From an uncultured bacterium (GTDB lineage: Bacteria > Cyanobacteriota > Vampirovibrionia > Gastranaerophilales > Gastranaerophilaceae), in contig CANENE010000010.1 in the NCBI GenBank assembly GCA_947428835.1, forward strand, positions 1 to 64,000: a stretch of DNA of 64,000 nt, written 5' to 3'. Within the stretch, counting starts at the first letter, position 1, and every line of letters begins with the position of its first letter. Positions 1 through 64,000 of the stretch are shown piece by piece. A model generated the notes under the pieces. The model was not told the origin of the DNA. It did not search any database and worked only from the letters and a program-made list of their open reading frames with translations. Position numbers and translations under genes: made by a program.

Positions 1-220
1 TCCGTCTCTTCAACATAACAATTGACAGACATGATATTCTACTTTCAATGTGCAGTTATAAACAACCTTTTTCAAGGTCTAACGGTGATTTTCCTTTTCT
101 CAACTATACTTAAAAATTAACTTCACCGTACTCGAAGCGATTTGCTTCACAATCATCATCATATTACTTCAAAAAATTATTTCAACATGTTTTTTTTAAA
201 ATTTACAAAAATTCACAATT

Positions 221-547
221 TTAACCATTTAGTGTATATAATTTTACAAATTTTTCCAAAAAGTCCACCTGGCTCTCGTTCGAACTTCTAACTTGAGAAA
301 TTATATTTTCAATCTTTTTGTGTCTTGAATCATCTGATGTAAAATCAAATAAATCTTTAACTTCGACGCCTAAAATATCAGCAATTTTAACTAAATTTTC
401 TTCTTTTGGAAACTGATGGCCATTTTCGATTCTTGTTAAATTAGACGGCTCCATATAAAGCTTTACTGCAAGAGTGCATTGCTTAATTCCTCTTGACTCT
501 CTAATTTCTTTTATTCTTTGTCCTACTTTTTTACTTAAAATGCCCAC
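221..547 (-). CDS. XRE-family small transcriptional regulator (copy 1)
   Basis: A 108-residue protein with a lambda-repressor-type helix-turn-helix over about residues 8-66: the GQRIKEIRESRGIKQ first helix, a recognition-helix region near EPSNLTRIENG, and a closing LGVEVKDLFDF. The remaining 40 residues are charged and may dimerise. The family normally binds short DNA repeats as a repressor. It is divergent from the prepilin-like gene starting at 692, across a 144-bp gap, so it probably controls that gene and itself. The same arrangement recurs at 58129-60903. Family assignment is firm; the target is inferred from position. Confidence 0.88.
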   Translation of the reverse strand: MGILSKKVGQRIKEIRESRGIKQCTLAVKLYMEPSNLTRIENGHQFPKEENLVKIADILGVEVKDLFDFTSDDSRHKKIENIISQVRSSNESQVDFLEKFVKLYTLNG

Positions 548-633
548 TTAATATCTCCAAATAAAATATATAGTAACTCTTATATATTTTCATGCTAATT
601 TGGAACAATTTTTCTTGACAATCTTTCTATATC

Positions 634-666
634 ATGACATGAATGTATAAAAAACTGTTATGACAT
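634..666. promoter_or_regulatory. Candidate operator: repeated ATGACAT between XRE gene and prepilin-like gene
   Basis: ATGACAT occurs at 634-640 and 660-666 on the + strand (period 26) in the divergent intergenic region. A TTGACA lies at 615-620, but no good -10 box at standard spacing is visible. The repeat is short and could be chance in AT-rich DNA. It is listed because a much clearer direct repeat sits at the equivalent place in the second cassette. Confidence 0.25.
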
Positions 667-691
667 AGAAATAAAATAGAAAATTATTGTT

Positions 692-2242
692 ATGAAAAAA
701 TTGAATGGATTCTCTCTTATTGAGTTATTAATAAGTTTAATCATTATCTCACTTTTAATCGGTGCATTTGCCCCGATTATCACCAAAAAACTCAAAGCAA
801 CTGATGTCACAGTCGGAAGTTTTGACAACAGAAAAGAAGAAACTGCGGAAAAAAATATTTCAAGACCCCCGACAAAAGAGGACTGTGACAAAGTTGATGC
901 TTTATTTATACCGAAAGAAATGAATGACGGACTAAAAGATATCTGTGTTACAAAATACAATGCAGGAGATGGCGGCATACCTTTAGCAGCTAATGTTACA
1001 AAACTATATTCAGGCGAAACATGCACAAAAAGCCCGTTTTGCTGTTGGCAAGGAAAGACGGCAGGTGAATGCACAGAAAACAGAAATGGAGCTTATTCCG
1101 GATGCAACAGAACAATTTGCCAATGGGAAGCGGGATATGAATCCTGTAACAGCTATTCTCCTTCAGGACTCAAATCAGCACATTGGAGACTGCCAAAGCG
1201 CGAAGAATACTCGGGATGGATGAATAATTTAAATACTTTAAATAATGGCAAAGGAGAAAACGGACTTCAAATTTGTTTTGGAACAACAAGCCTTATAGAA
1301 GGTGTTGATCAATGCAATGGCTACGGAAATCATTTCCTCGGTTCTTATGACACCCATGGCCGCTCCTATCAGCATTGGACATCAAGCCAATACAATGAAA
1401 GCAGATATTATAACACCTACTTTTTGCCGCCTAAATTCAGTTATGAAGGAGGCACATTACCAAATAACGCACCTTTGGCCGTAAGATGCGTACTTGATAC
1501 TGTAGAAGAAATACAAAAAAATCCGCAAGACTATTCGCCTAAAAATCAGGAAGACTGCGATAAAGTTGCACCATACACGATGTTTATAGACAAAAAATAC
1601 AATGACGGATTTCACAATGTCTGTGTCACAAAATACAATGTAGGAGACGCAGGAGGTCCTCCATATGGAACAGGTGTAATTCAAGGAGCAAGCGGGAAAT
1701 GTTCAGCTAAAAACTGTTGCTGGTCAAATACTCAAACAGCCAATGCAAGCTACTGCAGCGGAAAAAATGCTGATAGTGTATACGGTAGCTGCAAAAGAAC
1801 AGCCTGTCAATTTGAAGCCGCAAAACAAAGTTGTAAAGACTGGGCACCAAACGGAAAAAACAAAGGCTACTGGAGGCTTCCTAAAAAAGCTGAACTAGAC
1901 GGTTGGGTGCTTGCAGTACAGATGTATGATTTTAAAGGAGTACCAACAATTTCAAGAGGACTGGGTTCAAAAGGATTACAATTCTGCAATTATCACAGGT
2001 ATACTGTTAAAACCGGGGACCAGCAATGCTTTTATGGCTCATGCCCAGGTGCAGGCGAAGATGTTTGTCACAACAGCAATATATATGGATTTGACAATGG
2101 AATCAATTACATACTTGGTTACGGGTCAAACGAAACAGCAGATATAATAGCTACAATTCAAGAAAATCACACAATCAACGGCATTTATGCGTATTCGGTG
2201 CGTTGTGTATATGATGGAATTGACCACTCAGGCGATAGCTAA
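692..2242 (+). CDS. Prepilin-like cysteine-rich surface protein, two tandem DUF1566-like domains
   Basis: A 516-residue protein that opens with a class III (type IV prepilin) signal: basic MKKLNG, then FSLIELL and a hydrophobic helix to about residue 33. Prepilin peptidase would cut after Gly6, leaving Phe1 and Glu5 of the mature protein. The rest is two tandem domains of about 200 residues (about 60-270 and 285-510). Each has the same landmarks: an EDCDKV start, CVTKYN-GD-GG, a CCW motif, R-T-ICQ/ACQ, a WRLPK motif, GLQ-C and a closing VRCV. The WRLP-type motifs resemble DUF1566/Lcl-like surface domains. Many paired cysteines suggest disulfides outside the cytoplasm. No strong Shine-Dalgarno is visible; the start is set by the signal. 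It is a minor pseudopilin or pilus-exported adhesin by inference. A three-domain paralog lies at 58681-60903. Confidence 0.8.
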   Translation: MKKLNGFSLIELLISLIIISLLIGAFAPIITKKLKATDVTVGSFDNRKEETAEKNISRPPTKEDCDKVDALFIPKEMNDGLKDICVTKYNAGDGGIPLAANVTKLYSGETCTKSPFCCWQGKTAGECTENRNGAYSGCNRTICQWEAGYESCNSYSPSGLKSAHWRLPKREEYSGWMNNLNTLNNGKGENGLQICFGTTSLIEGVDQCNGYGNHFLGSYDTHGRSYQHWTSSQYNESRYYNTYFLPPKFSYEGGTLPNNAPLAVRCVLDTVEEIQKNPQDYSPKNQEDCDKVAPYTMFIDKKYNDGFHNVCVTKYNVGDAGGPPYGTGVIQGASGKCSAKNCCWSNTQTANASYCSGKNADSVYGSCKRTACQFEAAKQSCKDWAPNGKNKGYWRLPKKAELDGWVLAVQMYDFKGVPTISRGLGSKGLQFCNYHRYTVKTGDQQCFYGSCPGAGEDVCHNSNIYGFDNGINYILGYGSNETADIIATIQENHTINGIYAYSVRCVYDGIDHSGDS

Positions 2243-2282
2243 AACAAATTTGGAATTCTATAATAAAAAATTATAATCAGAT

Positions 2283-2307
2283 TTTCATGTTATTTTTTGT
2301 GTTAGAT
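2283..2307 (+). repeat. 3'-untranslated motif shared by both prepilin-like genes
   Basis: A 25-bp stretch (TTTCATGTTA...GTGTTAGAT) about 40 bp after the stop codon is repeated at 60918-60943 after the paralogous gene, with one T inserted in the T run. It sits immediately before the terminator in both places, so it was probably duplicated with the cassette or is a conserved 3'-UTR element. Confidence 0.7.
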
Positions 2308-2310
2308 TAC

Positions 2311-2345
2311 GAGGTTTTTTCTTTGTTGATTAAGCCTCTTTTTTT
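2311..2345 (+). terminator. Intrinsic terminator of the prepilin-like gene
   Basis: The stem GAGGTTT (2311-2317) pairs with AAGCCTC (2332-2338), allowing one G-U pair, and is followed by seven T residues. Confidence 0.65.
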
Positions 2346-2349
2346 ATCA

Positions 2350-2449
2350 CCTGTCACCTTTGAACTTATTTCATAATCTGGGCAGATTTGTGATATTGCA
2401 TCTATTTTTACATACCAACACCTCAGATGCTGAAACAAGTTCAGCATGA
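2350..2449. repeat. REP-type double-hairpin intergenic repeat (copy 1)
   Basis: The right half contains the palindrome GCTGAAACAAGTTCAGC. A 27-bp block at 2423-2449 is identical to 61075-61101. The left half (about 2355-2385) is a decayed version of the CACCCTGAACT...TTTCAGGG hairpin that is intact at 61010-61028. On the minus strand the right half reads LNLFQHLR, a peptide that I know as a common spurious translation of this repeat. It is a dispersed non-coding element, not a gene. Confidence 0.8.
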
Positions 2450-2528
2450 TTACTGTACTTATAATATCTGCAAGCATTGCTACAAGTAAAATGCAATAAT
2501 ACACAATGACAGCTTTTACAATATAAGC

Positions 2529-3560
2529 CTAATATATATATCCTGTCCAATCGTATTCAAAAGGAATTATGACTTTGCCTTTTTTATTTATAAATCCCCA
2601 TTTGCCATCTTGCATAGCAGCGAAAAGTCCATTTTTATATCCGCTTATTGCAAGGAATTCGGGTTTAATAATTTCATTTCCTTTTTTATCAATTACTCCG
2701 CATTGATATGATGTCTTACATACAGCTGCATATCCGTTTTCAAAAACATTTACGACTTCAAAACTGTCATCAAACTTGGTTTTTCCATCAGAATCTACAA
2801 AATGCCATTTTAAATCATTATCTTTTATAGCATAAGTATCTTTTTGAACATATTTAACTTCCATATTATTTAGAGGAATTATGACATTTTCTTTTTCATC
2901 TATTACACCGCAGTTTTTAATAACACCGAAATCATCAATCAATGTACAGGCAACGAATTTATTTTTTTGAGCAGGTTCAACAAAAGAATATCTAAACGGA
3001 ACAATGTTTTTCGCTTTCTTATTCATTACCCCGTATACACCATTATATCTTGTAACCGCCATGCCATTAATAAGAGACTGTGCTTCTTCAAAAACAGCAG
3101 GAATAACAACTTTTTCTTTTTTATCAATATATCCCCACTTGCCTTTTATTCGAACTGCGGCAAGTCCATCTTCATAAGGTTTTGCGGCTTGAAAACCATC
3201 TGAAAGTACTTTCCCGCGTTTATTAATAAATTTAAACTTTTGACCTGCTAAAACAAGAAAAGTTTTATTATCAGAAGACAAAATTTCATTATATTTAAAA
3301 GGAATGACGGTTTTTCCTCTTTTATTAATAACACCATATTTCGGCCCTTTGAGCGCTATTGCTAAACCATTTTTAAATTCGCCGGCCCAATCATAATCAA
3401 ATGAAATTATGGTTTTATTACTTTTGCTTACATAGCCCCATCTGCCATCTTTGCAGACGTTAATTAATGTTCTTGAATTCAAAAATATAAAATATCCTGC
3501 AGTCAACAAAACCAAAGCCAGCAAAAGTGAAGAAAATATAATAATTAATTTTTTTTTCAT
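2529..3560 (-). CDS. Membrane-anchored WG-repeat protein
   Basis: A 343-residue protein with an N-terminal basic MKKK and a single hydrophobic helix (about residues 4-28), then only WG repeats of the type KWGYIDKKEKVVIP, each about 35-45 residues, about seven or eight copies with variable preservation. The last repeat ends at the C-terminus. WG repeats form a beta-rich scaffold of unknown ligand. The protein is probably held in the inner membrane or secreted with the repeats outside. It starts 13 bp downstream of ddh on the same strand, so the two are probably co-transcribed, but no functional link is evident. Confidence 0.85.
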   Translation of the reverse strand: MKKKLIIIFSSLLLALVLLTAGYFIFLNSRTLINVCKDGRWGYVSKSNKTIISFDYDWAGEFKNGLAIALKGPKYGVINKRGKTVIPFKYNEILSSDNKTFLVLAGQKFKFINKRGKVLSDGFQAAKPYEDGLAAVRIKGKWGYIDKKEKVVIPAVFEEAQSLINGMAVTRYNGVYGVMNKKAKNIVPFRYSFVEPAQKNKFVACTLIDDFGVIKNCGVIDEKENVIIPLNNMEVKYVQKDTYAIKDNDLKWHFVDSDGKTKFDDSFEVVNVFENGYAAVCKTSYQCGVIDKKGNEIIKPEFLAISGYKNGLFAAMQDGKWGFINKKGKVIIPFEYDWTGYIY

Positions 3561-3573
3561 AATTAGTTTCTTT

Positions 3574-4551
3574 CTATAACATTGTTTTTCTTAAGAAATC
3601 ATCATTTTTATTAATAAGATATTTTGGGGCAATATCAAATACTGTTTTGCAGCCATAATCTTTTTCCTGATACAATCTATATGCAGCTCTTGCATACGCA
3701 AGAAGTACACATGAAGTAAAGTGCGGATTAGAATCAAGCTTCAAATTATATTCTATAATATGTTTGTTTTCAAAATTAAATCCTGTCTGACCGCTTCTTA
3801 TAACAAAACCACCATGAGGAATTTTAGAATGATTTTGTTTCAATTCCTCTTCTGATATAAAATGGACTGACGTATCATAAGGCTCAAAATAATTTGGCAT
3901 TGTTTTGATTTCTTGTTCTATTTTTGCTTTATCAGCACCATCTTCAACCACAACAAAACATTCTCTTCTGTGCATTTGTCTTGCAGTAAATTCTGGAGTT
4001 TTGCCATCTTTTATCGTATTTATGGCATCATCGATCGGAATAGTATATTGGCGCGCATCTAATACACCTTCTATTCTTCTTATTGCATCAGAATGCCCCT
4101 GGCTTATGCCTTTTCCCCAAAAAGTATAGTCACAGCCTTTTGGTAAAATTGCATTACTTATCATTCTGTTTAAAGAAAATAACCCCGGATCCCAGCCGAC
4201 AGAAATTATAGCAACTTTATCGCAGGAAATTGCGGAAGAATTAACTTTATCAAAATGTTCTGGGATTTTTGCATGGGTGTCGAAACTATCAACGACATTA
4301 AACATTTTTGCGTATTTTGGAGTTTGCTCGGGTAAATCCGTAGCACTTCCGCCGCATAAAATTAAAACATCAATATCGTCTTTATATGTTTCAATCTCGC
4401 TTGAACAGACTACTTTTGCATTAGAGCTTGTCTTAATATCGGAAGGATTTCTTCGAGTAAAAATATACTTTAATTCCATATCATCATTCAAAGCAACATT
4501 TGCCTCAATACCGCGCCCTAAATTTCCATAACCTAAAATTGCCAATCTCAT
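3574..4551 (-). CDS. ddh: meso-Diaminopimelate D-dehydrogenase
   Basis: A 325-residue NADPH-dependent enzyme that converts L-tetrahydrodipicolinate plus ammonia directly to meso-diaminopimelate, for peptidoglycan and lysine. The N-terminal Rossmann motif is AILGYGNLGRGIE. Family motifs include the CGGSATDLPEQ region, SVGWDPGLFSLNR, the GKGISQGHSDAIRRI segment, and the C-terminal NPHFTSCVLLAYARAAYRL helix. Length matches the family (about 320-330). AAGGAG lies just before the ATG. The one-step Ddh route may work beside another DAP route elsewhere in the genome. lysC at 34.2 kb would feed the same pathway. Confidence 0.95.
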   Translation of the reverse strand: MRLAILGYGNLGRGIEANVALNDDMELKYIFTRRNPSDIKTSSNAKVVCSSEIETYKDDIDVLILCGGSATDLPEQTPKYAKMFNVVDSFDTHAKIPEHFDKVNSSAISCDKVAIISVGWDPGLFSLNRMISNAILPKGCDYTFWGKGISQGHSDAIRRIEGVLDARQYTIPIDDAINTIKDGKTPEFTARQMHRRECFVVVEDGADKAKIEQEIKTMPNYFEPYDTSVHFISEEELKQNHSKIPHGGFVIRSGQTGFNFENKHIIEYNLKLDSNPHFTSCVLLAYARAAYRLYQEKDYGCKTVFDIAPKYLINKNDDFLRKTML

Positions 4552-4668
4552 TATTATATACTCCTTATTATTTTTATAATTAGCATAAAATCATAAAATA
4601 AACAAGTTTCGAAAATGTATCAATTTTTCATTTATAAATGTTTTTATTTATAAGTAAGGAGTTATTTA

Positions 4669-5130
4669 ATGAATTTTTCTAATGTCGCGATAAATTTGGC
4701 AAAACATGCAGATGATTGCCTTGGAAAAACATTTAACGGAATTAATAAGAAAATCAATATTACAAAAATTCCACAAAAGCTTGCGCAAGAACTATCCCAA
4801 AATGGGGTTAATGTCAGAAGAAAATACACAAAAAGAGAAGTTCTTGCTGCAATGAACCATGCAATGCAAAGCAAAATTGATAATACCGCAAAAATGAGTG
4901 TAAAAATATTATCGGCCGATCCAAGCCCAGACATGTTGGATTTAATTGATGAAGCAGGTGAAGTAATATCAAAATCCTGTCTTATTAATAATACCGGCCT
5001 TGCAAAAACAGCAGACAACGCAAGAACTATATTGTCTGCCCGATATGAGAATCTGCCTGAAAGTGCGCAAAGCGCAATTAATAAATTTATGAGCAACCCT
5101 GCAAATATCATAAAAGCATACACAGGATAG
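4669..5130 (+). CDS. Small hypothetical protein, paralog of the split gene at 63.3-63.7 kb
   Basis: 153 residues, mostly helical, no signal peptide or membrane segment. AAGGAG sits 8 bp before the ATG, which supports this strand over an equally long antisense frame. I do not recognise the family. A central segment with KYTKREV and the later TGLAKTADNARTIL match FYTKKQV and GIKGLQLSNSKNIL in the two small frames at 63307-63703, so a small paralogous family exists here. The first residues (MNFSNVAIN) recall the Asn/Phe-rich N-termini of other unknown proteins in the window. Confidence 0.75.
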   Translation: MNFSNVAINLAKHADDCLGKTFNGINKKINITKIPQKLAQELSQNGVNVRRKYTKREVLAAMNHAMQSKIDNTAKMSVKILSADPSPDMLDLIDEAGEVISKSCLINNTGLAKTADNARTILSARYENLPESAQSAINKFMSNPANIIKAYTG

Positions 5131-5144
5131 GAACCGGTATAGTT

Positions 5145-6356
5145 TTATCCCTGATAAGCCTGGAATAACGGAAGATATAAAGACAATCCCAAAAACGCAA
5201 CTACAATACCGATAAAAATCATCAATAACGGTTCAATCAATTTTGTAAAAGCATCAATTACAGCATCTAATTTTTTATCAATAAAACTTACACAATGGTA
5301 TAAAGAATCACCCAAGCGACCTGACTGCTCGCCTGTTGCAATCATAAATGTCAGCATCGCAGGAATCTGATTGACACTTTTTAGAGCAACTGACAGATGT
5401 GTACCTTGTTGCACTTTAGTTGCAACATTCATAATAGTTGTCTTTAAAACTGAATTGTCCATTGTCAAATTTGCAAGAAACAAGCAATCAACAATAGGAA
5501 TACCTGCCTCATATGATACTTGAAGCACCGCAATAAAGTTTGAGAAATTTGAATATCTCAAAAGCTCAGATAACATTGGAATTCTTAAAACCGCCCTGTC
5601 AATAACTCTTCTGATAACCGGGCTTTGCATTGCTTGGGAAATCAAAATTATACCCACAACGACACTTGCAAGACAGAAAAACCAATATTTTCTCATAAAA
5701 AGACCCATATTCATACAGGTCTTTGTAAGCCAAGGCAGCTCTTTTCCCATGTCATTAAACATTTCCGCAAATGCCGGAAATACAAAAACAAGCATAACAG
5801 TTACTGCAACTATTGCAAGACAAATTACAACACCGGGATATATTAAAGCACCGACAACTTTGCCTTTTGTGCTTTCTTGTTTCTTTAAAAGACCAAGCAT
5901 TCTAACTAAAGTCTTATCCAATTCCCCGGAATCTTCACCGGCTTTTACAAGACCAATATAAACTCTTCCGAATGTATTTCTATATTTTTCAAGAGTTTCA
6001 CCAAGTGTCGAACCCCCAATAATTTGTCTTCTAAATTCATGGGTAATTTTTCTTACTCTTTTGGAATCAGAATTTTGTTCAATAAATAATAGTGCTTCTA
6101 TTATCGGGATACCTGTCGAAGTAAGGATTTCAAGCGTTGAAGTAAAGTCTATTTTTTCCCTTAAGCTAAGGACGTTAGACTTATTTATACGATTTCTGTT
6201 TTTCTTATTTTTTTCAGCTTCAATATCCACAACAGAAGTCGGGATAAGATCCATTGCTTTGATTTTCTGCCTAGCCTCAGCAGGATCTGCCGCATCCACC
6301 TTGCCGGATACTGTAGTACTATTATTTCTTAATGCCGTATAGTTATATGTAGTCAT
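5145..6356 (-). CDS. pilC: Type IV pilus / type II secretion inner-membrane platform protein PilC (GspF)
   Basis: A 403-residue polytopic inner-membrane protein that couples the assembly ATPase to the pilus or pseudopilus base. After an N-terminal domain (about 1-65) come two T2SSF domains (about 70-190 and 275-395). They share the TSTGIPIIEAL / YEAGIPIVDCL and ATGEQSGRLGDSL / AGEDSGELDKTL motifs. Hydrophobic helices lie near residues 170-195, 218-240 and 370-398. The ATG shares its A with the TAA stop of pilB (TAATG), so translation is coupled. Length is typical of the family. Pilus versus type II secretion cannot be decided from this protein. Confidence 0.93.
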   Translation of the reverse strand: MTTYNYTALRNNSTTVSGKVDAADPAEARQKIKAMDLIPTSVVDIEAEKNKKNRNRINKSNVLSLREKIDFTSTLEILTSTGIPIIEALLFIEQNSDSKRVRKITHEFRRQIIGGSTLGETLEKYRNTFGRVYIGLVKAGEDSGELDKTLVRMLGLLKKQESTKGKVVGALIYPGVVICLAIVAVTVMLVFVFPAFAEMFNDMGKELPWLTKTCMNMGLFMRKYWFFCLASVVVGIILISQAMQSPVIRRVIDRAVLRIPMLSELLRYSNFSNFIAVLQVSYEAGIPIVDCLFLANLTMDNSVLKTTIMNVATKVQQGTHLSVALKSVNQIPAMLTFMIATGEQSGRLGDSLYHCVSFIDKKLDAVIDAFTKLIEPLLMIFIGIVVAFLGLSLYLPLFQAYQG

Positions 6357-8584
6357 TATTGTTCACTCGCCAAACCAAGTATTCTAACCTGTTCATCAAT
6401 AGAAGTGTTGCCTTCTAAGATATGTTTTAGACAAGACATTTTTAATGTCTTCATGCCCTGTTTGATTGCATAATCCTCAAGTTCGACATCATGAGCACGC
6501 TGCGCAATCATTTTTCTTATTTCATTGTTGATAACCAAAATTTCCAAAACTGCAAGACGACCAAGATAACCGGTATTCTTGCAATGAGGACATCCTTTTG
6601 GTCTATAAATTTTTGTTTGAGTCAATCTTTGAATTTCTATAGGATCACTCAATATTTTGCTTGCTTCTTCAGCTGTCGGATAGTAGGCTTCTTTGCAATC
6701 GGGACATAGTTTCTTCACAAGACGTTGCGCAATAATACCTGAAATTGTAGAAGATATCAAATAATCTTTTGCACCCATTTCAATTAAACGCGTAATCGTT
6801 GCAGCAGCTGAATTTGTGTGAATTGTTGACAAAACAAGGTGGCCTGTAAGCGAAGCCGAAATGGCAACTTCTAATGTTTCGTAGTCACGGATTTCACCAA
6901 TTAGAATAATATCAGGGTCTTGTCTTAAAATCGCACGCAATGAATTTGCAAATGTAATTCCTGCTTTTGTATTAATCGAAGATTGATTGACACCTTCCAA
7001 ACGGATTTCAACCGGATCTTCAATTGTTGTAATATTAACTGTATCTGAATTCACATATCTTAAAACAGAATATAAGGTTGTTGTTTTGCCGGAACCTGTA
7101 GGACCGGAAGTTAGAATAATGCCGTTTGGAGAAGCTACCAAATATCTGATTTTTCTTAAATCGTCAGCGCTGGCTCCCGGTATATCTATTCTATCTGCTT
7201 TTGCTTCTTTGGAATTCATTTGGGGAGCTAAAATACGGATAACCATCTTTTCTTTTCCTGATACAGGAAGAGTATTTACACGGAAATCCAAAGCTCTGTT
7301 TTTATATTTCATTGTAAATGAACCATCTTGAGCACGCCTATGCTCAGCGATATTCATTCTGGAAAGTACTTTAAATCTTGAAATCACAGCACTATCTGTT
7401 TTTGGAGGAATTTTAATCAATTCATGCAAAGAACCATCAATTCTAAGGCGAACCCTGTATCCCTGACTAAGTGGTTCAAGGTGCACGTCTGATGCACGCC
7501 TGTCTATAGCCATCGCAATAATTTTATTTGCAAGTTGCGAAACAGCCCCATCAGCATCCTGAACTTCTTGTTCAACCTGCTCCCAAAGTTCAGTGCCTGT
7601 TTCAAGATTATCATCATCAATTTGTTCTAATAATTCATTTGTGTCTTCTTCGTCTGTATTATAATAAGTATTTACAAAGTTTTCAAATTCAACATGGGTT
7701 ACAAGCATTACAGTCGGCTTCAAGCCAGTTTGGTAAACAATTTCGTTGATAACTTTTCTGTCGTTTGGATTAACCATACCAACTACAAGGGATTTTTCCG
7801 TCATACTCAACGGAATAACCTTGTTAACTTTAACAAAATCTTCAGGGAGAATTGATATAGCAGTAGGAAGTGCTTTTAATTGCTCTGCTGTCGCATATTT
7901 TAGACCCATTTGAGCACCCAATGCTTCTTTAAGGTCTTTTATTCTCACAAAACCCATTTTAACTAAAACTGAACCAAGGGGTATCCTTTGGGCTTTGCTT
8001 TCAGCTAACGCAATTTCAAGCTGTTTTTCAGTTATAAGCTGTTCTTCTATCAGTATTTGACCGAGCTTTTTAGTTTGAGGCGAATGCACTTTCGAAATAT
8101 CCGCTTTTGGTGCACCATCTTCTCCATATTCTTTTTTTGCCTGCGCAGGTTGAACATGTCTTTCCTGCAGCTGCGGTTCTGAAGATGAGTTAGAATACAT
8201 TTTTAAATTAACCTCACTAAAATTATTTTCAAGCTCACGATTATATTCAACTTCATTAATTGAAAACTGATCGTTCGAATCATCTACCAAAATATTATCA
8301 AAAACTTCAAATTCGGTAACTGTCCCATTTGAATTAATAGATTTACATAAAACATCAAAGCTGTTTTTATTTAAGTATATAAATTCGATTTTGTTTTGAT
8401 AAATTTCATTAATACATTGGGCAGCAACCCCTTTGTTGCAATTGGGATGAATTGCAACAAAGAAAATGTCGTTTTGAATATTGATAGGAATAAATCCTGC
8501 GCTTTTTGTTTTATTTAAGTCAAATTTGGATAATATATCCAAATTGACTTTTTTTATTAACTTTTTAATTAAATTGCTGTCCAT
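6356..8584 (-). CDS. pilB: Type IV pilus / type II secretion assembly ATPase with MshEN domain
   Basis: The ATPase that drives pilin polymerisation. The first ATG (8584) gives 742 residues; a GTG at 8620 would add 12 but has no better ribosome site and overlaps the secretin stop. Order of parts: a divergent N-terminal region of about 170 residues; an MshEN/GspE-N domain (KLGQILIEEQLITEKQLEIAL onward) of the kind that can bind cyclic di-GMP; then the ATPase with Walker A GPTGSGKTTTLY, Asp box and Walker B (DPDIILIGEIRD), a His box (TGHLVLSTIHTN), and the zinc tetracysteine CPDC...CPHC. All catalytic motifs are intact. It is larger than typical PilB (about 570) because of the N-terminal extension. 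Confidence 0.93.
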   Translation of the reverse strand: MDSNLIKKLIKKVNLDILSKFDLNKTKSAGFIPINIQNDIFFVAIHPNCNKGVAAQCINEIYQNKIEFIYLNKNSFDVLCKSINSNGTVTEFEVFDNILVDDSNDQFSINEVEYNRELENNFSEVNLKMYSNSSSEPQLQERHVQPAQAKKEYGEDGAPKADISKVHSPQTKKLGQILIEEQLITEKQLEIALAESKAQRIPLGSVLVKMGFVRIKDLKEALGAQMGLKYATAEQLKALPTAISILPEDFVKVNKVIPLSMTEKSLVVGMVNPNDRKVINEIVYQTGLKPTVMLVTHVEFENFVNTYYNTDEEDTNELLEQIDDDNLETGTELWEQVEQEVQDADGAVSQLANKIIAMAIDRRASDVHLEPLSQGYRVRLRIDGSLHELIKIPPKTDSAVISRFKVLSRMNIAEHRRAQDGSFTMKYKNRALDFRVNTLPVSGKEKMVIRILAPQMNSKEAKADRIDIPGASADDLRKIRYLVASPNGIILTSGPTGSGKTTTLYSVLRYVNSDTVNITTIEDPVEIRLEGVNQSSINTKAGITFANSLRAILRQDPDIILIGEIRDYETLEVAISASLTGHLVLSTIHTNSAAATITRLIEMGAKDYLISSTISGIIAQRLVKKLCPDCKEAYYPTAEEASKILSDPIEIQRLTQTKIYRPKGCPHCKNTGYLGRLAVLEILVINNEIRKMIAQRAHDVELEDYAIKQGMKTLKMSCLKHILEGNTSIDEQVRILGLASEQ

Positions 8585-8600
8585 TGTTTGTTTTTTGTTT

Positions 8601-10481
8601 CTATAGGTCGTATTGTCCACTCATTGCATCTGCGGTATCTTTTACAATATGAGGAGTAACTACGATTACAAGCTCTTCTCTTGCTGTTCTTGTAGTATTA
8701 CCTCTAAAGAAAACACCTATAAAAGGAAGATCTGATAAGAAAGGCATTTTTCTTACTGTTTGGGTTTCGTTTTCTTTAATCAAACCTGCAAGAACAAGAG
8801 TTTCGCCATCTTTTATTCTTATGTTTTTAAGTTCTAAGTCACGTCTTTGCAATAATGTTGCAGCAAGCTCTTCTTCATTATTTTCATTTTTAGAAGTCAA
8901 CTGTTGTTTGATTGTTGCAAACTCAGGAGTAATATTCATTGAAACATATCCATCCGGAGATATAAAAGGTACTATTTCAATTTTTAAACCTTCGTCAGAA
9001 CCTATATCATAAGTCTTTTGAGTAGCAGCAGTAATTGCATTTGATGATTGAAGAACCTGGCTTGTAACAGATTTTACATAGTCAGAAGTCATATCTATAA
9101 CTGCTTTTCTACCACTTGTAACCATAATTTTAGGGTTAGTTAAAACTCTTCCGTTGCCGTTTTCAACAAGATATTTTAATCTGTATACCAAAGCTTTGTT
9201 ATTTGATTTTGTAACAATTCTTTCGCTTGTGCTTGAACCTTCTCCTGAAGTAGTTGTTTCATTTACTTTATATTGGCTACCCCATACGAAAAGCGGGTTT
9301 TCACTTGAGGTTTGTAAGCCCGAATCAGGAGTGAATGATAATGAAACAAACGGCGTCCATAAGTTCCATTCATTTGAAAATTCTTTTGAACCAGATTCGT
9401 TAAGTTCAATAACAGAAAGCTCAACATAAGCCATAAGTTGTTTTTTATCATGATCTTTGATAAATTGTTTAATTACTTCAACTTGCTCAACAGAACCGCC
9501 ATAAACACCAATTTGACCCAATTCAGGGAAGTATGTAACGGTCATTGGATTGGTTTTAAATGTAGCAAGTCCTTCTTCAGTACCTGAAGAACTACCGCTT
9601 TCAAGTCTATCGCGACAAGCAATTGTGCCGCCGCCTAAAATAACTTCATCACTTTCAGCATTTGTACTTGAAGAAGTGCTAACGGTAGAGCTATTACCAT
9701 TTTCAGAAGTATAGAATAAAGAATCACAAATTAATGCAGCCATTTCTTTAGGAGTAGTATGGCTTACTTTAAATGTGTTTACCATTGGTTTAGTATCTAA
9801 AACCGGAAGTACTCTTTTGATTGCAATAACATCCTGCTGAGTACCAAAAATAACAATTTGATTTGTTCTTGGATTTGCTGTTACAACAGGTTTTGAAGAT
9901 AAACCAAAGATATTAGATTTAAATAAATTTTCATTTAAAAATTCTGCAACGTTTTCAGAATTTACATATCTTACAGGAAGCACTGTCATTGTTTGTCTTG
10001 TGTAAGCTACATCTTTTGCAGCGTCAAGAGTCATAACAGTTAAGGTGTTACCATCTACGGTATATGTTAACTGGGAAGATTTAAATATAACGGCAAAAGC
10101 ATCATTTACACTGATATTATTCAAATCAAGTGTAATTTTACCATCAACCGATTCATCAAAAACAATATTAACACCCGCTTTTTGAGCAAGCATTCTAAGT
10201 GCCTGTTTTAAATCAGAATCACGCAAGGACAAATTAACCTTTGCATTTGATTTTGTAATTGGAGCACTGCTATCAAGTCTTAATGTTGTTTCAAAGCCTT
10301 TTGCATCATCAGATGTTAAATTTAAGATGCTTTCAGTGCTTGTGTAAGCCATAGTAGGTGTTACACTATCTAAATATGAAGCATTATCATTTTCTAAGCC
10401 AAATACTGTTGTAGTTAAAAGGCTTAAACTCAAAAGCGTTAAGCAAAATTTATTTACGCTTGCAGATTTTAATTTTAGCAT
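8601..10481 (-). CDS. Outer-membrane secretin (PilQ/GspD family)
   Basis: A 626-residue protein with a signal peptide (cut near residue 28, TTTVFG). It has a STN/N0 domain (about 75-130, NVNL-type SLRDSDLKQALRMLAQKAG), an N1-like domain with the TNQIVIFGTQQDV motif, a Ser/Thr/Gly-rich insert, and the secretin beta-domain (about 420-615) with VLTNPKIMVTSGRKA and the closing ELVIVVTPHIV. It forms the outer-membrane channel for the pilus or secreted pseudopilins. Its stop is followed 17 bp later by the pilB ATG. No C-terminal pilotin-binding extension is evident. Its presence is direct evidence for an outer membrane. Confidence 0.93.
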   Translation of the reverse strand: MLKLKSASVNKFCLTLLSLSLLTTTVFGLENDNASYLDSVTPTMAYTSTESILNLTSDDAKGFETTLRLDSSAPITKSNAKVNLSLRDSDLKQALRMLAQKAGVNIVFDESVDGKITLDLNNISVNDAFAVIFKSSQLTYTVDGNTLTVMTLDAAKDVAYTRQTMTVLPVRYVNSENVAEFLNENLFKSNIFGLSSKPVVTANPRTNQIVIFGTQQDVIAIKRVLPVLDTKPMVNTFKVSHTTPKEMAALICDSLFYTSENGNSSTVSTSSSTNAESDEVILGGGTIACRDRLESGSSSGTEEGLATFKTNPMTVTYFPELGQIGVYGGSVEQVEVIKQFIKDHDKKQLMAYVELSVIELNESGSKEFSNEWNLWTPFVSLSFTPDSGLQTSSENPLFVWGSQYKVNETTTSGEGSSTSERIVTKSNNKALVYRLKYLVENGNGRVLTNPKIMVTSGRKAVIDMTSDYVKSVTSQVLQSSNAITAATQKTYDIGSDEGLKIEIVPFISPDGYVSMNITPEFATIKQQLTSKNENNEEELAATLLQRRDLELKNIRIKDGETLVLAGLIKENETQTVRKMPFLSDLPFIGVFFRGNTTRTAREELVIVVTPHIVKDTADAMSGQYDL

Positions 10482-10507
10482 TTTTATATTTTCTCCTAGA
10501 CTTAATT

Positions 10508-11677
10508 CTATCTTGATCTTATTGTAACATCGCCGTCTGATACATAACCGGAACCTTGGTTTGCATCATGGTTAACAGAATAGTACTGACGACCGCCATT
10601 TGTTTTATACTGGGCAGAACCCGGGAAGCTTGCAGTAATCTTAAACTCTTCACCAACTTTTGCCTTATAAACATTTTTACCATAAGAAATTGCAACATAG
10701 GTTTTTGAAATATCAATTACTTTATAATCATCAAGCATGTCGCCTTTTTGTACAAAATAATCGTTACCATCGAAAGTAATAATTGCAGAAGGCTTTGTAT
10801 CATCATACATAATACCCGAAACAGCAATTGTAAGCATTTTATCGGTAACTTCGTTTTCTTCACCGTAAGCAGAAGGCGGAGCAGGAAGACCTGATGCGCT
10901 GTAGTTGATTGATTGGCTTATGTATTTTTTATCAGGTAAAAACGGATTTATTCTTCCTGATTGCTGAACATCAACTTTTTCTTTTTTATCCACTCCAAGA
11001 AGCACATTTGCTTCAGGGGCTTTAGTTTCTTCTTCGTTTACCACAGGAATATCTTCGCTAATACGGGTAACTGGCTGAACATTGCTTTGAACTTCAGCAT
11101 TTTTTGAAAAATTAGAAATCAAATTACCTGCAGCATTTATATTATTTGTATAATCACTAAAGAAATAGTAAGCAGCACCTGCAACAAGAAGGAAAAGTAC
11201 CAATAATGCAGGATTTACTTTAAATTGTTTTTTAACTACTTCCATATTCTTTCTCATTGGAGTTTTTTCTTTAAGAATAGGGCCGGGTTCGCTATTTACT
11301 TTACGAACGACATTATCACCGTCTATGACACCTGCAAACTGTTCTTCAACATCATAAACAGTTTCCATAGGCTCAGAGCTTGGAATATGTTCACGTGAAG
11401 TTCCAAAAGCATCAAAAGCTCTTTGTTTAGGAGCATCATTTTTCAAAATTTCTTCAAATTCACTATCGTCTACATCATCAATGTCATCAACATCATCTGC
11501 ATCAAGGTTAAGTTCGTCAAATTCATCGTCTTTCAGACTATGAATTTTGCCAAGTACATCGCTATCATCAACAGATGTATTTTCAAGAAAATTATCATCG
11601 TTGCCGCTTAATACATCATCCCAACCCATGCTGTTGTTGGATGCATTATTCATATCTTTTTCATCATCAAAAAACAT
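10508..11677 (-). CDS. Putative PilP/GspC-like pilus assembly protein
   Basis: 389 residues. Residues 1-85 are very acidic (an Asp-rich stretch near 57-71) and likely cytoplasmic. One transmembrane helix follows at about 156-174, then a linker, then NPFLPDKKY at about 244-252 and a small beta-rich domain (about 280-350, LTIAVSGIMYDDTKPSAII...GDMLDDYKVIDI). The NPF motif plus a small beta domain is the layout of PilP and GspC, which link the inner-membrane complex to the secretin. It is first in the operon, directly before the secretin gene, as gspC is in type II systems. Assignment rests on topology, motif and position; I cannot confirm it by profile search. Confidence 0.6.
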   Translation of the reverse strand: MFFDDEKDMNNASNNSMGWDDVLSGNDDNFLENTSVDDSDVLGKIHSLKDDEFDELNLDADDVDDIDDVDDSEFEEILKNDAPKQRAFDAFGTSREHIPSSEPMETVYDVEEQFAGVIDGDNVVRKVNSEPGPILKEKTPMRKNMEVVKKQFKVNPALLVLFLLVAGAAYYFFSDYTNNINAAGNLISNFSKNAEVQSNVQPVTRISEDIPVVNEEETKAPEANVLLGVDKKEKVDVQQSGRINPFLPDKKYISQSINYSASGLPAPPSAYGEENEVTDKMLTIAVSGIMYDDTKPSAIITFDGNDYFVQKGDMLDDYKVIDISKTYVAISYGKNVYKAKVGEEFKITASFPGSAQYKTNGGRQYYSVNHDANQGSGYVSDGDVTIRSR

Positions 11678-11759
11678 TTTCTCTCAACTCTACTTCTAAT
11701 ACTAATTTTACCATCGTTACTACAAGTTTACTATGACTTTTGCATATTTGTCAAAGTTT

Positions 11760-13049
11760 TTAATAATAATCATCATTATACTCTAGTTCTATGCCTGCAA
11801 CTATCATTGTGTCTTGATTTTTAACCCCTTTACGTATGAGTTCATCAAAAACCCCCATGGATTTTAAAATGTTCTCAAAGCGCCTTATAGAGGCAATATT
11901 TTTAATATCGGTTACACTTGCAAGTCTTTTTAATTTTCCTCCATTTATACTAAAAGTATTTTTATTTATTTTGGTTATTTCAAAATCGGAGTCATTATTA
12001 TCAGTTGAAGCAAAATCTTCTTCTATATCAAGCTCTATTTTAATATCTTCTATTTCATCAAGTTTTTTCGAAACATAATTAATTAATTCATTGGTGCCTG
12101 TTTTAGTGGCAGCAGAAACAATAAAAATTTCATTTTTAATATCAAATATTTTTTTAAATTCTTTTTTAATTTCCTCAACATGTTCGCCATCTATGATATC
12201 TGCTTTGTTTAAAACAATTATCTGCTGCCTTAAGAAAAGGTTTTTGTCATATTTTTTTAGTTCATTATTAATTTTTTTATAATTTTCTATTGAATTTTCA
12301 ACGGAAGCATCTACAACATGCAACAGCAGTTTGCATCTTTGAACATGTTTTAAGAAATTATATCCAAGCCCAAGACCTTCGCTTGCGCCCTCAATAAGAC
12401 CGGGAATATCAGCCACAACAAAACCATCGCCATCTTGTTTTCTTACAACTCCAAGATGCGGAACAAGGGTGGTAAAGGGATAATCGGCAATTTTTGGGCG
12501 TGCTGCGCTAATTGCAGTAATGAGGCTTGACTTTCCTGCATTTGGCATCCCTAAAAGCCCGACATCTGCAATTAATTTTAGTTCAAGCTCAAGTTCTCTT
12601 TCAATAGAAGGTTCGCCCGGTTCACAAAATTCAGGAGCTTTTTTTTGAGGTGTTGCAAATCTGGCATTGCCGCGGCCGCCTCTTCCGCCTTTTGCTATTA
12701 AAACTTTTTTGCCGTCAAAATCAAGATCGGCTACTAATTTATTTGATTTTAAATCTTTTACAACAACTCCTACCGGAACTTTGATTATTAAGTCGTTTCC
12801 GTTTTTACCGTGGCAGTTTTTATTTTTGCCGTTTTCACCTCTTTCGGCTTTATATACGGATTTATGCGTAAAATCCAATAAAGTTGACATATCGGTTGTT
12901 GCAACAAAAAAGACATCGCCGCCTTTGCCGCCGTCTCCTCCTGCAGGACCTCCTTTATCAACATATTTTTCCCTGCGCCAAGCAACGGTGCCATTGCCGC
13001 CCGCACCTGAAACTACTTTTATTTTTGCTTTGTCTATAAAAGTTGCCAA
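11760..13049 (-). CDS. obg: GTPase Obg/CgtA
   Basis: A 429-residue ribosome-associated GTPase needed for 50S maturation. The N-terminal glycine-rich Obg fold (1-158) has GAGGNGTVAWRREKYV and GGDGGKGGDV. The G domain follows: G1 GMPNAGKSS, G2 DYPFTT, G3 DIPGLI, G4 NKAD, G5 near VSAATKTG. It ends with an OCT domain (about 345-429, MGVFDELIRKGVKNQDT). All GTP motifs are intact. It lies 82 bp upstream of the pilus operon on the same strand and may or may not be co-transcribed with it. Confidence 0.96.
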   Translation of the reverse strand: MATFIDKAKIKVVSGAGGNGTVAWRREKYVDKGGPAGGDGGKGGDVFFVATTDMSTLLDFTHKSVYKAERGENGKNKNCHGKNGNDLIIKVPVGVVVKDLKSNKLVADLDFDGKKVLIAKGGRGGRGNARFATPQKKAPEFCEPGEPSIERELELELKLIADVGLLGMPNAGKSSLITAISAARPKIADYPFTTLVPHLGVVRKQDGDGFVVADIPGLIEGASEGLGLGYNFLKHVQRCKLLLHVVDASVENSIENYKKINNELKKYDKNLFLRQQIIVLNKADIIDGEHVEEIKKEFKKIFDIKNEIFIVSAATKTGTNELINYVSKKLDEIEDIKIELDIEEDFASTDNNDSDFEITKINKNTFSINGGKLKRLASVTDIKNIASIRRFENILKSMGVFDELIRKGVKNQDTMIVAGIELEYNDDYY

Positions 13050-13370
13050 ATCAGCTTTTTAAACCTTTCTTCAAATAAAAAATGCAAAATAGGGAAATAT
13101 AAAGTTATTTTAACATCATTTGCGCAATATTAAAGGGGGATTTTAACAAATTTACACCAAACAAATGAAATAGCATTTTATTAATTTCCGCAATAATAAA
13201 TAAGAGTTCAATCGTAAAATTTGCATTCAAAATATGTTTATATTAGAATTTTGGTGTTATTAGATTACCTTTTCGGTTATATATTTTTAAAATATACTCC
13301 AAATGGCATTTTAGCCAGCCTTTTGCCTAGAGGTCAGGACACAGCCGAAAAATAGAAAGGACAAGAAACT
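13050..13370. promoter_or_regulatory. Divergent obg / rpsB intergenic region with probable rpsB leader
   Basis: No open reading frame is convincing in these 321 bases. The first half is very AT-rich and must hold the obg promoter; TTGCGCAATATT at about 13130 resembles part of the palindrome upstream of tpsB. The last 70 bases are noticeably more GC-rich: TGGC/GCCA can pair around 13304-13317, followed by a GCCTAGAGGTCAGGACAC run. AAAGGA lies about 9 bp before the rpsB ATG. S2 leaders that mediate autoregulation are known in other bacteria, but I cannot match this one to a known fold. Confidence 0.4.
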
Positions 13371-14132
13371 ATGGCAGTTGCTACTTTAGTAGAATTACTA
13401 GATGCAGGTGTACACTTCGGACACCAAACCCAAAAATGGAACCCAAAAATGAAACAATATATTTTTGGTGCAAAAAACGGTATTTACATTATCGACCTTA
13501 GAAAAACATCCGATTTATTGGATAAAGCCTATGAAGTTGTCAGACGATACGCTTCTCAAGGTAAAAATGTACTTTTTGTAGGTACAAAAAAACAAGCAGT
13601 TGATGTTATCGCTCAGGAAGCTACAAGATGCGGCGGATACTATATCAATCGCAGATGGCTTGGCGGTATGATGACAAACTTTGAAACAATCAGAGGAAGA
13701 GTAAATAAATTAAGAGAATTGGAAGGCTTCCTTGAATCAGGCGCTGCTAACAAGCTTCCTAAAAAAGAAGTTGCTCAATTAAACAGACAGGTTGCAAAAC
13801 TTTCTAAAACATTGGGCGGTATCAAAGAAATGAAAGGTATGCCTGATATCTTAGTTGTAGTTGACCAAAAGAAAGAACTAATTGCAATCAAAGAAGCAAA
13901 TAAATTAAATATCCCTGTTGTTTGCTTGGCTGATACAAATGCTGACACAGACGGCATCGACTATATTATCCCGGGAAACGATGATGCACTTCGTTCTATT
14001 AAATTAATTGCTTCAAAAATGGCTGATGCTGTTTTAGAAGGAAAAGAATTAAGAGCAAACAACATCAAAAACACAAACAAAATCGAAAAAATTGAAGCAG
14101 CAGATGCTAATGCTGAACCTGCTCAAGTATAG
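13371..14132 (+). CDS. rpsB: 30S ribosomal protein S2
   Basis: 253 residues, full family length. The N-terminus has the [19 protein letters not shown] signature and the middle has FVGTKKQA and [38 protein letters not shown] and AIRSI-type endings complete the fold. The short C-terminal tail is Asn/Ala-rich. S2 binds late to the 30S head and is required for S1 attachment. It is followed 21 bp later by tsf, the near-universal pairing. Confidence 0.98.
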
Positions 14133-14153
14133 TTATAATTAGGAGAAAATAAA

Positions 14154-15029
14154 ATGGAAATAAAAGCTTCTATGGTAAAAGAGCTTAGAGACAAAACAGG
14201 CGCCGGCATGATGGATGCCAAAAAAGCTCTTGTAGAAACAAATGGCGATATGGAAAAAGCCATTGAACATTTAAGACAAAAAGGTATGGCATCAGCCGAT
14301 AAAAAAATGGGAAGAATCGCTGCAGAAGGTACAATTGCTTCTGTTGTAGATGGCAAAAAAGGTGCTATGATTGAATTAAACTGTGAAACAGATTTCGTAG
14401 CTAAAAATGACGATTTCAAAGCATTAGCTGATATGATGGCAAAAGCTGTTTTAGAATTAAATCCGTCAGATCCTGAAAAAATGCTTGAAATGAATTGCCC
14501 TGTTTGCAAAAAACCAATCGGCGACGTTATCAAAGAAAAAATCGCAACAATCGGAGAAAAAATCACAATCAGAAGATTTGTTAGATTTGACGCTGATTGC
14601 TGTGTTAATACATATATCCACAACGGCAAAATCGGTGTTCTTTTAGAAGCAAAATGCTCTAATTGTGACCCTGTCTTAACAAAAGACATCTGCTTGCATA
14701 TCGCTTCAAATGCTCCTGAATACATTTCAAGAGCTGAAATACCAGCTTCTGTTATTGAAGAAGAAAAAAGAATCGAAATGGGCAAAGAAGATTTAGCCAA
14801 AAAACCTGAAAACATCAGAGAAAAAATTGTTGAAGGCAGAATTGATAAATTAATGGCTCAAAAATGCTTACTTGATCAAGCATTTGTTAAAGACCCAAAT
14901 CAAACTGTTAAACAATTAATCGAAGGCAAATGTGAAATCGTTAGATTTGAAAGATTTGTTTTGGGCGAAGGTTTAGAAAAAAGACAAGATAACTTTGCAG
15001 ATGAAGTTATGAGCCAAATCAAAGGCTAA
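14154..15029 (+). CDS. tsf: Elongation factor Ts, with a CxxC...CxxC pair
   Basis: A 291-residue nucleotide exchange factor for EF-Tu. The UBA-like N-terminus (KELRDKTGAGMMDAKKAL) carries the TDFV motif that contacts EF-Tu (NCETDFVAKN, about 76-85). Unusually, a CPVC motif (115-118) sits at the start of the helix preceding IGEKITIRRF, and a CSNC (168-171) replaces the usual loop after GKIGVLLE. Further cysteines are at 149-150 and 180. The two CxxC pairs could bind zinc; this is inference. AGGAGA lies before the ATG. It is transcribed with rpsB and ends at the hairpin 15057-15110. Confidence 0.96.
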   Translation: MEIKASMVKELRDKTGAGMMDAKKALVETNGDMEKAIEHLRQKGMASADKKMGRIAAEGTIASVVDGKKGAMIELNCETDFVAKNDDFKALADMMAKAVLELNPSDPEKMLEMNCPVCKKPIGDVIKEKIATIGEKITIRRFVRFDADCCVNTYIHNGKIGVLLEAKCSNCDPVLTKDICLHIASNAPEYISRAEIPASVIEEEKRIEMGKEDLAKKPENIREKIVEGRIDKLMAQKCLLDQAFVKDPNQTVKQLIEGKCEIVRFERFVLGEGLEKRQDNFADEVMSQIKG

Positions 15030-15056
15030 TAGCCAACAAAAAGTTAAACAAAGAAT

Positions 15057-15110
15057 AAAAACAGCGTTATTAGATATTTATTTTAATTATTTTAAAGGCG
15101 CTGTTTTTTT
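15057..15110 (+). terminator. Intrinsic terminator of rpsB-tsf
   Basis: A 10-bp stem AAAAACAGCG (15057-15066) pairs with CGCTGTTTTT (15099-15108) around a long AT-rich loop, with T residues at the 3' end. Confidence 0.75.
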
Positions 15111-15146
15111 ATGGCAATTTTTTATATATTGCGGTTTTAAAAAACT

Positions 15147-16559
15147 ATGAGTATAAATAAAATAGTTTTTAATTTATATAAAGCAGCACCTGCGCCAAAA
15201 ATTGTTTCATCAAGTTTTAATTTTAATACTTCCACTTCAGATAGTCTTGAAAAAACACTTGATACACTTCATCAGATTAACAAAGCTCGAACATTTTGTT
15301 TTGATATTGCATCACTTAAAAAAGATGTAGAAGCTTTTATTGCAAAAGAAACAGATCCTTTTTGGGAAAAATTCAGAACAACTAAAGAAATAGATGATTT
15401 TGAATTATGTAAATCAATTGTAAGCCTTGTAAACGACAACAACCCCAAAGACTGCTCACTTACAAACAGGCAATATTATAAAATTCTTCAATACGTCAAA
15501 GAAAATGGATTATCAAAAAATTCTCTAGAAAAGGCTTTTTCGGGTCAAGAAGAATTATTTGATGAGCTAAAAATCATAGCACAAGAAGAAAGAGGCTATA
15601 GTTTCTTAAATGATTTATTCTTTAATCAGAAGGCAAATTTAAACCCTGATTTAGAAAAAATCAAACAAGGAATCTCGCCTTCAATTGCGCAAATAGATAG
15701 AATCGAAACTGTACCTGCCGAATTAAAAAGCGTTCTTCAAAAATCAAAAGGCTTAACATTGGACGTTGCTTCTTTAATTGAGCAAAAATATTCTGAATCA
15801 AATCCTTATGACTTGCCTTTAAAATTTGCAAGCAGCTGCTATAATACGCTAAATCAAAAGGGAAGCGCCTATATTAAACAAGAAATTCCTGAAATTTTTG
15901 AAGGAATTGATGAAAAAGAACTTTTTGAAGCGCTTGACACTCTCACTTTGCACACAAGAAACAATCAATATAAGACTTTTCCAAATGGAAGCAAAATAAA
16001 TATTAAAATAAAAAACAAGAATTATACCCTAACCGCACTCAATAGCGGCATTGAAGGTTCAGTATACAGAATTGAAGGCGACAACAAAAAACCTGTAATT
16101 TTTAAGAATTATTACGCCGAAAGCGACTATACAACAACAAGCGGTGTCGGTTTTGCTCCTATGGGATTATATGGAAATCTTTCGGTTTTAATGGAAGCAA
16201 ATAACGAAAAAGTAAGCGATACTGTTAAACTATATATAGCAAATCCAATATTCAAGCCGGTTAAATATAACTCTCAAGACAAGTTTCTTGGAGGCTGGAC
16301 AATTGTTGAAGATGCAAAAGCCAAAGAGCCATCTAAAGAAGGTTTGAAATTTTTAGACTGGCTCAATGAAAAAGGTCTACTTATTCTAGATAGCAAATCC
16401 GATGCCTGGGTTAATGGTTATTGCATAGATACGGGCGCAGTTACAAGCAAAAGCAACAGTCCATTTTTCTCAAACGGATGGGCAAAAAAGGAAATCAACG
16501 AACTCTATTCAAATTATCTAAATGGCAAAACAACAGATGAAATTATTGAAATGATATAG
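15147..16559 (+). CDS. Unknown protein with possible kinase-like C-terminal domain
   Basis: 470 residues, no membrane segment. The first 270 residues are helical and unfamiliar, beginning with an Asn/Phe-rich segment (SSSFNFNTS). From about residue 275 the pattern suggests a protein-kinase-like fold: a beta strand, the Gly loop NSGIEGSVYRI, then VIFKNYY (a VAIK-like lysine). Later come a GGWTIVEDA segment, a LNEKGLLILDSKSDAWVNG segment in the place of the catalytic loop, and YCIDTGAV in the place of DFG. A classical HRD is absent. It is a divergent kinase-like or pseudokinase-like protein by inference. It stands alone after the tsf terminator. Confidence 0.6.
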   Translation: MSINKIVFNLYKAAPAPKIVSSSFNFNTSTSDSLEKTLDTLHQINKARTFCFDIASLKKDVEAFIAKETDPFWEKFRTTKEIDDFELCKSIVSLVNDNNPKDCSLTNRQYYKILQYVKENGLSKNSLEKAFSGQEELFDELKIIAQEERGYSFLNDLFFNQKANLNPDLEKIKQGISPSIAQIDRIETVPAELKSVLQKSKGLTLDVASLIEQKYSESNPYDLPLKFASSCYNTLNQKGSAYIKQEIPEIFEGIDEKELFEALDTLTLHTRNNQYKTFPNGSKINIKIKNKNYTLTALNSGIEGSVYRIEGDNKKPVIFKNYYAESDYTTTSGVGFAPMGLYGNLSVLMEANNEKVSDTVKLYIANPIFKPVKYNSQDKFLGGWTIVEDAKAKEPSKEGLKFLDWLNEKGLLILDSKSDAWVNGYCIDTGAVTSKSNSPFFSNGWAKKEINELYSNYLNGKTTDEIIEMI

Positions 16560-16641
16560 TTTGATTAGAAAGCTGTTCTTGATTTTTCATTACTTTAATT
16601 AGCCTATTATTAACATTTCTGAAATTAAGATTTAATAAAAC

Positions 16642-16968
16642 TTAATAATTTTTTATGAATTTTATAAACTTATAAACAAGTTCAAGTTTAGACCTGTCTT
16701 TTTTAATTTGATTTATGGCATCATTAATATATACAATTAAATCTTTTTCGTCTTGCAAATAGTCATTTGAAAAAAGCTCGGTCAAATCAACACCTAAAGC
16801 AAGCACTATTTTTTCAAGCGTCTCCGCTTTTGGATAATTTACACCTAATTCTATTGCACTTAAATTTCTTGGAGAAATTTCAATTATTTCAGAAAATTGT
16901 TCTTGAGTTAAATTTTTGCTTTTTCTCAATCTTTTAATTTTTTCGCCGAGTTCTTTTTTTATATTCAC
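16642..16968 (-). CDS. XRE-family small transcriptional regulator (second of three)
   Basis: 108 residues. The helix-turn-helix covers about 7-64 (GEKIKRLRKSKNLTQEQFSEIIEIS, then RNLSAIELGVNYPKAETLEKI). The helical C-terminal tail ends in KLELVYKFIKFIKNY, close in layout to the C-terminus of the regulator at 221-547 (VDFLEKFVKLYTLNG), so these two are likely paralogs. It is divergent from the coiled-coil gene at 17170 and may regulate it. No enzymatic or phage genes accompany it. Confidence 0.88.
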   Translation of the reverse strand: MNIKKELGEKIKRLRKSKNLTQEQFSEIIEISPRNLSAIELGVNYPKAETLEKIVLALGVDLTELFSNDYLQDEKDLIVYINDAINQIKKDRSKLELVYKFIKFIKNY

Positions 16969-17029
16969 TTTTTATTTCCTTGAATATTTACATCATATTT
17001 TTTGAAAAATAAGATACACTCCATCATAA

Positions 17030-17047
17030 TATATTAAGTTATATTAA
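17030..17047. promoter_or_regulatory. Candidate operator: tandem TATATTAA, period 10
   Basis: TATATTAA at 17030-17037 is repeated at 17040-17047, one helical turn apart, in the divergent region between the XRE gene and the gene at 17170. A regulator binding one face of the DNA would explain such spacing, but the motif is pure A/T and may be chance. Confidence 0.25.
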
Positions 17048-17169
17048 CCTGAAATGATGCGCTATATCTTTTTTTCTTTATTTTTAGATGTATTATATAG
17101 ATTTTTTTAGCAAATTTTATTTTTCTTATGTTTTAATAAACATGTATAACATTATTATTGGAGAATATT

Positions 17170-18153
17170 ATGCAGCAAATAAATCCGACAACAAGCACAT
17201 ACAATAAAACAATTGAACAAAAAGAAGAAAATAAAAAAAGCAAAATCAAAGAAAAAATAGAACAAATCCCAGATAGCAGCAAAAAAATTATTTTAGGATT
17301 GAATATTTTAAGTGTGGCAGCTATTGCAGGTATTGCAATTTATAAGCATAAAAATCCATCGACAGCTCAAAATATGCTGCAAGATTCCATTGATGCAACT
17401 TCGAAAGCAATGCAGCAAACAAATCAGGCTCCCGCAAAAGAAACATCAGAAATAATCAATAATATATCAGATACTACCTCACAATCAAGAATAAAAGTAA
17501 CTGCCGCAGATGTAAGAAAAAAACAAATAGAAAAGAAGGTTTTAAAGCAAGAAGAAAAAGCAAAACAAAGTGCACAAAAAATAACCAAAAATCAAAATAT
17601 CAATAGAGAAAATAATGAAATTTCAAATTTGGTAAATGAAACCATCAAAGATTACAAAATCGCAAAAAATATAAGACAGGGAATAAAAAATTCAAATGAT
17701 ATTTCGCAAATACAAGAAAAAATAGATATCGCAAACAATATGGCAAAACAAGCACAGGAAAATGCCAAAAGCCTCGAAAAATATAAAACCCAAGGAACGC
17801 ACAAGCAAAGACTTTATGCTCAAAGAGCGCACAATAAGGCAATTGCTGCTCAAATTGAAGCCAAAAAGACAAAAGCAAAAGGACTCTTTAGACAAAACAT
17901 TATAAAGCAAGAGCAAAAAAGAAAATCTCAAAATGCTATAGATGTAACCCAAAACCCAAATTATCTAAAAAACATTGAAAAACAGAAACAAAATGCAATA
18001 AAAAGACAATCTAAAAAAGAGGTTGAAAGAATAGAAAAAAAATATTTAGGAAAAAATTCAAAACAGCTGATTGCTATGATAAATTCAGGCAGAATTAAAG
18101 GGCAGGAAGAAGAGGTTATTTTAAATATTCTAAATAAAAGAAAAAAGATATAG
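17170..18153 (+). CDS. Lys/Gln-rich coiled-coil protein with one membrane helix
   Basis: 327 residues starting at the ATG at 17170; GGAG at 17160-17163 fits it, while the upstream TTG (17158) overlaps that ribosome site. One hydrophobic helix at about 42-60 (IILGLNILSVAAIAGIAIY) follows a charged N-terminus. The rest is strongly Lys, Gln, Asn and Ala rich with long helical stretches, probably coiled coil. I know no family for it. Its neighbour is a divergent XRE regulator. Confidence 0.7.
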   Translation: MQQINPTTSTYNKTIEQKEENKKSKIKEKIEQIPDSSKKIILGLNILSVAAIAGIAIYKHKNPSTAQNMLQDSIDATSKAMQQTNQAPAKETSEIINNISDTTSQSRIKVTAADVRKKQIEKKVLKQEEKAKQSAQKITKNQNINRENNEISNLVNETIKDYKIAKNIRQGIKNSNDISQIQEKIDIANNMAKQAQENAKSLEKYKTQGTHKQRLYAQRAHNKAIAAQIEAKKTKAKGLFRQNIIKQEQKRKSQNAIDVTQNPNYLKNIEKQKQNAIKRQSKKEVERIEKKYLGKNSKQLIAMINSGRIKGQEEEVILNILNKRKKI

Positions 18154-18178
18154 AAATTACATAAAACATCAAAATGGG

Positions 18179-18207
18179 TAGCAGGATTTTCTCATCCTGC
18201 TATTTTT
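18179..18207 (+). terminator. Intrinsic terminator after the coiled-coil gene
   Basis: GCAGGAT (18181-18187) pairs with ATCCTGC (18194-18200) and is followed by TATTTTT. It separates the upstream gene from maf, whose ATG is only 23 bp after the hairpin. Confidence 0.75.
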
Positions 18208-18222
18208 ATGTATAATTATTAA

Positions 18223-18789
18223 ATGACACTTATACTTGCAAGTAATTCGCCAAGAAGAAAAGATATTTTAAAACAGGCAGGGTATGATTTTAAAATTATA
18301 CCTTCTAATTATGATGAACATATTTCAAGACTCAATTTTTCGCGCATGCTTGTTGAAAACTGTGCAAAAAATAAAGCGCTTAATATAACAGATAAAGCCC
18401 AAAAAGAAGATATTATAATTTCAGCGGATACTGTTGTTGTTTTAGATAACATTATTCTTGGAAAACCAAAAGACAAAAAAGAAGCTTTTGATATGCTAAA
18501 GTCTTTATCAAATAAAACTCATTTTGTTGCGACTGCAATTTGTCTTATAAAAGATAACAAAATCATTACAGATACTGAAATCACCTATGTTACTTTTAGA
18601 AATCTAAGTGACGACGAAATAAAAAATTATATAGAAAAACAAACACCTCTTGATAAAGCAGGAAGCTACGGCATTCAAGATGACAATTTTGATTTTGTAG
18701 TTTCAATTGATGGCGAGATGGATAATGTAATTGGCTTTCCTCTTAAACTTTTTGAAAAAAGCAAAGAAAAATTTTCACGAGCTTTATAA
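18223..18789 (+). CDS. maf: Maf-family nucleoside triphosphate pyrophosphatase
   Basis: 188 residues. It has the N-terminal ASNSPRRKDIL motif, the NKA motif region (CAKNKALN), SADTVVVLD, GKPKDKKEAFDML and the QTPLDKAGSYGIQD segment, all diagnostic of Maf. These enzymes hydrolyse dTTP/UTP or modified nucleotides to monophosphates, as house-cleaning activity linked to division arrest. Length matches the family. Subclass (YhdE-like or YceF-like) is not certain from sequence alone. Confidence 0.94.
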   Translation: MTLILASNSPRRKDILKQAGYDFKIIPSNYDEHISRLNFSRMLVENCAKNKALNITDKAQKEDIIISADTVVVLDNIILGKPKDKKEAFDMLKSLSNKTHFVATAICLIKDNKIITDTEITYVTFRNLSDDEIKNYIEKQTPLDKAGSYGIQDDNFDFVVSIDGEMDNVIGFPLKLFEKSKEKFSRAL

Positions 18790-18812
18790 GAACACTTAAA
18801 GAGAATTTTTAT

Positions 18813-19262
18813 ATGAAAATAAATCCTATTCATAACTTTGCATACTATAGAAATAATGTCAGATTCGCTTCAAACATACAAGCTCCAACCGCAAAAAACA
18901 CCATAGAAAACCTTATTGGTCTTGGCTATTTAGATAGAGCGATAGAGCTTGGCGCAACAGATGAACAGATAAGAAACATATGCCATCTTCCGACAGAAGA
19001 TCTTTATGCTTCTTATATGACTCAGCAAAAATTCAAAGAAAGACAAGAATGCTTATCAGTATTGACTCAAAAATTAATCAGCGAAGATAAGATAAATAAA
19101 GCTATAAGAGTCTGCTCCGATATAGAAAATGACTACGAAGGACTAAAACTAACCCCTACGGAAGTATTTGCCCTAAGCAAAGATACATTACAAAATTTAA
19201 TCAACTTAAAAACACAAAATCTAAAAAACAGTATAATTGCAATAGGCTCTTATATAAAGTAG
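18813..19262 (+). CDS. Small hypothetical protein with lineage-type N-terminus
   Basis: 149 residues, helical and soluble. The N-terminus, MKINPIHNFAYYRNNVRFAS, has the Asn/Ile/Phe-rich pattern seen at the start of several unrelated unknown proteins here (22094, 22724, 63703 on the minus strand). The remainder contains an LxxAIELGATDEQI helix and no motif I know. It follows maf by 23 bp and may share its transcript. Confidence 0.7.
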   Translation: MKINPIHNFAYYRNNVRFASNIQAPTAKNTIENLIGLGYLDRAIELGATDEQIRNICHLPTEDLYASYMTQQKFKERQECLSVLTQKLISEDKINKAIRVCSDIENDYEGLKLTPTEVFALSKDTLQNLINLKTQNLKNSIIAIGSYIK

Positions 19263-19339
19263 TGTTACATTTTAAGGCAATTCTGGCAAATAATATTTAT
19301 TAGCACTCTTATTTAAATGCGGCAAACTAAAGGTTAGAT

Positions 19340-21064
19340 ATGGGAATTATCAGTAATTATATAGACTATAGAAAGCATAAGCCTGAATATAAAGACTGGA
19401 AAAATGATAGAAATATCAAAGAACAGGCAAAGCTTGACTATATAAAGAACAGTAAAATCGACGAACATCAAAAACAGCAAGATATTAAAAGAGCGCAGGC
19501 TGTTTTAAATGCAGTTGATATTATGGATGAATATTCCCAAACAAGAGCAGAAGATATGGAAGTTGCAGTCCAGGCTGTAGCAAGCACACTATCAACCCCT
19601 ATATCATACATATCGTATGGTGTTGGCGCCTTGATTAGTATGGTAAAACCCCTGAATAACTTTGTTGCAAAAAATATTGAAAAGTTTGCAAAAACAGATG
19701 CAAAAAGTGCATCTTTTTGGGCACATTTTGGAATTACAGGAGCAACAGCACTTATTGTAGCTCTTGCGTATTCTCCTATTATGAGTGCTTGGGGATGCAA
19801 AAAAGAATTGCAGGCATCAAGGATGGGAAGGCTTGAAGCTATGGAAAATGAGCTTGCATCCGTTAAACAATTTGCAATTTTAGATGAAAACCAGCAACAG
19901 AAACTGGATGAAATTGCAAAAGATATCAAAATTGAAGAAAAAGAAGCTAAACATAAAGGAAACGTTGCTAAAGGTTCAAGCCTTAAAAAGACACTCAAGC
20001 TTCTTAGAGATGGCGACCCTGAGTATCAGGTTTATTTAGAAAAAATAGAAAAAATAAATAAAGAAAACCAAGAAAAATTTGATACAGCTAAATTAAGCGA
20101 ACAAGAAATTCTTGAAGCCAAAAAAGACAAGCAATTAATTCAGCATATTGTAGAAAAAATCGATATAGCTTCCCAAGATTACGCTGAAAACGTAGAACTT
20201 GCAACAAGCACAATAAATACTTTGGCACTCGGCTCAGGCGGACTTTTGGGGCTTGGTATGCATAAAATTTTAACATCATTGAATGTTAAAAGAGCAGGAG
20301 TAATTTCATTGATTGCAGGATTTCTGACAATGATTACAGGAAGTGTTTATGCGGCAAAAATTCAAAAACAAAGTTCAAGACTTGCAAGACATAAAGTTAA
20401 AGAAGAGCTTATGAAAAACCCCGAACAGCTTATCTATGTTGATGATGAAAAAATCCAACCCGATAAAAATGCTGCTATCAAATCAGGGGGGAGTAAAGAA
20501 AATTTCTTTAAATTCTTGTTTGGGGTATTAAAAGACAATAAAGAATACAATGAATACCAAAAAATCCACGGACTTGAAAACAAGAAAAAAACAAAAGCCA
20601 AAGAACAGATTGAATTGACCAAAGAGCAGGAAAAAAGAGCACATCAATTACAGCAAAATGTATTTAAAATGTTTAATAAATTGGATGAAAAATCACAAAC
20701 ATATTCTGAATCCTCAGAAGCCATTGGTGAAACTGCGCAAACATATATTGCACTTGCACCTGCAATTTTTATGAGTATTAAAACCGGAAAATTAGGACAA
20801 GAAATTGCAGAAAGCGGAAAAGCAAATCCAAAAACAATCGGAGCAATCTTTTTAGCATTTATTCCATCTTTGTTAGCAAATATCTTAATTACAAAAGACC
20901 AAAAAAATGCTTCAAGGGTTGCAAATATGCTTGCAATTAAAGAAATGGACGATTATAAACATTTTGCCGACTATTCAAATAAAACAAAACAAGAAGATAC
21001 GTCAAATAAAAATACAAATATTCCTGTATCTCCTTTTTTAAGCATGTTTAAAAAACAAGCTTAA
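19340..21064 (+). CDS. Large multi-helix membrane protein with coiled coils, unknown
   Basis: 574 residues. Hydrophobic helices lie near residues 95-112, 128-152, 288-305, 310-335, 460-480 and 510-530. They are separated by long charged coiled-coil stretches (about 155-275, 340-460). No enzyme motif is seen. Its build (paired membrane helices plus lysine-rich helical arms) resembles the 613-residue protein at 27573-29414, though I cannot align them convincingly by eye. AAGG lies 7 bp before the ATG. It converges on the ABC ATPase gene with a 4-bp gap. Confidence 0.7.
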   Translation: MGIISNYIDYRKHKPEYKDWKNDRNIKEQAKLDYIKNSKIDEHQKQQDIKRAQAVLNAVDIMDEYSQTRAEDMEVAVQAVASTLSTPISYISYGVGALISMVKPLNNFVAKNIEKFAKTDAKSASFWAHFGITGATALIVALAYSPIMSAWGCKKELQASRMGRLEAMENELASVKQFAILDENQQQKLDEIAKDIKIEEKEAKHKGNVAKGSSLKKTLKLLRDGDPEYQVYLEKIEKINKENQEKFDTAKLSEQEILEAKKDKQLIQHIVEKIDIASQDYAENVELATSTINTLALGSGGLLGLGMHKILTSLNVKRAGVISLIAGFLTMITGSVYAAKIQKQSSRLARHKVKEELMKNPEQLIYVDDEKIQPDKNAAIKSGGSKENFFKFLFGVLKDNKEYNEYQKIHGLENKKKTKAKEQIELTKEQEKRAHQLQQNVFKMFNKLDEKSQTYSESSEAIGETAQTYIALAPAIFMSIKTGKLGQEIAESGKANPKTIGAIFLAFIPSLLANILITKDQKNASRVANMLAIKEMDDYKHFADYSNKTKQEDTSNKNTNIPVSPFLSMFKKQA

Positions 21065-21068
21065 TTAT

Positions 21069-22010
21069 TTATTTATACAAAAAACAGGCAGTTTTACTTG
21101 AGCAGACTTGTTTTAGCATAGGGGTTTCTATTTTGCATCTATCCATTACACAATTACATCTTGGATGAAACTTGCAGCCTTGTATAATTTCAGTTATCGG
21201 AGAAATCTGTCCTTTTATATTTTCCAGTTTTTTGCCTTTTTCGTTTGGAAGTGCCCCTAAAAGTGCCTTTGTATAAGGATGGAGCGGGTTTTTGAAAAGC
21301 TCTTTGCTTAAAGCTGCCTCTACAACATTTCCCAAATACATAATAGTTGCAGTATCTGTATAATTTGAAACAATCGATAAATCATGGGTGATTAATATTA
21401 TGGTTTTACCTTTATTTTTAAGTTCAACCAAAATATTTAAAATAGAATTAGATACACTCACATCAAGCGCCGTTGTTGGCTCATCTGCTAAAATCAAATC
21501 AGATTCCGCTAAAAGCGCCATTGCAATAATAACCCTTTGCTTCATTCCGCCAGAAAGTTCATGTGGATAGGATTTTAAAACATTATCTATATTTAAAATC
21601 TTCACTTCTTCAAGCGATTTTTTAATTTTTTCTACAGCATCTTGTCTTTTTATTCCTTTTAGCGCTCTTACTTCCAGCATCTGATTTTCAATTGTATATA
21701 GAGGATTTAAAGACATAAAAGGATCCTGCGGAATAAGAAATATGGATTTGCCTAAAATATCCTGTTTTCTTATGTCAACTCCATTATAAAGAATGCTTTC
21801 GTATTCAACACACGCATTTTTTGCAAGCAGATTTAAAATTGTATTAATCAAAACGGATTTACCACATCCGGACTCACCTGCAATGCTATGAATCTTGCCT
21901 TTTTCAAAAGAAAGATTGATATTTTTCAAAGCATAATAATAATTTTCAACACGATTAAGCTCTATTTTAAAAGCAACACTCAGGTTTTTAATTTCTAAAA
22001 TATTTTCCAT
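21069..22010 (-). CDS. Peptide/nickel-type ABC transporter ATP-binding protein (DppD/OppD-like)
   Basis: A 313-residue ATPase of the oligopeptide importer class. Walker A GESGCGKS, Q-loop near LIPQDPFMSLNP, signature LSGGMKQR, Walker B LILADEPTTALD and H-loop ITHD are all intact. The C-terminal oligopeptide domain has LFKNPLHPYTKALLGALP and an HPRC...D-C cysteine pattern (CKFHPRCNCVMDRC) like iron-sulfur-bearing DppD proteins. No permease, binding protein or second ATPase is adjacent, so it must partner with genes elsewhere. Confidence 0.9.
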   Translation of the reverse strand: MENILEIKNLSVAFKIELNRVENYYYALKNINLSFEKGKIHSIAGESGCGKSVLINTILNLLAKNACVEYESILYNGVDIRKQDILGKSIFLIPQDPFMSLNPLYTIENQMLEVRALKGIKRQDAVEKIKKSLEEVKILNIDNVLKSYPHELSGGMKQRVIIAMALLAESDLILADEPTTALDVSVSNSILNILVELKNKGKTIILITHDLSIVSNYTDTATIMYLGNVVEAALSKELFKNPLHPYTKALLGALPNEKGKKLENIKGQISPITEIIQGCKFHPRCNCVMDRCKIETPMLKQVCSSKTACFLYK

Positions 22011-22087
22011 CTTGAAATTGATTATAACATATTAAAGGTAAAATATAATATTCCAATCAGGCAAACAATATTATTTACAAGATTTTA

Positions 22088-22687
22088 ATGAATATGAGAA
22101 TAAATCAAAGCAATCAAATAAATTTTTGTAAACAACTAAAAGCAAGTTGCAAAGTATTGAAATTTAAAATACCTGCTTCTTGCAGCATTTACGAGCTCAC
22201 ACAAGAAGACAGGGATTATTTTGAAACAAAACAAAGAGCAAAAGATTGGAAAAATTCCTGTTATTTAGACTGTATAACTCAGGATTTAGATAAAGACAAT
22301 TTATCTGACAACAAACATATTTTCATCATGGAAGATAGAAAAGGTAATTGTCTTGCATTTGCAAGTACGGAATTTTCAAATTTCCACAAAAGAAAACTGG
22401 ATTTGATGTATTTTGAAGCACTTCCGAATTTCAAAAAGAAATTATACAAATATATAGGTGAAACTTTTATAAATTTTCTATGCGGTTATACTGAAAATGA
22501 AAGCACAAAAATGCTTTCGGTTCCATCTCCCAGAAAAGATGCCTTGCCGTTTTATAACAAGAGCCATTTCAAAGCACATCCTACAATGTTTTGTGATAAT
22601 AACATATCGCTATACGGAAAAAATATGGAAAAACTAATCGCCCAAAATGAAGAACATACAAAAAATAAAATAGATTATGTACTTTAA
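22088..22687 (+). CDS. GNAT-like protein, first of a tandem pair
   Basis: 199 residues. After an N-terminal MRINQSNQINFCKQLKA it resembles a GNAT acetyltransferase in pattern: a HIFIMEDRKGNCLAFAS strand pair, a LDLMYFEALP strand, an ETFINFLC helix where acetyl-CoA would bind, and DALPFYNKSHFK, reminiscent of the closing 'FYEK-GF' element. The canonical Q/R-x-x-G-x-G/A loop is not evident, so activity is uncertain. It is followed by a clear paralog at 22724 sharing GKNMEKLIAQNEEHT. The start could also be the ATG at 22094. Confidence 0.65.
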   Translation: MNMRINQSNQINFCKQLKASCKVLKFKIPASCSIYELTQEDRDYFETKQRAKDWKNSCYLDCITQDLDKDNLSDNKHIFIMEDRKGNCLAFASTEFSNFHKRKLDLMYFEALPNFKKKLYKYIGETFINFLCGYTENESTKMLSVPSPRKDALPFYNKSHFKAHPTMFCDNNISLYGKNMEKLIAQNEEHTKNKIDYVL

Positions 22688-22723
22688 ACTTCTTTTCAAA
22701 ATATTTGTAAGGTTTAAATAATT

Positions 22724-23329
22724 ATGAAAATTAACTTCAGCAATATTAATAACAAAATAAATTTTTGCAAACAGCTAAAAGCAAATTGTATGATTTTAAA
22801 AAATCAAAAAGCAGTTCCATGTCACATATACGAACTCACAGATGAAGATAATGAATATTTTAAAAATAAAAAAAGAATAAAACAATGGAAAAATTCCGAA
22901 CTTTGGGATTCTGTAAAATTTTCTTTTTCCCATAGAGACAATTTTGACTGTGGCAGTATTTACACCTTAGAAGATGAAAAAGAAAACTGCCTTGCTCTTG
23001 CAAGGGCAAGGGAACGGTATGGAGAAAAATATAAAAGACTGGATTTAATTTATCTTGAAACATGTCCAAGTGCAAAAGCAAAAGGATATAAATATACAGG
23101 AGAAACATTTATTAATTTTTTATGCAACCTTTCCAAAAAAGAGGAATTGAATATTCTTGCAGTTCCATTCCAATATGAAGACGCTCTTCCTTTTTACAAC
23201 AAGAGCCATTTCAAAAGCCATCCCCTTCCTAAAAGACCAAAGAACTTATCCTTGGAAGGAAAAAATATGGAAAAACTAATTGCCCAAAATGAAGAACACA
23301 CAGGGCATAAAATAGACTATACCTTCTGA
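22724..23329 (+). CDS. GNAT-like protein, second of a tandem pair
   Basis: 201 residues, clearly paralogous to the preceding gene across its full length (INFCKQLKA, GETFINFLC, DALPFYNKSHFK, GKNMEKLIAQNEEHT are shared). The middle is more divergent and here has ALARARERYGEKYKRLDLIYLE and KAKGYKYTGE, the latter in the position of the GNAT pyrophosphate-binding loop. The pair most likely arose by tandem duplication. Its last 13 bp overlap the convergent gene at 23317. Confidence 0.65.
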   Translation: MKINFSNINNKINFCKQLKANCMILKNQKAVPCHIYELTDEDNEYFKNKKRIKQWKNSELWDSVKFSFSHRDNFDCGSIYTLEDEKENCLALARARERYGEKYKRLDLIYLETCPSAKAKGYKYTGETFINFLCNLSKKEELNILAVPFQYEDALPFYNKSHFKSHPLPKRPKNLSLEGKNMEKLIAQNEEHTGHKIDYTF

Positions 23330-24465
23330 GCTTCTTTTTGTTGTCTTTCTTGAAGCTTTGCTTTATTTTTCTTTCTTCTCATTAAATCAACAAAAGCTTC
23401 AAGCCTTGTTATATAACCTGCGCGACCTGTCTGTTCATCCATAATCAAAGATAAAATCGGAAGATTTGTATCTTCTCTCATTTTCGGGAAAATATTTTGG
23501 CTCATAATTTCAGGCATGCAGGTAAATGGTGAAACATGGATTAAACCATCAACATTTCTTTCTTTTGCATATAATACATCAGAAACACACTCCAGTGCAT
23601 CGCCTCCAATATCTCTCATTAAATACGGTTTTGCAAGCCTGTAAGCTCGCTCTAAGTGAGTTTCGCCTTTTTTAAATATTTTTGGAATAATTGCATCTTT
23701 TAAAAATGATGATATTGTAAGCGAACGTCTAACCTGAACACCCATTGCACCAAGTTCTCTTTCCATATATTGGTTTGAAAATTCATCATTTACAATATAA
23801 ATTTCACCTGTTAAATCAACATGGAGCACATCTTTTTGTTTGTCTATTTTAACACTTGAAATATCCTTCAAACCATCTTTCAAAGCTTTAGATAATTCCT
23901 TATAATTATTTGCATCTTTTACAAGCTTAATTGCTTTGTTAAAAGCACGCTCAGCATCACCCTTGTTGATTTCTCTAGCCCTATAATACGATAAGAAACT
24001 TTGCAGCTCGTCCACCGCAAAAACAGTTCTTACTGCAAGATAGATTGCATATAACATTTTTAAATAATTTTTTGAACCGGTAACTCTATGAAGATAATCC
24101 ACCATGCCTTTAAAGCCATCATATAAATTAAGTTCGATATAATTAGCCTTATAGCCAAGCTCCATCAATACCTGTTCAATATTTCTTCCGTATTCACCAA
24201 GTCTGCAGATGCCGGGAGATGCTATCATAGATACATAATCCACACCGCCAGCAAGCGCTTCTATAAAATTACCTAAAATCAGTTTATAAGGAAGGCAGAT
24301 TGCTTCAGGCGAATTTTTTGTTCCAAGCGAAAGTGTTTTTTTGCTTGTATATGGAGGAATAAAAGCTTCCACTCCCATTGTTTTAAGCGCCATCTGCCAG
24401 GCAACATATATTGTTCCCATATGCGGAAATGATACTTTAATCTTTTTATTTTCATTGCTATTCAT
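23317..24465 (-). CDS. DUF2229 / CoA-activase-related iron-sulfur protein
   Basis: 382 residues from the ATG at 24465. A start at 24555 is possible on paper but would run through the perfect terminator hairpin at 24509-24540. The family is related to the 2-hydroxyacyl-CoA dehydratase activase system. It has VSFPHMGTIY at the start, then AICLPYKL and GICRLGEYG, then SPFTCMPEIM and a closing DEQTGRAGYITRLEAF. The conserved cysteines likely hold a [4Fe-4S] cluster. The usual partner, a BadF/BcrAD-type ATPase, is not adjacent. The substrate is unknown. Confidence 0.85.
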   Translation of the reverse strand: MNSNENKKIKVSFPHMGTIYVAWQMALKTMGVEAFIPPYTSKKTLSLGTKNSPEAICLPYKLILGNFIEALAGGVDYVSMIASPGICRLGEYGRNIEQVLMELGYKANYIELNLYDGFKGMVDYLHRVTGSKNYLKMLYAIYLAVRTVFAVDELQSFLSYYRAREINKGDAERAFNKAIKLVKDANNYKELSKALKDGLKDISSVKIDKQKDVLHVDLTGEIYIVNDEFSNQYMERELGAMGVQVRRSLTISSFLKDAIIPKIFKKGETHLERAYRLAKPYLMRDIGGDALECVSDVLYAKERNVDGLIHVSPFTCMPEIMSQNIFPKMREDTNLPILSLIMDEQTGRAGYITRLEAFVDLMRRKKNKAKLQERQQKEAQKV

Positions 24466-24508
24466 AAGATAATTATATAATAAATATTTTAAAAACAACA
24501 TTAAAGTA

Positions 24509-24540
24509 AAAAGACCGATACTATAAAGTATCGGTCTTTT
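24509..24540 (-). terminator. Strong intrinsic terminator after rplL
   Basis: A perfect 13-bp stem AAAAGACCGATAC (24509-24521) with GTATCGGTCTTTT (24528-24540), loop TATAAA. On the minus strand it ends in a T run, as expected for the end of the rplJ-rplL transcript. It also rules out a start for the downstream gene before it. Confidence 0.9.
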
Positions 24541-24562
24541 GTAGATTTTATTCAAAAATCAA

Positions 24563-24946
24563 CTATTTGATTTCAACAGTTGCGCCTGCTTCTTCCAATT
24601 TAGCTTTCATTTCTTTAGCTTCTTCAGGTTTTACACCTTCTTTAATTGGTTTAGGAGCGCCATCAACTAAATCTTTAGCTTCTTTTAAGCCAAGACCTGT
24701 GATTTCACGAACTAGTTTAAGTACCGGAATTTTGTTAGCGCCGGCAGAAGCCAATACAACTGTAACTTCGCTAGGAGCATCACCAGCTTCGCCAGCTGCA
24801 GCAGCACCAGCTGCAGGAGCAGCAGCAACAGCTACAGGAGCAGCTGCAGATACGCCAAATTTTTCTTCCATAGCTTTAACTAATTCGGCAGCTTCGATTA
24901 ATGTTAATTTTTCAATTGATTCTAAAATTGATTCTACGTTACTCAT
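24563..24946 (-). CDS. rplL: 50S ribosomal protein L7/L12
   Basis: 127 residues, with the N-terminal dimerisation helix ([21 protein letters not shown]), an Ala/Gly hinge (about 33-58), and the C-terminal factor-binding domain with [20 protein letters not shown] and [11 protein letters not shown]. Full length for the family. It forms the ribosomal stalk with L10 and recruits translation GTPases. Confidence 0.98.
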
Positions 24947-24982
24947 TTTATTATTACCTTTCTTAAATAATTTTACTAACTT

Positions 24983-25504
24983 TTATGCTTGTTTTTGATC
25001 GCGTACTGCAGCAATTGCTCTAACAAGGGCAGACATTACTCCGTTTACAGAGTATACTAAGCCGCTTGCAGGAGAGTTGATTGAACCAAGCATTTTTGCA
25101 ATAAGTTCTTCTCTGCTGGGTATTGATGCAAGTTTTTTAGCTTCATCAGCAGATAAAACTTTACCATCCAAAACAGCGCCAAGGATTTCTCCTTTTTTGT
25201 TTTCTTTAATGAATTTTGTAAGAACTTTAGCAGGTGCAACTTCATCATGGAAGCCAAAAGCAATTGCTGTTGGTCCTTGCATAAGTTCTGCTATTGCTTC
25301 AAAGTTTGTTCCTTTAGAAGCAACTTTACATAAAGTATTTTTTGTAACTGTGAAATCAGCTTGCTGAGCTTGAAGAGCACGTCTTAATTCAGTAATTTCT
25401 TCAACAGACAAACCTCTATATTCAGCTACAACAGCAACTTTAGCTTGCTCGAATTGCTTTTTATAGTATTCTATTTTTTCATTTTTAAATTCTTTTGTTG
25501 CCAT
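24983..25504 (-). CDS. rplJ: 50S ribosomal protein L10
   Basis: 173 residues, matching the family. Landmarks are the N-terminal KIEYYKKQFEQAKVAVVAEYRGLS, TVTKNTLCKVA, GPTAIAFGFHD and the C-terminal L12-binding helix. It is the base of the stalk and, bound with L12, the usual autoregulator of its own leader. It precedes rplL by 36 bp. AAAGGAG lies before the ATG. Confidence 0.98.
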   Translation of the reverse strand: MATKEFKNEKIEYYKKQFEQAKVAVVAEYRGLSVEEITELRRALQAQQADFTVTKNTLCKVASKGTNFEAIAELMQGPTAIAFGFHDEVAPAKVLTKFIKENKKGEILGAVLDGKVLSADEAKKLASIPSREELIAKMLGSINSPASGLVYSVNGVMSALVRAIAAVRDQKQA

Positions 25505-25610
25505 TTTCTAAAATAATTCTCCTTTCTATTGAACTTTGCTAAAACTAAAAAAGTTTTGCAAGTGATGTACCTACAAAACAGTTCAAATAAAAGTATATTA
25601 TCTTTCTTGA

Positions 25611-25664
25611 ACCTGGATTGGAAATTAAGATTTCTTTTAAAAAATCACCAACCGTCTCGGGTAC
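25611..25664 (-). promoter_or_regulatory. L10 leader (autoregulatory RNA element)
   Basis: On the minus strand the leader reads CCCGAGACGGTTGGTGA (+ strand 25646-25662). This fits the CCnAGACnGnnGG core of the L10 leader in other bacteria. GGTTGG (25648-25653) can pair with CCAATC (25616-25621). It lies about 110 bp upstream of rplJ, between its promoter and start codon, as expected for binding by the L10-L12 complex. The match is from memory of the motif, not from a covariance search. Confidence 0.7.
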
Positions 25665-25671
25665 ATATACA

Positions 25672-25699
25672 ATAATAGTTAATCAATATTTTATGTCAA
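25672..25699 (-). promoter_or_regulatory. Promoter of rplJ-rplL
   Basis: On the minus strand, TTGACA (25699-25694) and TATTAT (25677-25672) are 16 bp apart. This puts the start of transcription just upstream of the L10 leader core. Confidence 0.65.
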
Positions 25700-25870
25700 A
25701 TAAATGTTAATATTTTTTAATATTTCATAAATTTTAGGCAATTATTTTTTTGAGCATTCTTTTTTAAATCAACCAATACAGTTGTTAAAAATTTAAACGT
25801 TAATAATTGTTAAGTTGTACTTTATTATGAACGGAAATCATGATAATATGATTGTCCGGTTGGAAAGCTT

Positions 25871-26491
25871 ATGCAAAACGTAAAAGAAAAAATTCAAAAA
25901 GACATCCAGTTAAGACATTATTTAGATTTAATTAACAAAATTGCCAAAGTAGAATACAAATCAATGGGTTCGCAGCACCTTATTGAGTTTAGTGAGTTAA
26001 TTAATATTGGCTTTCAGACCATAAATGTGCTTTGTGAAAACAAGGATTTTGAAACCTACAATGAATCATATCTTGCAACTGCCATCAAATGGGCGATAAG
26101 AAACGAACTTCGAAACAGATACCGCTGGTATGGTGTTCGTCAAAACAAAAATATGACAGAACAAAACATGACCGAACTTAGAGAAGCAATTTACAAAACC
26201 GTTCTTTCGACAGACGAAATGTACGACAACGAAAAAACATTTGAAATAAAAGACATAAGAAAAACTCCCGAAGAAAACTGCGAATTTTCAATGCTGTCGC
26301 AAACAATTAAAAATGTTGTTACCACTCTTCCAAAAAGAGAAAGGGAGCTTATTGAATCTAAATTCTTCAAAGAAAAGAAGCTTCATGAATTATCTGATGA
26401 ATTTTCAATTTCTCCAAGCAGAATTTCAAGAATAATTAAATCAGGGCTTGATAAAATAAAAGATGAATTACTAAAAAGCGAAGTTGTTTAA
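25871..26491 (+). CDS. Small sigma-70 family factor (region 2 and 4)
   Basis: 206 residues. A region-2-like segment (about 35-100) includes YLATAIKWAIRNELRNRYRW, the counterpart of the region 2.3/2.4 'YA-WWIR-AI' helix. Region 4 (about 145-200) has LPKRERELIESKFFKEKKLHELSDEF and the helix-turn-helix SPSRISRIIKSGLDKI. Region 3 is short. This layout is nearer to FliA/SigB-type factors than to ECF sigmas. No anti-sigma factor is adjacent. It is divergent from rplJ and ends in its own terminator. Confidence 0.8.
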   Translation: MQNVKEKIQKDIQLRHYLDLINKIAKVEYKSMGSQHLIEFSELINIGFQTINVLCENKDFETYNESYLATAIKWAIRNELRNRYRWYGVRQNKNMTEQNMTELREAIYKTVLSTDEMYDNEKTFEIKDIRKTPEENCEFSMLSQTIKNVVTTLPKRERELIESKFFKEKKLHELSDEFSISPSRISRIIKSGLDKIKDELLKSEVV

Positions 26492-26504
26492 AACTTCGCT
26501 TTTT
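26473..26504 (+). terminator. Intrinsic terminator of the small sigma factor gene
   Basis: The 13-bp stem AAAAAGCGAAGTT (26473-26485) pairs with AACTTCGCTTTTT (26492-26504). It overlaps the stop codon, so the last codons form the 5' arm. Confidence 0.85.
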
Positions 26505-26540
26505 TAATGTATTTAATAAAATATAACAAATACCAATAAA

Positions 26541-26642
26541 TTAATATTGGTCTTTGTTGATTTCAATTTGTTGATATGCAAATTTGTTCATGCCGGAAAA
26601 TACTAAGGCGATAGCTTGAATCAGCATAATAATATCAGACAA
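26541..26642 (-). CDS. Candidate 33-residue small protein
   Basis: A TTG start at 26642 (or ATG at 26627) opens a short frame, SDIIMLIQAIALVFSGMNKF and then AYQQIEINKDQY. AAAGGT is about 7-9 bp upstream of the TTG. The first half is hydrophobic, the second polar, as in small membrane proteins. It occupies an otherwise empty 230-bp gap between the sigma gene and rph. Too short to judge from coding statistics; conservation would decide. Confidence 0.3.
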   Translation of the reverse strand: MSDIIMLIQAIALVFSGMNKFAYQQIEINKDQY

Positions 26643-26723
26643 TTTTTTCTACCTTTTTAAAACTAACACTACTATTTAATAAAGTATTTTTGAGAACAAA
26701 AATTGCCATAAAATAACAAAATA

Positions 26724-27419
26724 TTAATACATCTCAATAATTTTATTTATTGCATTTTTTGCAAGGTTGAAAATTTCATCCATTTTATCTTTTGAAAAAG
26801 GAAGCCCTTCAGCAGTCGTTTGAAATTCTATAATTTTTCCGGATTTTGTTAAAACAATATTGGAATCAACCTGTGCATTTGAATCTTCTTGATAGCATAA
26901 ATCAACCATAACTTCATTATTCACAATTCCTGCCGAAATTGCTCCAATTGGTTCTATTATAGGATTTTTTTCTAATTTGCCTTCTTGAAGGAGTTTTTCA
27001 ATCATGATTTTTAATGCCGCAAAAGCTCCACAAATAGAAGCCGTTCTTGTGCCGCCATCTGCCTGAATAACATCAGCATCAATTATAAAAGTTTTTCCTT
27101 TGATATCTTCAAGATTAATACAAGCTCTTAAAGAACGTCCGATTAATCTTTGGATTTCCTGAGTTCTTCCTGAAATCTTTGTTCTTTCTCTTTCGCATCT
27201 TGTATTGGTGCTTGACGGAAGTAAGCTATATTCTGCCGTAAGCCAGCCTTTTGGTGAATCTTTTTCCATAAATTTTGGAAGCTCTTCTTTATAGTTTGCA
27301 CAAACTATAACTTTTGTATTTCCAAATTCCACCAAAACAGAACCTTTAGCATTCATTGTATAGTCTTTTGTAAATTTAATTCTTCTCAATTCATCATTTT
27401 TTCTATTATCCAATCTCAT
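26724..27419 (-). CDS. rph: Ribonuclease PH
   Basis: 231 residues from the ATG at 27419, which has GAGGGG about 8 bp upstream. It is a phosphorolytic 3'-5' exoribonuclease that trims tRNA 3' ends. Family landmarks are RKNDELR at the start, GNTKVIVCANYKEELP, GWLTAEYSLLPSST, the SGRTQEIQRLIGRSLRA helix, and DADVIQADGGTRTASICGAFAAL with the phosphate site. Length is typical (about 235-240). Confidence 0.96.
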   Translation of the reverse strand: MRLDNRKNDELRRIKFTKDYTMNAKGSVLVEFGNTKVIVCANYKEELPKFMEKDSPKGWLTAEYSLLPSSTNTRCERERTKISGRTQEIQRLIGRSLRACINLEDIKGKTFIIDADVIQADGGTRTASICGAFAALKIMIEKLLQEGKLEKNPIIEPIGAISAGIVNNEVMVDLCYQEDSNAQVDSNIVLTKSGKIIEFQTTAEGLPFSKDKMDEIFNLAKNAINKIIEMY

Positions 27420-27542
27420 CAATTAACCCCTCTTTTTCATTCTTATCTGCAACTAAAAGATTAGCACAAAATCCAATTATTTTTTAAATAATACAAATTA
27501 TATTATATAAATAAATCCTCAACTCTTCTGATTGCTATACTT

Positions 27543-27567
27543 CCCCTTATTTTTAAGGGGTTTTTTT
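27543..27567 (+). terminator. Orphan + strand intrinsic terminator
   Basis: CCCCTTA (27543-27549) and TAAGGGG (27554-27560) with a TTTT loop and seven T residues after it make a textbook terminator on the + strand. However, both flanking genes (rph and the gene ending at 27573) are on the minus strand, and on that strand no T run follows the hairpin. A short + strand RNA starting in the AT-rich region near 27490-27520 would explain it. Confidence 0.6.
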
Positions 27568-27572
27568 ACAGC

Positions 27573-29414
27573 TTAATCGTCATCTTCGTCATCTTCGTCA
27601 TCTTTTTCTACTTTTGCGTTTTCTGTTTTTTCGGACTTTTCAGATTTTTCAGGCTTAATTTCTATTTTAATTTGACTCGCTTCTTGTTTTTCTTGTCTTT
27701 TTTTCTTGATTGCCTGTTTGATTTTTGCACTTGCTTCTACCATAAGTACCGGTACAAGGAAACGAACCACAAGAGTAAATATAGTTAATGACTTAAATTT
27801 GCCTAAATCTTTTCCATAGGATTTAGTTACCTTCTTAATTGCTTGTTCTAATTCAGGACCTTCAAACATTTTTCCATCTTCAAACAATTTCTTAACGGCT
27901 CCATTTATATGGTATAGTTTAGAACAATTTTGTTTTATGGTTTCAGCAGCATCTATATTTTCTCCGGATTTAATTCTGTCTAAAACATCTTGTGCAGCAC
28001 TTGTAAGTTGTCTGCTATATGAGTTTTTAGCCATATTTATGAGTGGATCAAGAGCGCTATCTATAAGAAGTGCAAGAACACTTGAAACTGCTGAAACCGA
28101 TACCGTATGAACATTCATGCCAAGTTTTTGGTCGGGTTCAATTTTTTTAGACATTGTAGTGCTTCCAACCCAATATCCGGTTAAAAGCCAAGATTCCAAA
28201 TCCCCCATTCTTGGAGAAGGTTTTTTACAGAGTCTTGCCATTGTATTGGTGCATCCTTGACCAAATCCCGAAACTGCAAGTTTTTCTAAACCTTTAGCAA
28301 AATTATCTATTCCGCTTTCAAGAATTGAACCATTAAAAGATAAGGTATTTGTTTTATCACCTGAAAAATCTTTAAAATTGCCCATATCTTGTTTAAAAGA
28401 ATTCGAAACAAGCAATGGCGAATATATTCTATCGTTTATTTGTTTAATTTCATCATCTTTCGCTTTATCAAGGCCTTTTTTAACAAATAAGAAAGTAGTT
28501 ACTGCAGGAAGCATCCAGCTTGCAATTTTTGCTTTCATAAGAGTTGTAATCCAACCCGATGAACCTTTCCAGAAAGATTCAAAAGCATCGCCTGTTATAG
28601 AGCGGTTTTTAGCGACAAGTTCGTCTACTTTTAAAGCTTTGACAAATTCCGGAGCCTTTTCAAATATTGGTTTATGGTCTGCCGCTTTTTTTACAAGTTC
28701 TTTTGATTTTGCAATAATTTCATCATTATTTGGCTTGTATTTTATCTTTTTAAATAAGGTTGATACAAATCCTGTAATTTTACCAATGCCTTCCCTGTTT
28801 GCAAATTCTTCTTTTGCAAGAGAAACTTTAGAAGCAAAGGATGTTTTTTCTTTAGTTACGAGTTTTTGTGCAATTTCTTTGACATTTCTATGGTCATAGG
28901 GAAGAAGCGATAATGTTTTGCCATCAGGCTCAACATTTAATAATGCAATATTATTTTTCATGGTATCAAAGCCCTTTTTAATAAGGCCTCCACCAATTGT
29001 CATACCAAGAAAACTACCAATGAAAGCTTGTAAGAAATTTTTTGTTGCAATGTATTGTTTATCTTTTTTATCTGCTGTACCTTTTTGTTTAACTACGCAA
29101 ACAGGTTTTAAAATACCTGCTATGATCAAAGAATATATTGCATTGTATGCTACTTCATTATCACTTACAAAACTTGTTAATTTATTTAATGTTTTTCTTC
29201 CTGCAATAAAATCTCCTGTTTTTTCAGCCAGTGTTTGTGCTGCTGAAACTGTAGACCCGCCAAAGCTTATCGCCTGTGCGGGTCTATTTATATTATTATT
29301 TTGCAAATTTTGCTTGCTTTTATCCTTATCAATCGCATATTGTCCAACTCTGCGCAGTTCAATATTGCTATGATTACCATTTTTTAAAGACAGTTTTTCT
29401 ATGTTTACTTTCAT
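27573..29414 (-). CDS. Large multi-helix membrane protein, unknown
   Basis: 613 residues. The N-terminus (about 1-55) is Asn-rich and ends in RPAQAISFGGSTVSAAQTL, similar in style to other unknown proteins here. Hydrophobic helices lie near 90-108, 130-148, 290-312, 440-465 and 555-575. The C-terminal 45 residues are Lys/Glu/Asp-rich and end in an Asp run. No recognised domain. It may be functionally related to the 574-residue membrane protein at 19340, given similar build, but this is not shown. It lies between rph and gshB on the same strand, well separated from both. Confidence 0.7.
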   Translation of the reverse strand: MKVNIEKLSLKNGNHSNIELRRVGQYAIDKDKSKQNLQNNNINRPAQAISFGGSTVSAAQTLAEKTGDFIAGRKTLNKLTSFVSDNEVAYNAIYSLIIAGILKPVCVVKQKGTADKKDKQYIATKNFLQAFIGSFLGMTIGGGLIKKGFDTMKNNIALLNVEPDGKTLSLLPYDHRNVKEIAQKLVTKEKTSFASKVSLAKEEFANREGIGKITGFVSTLFKKIKYKPNNDEIIAKSKELVKKAADHKPIFEKAPEFVKALKVDELVAKNRSITGDAFESFWKGSSGWITTLMKAKIASWMLPAVTTFLFVKKGLDKAKDDEIKQINDRIYSPLLVSNSFKQDMGNFKDFSGDKTNTLSFNGSILESGIDNFAKGLEKLAVSGFGQGCTNTMARLCKKPSPRMGDLESWLLTGYWVGSTTMSKKIEPDQKLGMNVHTVSVSAVSSVLALLIDSALDPLINMAKNSYSRQLTSAAQDVLDRIKSGENIDAAETIKQNCSKLYHINGAVKKLFEDGKMFEGPELEQAIKKVTKSYGKDLGKFKSLTIFTLVVRFLVPVLMVEASAKIKQAIKKKRQEKQEASQIKIEIKPEKSEKSEKTENAKVEKDDEDDEDDD

Positions 29415-29478
29415 GGTACCTATACAAAACTTGTGAATTTATTTTTTTGCTATTACAAATAAAAATTTTAAATATTTT

Positions 29479-30477
29479 TTAACTTATCTGCAAAACGCTA
29501 TTTTTGAGAGTGCTTTTGGAATCCATATATTTTTCTATTTTATCTATAATAATTTTTTCAAATTCAATATTAAATATTGAATTAATCTCATTAATAAAAA
29601 AGCATGGACTTGTAATATTTATTTCTATTATTTTGCCGTCTATTACATCTAATCCTGCAAGATATATGCCATCTTGTTCAAATTTATCTTTGACCAAATC
29701 CTGTATTGTTTTTTCTTTCGGGGTTAGTTCGGTAAATTTAAGAGTATCTTTGTTGTGCTCATTAAACTTAAAGTCATTATTTGTTGCAACTTTTCGGACA
29801 CAATATTCAAAGATTTCCCCGCAAACATAAATAAGTCTTTTATCACCTTCTTTAATTTCAGGTAAATATTGCTGCACCATAACAGCAGTTTTAAAGTTTT
29901 CGGTTACTGTTGATATTATGGTATTTATGTTTTTGTCTTTGTCATTCAAATAAAATACACCTGAGCCGAAGCAGCGGTTAGTTGGTTTTAAAACTATTTG
30001 ACCATATTCAAACAAAAATTCTTTGATTATTTTTTCGTCGCTTGAAACAATATTGTCAGGAATCAGCCCGTCGTATTTGCAAAATTCATTAACATATAGC
30101 TTTTCATTCTTTTCTCTTAAAGCTATAGGGTCATTTATAACAAAGGTTTTTGTTTTATCAATATATGATAATATATATGTCGCATTAATGTAATTAATAT
30201 CAACAGGCGGGTCGGATCTAAAGTATATAATATCAAAATCATTTAATGATTGAACTGCAGCACTTTGTACTTTTTTTATGTTGTTGCTTTCAATATAAGT
30301 ATCAAAACATAAACCAAACGGCCGGTCTTTTTTTAAATATAGCTTATTTTTAGTTGTGATTGAAACTTTATTGCCTCTTTTTAGATATTCGTACACAAAC
30401 CAAAAATTAGTAACAAGTTTGTTAAATTCAAAGTATTTAAATTCAATTTCGTCTATAATTATAAGTATGTTATGCAT
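29479..30477 (-). CDS. gshB: Glutathione synthetase (GshB-like ATP-grasp ligase)
   Basis: 332 residues. The N-terminal GSH-S domain opens ILIIIDEIEFKYF and holds DIIYFRSDPPVDINYI. The ATP-grasp part has the IVLKPTNRCFGSGVFYL loop, VQQYLPEIKEGDKRLIYVCGE, and the metal-binding GLDVIDGKIIEINITSP. These match bacterial GshB, which adds glycine to gamma-glutamylcysteine. gshA is not in the window. The usual 'GG-G' glycine loop is slightly changed (CFGSGVF). It is divergent from the TPR gene at 30551. Confidence 0.88.
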   Translation of the reverse strand: MHNILIIIDEIEFKYFEFNKLVTNFWFVYEYLKRGNKVSITTKNKLYLKKDRPFGLCFDTYIESNNIKKVQSAAVQSLNDFDIIYFRSDPPVDINYINATYILSYIDKTKTFVINDPIALREKNEKLYVNEFCKYDGLIPDNIVSSDEKIIKEFLFEYGQIVLKPTNRCFGSGVFYLNDKDKNINTIISTVTENFKTAVMVQQYLPEIKEGDKRLIYVCGEIFEYCVRKVATNNDFKFNEHNKDTLKFTELTPKEKTIQDLVKDKFEQDGIYLAGLDVIDGKIIEINITSPCFFINEINSIFNIEFEKIIIDKIEKYMDSKSTLKNSVLQIS

Positions 30478-30550
30478 AAAACTATTATATCAAATAATAA
30501 TTTTAGTGTATAATCTTATTAATTAAAATTAAATTGCAAAAGAGGATAAG

Positions 30551-31597
30551 ATGTTTAGGGAAAATATAATCGCCGAATTAAAAGAAAAAATTAATAAAGA
30601 ACCCGATAACATCGAAAACTATAAAAATCTTGCAAATTATTATATCGGAGGCGAAGACCTAAATAGCGCACTTGGTATTTATAAGCAAATTTTAAAACTT
30701 GTTCCGTATGATTACCAGTCATTGGTTAATCTCGGAAGCATATATTTTTACAAAAAAAATTACATAGAAGCAATAGACTGCTATCATAAAGCAACCGTTA
30801 AAGAGCCTGATAACTTTGCAGGTTACTACAACCTTGGAAATGTATATGCCGAAATTGATAATTTTGAGCTTGCTTATACAAACTACAAAAAAGCTCTTGA
30901 ATTAAATCCGGATAAAACAGATATACATACAGCTCTTGGCTATTTATATCAAGATGTTGATAACTATGATGAGGCCATGGAATATTATCAAAAAGCGCTT
31001 GAGCTTGATAAAACAAATAGCGAAATTTATATAAATATTGCAAATATCAAACAAAAACAAGGCAAATTGCAAGAAGCTCTTGAGCACTATGAAAAAGCAT
31101 TTGAATTAAATAAAAATGATGTTAAAGCATCACTTTGTCTTGCAAATGCTTATGCAGCACTTAAAAACTACCAAAAAGCACAACAGTGTTTTGAACATAC
31201 CGTCAATCTCAATCCTCTTAATTACTCAAGTTTTGTATGCAGGGCTATTGCATACTATGATAATAACGACACGCAACAAGCAATAGCAAATCTTAAACAT
31301 GCAATAGAACTTGATCCCGATAAATCAAATGCCTATATAATTTTAGCAAATATCTTAGTGGATGAAAAAAGATATGAAGAAGCGATTTTAATATATAAAA
31401 CCGTTCAAAAAATTCTTATAAATAGTCCTGAAATTTCAACATTTATAGCTAATGCCTATATTATGCTAAATGACTATGCTCAAGCTGTTAAATACTATAA
31501 AAAAGCTATGAAACAAGCTCCAAAAGACAATGAAATCAAGCTTATTTACATAGAAATGATGAATGATTATATAAATGAAAAAATTAAAGGAAAATAA
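30551..31597 (+). CDS. TPR-repeat protein
   Basis: 348 residues consisting almost wholly of about eight or nine tetratricopeptide repeats (for example YYNLGNVYAEIDNFELAYTNYKKALELNPDK). No signal peptide, catalytic domain or membrane helix. TPR arrays are protein-binding scaffolds. It leads a plus-strand run of eight closely packed genes ending with hpt. AGAGGA lies before the ATG. Confidence 0.92.
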   Translation: MFRENIIAELKEKINKEPDNIENYKNLANYYIGGEDLNSALGIYKQILKLVPYDYQSLVNLGSIYFYKKNYIEAIDCYHKATVKEPDNFAGYYNLGNVYAEIDNFELAYTNYKKALELNPDKTDIHTALGYLYQDVDNYDEAMEYYQKALELDKTNSEIYINIANIKQKQGKLQEALEHYEKAFELNKNDVKASLCLANAYAALKNYQKAQQCFEHTVNLNPLNYSSFVCRAIAYYDNNDTQQAIANLKHAIELDPDKSNAYIILANILVDEKRYEEAILIYKTVQKILINSPEISTFIANAYIMLNDYAQAVKYYKKAMKQAPKDNEIKLIYIEMMNDYINEKIKGK

Positions 31598-31598
31598 T

Positions 31599-32000
31599 AT
31601 GACACCAAGTATTGAAGATAGGGTTGTTTCTTTTATTTCATATTATACTTTTGGAATTTTCGGCCTTGTCTGGCTGATTTTCACCTATGCAATAAAAAGA
31701 AAAGTAACACCTTTTTTGTCTTATAACATTTATCAGGCAATTTTTATATCTATAGTTTTTGCAGTTATTTCGCTTGTATATGATATTGCAATGGGATTGA
31801 TGAACATAATTCCAATTATATCTAATCTTGCAAAAGTATTTGATACAATTTTAAATAAAGTACCTGTATTTTTCACTTTTTCACTTGCAAGTTTAATAGT
31901 CACTGTTTTTATAACGCTTTTGGCTCTTATTTCGCTTTTTGGATACAAGCCGAAACTTCCTGTTGTTTCAGATATAATCAAGGCGAATTTTGGAGGTTAA
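31599..32000 (+). CDS. Small membrane protein (possibly Tic20/DUF4870-like)
   Basis: 133 residues from the ATG at 31599, which has AAAGGA nearby; an upstream in-frame ATG at 31575 lies inside the preceding gene. Three to four hydrophobic helices: about 10-28, 38-65, 88-112. After the first helix come RKVTPFLSYNIYQAIFISI, recalling the 'F-RF-A-QA' segment of the small Tic20/Ycf60 and DUF4870 membrane families. That resemblance is weak and by eye only. The gene sits 1 bp after the TPR gene and 7 bp before the KdsC-like gene. Confidence 0.65.
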   Translation: MTPSIEDRVVSFISYYTFGIFGLVWLIFTYAIKRKVTPFLSYNIYQAIFISIVFAVISLVYDIAMGLMNIIPIISNLAKVFDTILNKVPVFFTFSLASLIVTVFITLLALISLFGYKPKLPVVSDIIKANFGG

Positions 32001-32007
32001 AATAACA

Positions 32008-32535
32008 ATGACACTTGAACTTTCAAAAGAAATAAAAATGGTAATAAGCGACTTTGATGGAGTCTTTACGGATGGCTCCTTTTATATCAACGAAAATAAT
32101 GAAATACAAAAAAAACTTAATTTTATAGATGTCATGGGAGTTTTCCTTTTAAAAAAAGAAGGAATAGACTTTGGAATAATATCAGGAGAGGCAAGCAACA
32201 TCTTAAATTATTTTAAAGAAAAACTGCAAATAGAAGAGCTCCACGGAGGAATCAGACAAAAAGGCATAGTTTTAAATGATATTATGCAAAGAAAGAATTT
32301 GAAACCAAATGAAGTTTTATATATAGGTGACGACATTAATGATATTTCAGCTTTTGAACTTGTCAAATATCGAATTGCACCAAAAAACTTTAACCCTGTT
32401 TTGCAATTTAAAGTAGCAAATCTTCAAATTACAAATAGTTACGGAGGCCAAGGCGCCATAAGGGAAGTAGTAGATAATATTTTAGGTTTGGAAATAACAA
32501 AAGAAAATGTTTTTGAAAATAACAAAATTCATTAA
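32008..32535 (+). CDS. KdsC-type HAD phosphatase
   Basis: 175 residues from the ATG at 32008, with GGAGG at 31992-31996; an upstream TTG (31990) overlaps that site. HAD motif I is DFDGVFTDG, motif II is ISGEAS, and motif IV GDDINDISAFE, all as in 3-deoxy-D-manno-octulosonate 8-phosphate phosphatase. LHGGIRQKGIVLNDI gives the conserved lysine. Capless small size fits KdsC, which acts in Kdo synthesis for LPS. kdsA, kdsB and kdsD are not here, so a related sugar-acid phosphate is possible. Confidence 0.85.
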   Translation: MTLELSKEIKMVISDFDGVFTDGSFYINENNEIQKKLNFIDVMGVFLLKKEGIDFGIISGEASNILNYFKEKLQIEELHGGIRQKGIVLNDIMQRKNLKPNEVLYIGDDINDISAFELVKYRIAPKNFNPVLQFKVANLQITNSYGGQGAIREVVDNILGLEITKENVFENNKIH

Positions 32536-34219
32536 TAATCTTTTAAATTCTGTTGAAGATTTTAATAAACAGATAAATGATTATAAGTCGATTTCAAAAG
32601 AGCCGGCGCTGCCATCTTGGGCTTATATAAATTGGGGCTTGTATTTGATAAATAATGGCAGCAAAGAAAAAGGGATTGAAAAACTTAACCAAAGCATATT
32701 AATGAGTAAAAACAATCCTGAAGTTTATATGAATCTTGGAATTGCCTATAGCCAGGAAGGAAATTTTATAGAAGCTTTAAAATATTTTAAAAAAGCTGTA
32801 ATTATAGATAAAAATAATGGCCGCGCCTGGGGGTATTTAGCAGGAGTTTATAGTGAATTAAATGAAAACAATCTTGCAAAATCAGCCTTTGAAAAATCCT
32901 TAAAACTTGACAAAATGAATCCTTGCACATATTTAAATTATGGTATTTTTTCACTTAGATGCAATAATAAAGAAACTGCAAAAATTATGTTTAAAAAAGC
33001 ATATATGCTTGAACCTTCAAATAGTCAAGCATTATTAATGCTTGGAATTATTTTAATGCGAGAACAGAAAAACAATGAAGCTTACTTAAAATTTCAAAAA
33101 ATTGTAGAAACGGAACCTTTTAATAAAGAAGCCCTGTATCTAAGCGGACTAACTTCTTATAAGCTTCAAAATTTCAAAGAATGCATAGAATACTGCAAAA
33201 AAAGCTCATCAATTGACCCAAATAAAATTGAAAATTATATTTTAATTGCAGAAAGCTATTTAAATTTAAACGATAAAGAAAATTCACTGAAATCTTATGA
33301 AAAATATGAAAATCTATGCACAAAAGAATGGAAATTTTATGATTCCTGGGGAAAAGCTTGCCAAATTTTCAAAGATTGGGAACAATCAATAGAAAAATTT
33401 CAAAAATCAATTGAACTTAAAGATGATGAATTTACAACATATAATAGCTTGTCGTATTCTCTAATCAGCATAGAAAGGCTAGATGAAGCAATTGTTGCAA
33501 TCAAAAAAGTACTTGAATTAAACCCCGGTTTTGCAAATTGCAGATATAATCTTGCTCAAATTTATATGAAACAAAAAAAATATGAAGATGCCATAACTTC
33601 TTTCAAAGAAGCTCTTTCAATTGATACAAGCTTAAAAAAAGCATATTTCAATATAGCGGGAGCCTATCATTGCCTTAAAGATACAAAAAACGCTATTAAA
33701 TACTGGAAAAAATCCATTGAATACGAGCCAAATAACATTGAAAGTCACATGAATTTAGCTATAACATATTCAAATGAATACAACGATAACACAAAGGCTT
33801 TAAGATTTATAAGAAGCGCATATGAAATTAATAAAAATAATAAAGAAGCCTGTTTAAAATACGGGATTATTCTTCTAAAACTCAATGAATCTTATAGAGC
33901 AAAAGAAAAATTTGAAGAAGCGCTTAATATTGAGCAAAATTATACCCCTGCAATACTTGGAATAATTGAAAGCTCTATCAAAATAAAAGAATTAGACTGT
34001 GCTTTTGAATACATTCAAAAATACGAAGAAATGATAGGCGAAAATAAAGACTTCTTGACAATAAAAATGCTTGCTTATGCAGCATTGCTTGAAAGCGAAA
34101 ATGATGAAGAAAATATTTGCAAATTAAAAGACACAATAAGACAAATTTGTGATAAAATACAAGAGATATCTAACGACAGTACTGTTGTTGATGAAGTTAA
34201 GAAAATGTATTCAATTTAA
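32507..34219 (+). CDS. Large TPR-repeat protein
   Basis: 570 residues of TPR repeats (about twelve), such as VYMNLGIAYSQEGNFIEALKYFKKAVIIDKNN and FNIAGAYHCLKDTKNAIKYWKKSIEYEPNN. There is a short helical N-terminus, and no other domain. The ATG overlaps the end of the KdsC-like gene by 29 bp. It is a second TPR protein in the same run and distinct from the first in sequence and length. Its partner is unknown. Confidence 0.9.
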   Translation: MFLKITKFINNLLNSVEDFNKQINDYKSISKEPALPSWAYINWGLYLINNGSKEKGIEKLNQSILMSKNNPEVYMNLGIAYSQEGNFIEALKYFKKAVIIDKNNGRAWGYLAGVYSELNENNLAKSAFEKSLKLDKMNPCTYLNYGIFSLRCNNKETAKIMFKKAYMLEPSNSQALLMLGIILMREQKNNEAYLKFQKIVETEPFNKEALYLSGLTSYKLQNFKECIEYCKKSSSIDPNKIENYILIAESYLNLNDKENSLKSYEKYENLCTKEWKFYDSWGKACQIFKDWEQSIEKFQKSIELKDDEFTTYNSLSYSLISIERLDEAIVAIKKVLELNPGFANCRYNLAQIYMKQKKYEDAITSFKEALSIDTSLKKAYFNIAGAYHCLKDTKNAIKYWKKSIEYEPNNIESHMNLAITYSNEYNDNTKALRFIRSAYEINKNNKEACLKYGIILLKLNESYRAKEKFEEALNIEQNYTPAILGIIESSIKIKELDCAFEYIQKYEEMIGENKDFLTIKMLAYAALLESENDEENICKLKDTIRQICDKIQEISNDSTVVDEVKKMYSI

Positions 34220-34244
34220 AAGGAAAACTTAAAGGAAAAAATAG

Positions 34245-35507
34245 ATGGGGATTATTGTTCAAAAATTCGGAGGAACTTCCGTTGCAGACAGCGACAAAAT
34301 CAAAAATGTTGCACGTGCCGCAATTAAAGAAAAAGAAAATGGAAATGACGTAATTGTTGTTGTTTCTGCTATGGGACACACAACAGATAATCTTATAAAA
34401 CTTGCAGGTGAAATTACTTCAAAACCTTCCGCAAGAGAAATGGATATGCTTTTATCCACAGGCGAACAGATTTCAATGTCACTTCTTGCAATGGCATTAA
34501 ATGAAATGGGACATAAGGCAATCAGCCTTACAGGGCTTCAAGTCGGAATTAAAACAGAAGACTGCCACATGTGCGCAAGAATCATTGATATTGAAACAAC
34601 CAGGGTCAAAAAACACTTGAAAGAAGGTAATATTGTAATTGTTGCAGGTTTCCAAGGTGTTTGCAAGGGAAATGAAATAACAACTCTTGGCCGCGGCGGC
34701 TCTGATACAACTGCAGTTGCTCTAGCTTGCGCGTTTAATGCCGAAAGATGCGATATTTATTCTGACGTTGAAGGAGTCTACACAGCAGATCCAAGAATAA
34801 TTAAAACAGCTCAAAAACTGGATAAAATTTCATATGATGAAATGCTTGAACTTGCCCGCCTTGGCGCAAACGTGCTTCATCCAAGGTCTGTTGAAACCGC
34901 AAAACTTTATAATATGAAAATGAGAGTTAGAAGCTCATTTAAACTTGATGATTTAGGAACTTTAATAATAGGAGTCGAAGAAATGGAATTAAATAAACCT
35001 GTTACAGGAATTGCAACAGATAGCTCGCAATTGAGAATTGTTATTTGTGATATCGAAGATAGACCGGGAAATGCTGCAAAACTATTTAATTTATTGGCCG
35101 AAGCAGGCTTAAGCGTTGATATGATTATTCAATCTTATGCAAGAACCGCAAACAATACCAACGATATTGCTTTTACAATTGCAAAATCCGATATTGATAA
35201 ATTTAATTCTATGAAAGACAAAATCAATTCTATTTTAAAAGCGGGAAATATTTTTATTGATGAAGATATTGTAAAAGTATCGGCAGTAGGTGCCGGTATG
35301 ATAGATAGACCCGGCATTGCAGCTAAAATGTTTGATACACTTGCAGCTGAAGAAATTAACATAAAAATGATTTCAACAAGCGAAATTAAAATAAGCTGTT
35401 TGGTTGAAAAGAAATATGCAACATCTGCAGCTATCGCACTAGCTCATGCTTTTGAGCTTGATGGAGCACAAATTGCAGATGTCAAAGGGGACCTGCCCGT
35501 TGTTTAA
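34245..35507 (+). CDS. lysC: Aspartate kinase
   Basis: 420 residues, the size of the alpha subunit of the two-subunit or monomeric aspartokinase class. The N-terminal kinase has [30 protein letters not shown] and [13 protein letters not shown]. Two ACT domains follow (about 270-335 and 345-415), which normally bind lysine and/or threonine. It catalyses the first step toward lysine, DAP, threonine and methionine. Whether there is an internal beta-subunit start is not resolved. Confidence 0.96.
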
Positions 35508-36411
35508 GCTTATTTTAGGGCTTGGAAATAAAGATATTGATACTTCATACAAAATTGCAAAAAACTATGCAAATTTTGGAATTGATATTATTGATATGTC
35601 TGCTTATTTATTTTCTAAATTAACAGATAAATATAAGCTTGAACTTAAACAAAATAACCCTAATCTCAAATTTTGCGTATCAGTTGCGCTTTTTGGAGAT
35701 ATTCATAATAAAAAAGCAAAAATAAATGATAACTGCAAAAAATGTCTTAAATGCCATAAAAAATGTTCTCAAAACGCAATTGAAGAAAAAGATGGCATCT
35801 TGAGAGTTAGTTATGATAAATGTACAGGTTGCCAAAATTGCAAAAAAGTCTGCAACAATAACGCAATTGATATTTACGAACAAAACCTTTTGGCTGATGA
35901 TATTGAGCAGATTAGAAATAATAAACCCGATATCTTGGAAGTGCATTTAAGTATCAAAAAGAAAAAAGAAATTTTAAAATATTTTGAAAATATAATGAAA
36001 ATTTATAATGGAGACACTTCAATTTGTCTTTCGAGGAAATTTTTAAGCAGCCAAAAAGCAATTAAAATAATTAAGCAGTTATATGAAATCTTTCTAAAAT
36101 ACAATAACGGTTTTATTTTTTATGTGCAGGCGGACGGCAGCTCTATAAATAATGCTTCTTTAGAGTATTCATCCAATCTTGAAGCGCTTGCTTTTTATAA
36201 TGAAATCAGCCAAAGCATAAAAAATCTTAAAAATATTAAAACAATTATATCGGGAGGGCTTAATAACAAAACAGTAGAGCTTTGCAAATTATTTAATTTA
36301 AAGCCTGATATTTTAGCTTTCGGAAGTTATGCAAGAAAATTATTCAACGAAGATGTTAATAAAGCAAAAGAGCTTGTCCTTAGCGTAAAGGAATTTTATG
36401 AACATAAATAA
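35500..36411 (+). CDS. LdpA-like [4Fe-4S] protein
   Basis: 303 residues from the TTG at 35500, with AAAGGGG at 35484-35490; it overlaps the lysC stop by 8 bp. The first 75 residues ([32 protein letters not shown]) resemble the barrel-like N-terminus of cyanobacterial LdpA. Two cysteine clusters follow ([13 protein letters not shown] and [11 protein letters not shown]), the latter a ferredoxin-type [4Fe-4S] motif. The C-terminal half has the IISGGLNN segment of a TIM-barrel-like fold. In cyanobacteria, LdpA is a redox input to the circadian clock. Here, without photosynthesis, its role is unknown. Confidence 0.7.
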
Positions 36412-37723
36412 TGATAACTCAGTTGAAAAATTCCTAAAAGAACACAATATCAAAAATAAACCCGTAATTATCGGCTATTCAACAGGACCTGATAGTACTT
36501 ATCTGCTCTATAAAATAAACGAATTAAAAGAAAAATATAATCTTGAAATCATTCTTGCTTATTTTAACCACGGATGGAGAAAAGAAGCGGATGATGAAGC
36601 AAAATATACAATTGAGCTTGCAGAAAAATTAAATCTGCGGTATTTTGTCCAAAAAGCTCCAAAAAGTGCCAAAAAAACAGAAGAAGCTGCAAGAAAATTA
36701 AGATATGATTTCTATAAAAAAGCAGCGGAAAAATTCAAAACAGATGTAGTTCTACTTGGGCACAACAAAAACGACAACATTGAAACACTTCTGTATAGAA
36801 TAATAAAAGGTACTTCAATATCAGGGTTATGTTCAATTCCGATTCAAAGAGATATTTATTTTCGCCCTCTTTTAAATACCACAAAAGAAGAGATTTTAGA
36901 TGAACTAAAAGAAAAAAATATTTCATTTATGATTGATTCTTCCAACGAAGATACTAAATATAAAAGAAATCTAATCAGAAAAAAGATTTTTCCTATCTTA
37001 AGTGAAATTAACCCGAATTTTATCGAAAATATTGATATTTTAATTAAAAATTCTATAAACTCCAAAGAAATTATAGATGATGTCATAGAAAAAACCAAAA
37101 AAAAGATAATGGCTGATAATGAAATTATTCTTAACGAATACTTGAAACTAAAACATAGTATAAGGCTGGAGTTTTTAAATAATTACTTAATAGAACAATT
37201 AAATGAAGAGTTAAAAAATAGAGACAACAAAACTATTTTAAAGCTTGATAAATATATTTTTGAAAATAAAAAAAGAACTTCTCTAACCAAAGACAAATAT
37301 CTTGCAATTAAAAATAACAGAATATATATTGAAAAAAAGCCGATTAAAAATAATAATGAGCTTAAAATCTCGAAAATAGGAAGCTATGTTTTTGATGATA
37401 TTATTTTGAAAGTTGAAAAAGCAAAAGATATCCCAAAAACATTTAAAAAACCTGTTAATAGCTGCTATATTGATATAGATTTTCCTTTTATCCTAAGAAG
37501 CAGAAAAAACGGGGATATATTTCAACCCATAGGACGTAAAAGGCCAATTAAACTTAAAGAATATCTTATAAAGCAAAAAATCAGACAAGATAAAAAAGAT
37601 AAGCTTCTTTTAATTACAAAAGAAAATGAAATTTGCCTTATTTTAGATATCGAAACAGGAGAAAAATTTAAAGCAAAAAATAATAAAGCAATAAAGCTTA
37701 GCTGGGAGAAAAGAAATGGATAA
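36398..37723 (+). CDS. tilS: tRNA(Ile)-lysidine synthase
   Basis: 441 residues. The N-type PP-loop is YSTGPDSTYLL (a variant of SGGxDS), followed by LAYFNHGWR, EEAARKLRYDFYKKAA and LGHNKNDNIETLLYRIIKGTSISGLCSIP, all typical. The C-terminal substrate-binding domain has FILRSRKNGDIFQPIG and IKLKEYLIKQKI. It makes lysidine at C34 of the tRNA that reads AUA, so it is essential. It overlaps both neighbours (14 and 8 bp), and tilS-hpt is a common pairing. Confidence 0.95.
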   Translation: MNINNDNSVEKFLKEHNIKNKPVIIGYSTGPDSTYLLYKINELKEKYNLEIILAYFNHGWRKEADDEAKYTIELAEKLNLRYFVQKAPKSAKKTEEAARKLRYDFYKKAAEKFKTDVVLLGHNKNDNIETLLYRIIKGTSISGLCSIPIQRDIYFRPLLNTTKEEILDELKEKNISFMIDSSNEDTKYKRNLIRKKIFPILSEINPNFIENIDILIKNSINSKEIIDDVIEKTKKKIMADNEIILNEYLKLKHSIRLEFLNNYLIEQLNEELKNRDNKTILKLDKYIFENKKRTSLTKDKYLAIKNNRIYIEKKPIKNNNELKISKIGSYVFDDIILKVEKAKDIPKTFKKPVNSCYIDIDFPFILRSRKNGDIFQPIGRKRPIKLKEYLIKQKIRQDKKDKLLLITKENEICLILDIETGEKFKAKNNKAIKLSWEKRNG

Positions 37724-38249
37724 AAAATTAGAAGATTTAAAAGTCTTAATTGATTCAAATACTATTCAAAAAAGAATAGAGGAAGTAGCCGACTCTATTA
37801 ATTCCAATTACAATAAATACGAAATTTTAAATGTCATCTGCATTTTAAAAGGTGCTGTTATGTTTTATACGGAACTTGCAAAACACCTTAAAATGCCTGT
37901 TAAAATGGAATTTATAAGCCTTTCAAGCTATGGAAATTCGACTCATTCTTCAGGCAAAGTAAAGTCATTAAATTTGTCTTTGCCGACATATGAAAATGAA
38001 AATATATTAATAGTTGAAGATATTATAGATACGGGGCTTACGCTTGATTTTTTAATCCGCTTTATCAAGCAAAATTGCAGAGCAAAAAATGTTGAACTTG
38101 CAGTTCTTTTTGACAAAAAATGTGCAAGAAAATACAATATAAAGCCTGATTATGCAGCTTTTGATATAGATGATAAATTTATCGTAGGCTTTGGCTTAGA
38201 CTATCAGGAATACTATAGAAATCTTGATTTTGTAGGGTACTTTGAATAA
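37716..38249 (+). CDS. hpt: Hypoxanthine phosphoribosyltransferase
   Basis: 177 residues. The PRPP-binding loop is ILIVEDIIDTGLTL. CILKGAVMFYTELAKHL supplies the N-terminal KG motif, and SLSSYGNSTHSSGKVK the flexible loop. FVVG-type C-terminal IVGFGLDYQEYYRNLDFVG is characteristic. It salvages hypoxanthine and guanine. It is last in the run that starts at 30551 and ends 9 bp from the convergent spmB gene. Confidence 0.96.
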   Translation: MDKKLEDLKVLIDSNTIQKRIEEVADSINSNYNKYEILNVICILKGAVMFYTELAKHLKMPVKMEFISLSSYGNSTHSSGKVKSLNLSLPTYENENILIVEDIIDTGLTLDFLIRFIKQNCRAKNVELAVLFDKKCARKYNIKPDYAAFDIDDKFIVGFGLDYQEYYRNLDFVGYFE

Positions 38250-38258
38250 TTTTAATAT

Positions 38259-38792
38259 CTATAAAAAGAAAATTCTGCAAATTCCAATTGCAGCAACAAT
38301 TCCGACAATATCAGCCAAGATGCCTGCTAAAAGTGCATGCCTGAATTTCTTTATTCCGATTGCTCCAAAATAGACACTTGCCACATAAAATGTTGTTTCA
38401 GAGCTGCCTGTTATAACTGCTGCAAGTTTTGTTGCATACGATTCGACTCCGGTTTGGTTAATAATATCAGATAATACTCCAAGTGTTGCAGAGCCTGATA
38501 ATGAACGGGTAAGCATTATGGTTAAAGTCTCAACAGGGATTTTAAAGAATTCTAAAAGAGGCCTTAGCATTTTTTCTATAATTAAAATTGCACCTGATTC
38601 TCTAAAAGCCGCCACACAAACCATAATTGCAACCAAATATGGAATTATTCTAACTGCTACATCAAACCCTTCTTTTGCACCATCTATAAAGCTTTCATAA
38701 GCTTTGGTTTTGGTACATAGCGCATATATCAGAATAAAAACGATAATAGCAGGTAAAATCATTATAGAAAGGTTATTTAAAATTTTTATCAT
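38259..38792 (-). CDS. spmB: Spore maturation protein B-like nucleoside-recognition membrane protein
   Basis: 177 residues with four to five hydrophobic helices. The Gate/nucleoside recognition domain shows IPYLVAIMVCVAAFRESGAI, RSLSGSATLGVL and GSSETTFYVASVYFG, all diagnostic of SpmB. The start overlaps the spmA stop (ATGA), so the two form a unit. In Bacillus the pair affects spore core dehydration, but homologs are widespread in non-spore-formers, where the role is unclear. Confidence 0.9.
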   Translation of the reverse strand: MIKILNNLSIMILPAIIVFILIYALCTKTKAYESFIDGAKEGFDVAVRIIPYLVAIMVCVAAFRESGAILIIEKMLRPLLEFFKIPVETLTIMLTRSLSGSATLGVLSDIINQTGVESYATKLAAVITGSSETTFYVASVYFGAIGIKKFRHALLAGILADIVGIVAAIGICRIFFL

Positions 38793-39367
38793 TTTATATT
38801 AAACCTTTCCAATAATTTTGAGAAAAATATCGCAGATACAAAAGCAATTGATGTAACAATTAGAGTAGGAAGTATAATCTGCCCGGGATTTTCCATTCCA
38901 CTTGCTGCCAGAATTGCAATTACAAGCGCAGGCACTATTTGAAACCCTGCCGTATTCATTGCAAGAAATGTGCACATAGAATTTGTCGCCGTTTCTTTAT
39001 CTTTGTTTTGTTCTTGCATGTCTTCCATTGCTTTTATCCCAAAAGGAGTCGCAGCATTACCCAAACCAAAAGCGTTAGCGCTAACGTTAAGAGCTATATT
39101 AGACATAGCATCTGAGTTTTGTTTTAAATCCGGAAACAAAAAGCCTAAAGGTTTTTTAATCAATTTGGAAAATTTTTCCATTAATCCTGAATTTTGCGCA
39201 ATTTTCACTATCCCAAGCCAAAAAGCCATTATTCCAATCAGAGAAATTGCAAATTCGACTGCTTTTTTAGAAGCCAAAAGCATTGCATCAAAAGTATTTG
39301 CGATATTACCTGTAAAAATTGCACAGACAAATGAAATTAAAATCATAAAAATAAAGATATAATTCAT
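38789..39367 (-). CDS. spmA: Spore maturation protein A-like nucleoside-recognition membrane protein
   Basis: 192 residues with five or so hydrophobic helices. Motifs LIGIMAFWLGIVKIAQNSGLM, NVSANAFGLGNAATPFGIKAME and FLAMNTAGFQIVP match SpmA and the Gate domain family. It lies directly upstream of spmB. No other sporulation gene is visible in the window, and the organism is a diderm, so a membrane transport or gating role is more likely than spore formation. Confidence 0.9.
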   Translation of the reverse strand: MNYIFIFMILISFVCAIFTGNIANTFDAMLLASKKAVEFAISLIGIMAFWLGIVKIAQNSGLMEKFSKLIKKPLGFLFPDLKQNSDAMSNIALNVSANAFGLGNAATPFGIKAMEDMQEQNKDKETATNSMCTFLAMNTAGFQIVPALVIAILAASGMENPGQIILPTLIVTSIAFVSAIFFSKLLERFNIK

Positions 39368-39517
39368 TTTAGTATTATATAAAAAATTCGACGCACAGGC
39401 AAAATATTTGATTTTTTTTAAAAAAATATTAAATTATTTATTAGACTTAAGCTAATTTTAATACATATGTATGAATAAAGAAAATGCGTTTTTCCCTATA
39501 ATATTAGTGGGAGATAC

Positions 39518-41152
39518 TTGAGGTTTATTTTGTATAATACAATTTATCCGACAAACATAAATTATCATAAATATAACCAATACCAACAGGGTAATGGTGC
39601 TAAAAATTATGGTGCGCAAAATAAAAGTGATGCACAATCTCAAGTAACTTCACAAAATCAAAACACAAACTCATTTCCCAATGGTACAAAAGTTGCAATA
39701 GACTATTCAAAACAAATCAATATCTCCCAGGTATTGACGGATTTTAGAAGTACGATCCTTGCAATCAACGCTCCAAAAGAAGTTGAAGACGAAGTTTCAA
39801 TTTATCTTAATCTTGTAGAAAAAGAATCCAAAAAAGAAAACCCTTCAAAAGAAATCATAGTTTCAAACTTAAGAAATGCTTCTAAAATTTCAGATAATTT
39901 TATAGCTTCCGCCCTTGGAAAGCAATCTAATGTCGTTGAAAATTGGATTAATACTTTATTTTTACAAAATATAAACCTAAAATCTGACCCAAATGAAATC
40001 AACCCCGATTTTCAGCTTCAATTCCCGCAAAAAGCGCAGGCAAGAATTGATGAAGCAAAACAAAAAGAAAAAGAACAGCAAGTTATAGCAAATGAACAAA
40101 TAGTCACTTCAACTGATAATATTCAAAAAAATGATATCAGTACTTCTGCTGCAGTAGCTAAAAACAATATTGAATCTGCTCAAGCTGTTGAAGAAAAACC
40201 TATAGCATCAAAAGCAGAAAAAACACAAGGGGCGGAAATCCAAGTTCAGCCTCAGCTTAAACCTCAAACTACAAATAAAAAAGTCGAGGTTCAAAGCTCG
40301 CTTGAATTAACGGATAAAAGCCAAGCAGCTATTGAACAAGAACAAAAAGAAGTCCGAGAAGCCCCCAAAAAACTAACACCCTTTAGCCCAAACAGCCAAA
40401 ACGATATTCAGGCAAAAGAGCTTTTAAGTCAAGCAAAAAAAGCTCCAACGGATAGCAAAGGAAGTGCCGATAAAATTAATCTTTTAAATGAAGCTCTTGG
40501 AATATTAGCACAGGATAATAACGCAAATCCTAATATCAAAGCAGCCATCCACTTAGAAAGAGGGAAAGTTTTTGATGACTATGATTATGTAGATTATGCT
40601 CTAAGGGATTATTTTGAAGCAAGCAAAGCAAATGAACCGAATTTAAAAGCAAATGCTTTTTATAAATCAGGTACTATTTATGATGAATTCAATAAATTCT
40701 CTCCCGCCCTTTCAAATTACCTTTCAAGTGTAGCTTATTCAAGCGAAGCTGATAATATTCCGGCGCAAGCAAAGGTCTTAACGAGAATTTCTTCTCTGTA
40801 TACAAGAAAATATGATAAAGAAAATGCAAAAGAATACTCATCCCTTGCAATAGATAGCGCAAATAATACAAATAACCCTGAAATCATTGCAAATACATAT
40901 TCCACTTTAGCACAAAACTATCAACACCTTGGCGAAAACGAACTTGCACTGGATAGCTACAAAAATGCAATTAAAAATTATTTCCAAAAAGATAATGAAA
41001 CAAGCGAACAAGTTGCACATAACTACGAACAAGCCGCCATTGTAATGAGAAGATTAGGCAATTTTGCTAAGGCAGACAAGCTTCAACAAAAGGCTCTTCT
41101 ATATTATCAAAAATCTCAACAAGAGCAGATTCCACGGGTAAAATTAAGTTAA
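39518..41152 (+). CDS. TPR-containing protein with low-complexity linker
   Basis: 544 residues from a TTG at 39518 (GGGAG at 39509-39513); a second TTG at 39530 with GAGG upstream is equally plausible. The first 50 residues are Asn/Tyr/Gln-rich. A helical segment (about 65-160) follows, then an Ala/Glu/Lys/Gln linker (about 165-290). The C-terminal 240 residues are TPR-like helices (ALRDYFEASKANEPNLKANAFYKSGTIYDEFNKFSPAL and similar). No signal peptide is clear. Its last 86 bp overlap the 3' end of the convergent aroB. Confidence 0.7.
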   Translation: MRFILYNTIYPTNINYHKYNQYQQGNGAKNYGAQNKSDAQSQVTSQNQNTNSFPNGTKVAIDYSKQINISQVLTDFRSTILAINAPKEVEDEVSIYLNLVEKESKKENPSKEIIVSNLRNASKISDNFIASALGKQSNVVENWINTLFLQNINLKSDPNEINPDFQLQFPQKAQARIDEAKQKEKEQQVIANEQIVTSTDNIQKNDISTSAAVAKNNIESAQAVEEKPIASKAEKTQGAEIQVQPQLKPQTTNKKVEVQSSLELTDKSQAAIEQEQKEVREAPKKLTPFSPNSQNDIQAKELLSQAKKAPTDSKGSADKINLLNEALGILAQDNNANPNIKAAIHLERGKVFDDYDYVDYALRDYFEASKANEPNLKANAFYKSGTIYDEFNKFSPALSNYLSSVAYSSEADNIPAQAKVLTRISSLYTRKYDKENAKEYSSLAIDSANNTNNPEIIANTYSTLAQNYQHLGENELALDSYKNAIKNYFQKDNETSEQVAHNYEQAAIVMRRLGNFAKADKLQQKALLYYQKSQQEQIPRVKLS

Positions 41153-42131
41153 TCTTGTTATCAAGAACTTTTTTATCTTGTTTCATCAAATTAATAATCT
41201 GTTCTTTTTTAAATTTGAGCTCTTTTGTGGTGAGCTTAAATTTATCTATCACACATAGCGCTTTTTTATAATATTCTTCATCTATGAATTCTTTTTCTTT
41301 TGCTAATTTAAAAGCACATTTCATACCATATGCGACAGCTTCGCCGTGACACATTCCTTTATAATTTGAAAGAGTTTCAAAAGCGTGAGCAAATGTATGG
41401 CCAAAATTCAAAACCTTTCTTAAGCCACCTTCTTTTTTATCAAGTTCGACCACTTTTGCTTTCAAATTTACACAAATAGAAACGATTTTATCAATTTCAA
41501 GCTTAATGTCGTAAGTAGATTTTTCATATAAAATATCCAATAATCCATAGCTGACAGGATGTTTACAGGATTTTTCAATGAATGCATATTTTACAATTTC
41601 ACCTAAACCGCATTTATATTGACTTTCTTTTAATGTCTTTAAAAAATCCGTATCAATTAAGACTTTTTTTGCAAAATAAAAAGAGCCAACAAGGTTTTTT
41701 CCATATTTTGTGTTATATCCTGTTTTGCCACCTATTGAAGAATCACACATAGCAAGAAGTGTGGTTGGAATTTGAATAAGTTCCACTCCCCTTAAAATAC
41801 TTGAAGCAACATAACCTGCTAAATCTCCGACAACTCCTCCAGAAAGTGCTACAATTGCATCTTTTCTTTCAATTTTTGCTTTTAAAAGTTTATCTGTAAT
41901 ATAGTTAAAAGTCTTTTGGTTTTTATACTTTTCCCCATCTTTTACTACAATTACTCTATCTTTATCAAATTTTGCAATAATTTCAGGGTAGAGCTTAAAT
42001 AAGGTTGTATTTGTAATTAAAAAATATTTTTTATCTTCATTTAGATAATTTTCAAGGTTTTTTACAAGTCCTTTTTCAATAATTATTTCAGAATTTGTTT
42101 CATCCTGATTTTTAATTACAATCTTTTCCAT
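41067..42131 (-). CDS. aroB: 3-Dehydroquinate synthase
   Basis: 354 residues. NAD-binding and metal motifs are present: VKDGEKYKNQKTFNYI, ALSGGVVGDLAGYVASSILRGVELIQIPTTLLAMCDSSIGGKTG (in part), LNFGHTFAHAFE and CHGEAVAYGM with the zinc-binding histidines. It makes 3-dehydroquinate from DAHP, step two of the shikimate pathway. It overlaps aroK by 16 bp. The C-terminal codons overlap the convergent TPR gene, which is unusual for a conserved enzyme. Confidence 0.96.
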   Translation of the reverse strand: MEKIVIKNQDETNSEIIIEKGLVKNLENYLNEDKKYFLITNTTLFKLYPEIIAKFDKDRVIVVKDGEKYKNQKTFNYITDKLLKAKIERKDAIVALSGGVVGDLAGYVASSILRGVELIQIPTTLLAMCDSSIGGKTGYNTKYGKNLVGSFYFAKKVLIDTDFLKTLKESQYKCGLGEIVKYAFIEKSCKHPVSYGLLDILYEKSTYDIKLEIDKIVSICVNLKAKVVELDKKEGGLRKVLNFGHTFAHAFETLSNYKGMCHGEAVAYGMKCAFKLAKEKEFIDEEYYKKALCVIDKFKLTTKELKFKKEQIINLMKQDKKVLDNKINLILPVESALVEIFDNIEEPFVEACLP

Positions 42132-42616
42132 ATTTCATTTCCTATTTCTTCAATTGTTTTATTGTCGACAGATACTGCCATATTTGCCATTTCATAGTAT
42201 TTTTGGCGTTTTTGCAAAATGTTTTTTATCTCTTGCTTTGGATTTTCAACTTTTAAAAGAGGTCTTGCAGTATCATCTTTAATTCTTTCAAATATTGTTT
42301 CAGCTTGCGCTTTTAAATATATAACCAAATTTTCATTATTAAAAATGAGGCTTCTATTTGATTGAGAAAGGATAACTCCGCCACCTGCTGAAATTATATA
42401 TTCTCTATTTTTTAAGGTATCTTTTAAGATTTCGGTTTCTTTTTTTCTAAATTCGTCTTCGCCAAAATTTCTAAAAAAATCAGCAATGTTTCCATATTTT
42501 TGAACAAAAATTTCGTCCAGTTCAAACTTTTGAATTTTTGTTTTTTGAGCCAAACAAGAAGAAACTGCCGATTTGCCGCATCCCATCATACCAATAAAAA
42601 TTATTTTATTGCGCAT
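42116..42616 (-). CDS. aroK: Shikimate kinase
   Basis: 166 residues. Walker A is GMMGCGKSAVSSCLA. The shikimate-binding FELDEIF and SAGGGVIL, plus the lid RPLL, are all in place. It phosphorylates shikimate at O3. It overlaps both aroC (11 bp) and aroB. The remaining pathway genes (aroD, aroE, aroA) are not in this window. Confidence 0.94.
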   Translation of the reverse strand: MRNKIIFIGMMGCGKSAVSSCLAQKTKIQKFELDEIFVQKYGNIADFFRNFGEDEFRKKETEILKDTLKNREYIISAGGGVILSQSNRSLIFNNENLVIYLKAQAETIFERIKDDTARPLLKVENPKQEIKNILQKRQKYYEMANMAVSVDNKTIEEIGNEIWKRL

Positions 42617-43727
42617 CTTGCCTCTTTAAATAGCTATGATAAGCTTCATCTATATCTTGTTTACAGTCTTTTGAAAATTTTTCCAAAAATTCATCCAATA
42701 CCATAATTGCAGCCATATTTTTTATAACAACACCGCAAGCATAAACAGCGCAGCTATCTGCTCTTTCAAAGTGCGCGGGGGAATTTTTGTGCGTTTTCAT
42801 CTCAACAGAATCAAGAGCTCTTTTCATAGTTGGAATCGGTTTCATAGCGCAAGTTATAACTATATCTTCGCCATTTGTTATGCCGCCTTCGATGCCGCCA
42901 GAGTTATTTGTTTTGTGTTTATAGCTATCTTCATAATATATTTCATCGTGGACCTTGTCACCACTATAGTTTGCATAATCTTTTCCAAGTCCAAACTCAA
43001 CAGATTTAACAGCGGGAATAGACATCAAAGCTCCGGCAAGCTTTCCATCAAATCTTCTATCCCAATGAACAAAACTTCCAAGACCCGCTGGAACATTTTT
43101 AATAGTGAGCTTTATTATGCCTCCAAGGCTCACACCAAGCTCCTGATGTTTTTTGATATATTGTTCAAATTCATTTTTGTCTTTGCATTCACCAATCGAT
43201 AATATTTCAAAAGAAAAATCTATGTTGTATTCTTTTAAAATATTTTGGCAAATTGCACCGACTGCAACACGTGTTGCAGTTTCTCTGGCTGAAGATCTTT
43301 CAAGAGAATATCTTATATCATCAAAACCATATTTTAGATAGGCTGCTAAATCAGCGTGTGCAGGACGAAATCTATTAATTTTCTTTTCTTCGATTTTTTT
43401 GATTGCTTCAGCTTTTGAAACTTCATCCAATGAATTTAAGTCAATTTTTTCAACACTCATCGGAACACTCCAATTTTGCCAATCTTTATTTGCTATTTCG
43501 ATTGAAATTGGACTTGCCGTTGTAATACCTTGGCAAACTCCTGATAATATCTTTGCCTTATCTTTTTCAATGAGCATTCTGCCGCCTCTGCCGTAGCCTT
43601 GCTGCCTTTGAGAAAGCTCATTATTTATAAAGTTAAAATCCAAAGTATAACCATAGGGGATGCCTTCTATAATAGCATTTAAGCATTGACCGTGTGATTC
43701 TCCCGATGTTAAAAATCTTATTACCAT
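42606..43727 (-). CDS. aroC: Chorismate synthase
   Basis: 373 residues, full length. It opens with RFLTSGESHGQCLNAIIEGIPYG, then RQQGYGRGGRM, the RFRPAHADLAAYLKYG-type segment, RSSARETATRVAVGA and NNSGGIEGGITNGEDI. It uses reduced FMN to turn EPSP to chorismate. Two bp separate it from the upstream nif3-like gene, so it belongs to the gmk-coaBC operon. Confidence 0.97.
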   Translation of the reverse strand: MVIRFLTSGESHGQCLNAIIEGIPYGYTLDFNFINNELSQRQQGYGRGGRMLIEKDKAKILSGVCQGITTASPISIEIANKDWQNWSVPMSVEKIDLNSLDEVSKAEAIKKIEEKKINRFRPAHADLAAYLKYGFDDIRYSLERSSARETATRVAVGAICQNILKEYNIDFSFEILSIGECKDKNEFEQYIKKHQELGVSLGGIIKLTIKNVPAGLGSFVHWDRRFDGKLAGALMSIPAVKSVEFGLGKDYANYSGDKVHDEIYYEDSYKHKTNNSGGIEGGITNGEDIVITCAMKPIPTMKRALDSVEMKTHKNSPAHFERADSCAVYACGVVIKNMAAIMVLDEFLEKFSKDCKQDIDEAYHSYLKRQDAQ

Positions 43728-43729
43728 AC

Positions 43730-44473
43730 CTATACCATTACCCAGGGTTTTTCTTCTTTAGCTATTATTACTTCAACTTTTGTTTTTGCAATTAAGCCTT
43801 GTATTAAAGGCAAAACCGGAAGTTCTGATTCAAAATGGCCGATATCTACAACTGCAAAGCCTTCTACTTCAAGGGCTTTGTGAAATTTAATATCACCTGT
43901 TATATAAACATCAACATCATAATCTCTTAATTTATCAATAAAACTTCCGCCGCCCCCTGCGCATATTGCAATATTTTTAACAATAGAAATATTATCAGGA
44001 TTAATTAATTTAACACTATCTAAGCCAAGAGCTTGCTTAATATTGTCTGTTAGCTGTTCAATTGCAAGTTCGTCTTTTAGGTGTGTAATTTTAATATAAT
44101 CTTCAACTGTTACCAAATTTTGCATACCTAAAACTCCACAAAGCGCATCTGTTGTGGAACCATAGGTTTTATCAAGGTTAGTGTGTGCGCTATATATGCA
44201 GATATTATTTTTAATGGCTTCTGTAATTAATGGATTATCTATTTTTTTAATGGAATTAAAAATTAAAGGATGATGAGTGATAATCAAATCACAATCGTTT
44301 GTAATCGCTTGCTCTAAAACATCTTTTGTGACAGAAAGTGCAACTAATACTTTATTTGTATAATCATGGTGCAAATTAACCTGCCAACCTGAATTATCCC
44401 AATTTTCTGCAAGTTCTAATGAAGCATATTTTTCTATTTTTGAAATAATGTAATCCGTTTTAATCACAAACAA
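43730..44473 (-). CDS. Nif3/DUF34 family metal-binding protein
   Basis: 247 residues. It has the family's paired metal site motifs: ENWDNSGWQV, DLIITHHPLIFNSIKKI, YSAHTNLD and DIGHFESE (with VVDIGH). Homologs are dinuclear metal hydrolase-like proteins, some annotated as GTP cyclohydrolase I type 2. The physiological role remains unsettled. The start overlaps the coaBC stop by 14 bp. Confidence 0.9.
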   Translation of the reverse strand: MFVIKTDYIISKIEKYASLELAENWDNSGWQVNLHHDYTNKVLVALSVTKDVLEQAITNDCDLIITHHPLIFNSIKKIDNPLITEAIKNNICIYSAHTNLDKTYGSTTDALCGVLGMQNLVTVEDYIKITHLKDELAIEQLTDNIKQALGLDSVKLINPDNISIVKNIAICAGGGGSFIDKLRDYDVDVYITGDIKFHKALEVEGFAVVDIGHFESELPVLPLIQGLIAKTKVEVIIAKEEKPWVMV

Positions 44474-45623
44474 CCTCCAAAATTCTTTTTGCGATATTGT
44501 CTTTGGTATCTTCTTTTATATCTATCATTTTACCATTTTTGCCGATAATTGTAACTTTATTTTTATCGGAATTAAGCGCAACTTTTATTTCATTTGCAAC
44601 TATAAAATCAAGGTTTTTGTCTTTAAGCTTTCTTTGAGCAGTTTCTATCATATCTTTATCTGTTAAAGAAAAACCTATTATCTTTTGATTTCCTTTTTTA
44701 TTTTTAGAAATTTCTTTAACAACATCAGGATTTTTAGTTAATTCTATAGAAAAATTATCTTTAATATCTTCTTTTGAGATTTTAGTATCAGATACATTTG
44801 CTGCTCTAAAATCGCCAACTGCAGCCGCCATTATAAGATAATCAAAATCTGCCGCTTTAATAGCTTCCAGCATTTCAAGCGCACTATTTACTTTGATAGT
44901 TTTATATGGCTTATCTATATCAATAGTTGCAATAGCACAAACATCATACCCTAATTTATACGCCCAATCGCATAGCGCAATACCCATTTTGCCCGATGAA
45001 AGATTCGTAATATATCTTACATTATCTATTTTTTCTTTTGTACCCCCAAGAGTTATAAGAATTTTTTTACTGTTATTTTTTTTATCTTGAAAAAGCAATC
45101 TCAAGGAATTTTCATAAATTAAACCAATTTCTGCAAGTCTTCCTTTAGCAGATGTGCCGCAGGCAAGAAAACCTTCCGCAGGTTCAACTACTTTAATATT
45201 TAAACTGTGCAGTGTTTCGAGATTTTTTTGAACAATAGGATTATTCCACATATTATCATTCATGGCAGGTGCAATCAATATCGGCTTTTTGCTTCCTATA
45301 TAAGCGCAAGCGATACTTGTCAAAAGGTTGTCTGCAATACCTGCTGCAATTTTAGAAATAGTATTAGCACTAATCGGTGCAACCACTAAAATATCTGCCC
45401 ATCTGCAAAGCTCTATATGTTCAACATTTTCTCTTGGTGCAAATTCATCATAATAGCACTTGTTATTTGATAATGTTTCAATAACCAATGGAGATACGAA
45501 ATTAAGCGCATTTTTGGTTGCAACAACTTTTACATTGTAGCCATTTTTTCTATAAAGCCTGATAAGCTCATAAATTTTATAAGATGCAATAGATGAAGTT
45601 ATCCCGATTAAAATATTTTTCAT
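44460..45623 (-). CDS. coaBC: Bifunctional phosphopantothenoylcysteine decarboxylase/synthetase
   Basis: 387 residues. The N-terminal CoaC flavoprotein has GITSSIASYKIYELIR, the active-site histidine in NVEHIELCRWADILVVAPISANTI (in part), APAMNDNMW, and ACGTSAKGRLAE. The CoaB half begins near ILITLGGTKEKIDNVRYITNLSSGKMG and has AAAVGDF. It makes 4'-phosphopantetheine for CoA. It directly abuts gmk, without the rpoZ gene that often lies between. Confidence 0.96.
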   Translation of the reverse strand: MKNILIGITSSIASYKIYELIRLYRKNGYNVKVVATKNALNFVSPLVIETLSNNKCYYDEFAPRENVEHIELCRWADILVVAPISANTISKIAAGIADNLLTSIACAYIGSKKPILIAPAMNDNMWNNPIVQKNLETLHSLNIKVVEPAEGFLACGTSAKGRLAEIGLIYENSLRLLFQDKKNNSKKILITLGGTKEKIDNVRYITNLSSGKMGIALCDWAYKLGYDVCAIATIDIDKPYKTIKVNSALEMLEAIKAADFDYLIMAAAVGDFRAANVSDTKISKEDIKDNFSIELTKNPDVVKEISKNKKGNQKIIGFSLTDKDMIETAQRKLKDKNLDFIVANEIKVALNSDKNKVTIIGKNGKMIDIKEDTKDNIAKRILEVVCD

Positions 45624-46190
45624 CTATTTTGTCTCCTTGTTGTATATTTCAATAAGCTTATCTACTGCTTTTTGAACAACATCATTTTCTATTACATAAT
45701 TAAATTTGTTTGTGTTTTTTAATTCTTCTTTTGATGCGTCAAGTCTTTTTAAAATACTTTCTTCATCTTCAGAATGCCTTCCTCGAAGCCTTTTTTCAAG
45801 CTCTTCAAATGTGGGAGGAGTAATAAAAATACTAATAGCATCAGGACGTTTTTTCATAACCAACAAGGCTCCTTGAAGCTCGATTTCTAATAGCACGCTT
45901 TTTCCTGAAGCTATTTTTTCATCTACAAACTTCTTATTTGTGCCATAATAGTTGCCGCTATAGTTTGCCCATTCAAGAAATTCATCTTTTTCAATTAAAT
46001 CTTCAAATTCTTCTTTAGAAATGAAAAAATAATGCATACCGTTTATTTCACCATCTCTGGGTTTTCTTGTGGTATTTGAAACAGAATAGACTATGTTATT
46101 ATCTACTTTTTTAAAAAAATCAGCCAAAATTGTGCCCTTGCCAACACCCGAGGGCCCAGTAAATATAATCAACTTTGCTTTATTTTTCAT
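45624..46190 (-). CDS. gmk: Guanylate kinase
   Basis: 188 residues. P-loop FTGPSGVGKGTI, the GMP-binding SVSNTTRKPRDGEINGMHYFF and FLEWANYSGNYYGT, and the lid RGRHSEDEESILKRL are all intact. It is first in the operon gmk-coaBC-nif3-aroC-aroK-aroB. It is preceded by the rpoD terminator hairpin, so the operon has its own promoter in 46191-46260. Confidence 0.97.
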   Translation of the reverse strand: MKNKAKLIIFTGPSGVGKGTILADFFKKVDNNIVYSVSNTTRKPRDGEINGMHYFFISKEEFEDLIEKDEFLEWANYSGNYYGTNKKFVDEKIASGKSVLLEIELQGALLVMKKRPDAISIFITPPTFEELEKRLRGRHSEDEESILKRLDASKEELKNTNKFNYVIENDVVQKAVDKLIEIYNKETK

Positions 46191-46266
46191 AAGATAAATT
46201 TTCCAAAATAAAATTTTAGTTACCTAATTATACGACTAAAAGCTTAAATTGTCATTATAGAAATTA

Positions 46267-46295
46267 AAAAGCCCTCTTTTATATTGAGGGCTTTT
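46267..46295 (-). terminator. Intrinsic terminator after rpoD
   Basis: AAAAGCCCTC (46267-46276) pairs with GAGGGCTTTT (46286-46295). On the minus strand the hairpin is followed by T residues, 16 bp after the rpoD stop. Confidence 0.8.
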
Positions 46296-46311
46296 AAAAA
46301 ATTAATATGTT

Positions 46312-47382
46312 TTAAACTTCTACATATTCTTTTAATTTTTTAGAACGATTTGGATGACGAAGTTTTCTTAGAGCTTTTGCTTCTATTTGACGAATACGTT
46401 CACGTGTTACACCAAATAATTGTCCAACTTCTTCTAAAGTTCTTTGTCTACCGTCATCCATACCAAAGCGAAGTCTCAAAACGTCTCTTTCGCGGTTAGA
46501 TAATGAAGATAAAACATTTGCCAAATCTTCTCTTAAAAGCTCATGGGCAACTGTCTTAACAGGAGCATCAGCGTCTTTATCTTCAATAAAATCTCCAAGA
46601 CGACTGTCTTCTTCTTTTCCGATGGGAGTTTCAAGAGATAATGGTTCCTGTGCCACTTTTATAATTTCTCTTAATTTATTAATTGAAATTCCCATTTCTT
46701 GTGAAAGTTCTTCTTCGGATGGTTTTCTGGCTAATTCCTGAGCAAGTTTTCTTGTAACTTTTTTTAGTTTGTTGATTGTTTCAACCATATGAACAGGAAT
46801 TCTGATTGTTCTTGCCTGATCTGCTATTGCACGGGTAATTGCTTGTCTAATCCACCAAGTTGCATATGTTGAAAACTTATAACCTCTTTCGTGGTCAAAT
46901 TTTTCAGCTGCACGGATTAAACCAAGGTTTCCTTCCTGAATTAAATCAAGAAATAACATTCCGCGACCTACATATTTCTTGGCTATTGAAACAACCAAAC
47001 GAAGGTTTGCTTGGACAAGTTTTCTTTTTGCAACAGCGCCACTATTGCCGCCTGCAACAATTTTTCTTGCCAAATCAATTTCTTCATCAGCAGTTAAAAG
47101 CTTAATTCTACCAATTTCTCTTAAATACATTCTTACAGGGTCATCAACAGCCACACCTCTTGGAGGGTTGATATCGTTTTCTTGTTGTTCTTCATCTTCG
47201 GAATTATCATAAAAACTTGGAGTAAAAGATGTTTCTACGGTACTTACACCTTGTCTTTGCATTATATTTGAAATATTATCGGTTTCTAAACCTGTACCTT
47301 CAAAATACTCTTCCTCTTCGATGATTTCTGATTTATCCATAACGCTTATTACAGAATTTTCAGAATTTCTTTTTCTACTCAT
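46312..47382 (-). CDS. rpoD: Primary RNA polymerase sigma factor (RpoD/SigA)
   Basis: 356 residues. A short acidic N-terminus (about 1-75) stands in for region 1.1. Then region 1.2 ([22 protein letters not shown]), region 2 ([29 protein letters not shown]...[11 protein letters not shown]), region 3, and region 4 ([38 protein letters not shown]). Region 1.2 and 2 read like cyanobacterial group 1 sigmas. It follows dnaG by 18 bp, a conserved pairing. Confidence 0.96.
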
Positions 47383-47400
47383 TAAGTTTTCTCCAATCTT

Positions 47401-49281
47401 TTATTGTTTGCGTTGAAAAATTTTTGATGAAATATCCATTTTCTCTTCGGCTGATAAACTATCATCCATAAGCTTTCTTTTCAATTCATCTTTTTTGTTT
47501 TGTTCTTTTAATTTGTTTAACCTCATAAAGGTTTCATCAAGAGCTAGTTTGTACTTTTCCTGGTCTAAATCGACAAACTCATGCGAAGAAAAAATATTAT
47601 CAGAAATTTTTTTCTGCATTTGCTGTTCATTATAAAACCCCAAAAAAAGTTTTTTTGCTAGTTCATCTGTGTTGCTCACCTCGCTTATGCATTTGCTTAT
47701 ACCTTCTAATAACATTAAATTTGTCTTATCAATCGGAACATAATCTTTTATTTTTTTGGAAAAATATTCCTGTTTTTCGCTATCCGTTGCAGCAAATGCC
47801 AGTTTAATTAAGTTTTCTTCCATAGATACCAATCTTGATTGAATATCCTTTTTTATGTTTAAAACTTTTCCTTTGTTTTTATTTTGCTCTTGCAACGACG
47901 CAAAATTTTGGGCAAAATCGTCTTGCTGCTTAGATGTTACCTGATTTTTGATAATGCCTTCTTTTACATCAAGTTTAAAAGCTGCCCTTTTTATATATTC
48001 GTCCAAAATTACAGGATTTTTAATTTCTGCCAAAATATCGGCTATATGGATGACAAGATTACTTTTTTCCTGAGGAGAGATGTTGGTATCCAATGATGAA
48101 TATATCTGATTTAATCTATAATCCAATAATAATGGGGCATTTTCTACTTTTTCGAGATATTGGGCTCCGCCGAATTCTCTTATGTATTCATCCGGATCTT
48201 TTCCTTCAATTTCCTGTACAACCCTTATTTCACAAACATTTTCATCTTCTGTTGAGGCATAATTAAAATCATATTGCTTGATATTACCAAGCGCACAAAA
48301 AATATTTTTAATAACTTCTGCACCATGGTCTATGGCTTTTTTTCCTGCAGCATCAGTATCAAATGCTAAATATATTTTTCTGGAGCGGCTATAGCGGCTA
48401 ATAAGCTTAATATGTTGAGGCGTCAGTGCTGTTCCACAGGTTGCAACAGCATTTTTAACTCCACCCAATTGTGCTGAAATTACATCAAAATAGCCTTCCA
48501 TAAAAATTATGCTGTCTTTTTCAGCTATAGCATCTTTTGCACTATTTAATCCAAATAAAACAGAGCTTTTATTATATATACTGCTTTCAGGGGAATTTAT
48601 GTATTTTGGCATTTGCCCTTCTAAAATCGCGCGTGCACCAAAAGCAATTACATTAGAGTTCACATCTTTAATCGGAATTATGATCCTGTTTTTGAATCTA
48701 TCGAAAAAAGCGCCTTCTTTTTCATAAACAAGCCCTGCTTTATTTAATTCATCAATAGTAAAACCAAGATTAGTTAAATGGTTTTTAATTTCATTATTTC
48801 CTTTTGGAGCAAGGCCCAGTGAAAACATCTCAATTGCGCCCTCTGTAATTCCTCTCTTTTCAAGATATTCAAGAGCTTTTGAGTTGTTTAAAAGATTTTG
48901 CTTAAAAAACTTGCAAGCAAGCTCCATTGCGTCATACAAGCGTTCTTTTTCATGTTTTCTTTCGGTTATATTTTTAAGATTTTTCTTGGGCAATTCTATT
49001 CCAAGATTTGCCGCCTGTTCTTCAATAACTTCGGCGAATGTTTGGTTGTTTATTTTCATTAAAAAAGTAAAAACATCACCGCCTTCGCCACAGCCAAAGC
49101 ATTTAAAAATTTGCTTATCGGCAGTCACAACAAAAGAAGGCGTCTTTTCATTATGAAAAGGACAAAGCCCCTGATAGTTTCTTCCGGTTTTTTTGAGCAC
49201 AACATATTTAGATATAACTTCTACTATATCTAAACGGTTTTTAATATCCTCGACTGCTTGCTGATATGAAACTTCCGACAT
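47401..49281 (-). CDS. dnaG: DNA primase
   Basis: 626 residues. The N-terminal CHC2 zinc finger (CPFHNEKTPSF...FKCFGCGEGGD) lies at about 41-66. The primase core has FGLNSAKDAI, and the Toprim domain has FMEGYFDVISA and YLAFDTDAAGKKA. The C-terminal DnaB-binding part (about 450-626) is poorly conserved, as usual. It makes RNA primers for replication. It is co-transcribed with rpoD. Confidence 0.96.
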   Translation of the reverse strand: MSEVSYQQAVEDIKNRLDIVEVISKYVVLKKTGRNYQGLCPFHNEKTPSFVVTADKQIFKCFGCGEGGDVFTFLMKINNQTFAEVIEEQAANLGIELPKKNLKNITERKHEKERLYDAMELACKFFKQNLLNNSKALEYLEKRGITEGAIEMFSLGLAPKGNNEIKNHLTNLGFTIDELNKAGLVYEKEGAFFDRFKNRIIIPIKDVNSNVIAFGARAILEGQMPKYINSPESSIYNKSSVLFGLNSAKDAIAEKDSIIFMEGYFDVISAQLGGVKNAVATCGTALTPQHIKLISRYSRSRKIYLAFDTDAAGKKAIDHGAEVIKNIFCALGNIKQYDFNYASTEDENVCEIRVVQEIEGKDPDEYIREFGGAQYLEKVENAPLLLDYRLNQIYSSLDTNISPQEKSNLVIHIADILAEIKNPVILDEYIKRAAFKLDVKEGIIKNQVTSKQQDDFAQNFASLQEQNKNKGKVLNIKKDIQSRLVSMEENLIKLAFAATDSEKQEYFSKKIKDYVPIDKTNLMLLEGISKCISEVSNTDELAKKLFLGFYNEQQMQKKISDNIFSSHEFVDLDQEKYKLALDETFMRLNKLKEQNKKDELKRKLMDDSLSAEEKMDISSKIFQRKQ

Positions 49282-49418
49282 GCTACTAATATTAATTTAC
49301 TTTCTGCTTTGTTTTAACACCAAAACATAAACTTTTAAAGTGTATTTTATATAAGTTGTTAAAAAAGTTTACAACCCATTTGTTTTATGTTTAAATTTGT
49401 ATATTAAAAGGGTTTTTG

Positions 49419-50219
49419 ATGGAAAATTTCGACAATTTTAAAAACATTCTGGAAAACGAAACTGATATTAATCAGCTTAAAGATGTGATTAAAAAAATCA
49501 ACAACGAACAAAACAAAGCCTATCTTCCTCTTTTAATTGATTTTCTTTTTAAAAATAACAACGAAAATACTATTTTAGATTTAAAAGTTCTTGCAATCAA
49601 AGCTATTTCCAAATACAGAGATAAAAGCGCACTGCCTGCTTTGCTTTATTGTCTAAATGACAAAAATTCAAATTACAAAATCCGTTTAGCTGCAGCTGAA
49701 GCTTTGGGTAAAATCGGAGACACCGTCGCTTTTGAGCCATTGAAAAATATTGTTGAAGATAATAAAGAAAAATCAACTTATATAAAAGAATCAGCAGTAA
49801 CCGCACTTGGAATGCTTGGAGATAAAAGAGCAATAAGTGTTTTTGACACTATCATCAACACAAAAGAAATGTTTCAAAGCAAATTTGCCTTTCTAAAAGA
49901 AAGAATAATTGAGGCTATGTCAAAACTTGAAATTTCAAAAGATACACAAGCATATGAAATCTTAAAAAAATCCATTTTAGATAACAGTCCCCAGGTTCGA
50001 ATAAGCACAATTGAAACTTTGATGAACAGCGAAATAGACAATTCCTATGAATTAATATACGATAGACTAGTTTCAGATGACGATTTGGAAGTCAAAAAAA
50101 ACGCACTTGTTGCTCTTTATAATATGAGAGATAGACAAATCCTTGATGAAGTAATTAGAGGCGAATTTGATTGGAACCTTAAAAAATACGCAAAGGAAAT
50201 AATAGATGAATACGAATAA
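49419..50219 (+). CDS. HEAT-repeat protein (PBS-lyase-type repeats)
   Basis: 266 residues from the ATG at 49419. About six HEAT/PBS-lyase-like repeats, for example LRLAAAEALGKIGDTVAFEPLKNIV (in part: RLAAAEALGKIGD) and VRISTIETLMNS. In Cyanobacteria such repeats occur in phycobilin lyases, but here they occur alone and are more likely a binding scaffold. It overlaps queC by 14 bp and is divergent from dnaG. Confidence 0.88.
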   Translation: MENFDNFKNILENETDINQLKDVIKKINNEQNKAYLPLLIDFLFKNNNENTILDLKVLAIKAISKYRDKSALPALLYCLNDKNSNYKIRLAAAEALGKIGDTVAFEPLKNIVEDNKEKSTYIKESAVTALGMLGDKRAISVFDTIINTKEMFQSKFAFLKERIIEAMSKLEISKDTQAYEILKKSILDNSPQVRISTIETLMNSEIDNSYELIYDRLVSDDDLEVKKNALVALYNMRDRQILDEVIRGEFDWNLKKYAKEIIDEYE

Positions 50220-50868
50220 AAAAGGTATTATATTGCTTTCAGGCGGCTTGGATAGCCTTGCTTGCTTGGATATTGCCCTAAAAAAAGATATTAATATAGA
50301 GCTTGCTCTTACTTTTAATTATGGCCAAAAAGCATTTAAAGATGAAAATGAAGCTTCTTTAAATATAACAAAATACTATAACATTGAACACAAAGTAATA
50401 GATATACCTTTTTTGAAAGAAATTAATAAAAATGCTCTGACAGATGATAATAATAACGATTTTAATAATTTAAAAAACGTTTGGATAACAAATCGAAACG
50501 GCCTTTTTTTAAATATTGCAGCTTGTTTTGCAGATAAGTTTAATTATAATTATATTATTCTTGGCGCAAACAAAGAAGAAGGAAGAGAATTTCCGGATAA
50601 TACCAAAGACTTTATTAAAGCTGCAGATACCTTTTTTGAATATTCGACAAGCTTCAAACCAAAAGTATTTGCTCCTTGTCTTGAAATGGATAAAATTGAA
50701 ATCATCAATTATGCAATTGAAAATAATCTGCCTTTAAACTATCTTAAAAGCTGCTACGATAAAAGCAGCAATAACAAAAAGCACTGCGGCAAATGTATGT
50801 CTTGCAAATTATTGTATAATGCAATTATAAACAGCAAAAAACCAGAACTTTTAGGAGAAATATTTTGA
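50206..50868 (+). CDS. queC: 7-Cyano-7-deazaguanine synthase
   Basis: 220 residues. The PP-loop is LLSGGLDSLACLDIA. It also has FNYGQKA, NRNGLFLNIAACFAD and YPDN-type EFPDNTKDF. Zinc ligands are SCYDK and CGKCMSCK. It converts 7-carboxy-7-deazaguanine to preQ0 for queuosine. queD, queE and queF are not in the window. AAAGGA lies upstream of the ATG. Downstream DUF366 is a frequent queuosine-context neighbour by my recollection. Confidence 0.95.
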   Translation: MNTNKKGIILLSGGLDSLACLDIALKKDINIELALTFNYGQKAFKDENEASLNITKYYNIEHKVIDIPFLKEINKNALTDDNNNDFNNLKNVWITNRNGLFLNIAACFADKFNYNYIILGANKEEGREFPDNTKDFIKAADTFFEYSTSFKPKVFAPCLEMDKIEIINYAIENNLPLNYLKSCYDKSSNNKKHCGKCMSCKLLYNAIINSKKPELLGEIF

Positions 50869-51422
50869 ACACACTTTTTATTGAAAAAGAAATAAAATAC
50901 GAAGGACGCGAACTTTCGCCGCATTGGATATATAAGAATTTTCGTTTAATTGGAGATAGCATGGTTTCTTTCATTGGCGAAGTCGACGTTAAACTTGATG
51001 AAATGGTTGATATAGAAGATGTTATAAATGTTGAGCCTATATATTCAAAAAAAATGCTTAATTTTATTATAGAACAATATGATATCAGCCTTTATGGTAT
51101 GGTATATGCCCAAAGACTTTTTGTTTCTATTATTAAAGAATCTCTTGAAAAAAGAGGTATAAAAATTGAAAGACACGGCGATGATTTGTTTTATGATAAC
51201 CGAAAATTATCAGTTTCAATTGCAACAAAATCTATAACTTCTTGCCTAATTCATACCGCTTTGAATATAATAAAAGAAGGTGCTCCCATAAAAGCTTCTG
51301 ATTTGACTGAAATGGGAATAAAAGATATCCAAAAATTCGCACAAGAAATTATGGATAACTACAAAAAAGAAAACGAAAGCATTAAAAATGCAACATACAA
51401 AGTAAGAGGCGTTATAGAATAA
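50865..51422 (+). CDS. DUF366 family protein
   Basis: 185 residues from a TTG at 50865 that overlaps the queC TGA stop, with AGGAG upstream. It opens with KEIKYEGRELSPHWIYKNF, then GDSMVSFIGEVDV and SIATKSITSCLIHTALNI, which I recognise as DUF366, known from archaea and cyanobacteria. Its biochemical role is unknown. Close coupling with queC suggests a link to deazaguanine metabolism. Confidence 0.8.
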   Translation: MNTLFIEKEIKYEGRELSPHWIYKNFRLIGDSMVSFIGEVDVKLDEMVDIEDVINVEPIYSKKMLNFIIEQYDISLYGMVYAQRLFVSIIKESLEKRGIKIERHGDDLFYDNRKLSVSIATKSITSCLIHTALNIIKEGAPIKASDLTEMGIKDIQKFAQEIMDNYKKENESIKNATYKVRGVIE

Positions 51423-52177
51423 TGAGCTTTAACTCGGAAGAATTTTATACAAACAAAAAGAAAAACAAAGTATCAAGCCTTAAATACTCTTCAAAATTTG
51501 ATATAGCAGTTCAAATATTTCTTGTAACATTCATAGCTATATTTATTGCAGTTGTTGCAAGTATTTTAAAATATTCTTCAAAAATCAATATCGATACCAC
51601 AAACGAAACCCAAGCTGCATTAGACAGGATAACAGAAACCTATTCTGATGAACAAAGACCAATCGATAAAAGGCTCATTCTAATTCAGCAGGAAGAAAAC
51701 TCTCCAAACGAAGCAAAAATTATTGCAAAAGAAACATATGATAACGAAGAAGTAGTCAATCCTTCATTTTTTGAAGAAGAAAAAAAGCAAAAAAAACTTG
51801 AAAGATATGAACAAGCAAAAGCAGCTGCTAATTCAGAAAACAAGGTAAGCAATATTGAAGATGAAGATGATGAATTTATAAATAAAAAACAAGTTGAAGA
51901 AAAAAAATTGAAACCGAGAATTAAAAACGAAAATTATATTCAAAGCAATATCGTGGTGGCTTCCAAGGTTTTAGTTGGCAAATTTACAACACTTGATGAG
52001 GCACTTCAGAAACAAAATGAAATAAAAGAAAATAACCCAAAGTCAACCCCATATGTTAAAAAAGTTGGTGATGTATTCAGTATTCAAATGGGCTCATACG
52101 AAGATTTTGCAACTGCAAAATCTGCTGCAGCATCATTGAAGTCCAAAGGTTATGATGTTTGGATTTATCAACAATAA
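51422..52177 (+). CDS. SPOR-domain membrane protein
   Basis: 251 residues. A single transmembrane helix at about 30-50 follows a basic cytoplasmic start. A charged, Glu/Lys-rich linker covers 60-170, and a SPOR domain (about 177-251) has VGKFTTLDEALQKQNEIKE and VFSIQMGSYEDFATAKSAAASLKSKGYDVWIYQ (in part). SPOR domains bind denuded septal glycans, so a division-site role in the periplasm is likely. The ATG overlaps the DUF366 stop (TAATG). Confidence 0.9.
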   Translation: MSFNSEEFYTNKKKNKVSSLKYSSKFDIAVQIFLVTFIAIFIAVVASILKYSSKINIDTTNETQAALDRITETYSDEQRPIDKRLILIQQEENSPNEAKIIAKETYDNEEVVNPSFFEEEKKQKKLERYEQAKAAANSENKVSNIEDEDDEFINKKQVEEKKLKPRIKNENYIQSNIVVASKVLVGKFTTLDEALQKQNEIKENNPKSTPYVKKVGDVFSIQMGSYEDFATAKSAAASLKSKGYDVWIYQQ

Positions 52178-52213
52178 CTTTTTATAGTTTATTTTATTAT
52201 TTATTTAAATAAC

Positions 52214-52247
52214 AAGATGGTCATCAGATTTCTCTAATGACCATCTT
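52214..52247. terminator. Bidirectional terminator between SPOR gene and tpsA
   Basis: AAGATGGTCAT (52214-52224) pairs with ATGACCATCTT (52237-52247), with T runs on both strands. It serves both convergent genes. Confidence 0.8.
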
Positions 52248-52281
52248 TTAATTATATAAGCTTAATTCTTAAAGCTGTATA

Positions 52282-55200
52282 TTAGTCTTCATCAGCATAT
52301 TCATCGTCGTCTGATGTATATGTTGCTTGAGCATCTTCGCCGACATCAATCTTAGCAGCTGCTGAAAGTGTGGCAGCCATTCTGTCTGCGCTGGCGTCGC
52401 CTACAACTGATACCATTGAAGTACCTTGTTGTTCTCTAGGAATCTTAACGTTGTTAATCATAGAGTCGATGTCAGGATCAACACCAGAGGTTCCACCATC
52501 TACGTTTGGAGGTACAATTGGAAGTGGATCACAAGTTTGACCTTCTTTTTCATAAACTAACAAGAACTGATCGCCGCCTTTGTTTGGATTGTAAACTATA
52601 GTGTGGCTGCCATAGTTAGATGTAACTTCGCCATCTTCACCTTCGGTATCGGTTCTTTCGAAGTGTTCGTCATATACAAAACCGTCAGGAGTAGATTCTA
52701 AATCAGAGCTAGCGTCTTGGTTAAATCCGCCTTTGTCTCTAATTTCAATATAACCTTTAGCATTGTCATTGGTAACAGTGCCTTCAAAATGAGCCAACTG
52801 ATCAGGAGTCAATTCAACTGCTGCAGCTGATATATTTGTATTTTCATCGATAAATAATTTATCTGTAACAATTCTAGATACAGCGATTGATTTACCATCT
52901 GCTGATTTTAAGTGAACTTCAGGTCCTTGGCTAGCATTAATATCAGAATCCCATAAGTGGTTACCATCAGCATCAACATTTTCAGCTAACAAGTCAATAC
53001 CTGCACCATCAGCATTTTTCAAGTTAAGAGTAATGCTTCCTTTGTTTGGATTTGCAGCATCTTTAACTGTTTGAGCTTTAGCGATAAGTTTTGAACCATT
53101 TAAGTCTAAATGTGTTGAAGCATTTACAGGTGTTACACGATTAACATCAACTGTCTGTGGGAATGTATGAGTTCCAGCAGCCATATCAGCATCAAATGTA
53201 CCTGTTACGTCAGCTGTTGTAATATCACCTTTTGCGATAATTGTTGTAGTTGCATCATTATCAACAATTGTTAAGTTGTTCATAATGACATCGCTGCCTG
53301 ATGTAATATTGTTTTGAGGACCTTCAAGTGTTGAATTAACAAATTGAACATCACCTGTTGTAACAATATTGTTAGAAGCAGAAGCAACGTAATCAACATT
53401 TACTGATTTTAATGAAGCAGCATTGAAGTTGTTGTTTACTGCATCAAATTTCAATCTGCCGTCATAAGTTAATGAAGCCATTTGTCCTGCAGTTGCATTT
53501 TCTGCTGTAATATCACCTGCAGTAGCAGTGAAATTAATATTATTTGAAGCTGTAAACGAAACATCACTTGTAATATAGCCGGTGCCTTCTTCATCAGCAA
53601 AAGTAATGTCGTTTAATGAAGTTGCATTAATATCATTAACAGCAACGATATTTGAACCGTTTCTAGCTTCTAAGGAACCTGCTGCAGCAGAAATTGTAAC
53701 ATTGTGAGCAGAATCAATTGAAGCACCGTCAAGCTTAGCATTGCCTGTTGTAGCAGTCAATGTAATATCACCGCTTACATCACCTGTTGTTGTACCTAAG
53801 GTAGAATTTACTACATTAACATCAGTATTTGCAGTAAATGCAATAGTGTCTTTTGCTTGTACATTAGAGTTATTTTTAGCAGTAACGCTTCCTTGAGTAG
53901 ATTTAACATTTACATTATTAGCGTTTTTGCCTGTAGCTGTAGTTGTAAAGTTGATTTTTCTTTGAGTGCCATCATCAACTAATTTACCGTCAGCATCTCT
54001 GTCAAAAGCAATTGAAACATCAGCTGTTTTCATAGTGGCATTATCCATTGTGAAGTTGCCGTTTGTTTCAAGAATAACATCAGGACTTACATTTCCATCA
54101 GCAAGTTTTTGAGTAAATGTTGAATCACCTTTAACAGTAACGTTATTTAAACCTGTAGTTCCGTCACCGTAGAAAGAAATTGTATTGTAAGCTAAGTTTG
54201 AATTATCAATTGTTGAATTTGCACCTTTGATTGATAATTTTCCGTTGCTTGAGCGAATAAAGCTATTTTTAACATTTACGTCTGCACGTAATGAATTATC
54301 AGCAGAAGCAACAGAGTGAAGATTTACATCACCTCTAGAAGAAAGTGTAGAATTTGTAACATTAACACCATCATAACCAACAATATTAATGTGGTTTAAT
54401 TTATCTTCAACAAGTGAATTTGAAGATTCAATTAATGAATCTGTAATATTGACTTCGTTACTTGCAATAATATCAGCATCTGATTCAGCAAGAACTTGTG
54501 AATTCGTCATATCAATATTGCCATTGTATGCATATAATTGCACAATACCTGCGTGCATATTGTCAGCTTGCGAACCTTTAGAACCGGCAGAATAGATTAA
54601 TGAATCTTTAACCTTTAATCCATCACCAGCTTTGATGATAACTTGACCACCAACTTGTTTATCGGTATTAGTAGTTTCACCTGCATAAGTAACTTTTGTA
54701 TTGGTACTTTGAATACGTGAACCTTCGATATCTACATCATGAGAACCATCAATCAATACGATACCCGATTCATTATCTACAAGTTTTGTACCTTTAACAA
54801 CGGCATTTTTAATTTTAATATTAGAGCCGTCTGCTTTTGATTTATTAACAATATCGACAACACCGGATTGGATACCAACTTGGTCGGCACCTAAACCTGA
54901 ATTATCAATATTTATATTTCTAACTACATCAGTTCTGCTGTCATCAGCAACTTTTGTGGATGAAGAATAACCGTGAGCAAGATAAGTAAATGTGGCACCA
55001 TCTGCAGTAATTAACTGTACGTTACCATATGAGTTCTTAGCTCCACCTGCTAAATAGTTGTAGTTAGTACCTGTTTTAATAATTGAATCTTTATAATCAA
55101 TATTGTCTGCAATAAATGCAGTTGTTTTATTTGTATTCCACGCATCTACTTCAGTAGTACTTCCATTAACAAATTTGTTAAAATGAGTACCGTTTAAAGT

Positions 55201-55872
55201 AATTTTTCCAGGAGTTGAAGCATCATATGTACCTCCATCAAATTTTACTTTACCTGTAGCAAACTGAATATCTTTAAAGTTATCTTGATATTTTGAATCA
55301 AATTCTATCTTAGCATAACTTCTACCTTCATCGTTAACACTGGCAACTGGTGAATATAGATTCAAAGTGCCTGTTTGATATGCATCCATATCAGTAACAT
55401 CGCTTAAGTTTTTAATTCCTTTGATGTCAAAAGTTGAAGTTGTAAATGAATTCAAGTCAACAGTTGAACCTGCACCGAATAAAACACCGGCAGGGTTAAT
55501 TAAGATTACTTTGCCTGTTAAAGCATTATTTGTACAGTTAGCACCTGTACAGCTATTTCTTAAGTGACCAAGAATTTTTGAACTTTCACCACCTAATACG
55601 CGGTTGATGATAGTTTGAGATACGCCGCCAAAACCAAAGTTAACTGTTTGGTTACCGGGTACATTGAATTTATTCCAATCTACCTGACCAACAGCACCTG
55701 CTGTTTTATCGGTTAAGCTAACGTCTAAGTTGTTGCCGCCACCTGATATATTCATGTTGCCTGTATTGCCAATAACATCGCCAACTTCGGCACCAAGAGT
55801 AGCTACAGTGGACACAGAAAGAAATGCTAACATTGCACTAAATGCTGTTAATTTCCTTTTAAATTGACTCAT
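52282..55872 (-). CDS. Filamentous haemagglutinin-type exoprotein (TpsA)
   Basis: 1196 residues from the ATG at 55872 (AAAGGG upstream; earlier in-frame starts lack a site). The signal peptide runs to about residue 28 (VATLGAE). The TPS secretion domain (to about 250) has NTGNMNISGGGNNLDV, NRVLGGESSKILG and NPAGVLFGAGSTVDLNSF. The rest is Asn/Thr/Asp-rich right-handed beta-helix repeats with many T-V-NSTL-type turns. No toxin domain or Cys anchor is visible at the acidic C-terminus. It is secreted by the TpsB gene transcribed divergently. Confidence 0.93.
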   Translation of the reverse strand: MSQFKRKLTAFSAMLAFLSVSTVATLGAEVGDVIGNTGNMNISGGGNNLDVSLTDKTAGAVGQVDWNKFNVPGNQTVNFGFGGVSQTIINRVLGGESSKILGHLRNSCTGANCTNNALTGKVILINPAGVLFGAGSTVDLNSFTTSTFDIKGIKNLSDVTDMDAYQTGTLNLYSPVASVNDEGRSYAKIEFDSKYQDNFKDIQFATGKVKFDGGTYDASTPGKITLNGTHFNKFVNGSTTEVDAWNTNKTTAFIADNIDYKDSIIKTGTNYNYLAGGAKNSYGNVQLITADGATFTYLAHGYSSSTKVADDSRTDVVRNINIDNSGLGADQVGIQSGVVDIVNKSKADGSNIKIKNAVVKGTKLVDNESGIVLIDGSHDVDIEGSRIQSTNTKVTYAGETTNTDKQVGGQVIIKAGDGLKVKDSLIYSAGSKGSQADNMHAGIVQLYAYNGNIDMTNSQVLAESDADIIASNEVNITDSLIESSNSLVEDKLNHINIVGYDGVNVTNSTLSSRGDVNLHSVASADNSLRADVNVKNSFIRSSNGKLSIKGANSTIDNSNLAYNTISFYGDGTTGLNNVTVKGDSTFTQKLADGNVSPDVILETNGNFTMDNATMKTADVSIAFDRDADGKLVDDGTQRKINFTTTATGKNANNVNVKSTQGSVTAKNNSNVQAKDTIAFTANTDVNVVNSTLGTTTGDVSGDITLTATTGNAKLDGASIDSAHNVTISAAAGSLEARNGSNIVAVNDINATSLNDITFADEEGTGYITSDVSFTASNNINFTATAGDITAENATAGQMASLTYDGRLKFDAVNNNFNAASLKSVNVDYVASASNNIVTTGDVQFVNSTLEGPQNNITSGSDVIMNNLTIVDNDATTTIIAKGDITTADVTGTFDADMAAGTHTFPQTVDVNRVTPVNASTHLDLNGSKLIAKAQTVKDAANPNKGSITLNLKNADGAGIDLLAENVDADGNHLWDSDINASQGPEVHLKSADGKSIAVSRIVTDKLFIDENTNISAAAVELTPDQLAHFEGTVTNDNAKGYIEIRDKGGFNQDASSDLESTPDGFVYDEHFERTDTEGEDGEVTSNYGSHTIVYNPNKGGDQFLLVYEKEGQTCDPLPIVPPNVDGGTSGVDPDIDSMINNVKIPREQQGTSMVSVVGDASADRMAATLSAAAKIDVGEDAQATYTSDDDEYADED

Positions 55873-56263
55873 TGTAATGTTCCCTTTCATATAACAATTA
55901 TCAAAATCCATATGCTTATACAATTAATAAAAACCACGTAAATTTAAAAATTAAGCAAATTGACAAATAAAATTTACAAAATTTTACAATCGTGTCGTTA
56001 AATCATATTATCAAAATCAAAAAAAAATTTCAAGCAAAAATTGCAAAGTATATACTATATATATAAAAATTTAACAGAATGTAACATGACGCAATAAAAA
56101 AGTTTTTTAGTTTTTTATTTATAGTATTATAAAAATCATCAATTTAATTTATTGTCATATTAAATTAAATGCATTAAGATAATATTGCGCAATATAATAT
56201 TTTAATTGTGCGACATTATTCTCCAGAAAAAATACTATATATTATATAAAGGAATATAAGAAA
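55873..56263. promoter_or_regulatory. Divergent tpsA/tpsB promoter region with palindrome
   Basis: 391 bases, very AT-rich, no coding frame. A perfect 14-bp palindrome, ATATTGCGCAATAT, lies at 56182-56195, about 70 bp upstream of tpsB. AGTATATACT at about 56048 is a second, shorter palindrome nearer tpsA. AAAGGA at 56248-56253 is the ribosome site for the GTG at 56264. I cannot place the -35/-10 boxes with confidence. Confidence 0.4.
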
Positions 56264-58039
56264 GTGCACAAGATTAACTTTAAAAGCATTAAATTAGGCT
56301 CTATTGCTCTTGCAATGTGCTTTGCTATTATGCCCAATGCAATAGCAGGTCCTGAAGCCGGTTCAGATGCAATCCCCAGCGGTATCGGCAACTTTGATGC
56401 AGGTGTTGTCGACCAAACAAACTTAAGGCAAATCAAAGACTATAAACAAAGAATCAGAAACGACAAAGAAGAAGAGCATTACGATCAAAAAATCGAAATG
56501 AATAAAGAACTGCGTGAAAAAATACAAGACCTTCCAAACAGCGCGGTAAGCTTTACTCTTAATTCCGTCCATATCACGGGTAACACCGAATATACAGAAG
56601 AACAGCTTATGAATCTTATCTGTCAAAGAATCGGCGAAACCGTTACAATCGAAGATTTAATCGGTATGGCAAATACAATTACCGAATATTATCAAAGAAA
56701 TGGTTATATTTCGACAACTGCATATCTTCCGCCGCAAAAAGTTGAAGATGGTAATGTTGAAATTATTGTTTTGGAAGGTAAATACGGAAACATTGCAATT
56801 GAAGGCAATAAATGGGCAAGAAAAAAATATTTAAATGCAACTTTCCTGAAAGATAAAAATATTCAGGAAGATAAAGTACTAAATGTTGCAGACATTCAAG
56901 AATCTCTTCGTGAATTAAACGCAACAGATTATATCAAAGGCGCAGTAGCCCTTCAAGACAACGAAGATTCTGAACAATATACTGATTTAACATTAAAAGT
57001 TAAAGATAGATTTCCAATCGACCTTGACTTGAGATTTGACAACCAAGGTAGAAGTTCTGTCGGTTTAAACCGTTTTGTATTGTTTGCAGGTATGAGCAAT
57101 TTAACAGGTTTAGGTGATCAGATTTTGTCTACAACCTCTATTGCAAGAAGTACAATTGGTCAAGGTGTATTCTACTCTGTTCCGATTGGCCGCCACGAAA
57201 CTAAATTAAATTTAGGTTACTCTTATTCAGGTACAAAGCTTGATAAAGGCGAACTCAAAGACTATGACGTTAAAGGTAAATCTCACAGTTTTTATGTAGA
57301 TTTGTCAAGAAGACTTGTTAAAACAGAAAACTATAAATTATATGGAGATATAGCATTCGACTTAAGAAATACAAGTACAACCTTAAGAGGCTTTGAACTG
57401 TATGGATATAAAACAAGATCAATCAAAGCAAACTTAACAAACGTTAAAGACGATATGTATGGTAAATGGTTTGCAAACATCGGTCTTGCAAAAGGTATAG
57501 ACGTATTTGGTGCTTCAAATGATGCTTATGGCGTTTATACAAAGGAAACACCTACAAACAAAATGCTTAAAGCTCAGGCATCTGTTACACGTTTACAGGT
57601 ATTGCCATGGAGAATGATGGGAATCTTCTCTGTTAATGGCCAATGGACAAACAGAAACGTTTGGTATTCTGATAAAATGCAATTAGGTGGTATGTCTATG
57701 CTAAGAGGCTACGAAGAAGGTTACTTCTTAAGAGACTATGGTATAGCAGGTTCTGCAGAACTTAGAGCCCCTGTTCCATTCTTAAACAGATTACCTGACA
57801 AGCTAAGATTCATTGATGATTCAATCAGACTAGCTGCATTCTGTGATATGGGTTGGTTTGGCGATTATTCAGCAGACCTTCCGGATTCAAGTTTTGTAAT
57901 GAGTGTCGGCGGCGGTTTAATTCTGAAAATGACAAGGTACTTATCAGGTAACGTCTATTTCGGTATTCCAATCGTAAACAGACCACAAGATGCTTCAAGC
58001 TTCAGAGTCCACTTTATGATTACATCAAATATTCTATAG
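56264..58039 (+). CDS. Two-partner secretion transporter (TpsB/ShlB/FhaC family)
   Basis: 591 residues from a GTG at 56264. A signal peptide (cut near NAIAG), a helical linker, and a POTRA_2 domain (about 92-170; VHITGNTEYTEEQL, YYQRNGYISTTAYLPPQ) come first. A second POTRA-like segment follows, then the 16-strand barrel with FPIDLDLRFDNQG and the L6 loop LRGYEEGYF (VRGY-type). It ends in FMITSNIL. It exports the TpsA protein across the outer membrane. It is divergent from tpsA, whereas most pairs are in one operon. Confidence 0.94.
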   Translation: MHKINFKSIKLGSIALAMCFAIMPNAIAGPEAGSDAIPSGIGNFDAGVVDQTNLRQIKDYKQRIRNDKEEEHYDQKIEMNKELREKIQDLPNSAVSFTLNSVHITGNTEYTEEQLMNLICQRIGETVTIEDLIGMANTITEYYQRNGYISTTAYLPPQKVEDGNVEIIVLEGKYGNIAIEGNKWARKKYLNATFLKDKNIQEDKVLNVADIQESLRELNATDYIKGAVALQDNEDSEQYTDLTLKVKDRFPIDLDLRFDNQGRSSVGLNRFVLFAGMSNLTGLGDQILSTTSIARSTIGQGVFYSVPIGRHETKLNLGYSYSGTKLDKGELKDYDVKGKSHSFYVDLSRRLVKTENYKLYGDIAFDLRNTSTTLRGFELYGYKTRSIKANLTNVKDDMYGKWFANIGLAKGIDVFGASNDAYGVYTKETPTNKMLKAQASVTRLQVLPWRMMGIFSVNGQWTNRNVWYSDKMQLGGMSMLRGYEEGYFLRDYGIAGSAELRAPVPFLNRLPDKLRFIDDSIRLAAFCDMGWFGDYSADLPDSSFVMSVGGGLILKMTRYLSGNVYFGIPIVNRPQDASSFRVHFMITSNIL

Positions 58040-58060
58040 TATTTAGAACTTACAGATATG

Positions 58061-58096
58061 TTTAAACCCTCCTTGAATAATAAAGGAGGGTTTAAA
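58061..58096 (+). terminator. Hairpin terminator after tpsB
   Basis: A 14-bp stem TTTAAACCCTCCTT (58061-58074) pairs with AAGGAGGGTTTAAA (58083-58096). It is palindromic to its ends but the T run after it is weak; it probably ends tpsB and the convergent XRE gene. Confidence 0.65.
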
Positions 58097-58128
58097 TTTA
58101 AAAAATATATCTTGTATGTTTATATAAA

Positions 58129-58461
58129 TTATATGCTTTTTAGCAAACCATCTTCAACAAGCATATTTCTAACATCGCTTAAAATATCACTTCTTATATT
58201 ATTATATATGTTTTTATAATTAATATTATCGGAAGTTTTTTCTTTAATATTATATATAAATGTTTCACCCTTATTTGCAATTAACCAGTTTAAATTCACA
58301 TCAAAATTTTGAACAAGCTTTTCTAAAAATTCAAATGAAGGTTTTCTGTCACCTCTTTCATAACTCGTATATGCACGATATGTGGTCCCGGTTTGATTTG
58401 CCATATCTTCTTGGGAAAGTTTAAGACTTTTCCTGATTTCCTTGAGTTTTAAGCTGTACAT
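58129..58461 (-). CDS. XRE-family small transcriptional regulator (third)
   Basis: 110 residues. The helix-turn-helix spans about 4-60 (LKEIRKSLKLSQEDMANQTG, then YRAYTSYERGDRKPSFEFLEKL), followed by a helical tail with a DILSDVRNML end. It is less like the other two XRE proteins in its C-terminus. It is divergent from the three-domain prepilin-like gene, and a 22-bp-period direct repeat sits between them. It probably represses that gene and possibly itself. Confidence 0.9.
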   Translation of the reverse strand: MYSLKLKEIRKSLKLSQEDMANQTGTTYRAYTSYERGDRKPSFEFLEKLVQNFDVNLNWLIANKGETFIYNIKEKTSDNINYKNIYNNIRSDILSDVRNMLVEDGLLKSI

Positions 58462-58494
58462 AAATTTAGTCCAATTGTATTAAATTTTGTAAAT

Positions 58495-58537
58495 ATTTAC
58501 CAACATGTGTTGTTATATTTACCATTATGTGTATAAT
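58495..58537 (+). promoter_or_regulatory. Promoter of prepilin-like gene with direct-repeat operator
   Basis: ATTTACCAACATGTGT (58495-58510) is repeated as ATTTACCATTATGTGT (58517-58532), 14 of 16 identical, period 22 (two helical turns). TTGTTA (58510-58515) and TATAAT (58532-58537) are 16 bp apart, and the second repeat abuts the -10 box. Binding of a repressor would block polymerase. The spacing and placement fit the neighbouring XRE protein. Confidence 0.65.
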
Positions 58538-58546
58538 ATTTATTAT

Positions 58547-58574
58547 AGGCAATTAGCTACTACTCTCATTGCCT
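58547..58574 (+). promoter_or_regulatory. 5'-leader stem-loop of prepilin-like mRNA
   Basis: AGGCAAT (58547-58553) pairs with ATTGCCT (58568-58574), just past the predicted transcription start. It begins an unusually long leader of about 135 bases. It may protect the 5' end or regulate translation; no riboswitch class is recognised. Confidence 0.4.
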
Positions 58575-58680
58575 GTATATTTTTAACTATAACATATTAG
58601 CACAGATTTTGGCAAAATTTGCCTTATTTTTTGTGCTAAAAATTAAATCTAACAAACAAAAAAAGGATAAAACAGATTTT

Positions 58681-60903
58681 ATGAAAAATTTAACACAAAA
58701 TCTTTTGCCATTTGATGGCAATGTTAAGCTGCAAGCTTTTTCTTTAATTGAATTATTAATTACTTTGATTATTGTCTCGCTTCTAATCGGAGCTTTTAGC
58801 CCTATTATCACAAAGAAATTGAAAGCAAGCGATATTGTTGTCGGCTCCTTTGGTAAAGGTGATAGCGAAGGTAACGCCTATGGAACAATAAAAAGACCAA
58901 TCACAGAAGAAGACTGCAAGAACTGGAAGGCTTTATTTATCCCTGCATCTATGAATGATGGCATCAAAAATGTTTGTGTTACTAAATTTAATGTCGGAGA
59001 TGGAGGAATACCGATTGCAAAAAGCGTAAAAGCACTAAAAGCAGGTCAAACGTGCCCCGATGGTGCTTCTTGTTGCTGGCAGGGAATAACAAACGGTTAC
59101 TATACAACAAATAAAAATAATAGCACATATAGTACGCAAACCAGGACCAACTGCAATTTTAATGCTTCCAAATTAAGCTGTAGCAGTTATGCACCTGCAG
59201 GTTCAAAAGCAGGCGATTGGCGTCTTCCAAAAGACACGGAAATAAGCGGATGGTTTGATAATATGGCAAGTTTAAATAACGGTAAAGGTGAAAATGGACT
59301 GCAGCTGTGCAGGTCTACTTCGCCCAATTTAAATAATGTTGATATATGTTATCCGCAAAATCTTAATGCCTGCCTGCCAAATAACTGCTGGACTATGCAT
59401 TTATGGCTGGAACCGCAGATAAGCGATGGCAATGTTTATAGTGCGTATATGTGGCTTTATGGTTCATATACAAAACAACAACTTATAAAAGGCAAAACAA
59501 TTGATTCAGGTGCTTTTTCAGCGCGTTGCGTCATAGATTCGGTTACCGAAACGACAGAGCAGCAAATCGAGCTTAAAAATAACGCTCCAAAATCACAAGC
59601 TGATTGTGATAAATTCAATGCTTTATTTATTCCTGCAAATACGAACGATGGCACCAATAATATCTGTGTAACCAAATGGAATATGGGAGATGCCGGACTT
59701 CCCTTGGCTTCCGGCACGCAAATTGTTAATGTCGGACAAACCTGCACAAGCTACGGAAACTGCTGCTGGAAAGGGCAGACTGCAGAAATGTATTTAACAG
59801 GAAGAAATTCAGGAAGCACTTATAGCACACAAAATAGAACAGTGTGTCATTTAATACCTGCACAAAATGCCTGCTATAACTATGCACCAAATGGAACCAA
59901 AGCAGGCGACTGGAGACTTCCGAATATATCTGAAACACAAGGATGGGGCAAAAATATCGCTCTATTAAACAACAACAAAGGTGAAAACGGACTGCAATTA
60001 TGCAGCGCTTACGCAACGGACGGTGTAGACAGATGCTCCTGGCTGTATAATTCTTGCAAAAATGAAACGACAAGTTTTGTTAAAAATAATAACTGTCATC
60101 CGTATTTGTTGAAAACCGCTACAATAATAAGTGCACCTAATTCCTATGCAAGTACAGGTTTTGTAGGGTTTGGAGCTATAGGTACGGATAATTATTTCAC
60201 GGTAACTGCCCACTCTTTGGAAGGCGATTTTGCAGCATCGGTCAGATGCGTCTACGACGGCTTAAATAGTACACAAATTGTTCAAAAACCTGCAGAAAAA
60301 GACCCCGACCCTGAACAATCCCAAAAAACCTGTAACCCTAAAACTGTTACATTGAGTGATACAAATATGAAAGTAACCCAATATAATATGGGAGATGATC
60401 CTGCTTGTCCAAGAAGTGTAATAGAGGGGATGTCAGGGGTGACTTTTGTTCCGGTTGGAACCAATTGCAGCAGTGAACTTTGTTGCTGGTATGGAGTAAC
60501 TGCTGCTGGAAACACATGTACTAATGTAGGTGGCATATATTCAGGCTGCAATAGGACCGTCTGTAAGTGGTATGCAGCAAAAAAGATTTGTGAATCAATA
60601 GGGGATGGCTGGAAGCTTCCTGATACATCAAATTCTATGGCTAATTGGTACCCAAATAATTCTACAGCTGCGACGGGCTTGATGCTATGCGACCACTCGA
60701 CGTCTAGTGCTTCAGCTTCCAAATGTGCTCCTATAGCAAGCTGCCCCGGTACTTACAGCGGTGGCTGCAGTCCAAATGGCTTATGGGCTCGCGGTGACAG
60801 TGGCAGCAATGCTGTGCAGTGCAGGTACTTATACGATGGCAGTTGGATTGTGGAAACGTGTGAAAAGTCGGTTGCCTTTGGCGTGCGTTGCACGAAAGAA
60901 TAG
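58681..60903 (+). CDS. Prepilin-like cysteine-rich surface protein, three tandem domains
   Basis: 740 residues from the ATG at 58681; an earlier in-frame start is not needed by the signal. A longer leader (MKNLTQNLLPFDGNVKLQA) precedes FSLIELL and its hydrophobic helix. The residue before the cut is Ala instead of Gly. Three domains follow. Domains 1 and 2 (about 75-275 and 290-545) share EEDC/ADCDK-, CVTK-N-GD-G, CCW, WRLPK and GLQLC with the protein at 692-2242. Domain 3 (about 570-740) is shorter but keeps CCWYG, NRTVC, WKLPD, GLMLC and VRC. Function is inferred to be a surface pilin-like or pilus-exported binding protein. Confidence 0.8.
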   Translation: MKNLTQNLLPFDGNVKLQAFSLIELLITLIIVSLLIGAFSPIITKKLKASDIVVGSFGKGDSEGNAYGTIKRPITEEDCKNWKALFIPASMNDGIKNVCVTKFNVGDGGIPIAKSVKALKAGQTCPDGASCCWQGITNGYYTTNKNNSTYSTQTRTNCNFNASKLSCSSYAPAGSKAGDWRLPKDTEISGWFDNMASLNNGKGENGLQLCRSTSPNLNNVDICYPQNLNACLPNNCWTMHLWLEPQISDGNVYSAYMWLYGSYTKQQLIKGKTIDSGAFSARCVIDSVTETTEQQIELKNNAPKSQADCDKFNALFIPANTNDGTNNICVTKWNMGDAGLPLASGTQIVNVGQTCTSYGNCCWKGQTAEMYLTGRNSGSTYSTQNRTVCHLIPAQNACYNYAPNGTKAGDWRLPNISETQGWGKNIALLNNNKGENGLQLCSAYATDGVDRCSWLYNSCKNETTSFVKNNNCHPYLLKTATIISAPNSYASTGFVGFGAIGTDNYFTVTAHSLEGDFAASVRCVYDGLNSTQIVQKPAEKDPDPEQSQKTCNPKTVTLSDTNMKVTQYNMGDDPACPRSVIEGMSGVTFVPVGTNCSSELCCWYGVTAAGNTCTNVGGIYSGCNRTVCKWYAAKKICESIGDGWKLPDTSNSMANWYPNNSTAATGLMLCDHSTSSASASKCAPIASCPGTYSGGCSPNGLWARGDSGSNAVQCRYLYDGSWIVETCEKSVAFGVRCTKE

Positions 60904-60917
60904 ATTATAAAAACAGG

Positions 60918-60943
60918 TTTCATGTTATTTTTTTGTGTTAGAT
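60918..60943 (+). repeat. 3'-untranslated motif shared by both prepilin-like genes (copy 2)
   Basis: Matches 2283-2307 with one extra T. It lies 15 bp after the stop codon and runs straight into the terminator hairpin, as in copy 1. Confidence 0.7.
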
Positions 60944-60970
60944 GGTGGCAATTTTCGCCACCCTTTTTTT
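60944..60970 (+). terminator. Intrinsic terminator of the three-domain prepilin-like gene
   Basis: GGTGGC (60944-60949) pairs with GCCACC (60957-60962), followed by a run of eight T residues. Confidence 0.8.
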
Positions 60971-61005
60971 TATGTTTATCATTATTGTATAGTGATTAAA
61001 CATAC

Positions 61006-61101
61006 GTCACCCTGAACTCGTTTCAGGGTCTAACCAAGTTCGGGAGTTGTGTCTGTTTTTTACACCTCAACACATCAGATGCTGAAACAAGTTCAGCATG
61101 A
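61006..61101. repeat. REP-type double-hairpin intergenic repeat (copy 2)
   Basis: The left hairpin is CCCTGAACTCGTTTCAGGG (61010-61028), intact. The right hairpin is GCTGAAACAAGTTCAGC within a 27-bp block (61075-61101) identical to 2423-2449. The two hairpins flank a less conserved middle. It has the form of the palindromic TGAA/TTCA intergenic repeats common in several bacterial groups. Confidence 0.8.
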
Positions 61102-61150
61102 CAAATGTAGACATTAATACTTGTATACGTTATTACAGAAAACCCAAAAC

Positions 61151-61179
61151 AAAAACGACAGGTAAAACCTGCCGTTTTT
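61151..61179 (-). terminator. Intrinsic terminator of groES-groEL
   Basis: On the minus strand CGGCAGG pairs with CCTGTCG (one G-U) between flanking A and T runs, about 25 bp past the groEL stop. Confidence 0.75.
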
Positions 61180-61202
61180 GATAGATATAATATAGTTTAT
61201 TT

Positions 61203-62870
<1,668 letters not shown>

Positions 62871-62882
62871 CTAATATCTATA

Positions 62883-63167
62883 TTATTCAATGATAGCTAA
62901 TGCATCTTTTGTTGAAATGATTTTGTATTCAACGCTATCCATTTTGATATCGACTCCTGCGTATTTTGCAAAAAGAACAACATCACCAACTTTTACTTCC
63001 ATTGGTTCTTTTTCGCCATTATCCATGGTTTTGCCTGTTCCAACTGCTACAACTTCACCTTTTTGTGGTTTTTCTTTTGCGCTATCAGGAATAAAAATTC
63101 CGCCTGAAGTTTGTTGAGCGTCGTCAATTACCTTGATTACAATTCTGTCTGCTAAAGGTTTAATCAT
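62883..63167 (-). CDS. groS: Co-chaperonin GroES
   Basis: 94 residues. PLADRIVIKVIDDAQQTSGGIFIPDSAKEKPQKGEVVAVGTG (in part) holds the mobile loop with the IFIP motif, and VLFAKYAGVDIKMD the conserved barrel. AGGAGG lies 6 bp before the ATG. No CIRCE element is seen upstream, though a TATAAT-like box lies about 45 bp upstream of the ATG. Confidence 0.98.
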   Translation of the reverse strand: MIKPLADRIVIKVIDDAQQTSGGIFIPDSAKEKPQKGEVVAVGTGKTMDNGEKEPMEVKVGDVVLFAKYAGVDIKMDSVEYKIISTKDALAIIE

Positions 63168-63233
63168 AATATCCTCCTATATTGTTATCCATTTGTATAC
63201 TATTATAATATAAGCAAAATTTGAAAATCTTAA

Positions 63234-63247
63234 TTTTGTTAACAAAA
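63234..63247. promoter_or_regulatory. Palindrome upstream of groES
   Basis: A perfect 14-bp palindrome TTTTGTTAACAAAA lies about 70 bp upstream of the groES start, near the likely -35 region. It might be an operator in place of CIRCE, but A/T-rich palindromes are common here. Confidence 0.3.
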
Positions 63248-63306
63248 AATTAATTATTCGTTCTACACAAAACAAATCATTTTTCTATAAATTATACTAA
63301 AACCAA

Positions 63307-63483
63307 CTACATTTCAATTTTTTCAGGCTTATTTGAAGCTAGAAGATAGTCTTTTGCAACTGTTCTTATTTGCGATTCTAAGATATTTTTTGAATTTGAC
63401 AGTTGAAGACCTTTTATACCCGCTCCGGCATTTAGATTAGAATAATTCTCAAGCGATTTAATATAATCATTTTCATACATCAT
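63307..63483 (-). pseudogene. C-terminal half of a small hypothetical, probably frameshifted
   Basis: 58 residues from the ATG at 63483, which overlaps the stop of the preceding frame (63473-63475). GIKGLQLSNSKNIL resembles GLAKTADNARTIL in the intact paralog at 4669-5130, where the same two segments lie in one frame. It is either a translationally coupled second gene or, more likely, the downstream part of one gene broken by a one-base shift near 63480. Confidence 0.55.
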
Positions 63484-63703
63484 TTCCCGAATTTGCAACA
63501 ACAGCACCTTGATTCGGGTTATAATCTTTCAACTTAACTTTGAGCAAATTTTTAAAATTTTCTACCTGTTTTTTTGTATAAAAGTGCGAATTTGCACCGT
63601 TTAGCGCATTTTGCAAATCTTTTGCAACCCAATTAGGCACATTTGAAACTTTTGCAACACCACAAAAATTATAGTTAAAATTATTAATCGAATTCAATTT
63701 CAT
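63473..63703 (-). pseudogene. N-terminal half of a small hypothetical, probably frameshifted
   Basis: 76 residues with the start [20 protein letters not shown], which has the Asn/Phe-rich N-terminus seen in other unknown proteins here. FYTKKQVENFKNLLK matches KYTKREVLAAMNHAM in the paralog at 4669. Read with the next frame it gives a protein of about 130 residues, near the paralog's 153. It is divergent from pnp. Confidence 0.55.
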
Positions 63704-63799
63704 TATATCGTATTAAAACACAAAAATCTTAAACGTTGCCAACAAAAAAGGTTTATTATAAAATTCTTATATAATTATAAGTATAGAAAGAAGAAAAAG

Positions 63800-64000
63800 A
63801 TGAACAAACCTGAAAGCAAAAAAATGGTTCTTATGGTTGGTGGGAAAACCATAGAAGTAGAAACAGGAAAATACGCAAAACAAGCAACTTCCTCCGTTAC
63901 AGTTAAATGCGAAGGAACAATGCTTTTTGTCCATGCAACAGTTAGCAAGGAACCTAGAGTCGGAATAGACTTTTTCCCTCTATTAATAGACTATGAAGAA
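63800..64000 (+). CDS. pnp: Polyribonucleotide nucleotidyltransferase, 5' part (runs off the window)
   Basis: 67 codons from an ATG at 63800 to the window end. It reads [17 protein letters not shown], then [29 protein letters not shown] (in part), the N-terminal RNase PH-like domain of PNPase. GAAAGAAGAAAAAG precedes the ATG. PNPase is a phosphorolytic 3'-5' exonuclease of the RNA degradosome. The rest of the gene lies beyond the window. Confidence 0.93.

What the first reader, a model, noticed from the sequence alone, without database searches (positions are those of the whole stretch)
221..2449. XRE plus prepilin-like cassette present twice in 60 kb
The block 221-2449 (XRE gene, divergent class III-signal protein, shared 3' motif, terminator, REP repeat) recurs with the same order and orientation at 58129-61101. 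The repressor and the number of Cys/Trp domains differ (two versus three). This looks like a repeating, regulated surface-protein unit, perhaps phase- or environment-switched, that spreads by duplication.
Basis: partly seen in the sequence, partly recalled or inferred. Interest (0 to 1): 0.65.

Follow-up and report, generated by a model that had tools for sequence, protein, structure and literature searches.

The report
Forty adhesin-like genes, each self-regulated
A small gut bacterium (order Gastranaerophilales) carries about forty scattered genes for large, probably sticky surface proteins, nearly every one with its own private gene switch beside it; the switches stay the same between species while the surface proteins are rewritten within each species, which hints at a general way of keeping a renewable wardrobe of surface coats.

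Summary
The two blocks belong to a genome-wide family with at least 41 gene starts in this 1.8-Mb genome. Of these, 37 have a divergent XRE (HTH_3) gene directly upstream, 1 a MerR gene, 2 a short possible HTH, and 1 none (contig edge). XRE pairing also holds in 26 of 28 genes from seven same-genus genomes and 12 of 18 from other gut MAGs. The proteins have a type IV prepilin N-terminus and 1-4 Cys-rich domains whose AlphaFold2 models (pLDDT 91-94) match C-type-lectin-fold adhesive domains. The genome carries a diversity-generating retroelement (DGR) whose target is itself such a pair; the window's second gene holds an older, divergent relative of the variable domain. Across species, XRE and promoter are orthologous (up to 96%), but in 20 of 25 such pairs the prepilin is closer to its own genome's paralogues. 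So cassettes do not mainly spread by whole duplication: regulator and promoter act as a fixed address, while the protein is homogenised, probably by gene conversion. Repression, display and adhesion are inferred, not shown. New variant of a known kind; interest 0.72.

The parts
221..547 (-). XRE/HTH_3 regulator, 108 aa, divergent from the prepilin-like gene
   Evidence: PF01381 9.2e-10
548..691 (.). divergent promoter region of pair 1 (operator inferred, not shown)
   Evidence: (best inverted repeat p=0.02, not significant over the set); footprints of this kind are conserved for other XRE orthologue groups
692..2242 (+). prepilin-type surface protein, 516 aa, two Cys-rich C-type-lectin-fold domains
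   Evidence: N_methyl 26.4 bits, Lcl_C 4.5e-5; AlphaFold2 domain model pLDDT 93.5; fold matches; 2 domains
2283..2307 (+). family-specific 3'UTR motif, followed by a terminator-like hairpin
2424..2449 (+). REP-like dispersed repeat (34 near-copies in the genome)
58129..58461 (-). XRE/HTH_3 regulator, 110 aa, divergent from the prepilin-like gene
   Evidence: PF01381 1.8e-14
58462..58680 (.). divergent promoter region of pair 2 (operator inferred)
58681..60903 (+). prepilin-type surface protein, 740 aa, three Cys-rich domains
   Evidence: TIGR02532 17.5 bits; 3 domains
60260..60670 (+). conversion-like tract, 96% identical to the paralogue C6:67749-69917, in a gene otherwise mostly 35-65% identical to it
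60690..60903 (+). C-terminal part homologous to the DGR variable region; 68-73% DNA identity to the other copies, so not a recent target of this template
60918..60943 (+). family-specific 3'UTR motif
60944..60962 (+). terminator-like hairpin with T run
61076..61101 (+). REP-like dispersed repeat
5145..10481 (-). type IV pilus/type II-like export genes (T2SSF, assembly ATPase with MshEN domain, secretin): possible export machine, link inferred

Best explanation
The two blocks are members of a genome-wide repertoire of 'one regulator, one adhesin' loci. Each locus has a dedicated small HTH regulator (almost always XRE) divergent from a gene for a large surface protein: a type IV prepilin-type N-terminus that would be processed and displayed by the type IV pilus/type II machinery, then 1-4 cysteine-rich C-type-lectin-fold domains that bind ligands. 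The regulator most likely represses (and perhaps bistably switches) the divergent promoter, so that a cell shows a subset of coats. Regulator plus promoter behave as a fixed address kept across species. The coding part with its 3'UTR motif is homogenised within each genome, probably by gene conversion between paralogues, and in some members the last domain is or was diversified by a resident diversity-generating retroelement. Shown: the family, the pairing, the orthology contrast, the conversion-like tract, the fold match, the DGR parts. Inferred: repression, selective expression, surface display, ligand binding.
For: At least 41 members; divergent regulator at 37-40 of 41; pairing in other genomes 26/28 and 12/18; XRE orthologues 60-96% with prepilins closer within genome in 20 of 25; conserved promoter region that breaks off near the prepilin start; conversion-like tract; C-type-lectin fold, best matches the Bdellovibrio Bd2740 and Legionella Lcl C-terminal domains, Z 8.5-11; RT plus bAvd plus target in the same genome, adenine-specific in relatives; secretin, ATPase and T2SSF in the window.
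Against: No expression, binding or localisation data. Palindromic operators are not enriched over shuffles (5 of 37 at p<0.05). Most members have Ala rather than Gly before the Phe of the class III signal, less usual for prepilin peptidases (general knowledge). Lcl_C and N_methyl scores are partly below Pfam cut-offs. Own template-like repeat is not a clean adenine template. MAG with 24 contigs, many breaking inside members.
Confidence: 0.62

Rival explanations
1. Plain cassette duplication: the XRE-prepilin unit spreads as one piece and regulators then diverge quickly.
For: Same order and orientation at all loci; dispersed REP-like repeats near many copies.
Against: XREs within a genome never reach 60% identity while orthologues across species do; promoter regions are conserved across species and not between loci.
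Confidence: 0.1
2. The family is a set of ligand-sensing or nutrient-binding surface proteins, each induced by its own ligand through its XRE; no adhesion and no random switching.
For: One regulator per gene and very diverse regulators; lectin-like fold could bind glycans.
Against: The XREs are short, about 75-140 aa, with little room for a ligand domain; a DGR acts on the family, which suits recognition of changing partners.
Confidence: 0.17
3. Homogenisation is only apparent: species-specific birth and death of prepilin genes at XRE sites, with new genes inserted beside old regulators by a mobile or site-specific process that uses the 3' motif as an end.
For: Homology between XRE orthologue loci breaks off sharply in the 5'UTR, and the 3' motif ends the unit; an apparently empty locus with promoter and 3' motif at C3:81.1-81.3 kb.
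Against: No integrase or insertion sequence was identified at these loci (not searched systematically); an internal 400-bp identity tract suits gene conversion better than whole-gene insertion.
Confidence: 0.2
4. The XRE genes are phage repressors or antitoxins and the neighbouring genes are their selfish or defence partners.
For: Weak NCBIfam matches to RstR repressors and antitoxin families.
Against: All below their curated cut-offs; the pairing is near universal and old, and a MerR-type regulator takes the same place at one locus here and in another MAG.
Confidence: 0.04

Closest known systems
Treponema denticola DGR with several dispersed surface lipoprotein targets (PMC4891356)
   Same: A DGR acts on several remote surface proteins; C-type-lectin-like variable domain.
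   Different: Lipoproteins, few targets, no dedicated regulator reported in the passages read; here prepilin-type proteins, dozens of paralogues, only about three recent targets.
Legionella Lcl and Bdellovibrio Bd2740 C-terminal domains (PDB 8q4e, 8oks)
   Same: Best fold matches of both domain models; Pfam Lcl_C is the nearest sequence family.
   Different: Single C-terminal domains of otherwise different fibres; here tandem Cys-rich domains behind a prepilin N-terminus.
Pilin antigenic variation by gene conversion in Neisseria gonorrhoeae (e.g. PMC12871193)
   Same: Prepilin-type protein rewritten by recombination between copies.
   Different: One expressed locus with silent donors; here every copy appears to have its own promoter and regulator.
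Large PilE-like paralogous families, e.g. Elusimicrobium minutum (from memory, not tested)
   Same: Dozens of genes sharing only the prepilin N-terminus.
   Different: No paired regulators are known to me; not compared here.
Caulobacter XRE paralogues that control holdfast adhesin (PMC10688885)
   Same: Expanded XRE regulators tied to adhesion.
   Different: Those XREs are related to each other and act in trans on common genes; here they are mutually divergent and sit one per surface-protein gene.

Membership tests
Diversity-generating retroelement (resident in this genome, C3:76.8-80.4 kb) | reverse transcriptase gene | tested here: met
   PF00078 1.3e-15 and 4.4e-15; 47-64% identical relatives in family genomes
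Diversity-generating retroelement (resident in this genome, C3:76.8-80.4 kb) | accessory Avd protein | tested here: met
   PF22296 bAvd 48.8 bits, cut-off 40
Diversity-generating retroelement (resident in this genome, C3:76.8-80.4 kb) | template repeat beside the RT and near-identical variable region at the 3' end of a target gene | tested here: met
   209 bp, 15-16 differences, copies at C3:76.8 and C3:79.0 kb
Diversity-generating retroelement (resident in this genome, C3:76.8-80.4 kb) | differences confined to template adenines | tested here: inconclusive
   Not so for the copy in template position of this genome (mostly T sites), but variable codons coincide with AAY codons of the G186 template (p=1.3e-4); relatives are adenine-specific: 6/7, 13/14, 19/20, 15/15
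DGR target: window gene 58681-60903 | near identity to template outside adenine positions | tested here: not met
   68-73% DNA identity, with third-position differences
Type IV prepilin-like (class III signal) proteins | prepilin N-terminal motif over curated cut-off | tested here: met
   TIGR02532 20.7 and 17.5 bits, cut-off 16.3; Pfam N_methyl 26.4 (over) and 18.8 (under 21.2)
Type IV prepilin-like (class III signal) proteins | processing by prepilin peptidase and assembly or export | not testable with these tools
   Only the presence of secretin, ATPase and T2SSF genes was seen
Lcl_C / C-type-lectin fold | Pfam Lcl_C curated score | tested here: not met
   24.1 and 19.9 bits, cut-off 34.9
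Lcl_C / C-type-lectin fold | shared fold | tested here: met
   Z 11.0/10.2 and 9.6/8.5 over about 100 residues to 8oks and 8q4e, then many C-type lectins; Foldseek E 0.01-0.08 only
FISUMP (TIGR02145) | NCBIfam curated score | tested here: not met
   16.8 bits, cut-off 41.65
XRE/HTH_3 regulators | HTH_3 domain over cut-off | tested here: met
   38.9 and 53.9 bits, cut-off 23
Phage RstR / HipB-type antitoxin regulators | NCBIfam curated cut-offs (NF041951, TIGR03070) | tested here: not met
   at best 53.9 of 80 and 26 of 71.65 bits

The most novel reading that the evidence does not exclude
A 'fixed address, swappable payload' surface repertoire: dozens of species-conserved regulator-promoter addresses, each driving an interchangeable C-type-lectin-domain coat protein that is continually overwritten between addresses by recombination and seeded with new variants by a DGR, so that individual cells express different coats and the repertoire renews itself without changing its control wiring.
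Probability: 0.35. Interest if true: 0.87.

Novelty: new variant of a known kind. Interest (0 to 1): 0.72.

Why it matters
Variable surface repertoires in bacteria usually rely on silent cassettes, invertible promoters or slipped repeats (general knowledge). Here a 1.8-Mb gut bacterium devotes at least 41 loci, with 85 or more lectin-fold domains, to surface proteins that each carry their own conserved regulator, and the regulators and the proteins evolve in opposite ways. It makes testable how one genome can keep control wiring constant while rewriting the exposed proteins, it links a DGR to a large surface family in the non-photosynthetic sister lineage of Cyanobacteria, and it offers a candidate explanation of how uncultured Gastranaerophilales attach in animal guts.

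Tried and rejected
Literature: no paper in the library joins DGRs and Melainabacteria; papers that hold both Gastranaerophilales and pilin do not describe this family as far as read; a search for XRE plus divergent plus multigene surface family gave none. Solved structures by sequence profile: none. Enrichment of inverted repeats in the intergenic regions: only 5 of 37 at p<0.05, so palindromic operators are not demonstrated. Consensus RNA structure of the 3' motif: none predicted; the hairpins differ in sequence between copies and align poorly. First thought that the copy beside the RT was a plain template: rejected, because the differences are not at its adenines. First thought that the window's second gene is a live DGR target: rejected on its many differences outside adenine sites. 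Hypervariable C-termini in G013 looked like DGR activity, but no RT was found in that assembly. Contig ends fall inside many members, so the copy number is a lower bound and some genes are cut.

Full report
Observation. Both blocks exist as described. Each has an XRE/HTH_3 gene divergent from a prepilin-like gene with two (692-2242) or three (58681-60903) Cys-rich domains, then a shared motif TTTCATGTTATTTTTTGTGTTAGAT, a terminator-like hairpin (scored for block 2; read by eye for block 1) and a REP-like palindrome.

Scale. A search of the window's own genome (1.80 Mb, 24 contigs, 97.7% complete) with the first protein gave 105 matches. After taking the DNA around them, 41 genes with an N-terminal start were found, plus partial ones at contig ends; many contig ends lie inside members, so this is a lower bound. 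Thirty-seven of the 41 have a divergent XRE directly upstream (HTH_3 hits). C17:9527 is a MerR-type regulator (PF13411 9e-17), C6:67407 and C8:2805 encode short proteins with only weak or no HTH similarity, and C11:61496, a fragment at a contig end, faces a tyrosyl-tRNA synthetase-like gene (by eye). The genome holds 67 HTH_3 matches in all, so over half of them serve this family. Against a chance of about 4% the pairing has a binomial probability near 1e-49 (gene number assumed 1,700).

Other genomes. Regions chosen by prepilin matches only, in seven same-genus genomes, gave XRE pairing in 26 of 28 genes. Loci from named MAGs, mostly Gastranaerophilales from animal guts by their titles, gave 12 of 18 family genes with XRE, plus one MerR that resembles the one at C17 (one further ORF in that script's list of 19 looks like an ordinary pilin without these domains and was left out).

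Regulators and proteins evolve differently. Among 63 pairs, XREs find their best relative in another genome in 40 cases, prepilins in their own genome in 50. No two XREs of one genome reach 60% identity; 25 cross-genome XRE pairs do, up to 96%. In 20 of these 25 the prepilin is closer to another prepilin of its own genome than to its counterpart: for example the XRE of C2:3197-3442 is 93% identical to one in G018, with prepilins only 32% identical. Three of the five exceptions are between the close relatives G016, G018 and G186. Alignment of the divergent regions of XRE orthologues shows a conserved promoter block that breaks down in the 5'UTR or at the prepilin start (clearest in the C2:3197 group). 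Flanking genes were syntenic in two groups; the others had no matching flank in the stretches taken. In the window's second gene, positions 60260-60670 are 96% identical (several 60-bp blocks at 98-100%) to the paralogue at C6:67749-69917, whereas the rest of the gene is mostly 35-65% identical, with shorter better-kept blocks at the N-terminus and domain starts. This is what gene conversion looks like. At C3:81.1-81.3 kb a copy of a family promoter is followed directly by the 3' motif and a hairpin with no gene between, as after a deletion.

3' motif. TTATTT-N(0-7)-GTGTTAGAT occurs 32 times in the genome, none in the reversed control, nearly all just after family stop codons. Related versions follow the genes in G002, G003, G016, G017 and G018. 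Its function is unknown; an RNA-level signal or an end of the exchanged unit are both possible.

The protein. N-terminus: class III signal by TIGR02532. Domains: Pfam Lcl_C below cut-off. AlphaFold2 models of domain 3 of the second gene and domain 1 of the first reach pLDDT 91.3 and 93.5. Complete genes carry mostly 1-4 such domains; 85 domains were counted in the genes with a start. A secretin, an assembly ATPase and a T2SSF protein lie in the window at 5145-10481.

DGR. One search found one clear reverse transcriptase, at C3:77178-78350, next to a bAvd protein and an XRE-paired family gene whose C-terminus is the variable region. Two further copies, at C6 and C17 contig ends, are nearly identical to it outside scattered codons. 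The copy in the template position differs from the VR mostly at its T residues. In the same-genus genome G186 a cleaner arrangement exists: two tandem templates rich in AAC/AAT, and a VR differing at A in 6 of 7 sites; other family genomes give 13/14, 19/20 and 15/15 adenine differences. The variable codons of the present genome coincide with AAY codons of the G186 template (12 of 17 against 9 of 50, p=1.3e-4). So the DGR is real and of adenine-specific ancestry, but the present genome's template looks mutated or mis-assembled. RT relatives occur in 25 of 191 family genomes and in G005, G015, G016 and G186 of 19 same-genus genomes tested.

Mechanism. Shown: pairing, opposite evolution of regulator and protein, conversion-like tract, fold, DGR parts. 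Inferred: that the XRE represses its neighbour, that cells display subsets, that proteins are exported by the pilus machinery and bind gut ligands. I give the whole explanation 0.62.

Novelty. Each component is known; a large surface family in which nearly every gene has its own conserved regulator while the coding part is homogenised within genomes is, to my knowledge and in the library searched, not described. Hence 'new variant of a known kind'.

Noticed in passing
window 52282-55923 (-) and 56264-58036 (+): Two-partner secretion pair: a TPS-domain exoprotein (PF05860 2e-14) and a ShlB/FhaC-type transporter (PF03865 1e-27), next to the second block.
   Followed up: no
window 16642-16968 (-) and 17158-18150 (+): Another XRE gene divergent from a 331-aa Lys/Gln-rich, likely coiled-coil protein that is not prepilin-like and has no Pfam match.
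   Followed up: partly
L039 (C3:81100-81300, minus strand): A copy of the DGR target's promoter region followed directly by the family 3' motif and terminator, with no gene between: apparently an emptied locus.
   Followed up: partly
L077 (G186:C12), reverse strand 2013-2665: Two tandem template repeats with identical spacers behind one DGR reverse transcriptase.
   Followed up: partly
L132-L138 (G013): Family genes whose last domain is hypervariable before an identical RCVSEL end and an identical 3' flank, although no DGR reverse transcriptase was found in that assembly.
   Followed up: partly
window 2424-2449 and 61076-61101: REP-like palindrome with 34 near-copies in the genome, about half of them downstream of family genes.
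   Followed up: partly
window 2529-3560 (-): Protein with eight WG repeats (PF14903 3e-56) beside the first block.
   Followed up: no
window 25538-25679 (-): Ribosomal protein L10 leader (RF00557), the only Rfam match in the window.
   Followed up: no
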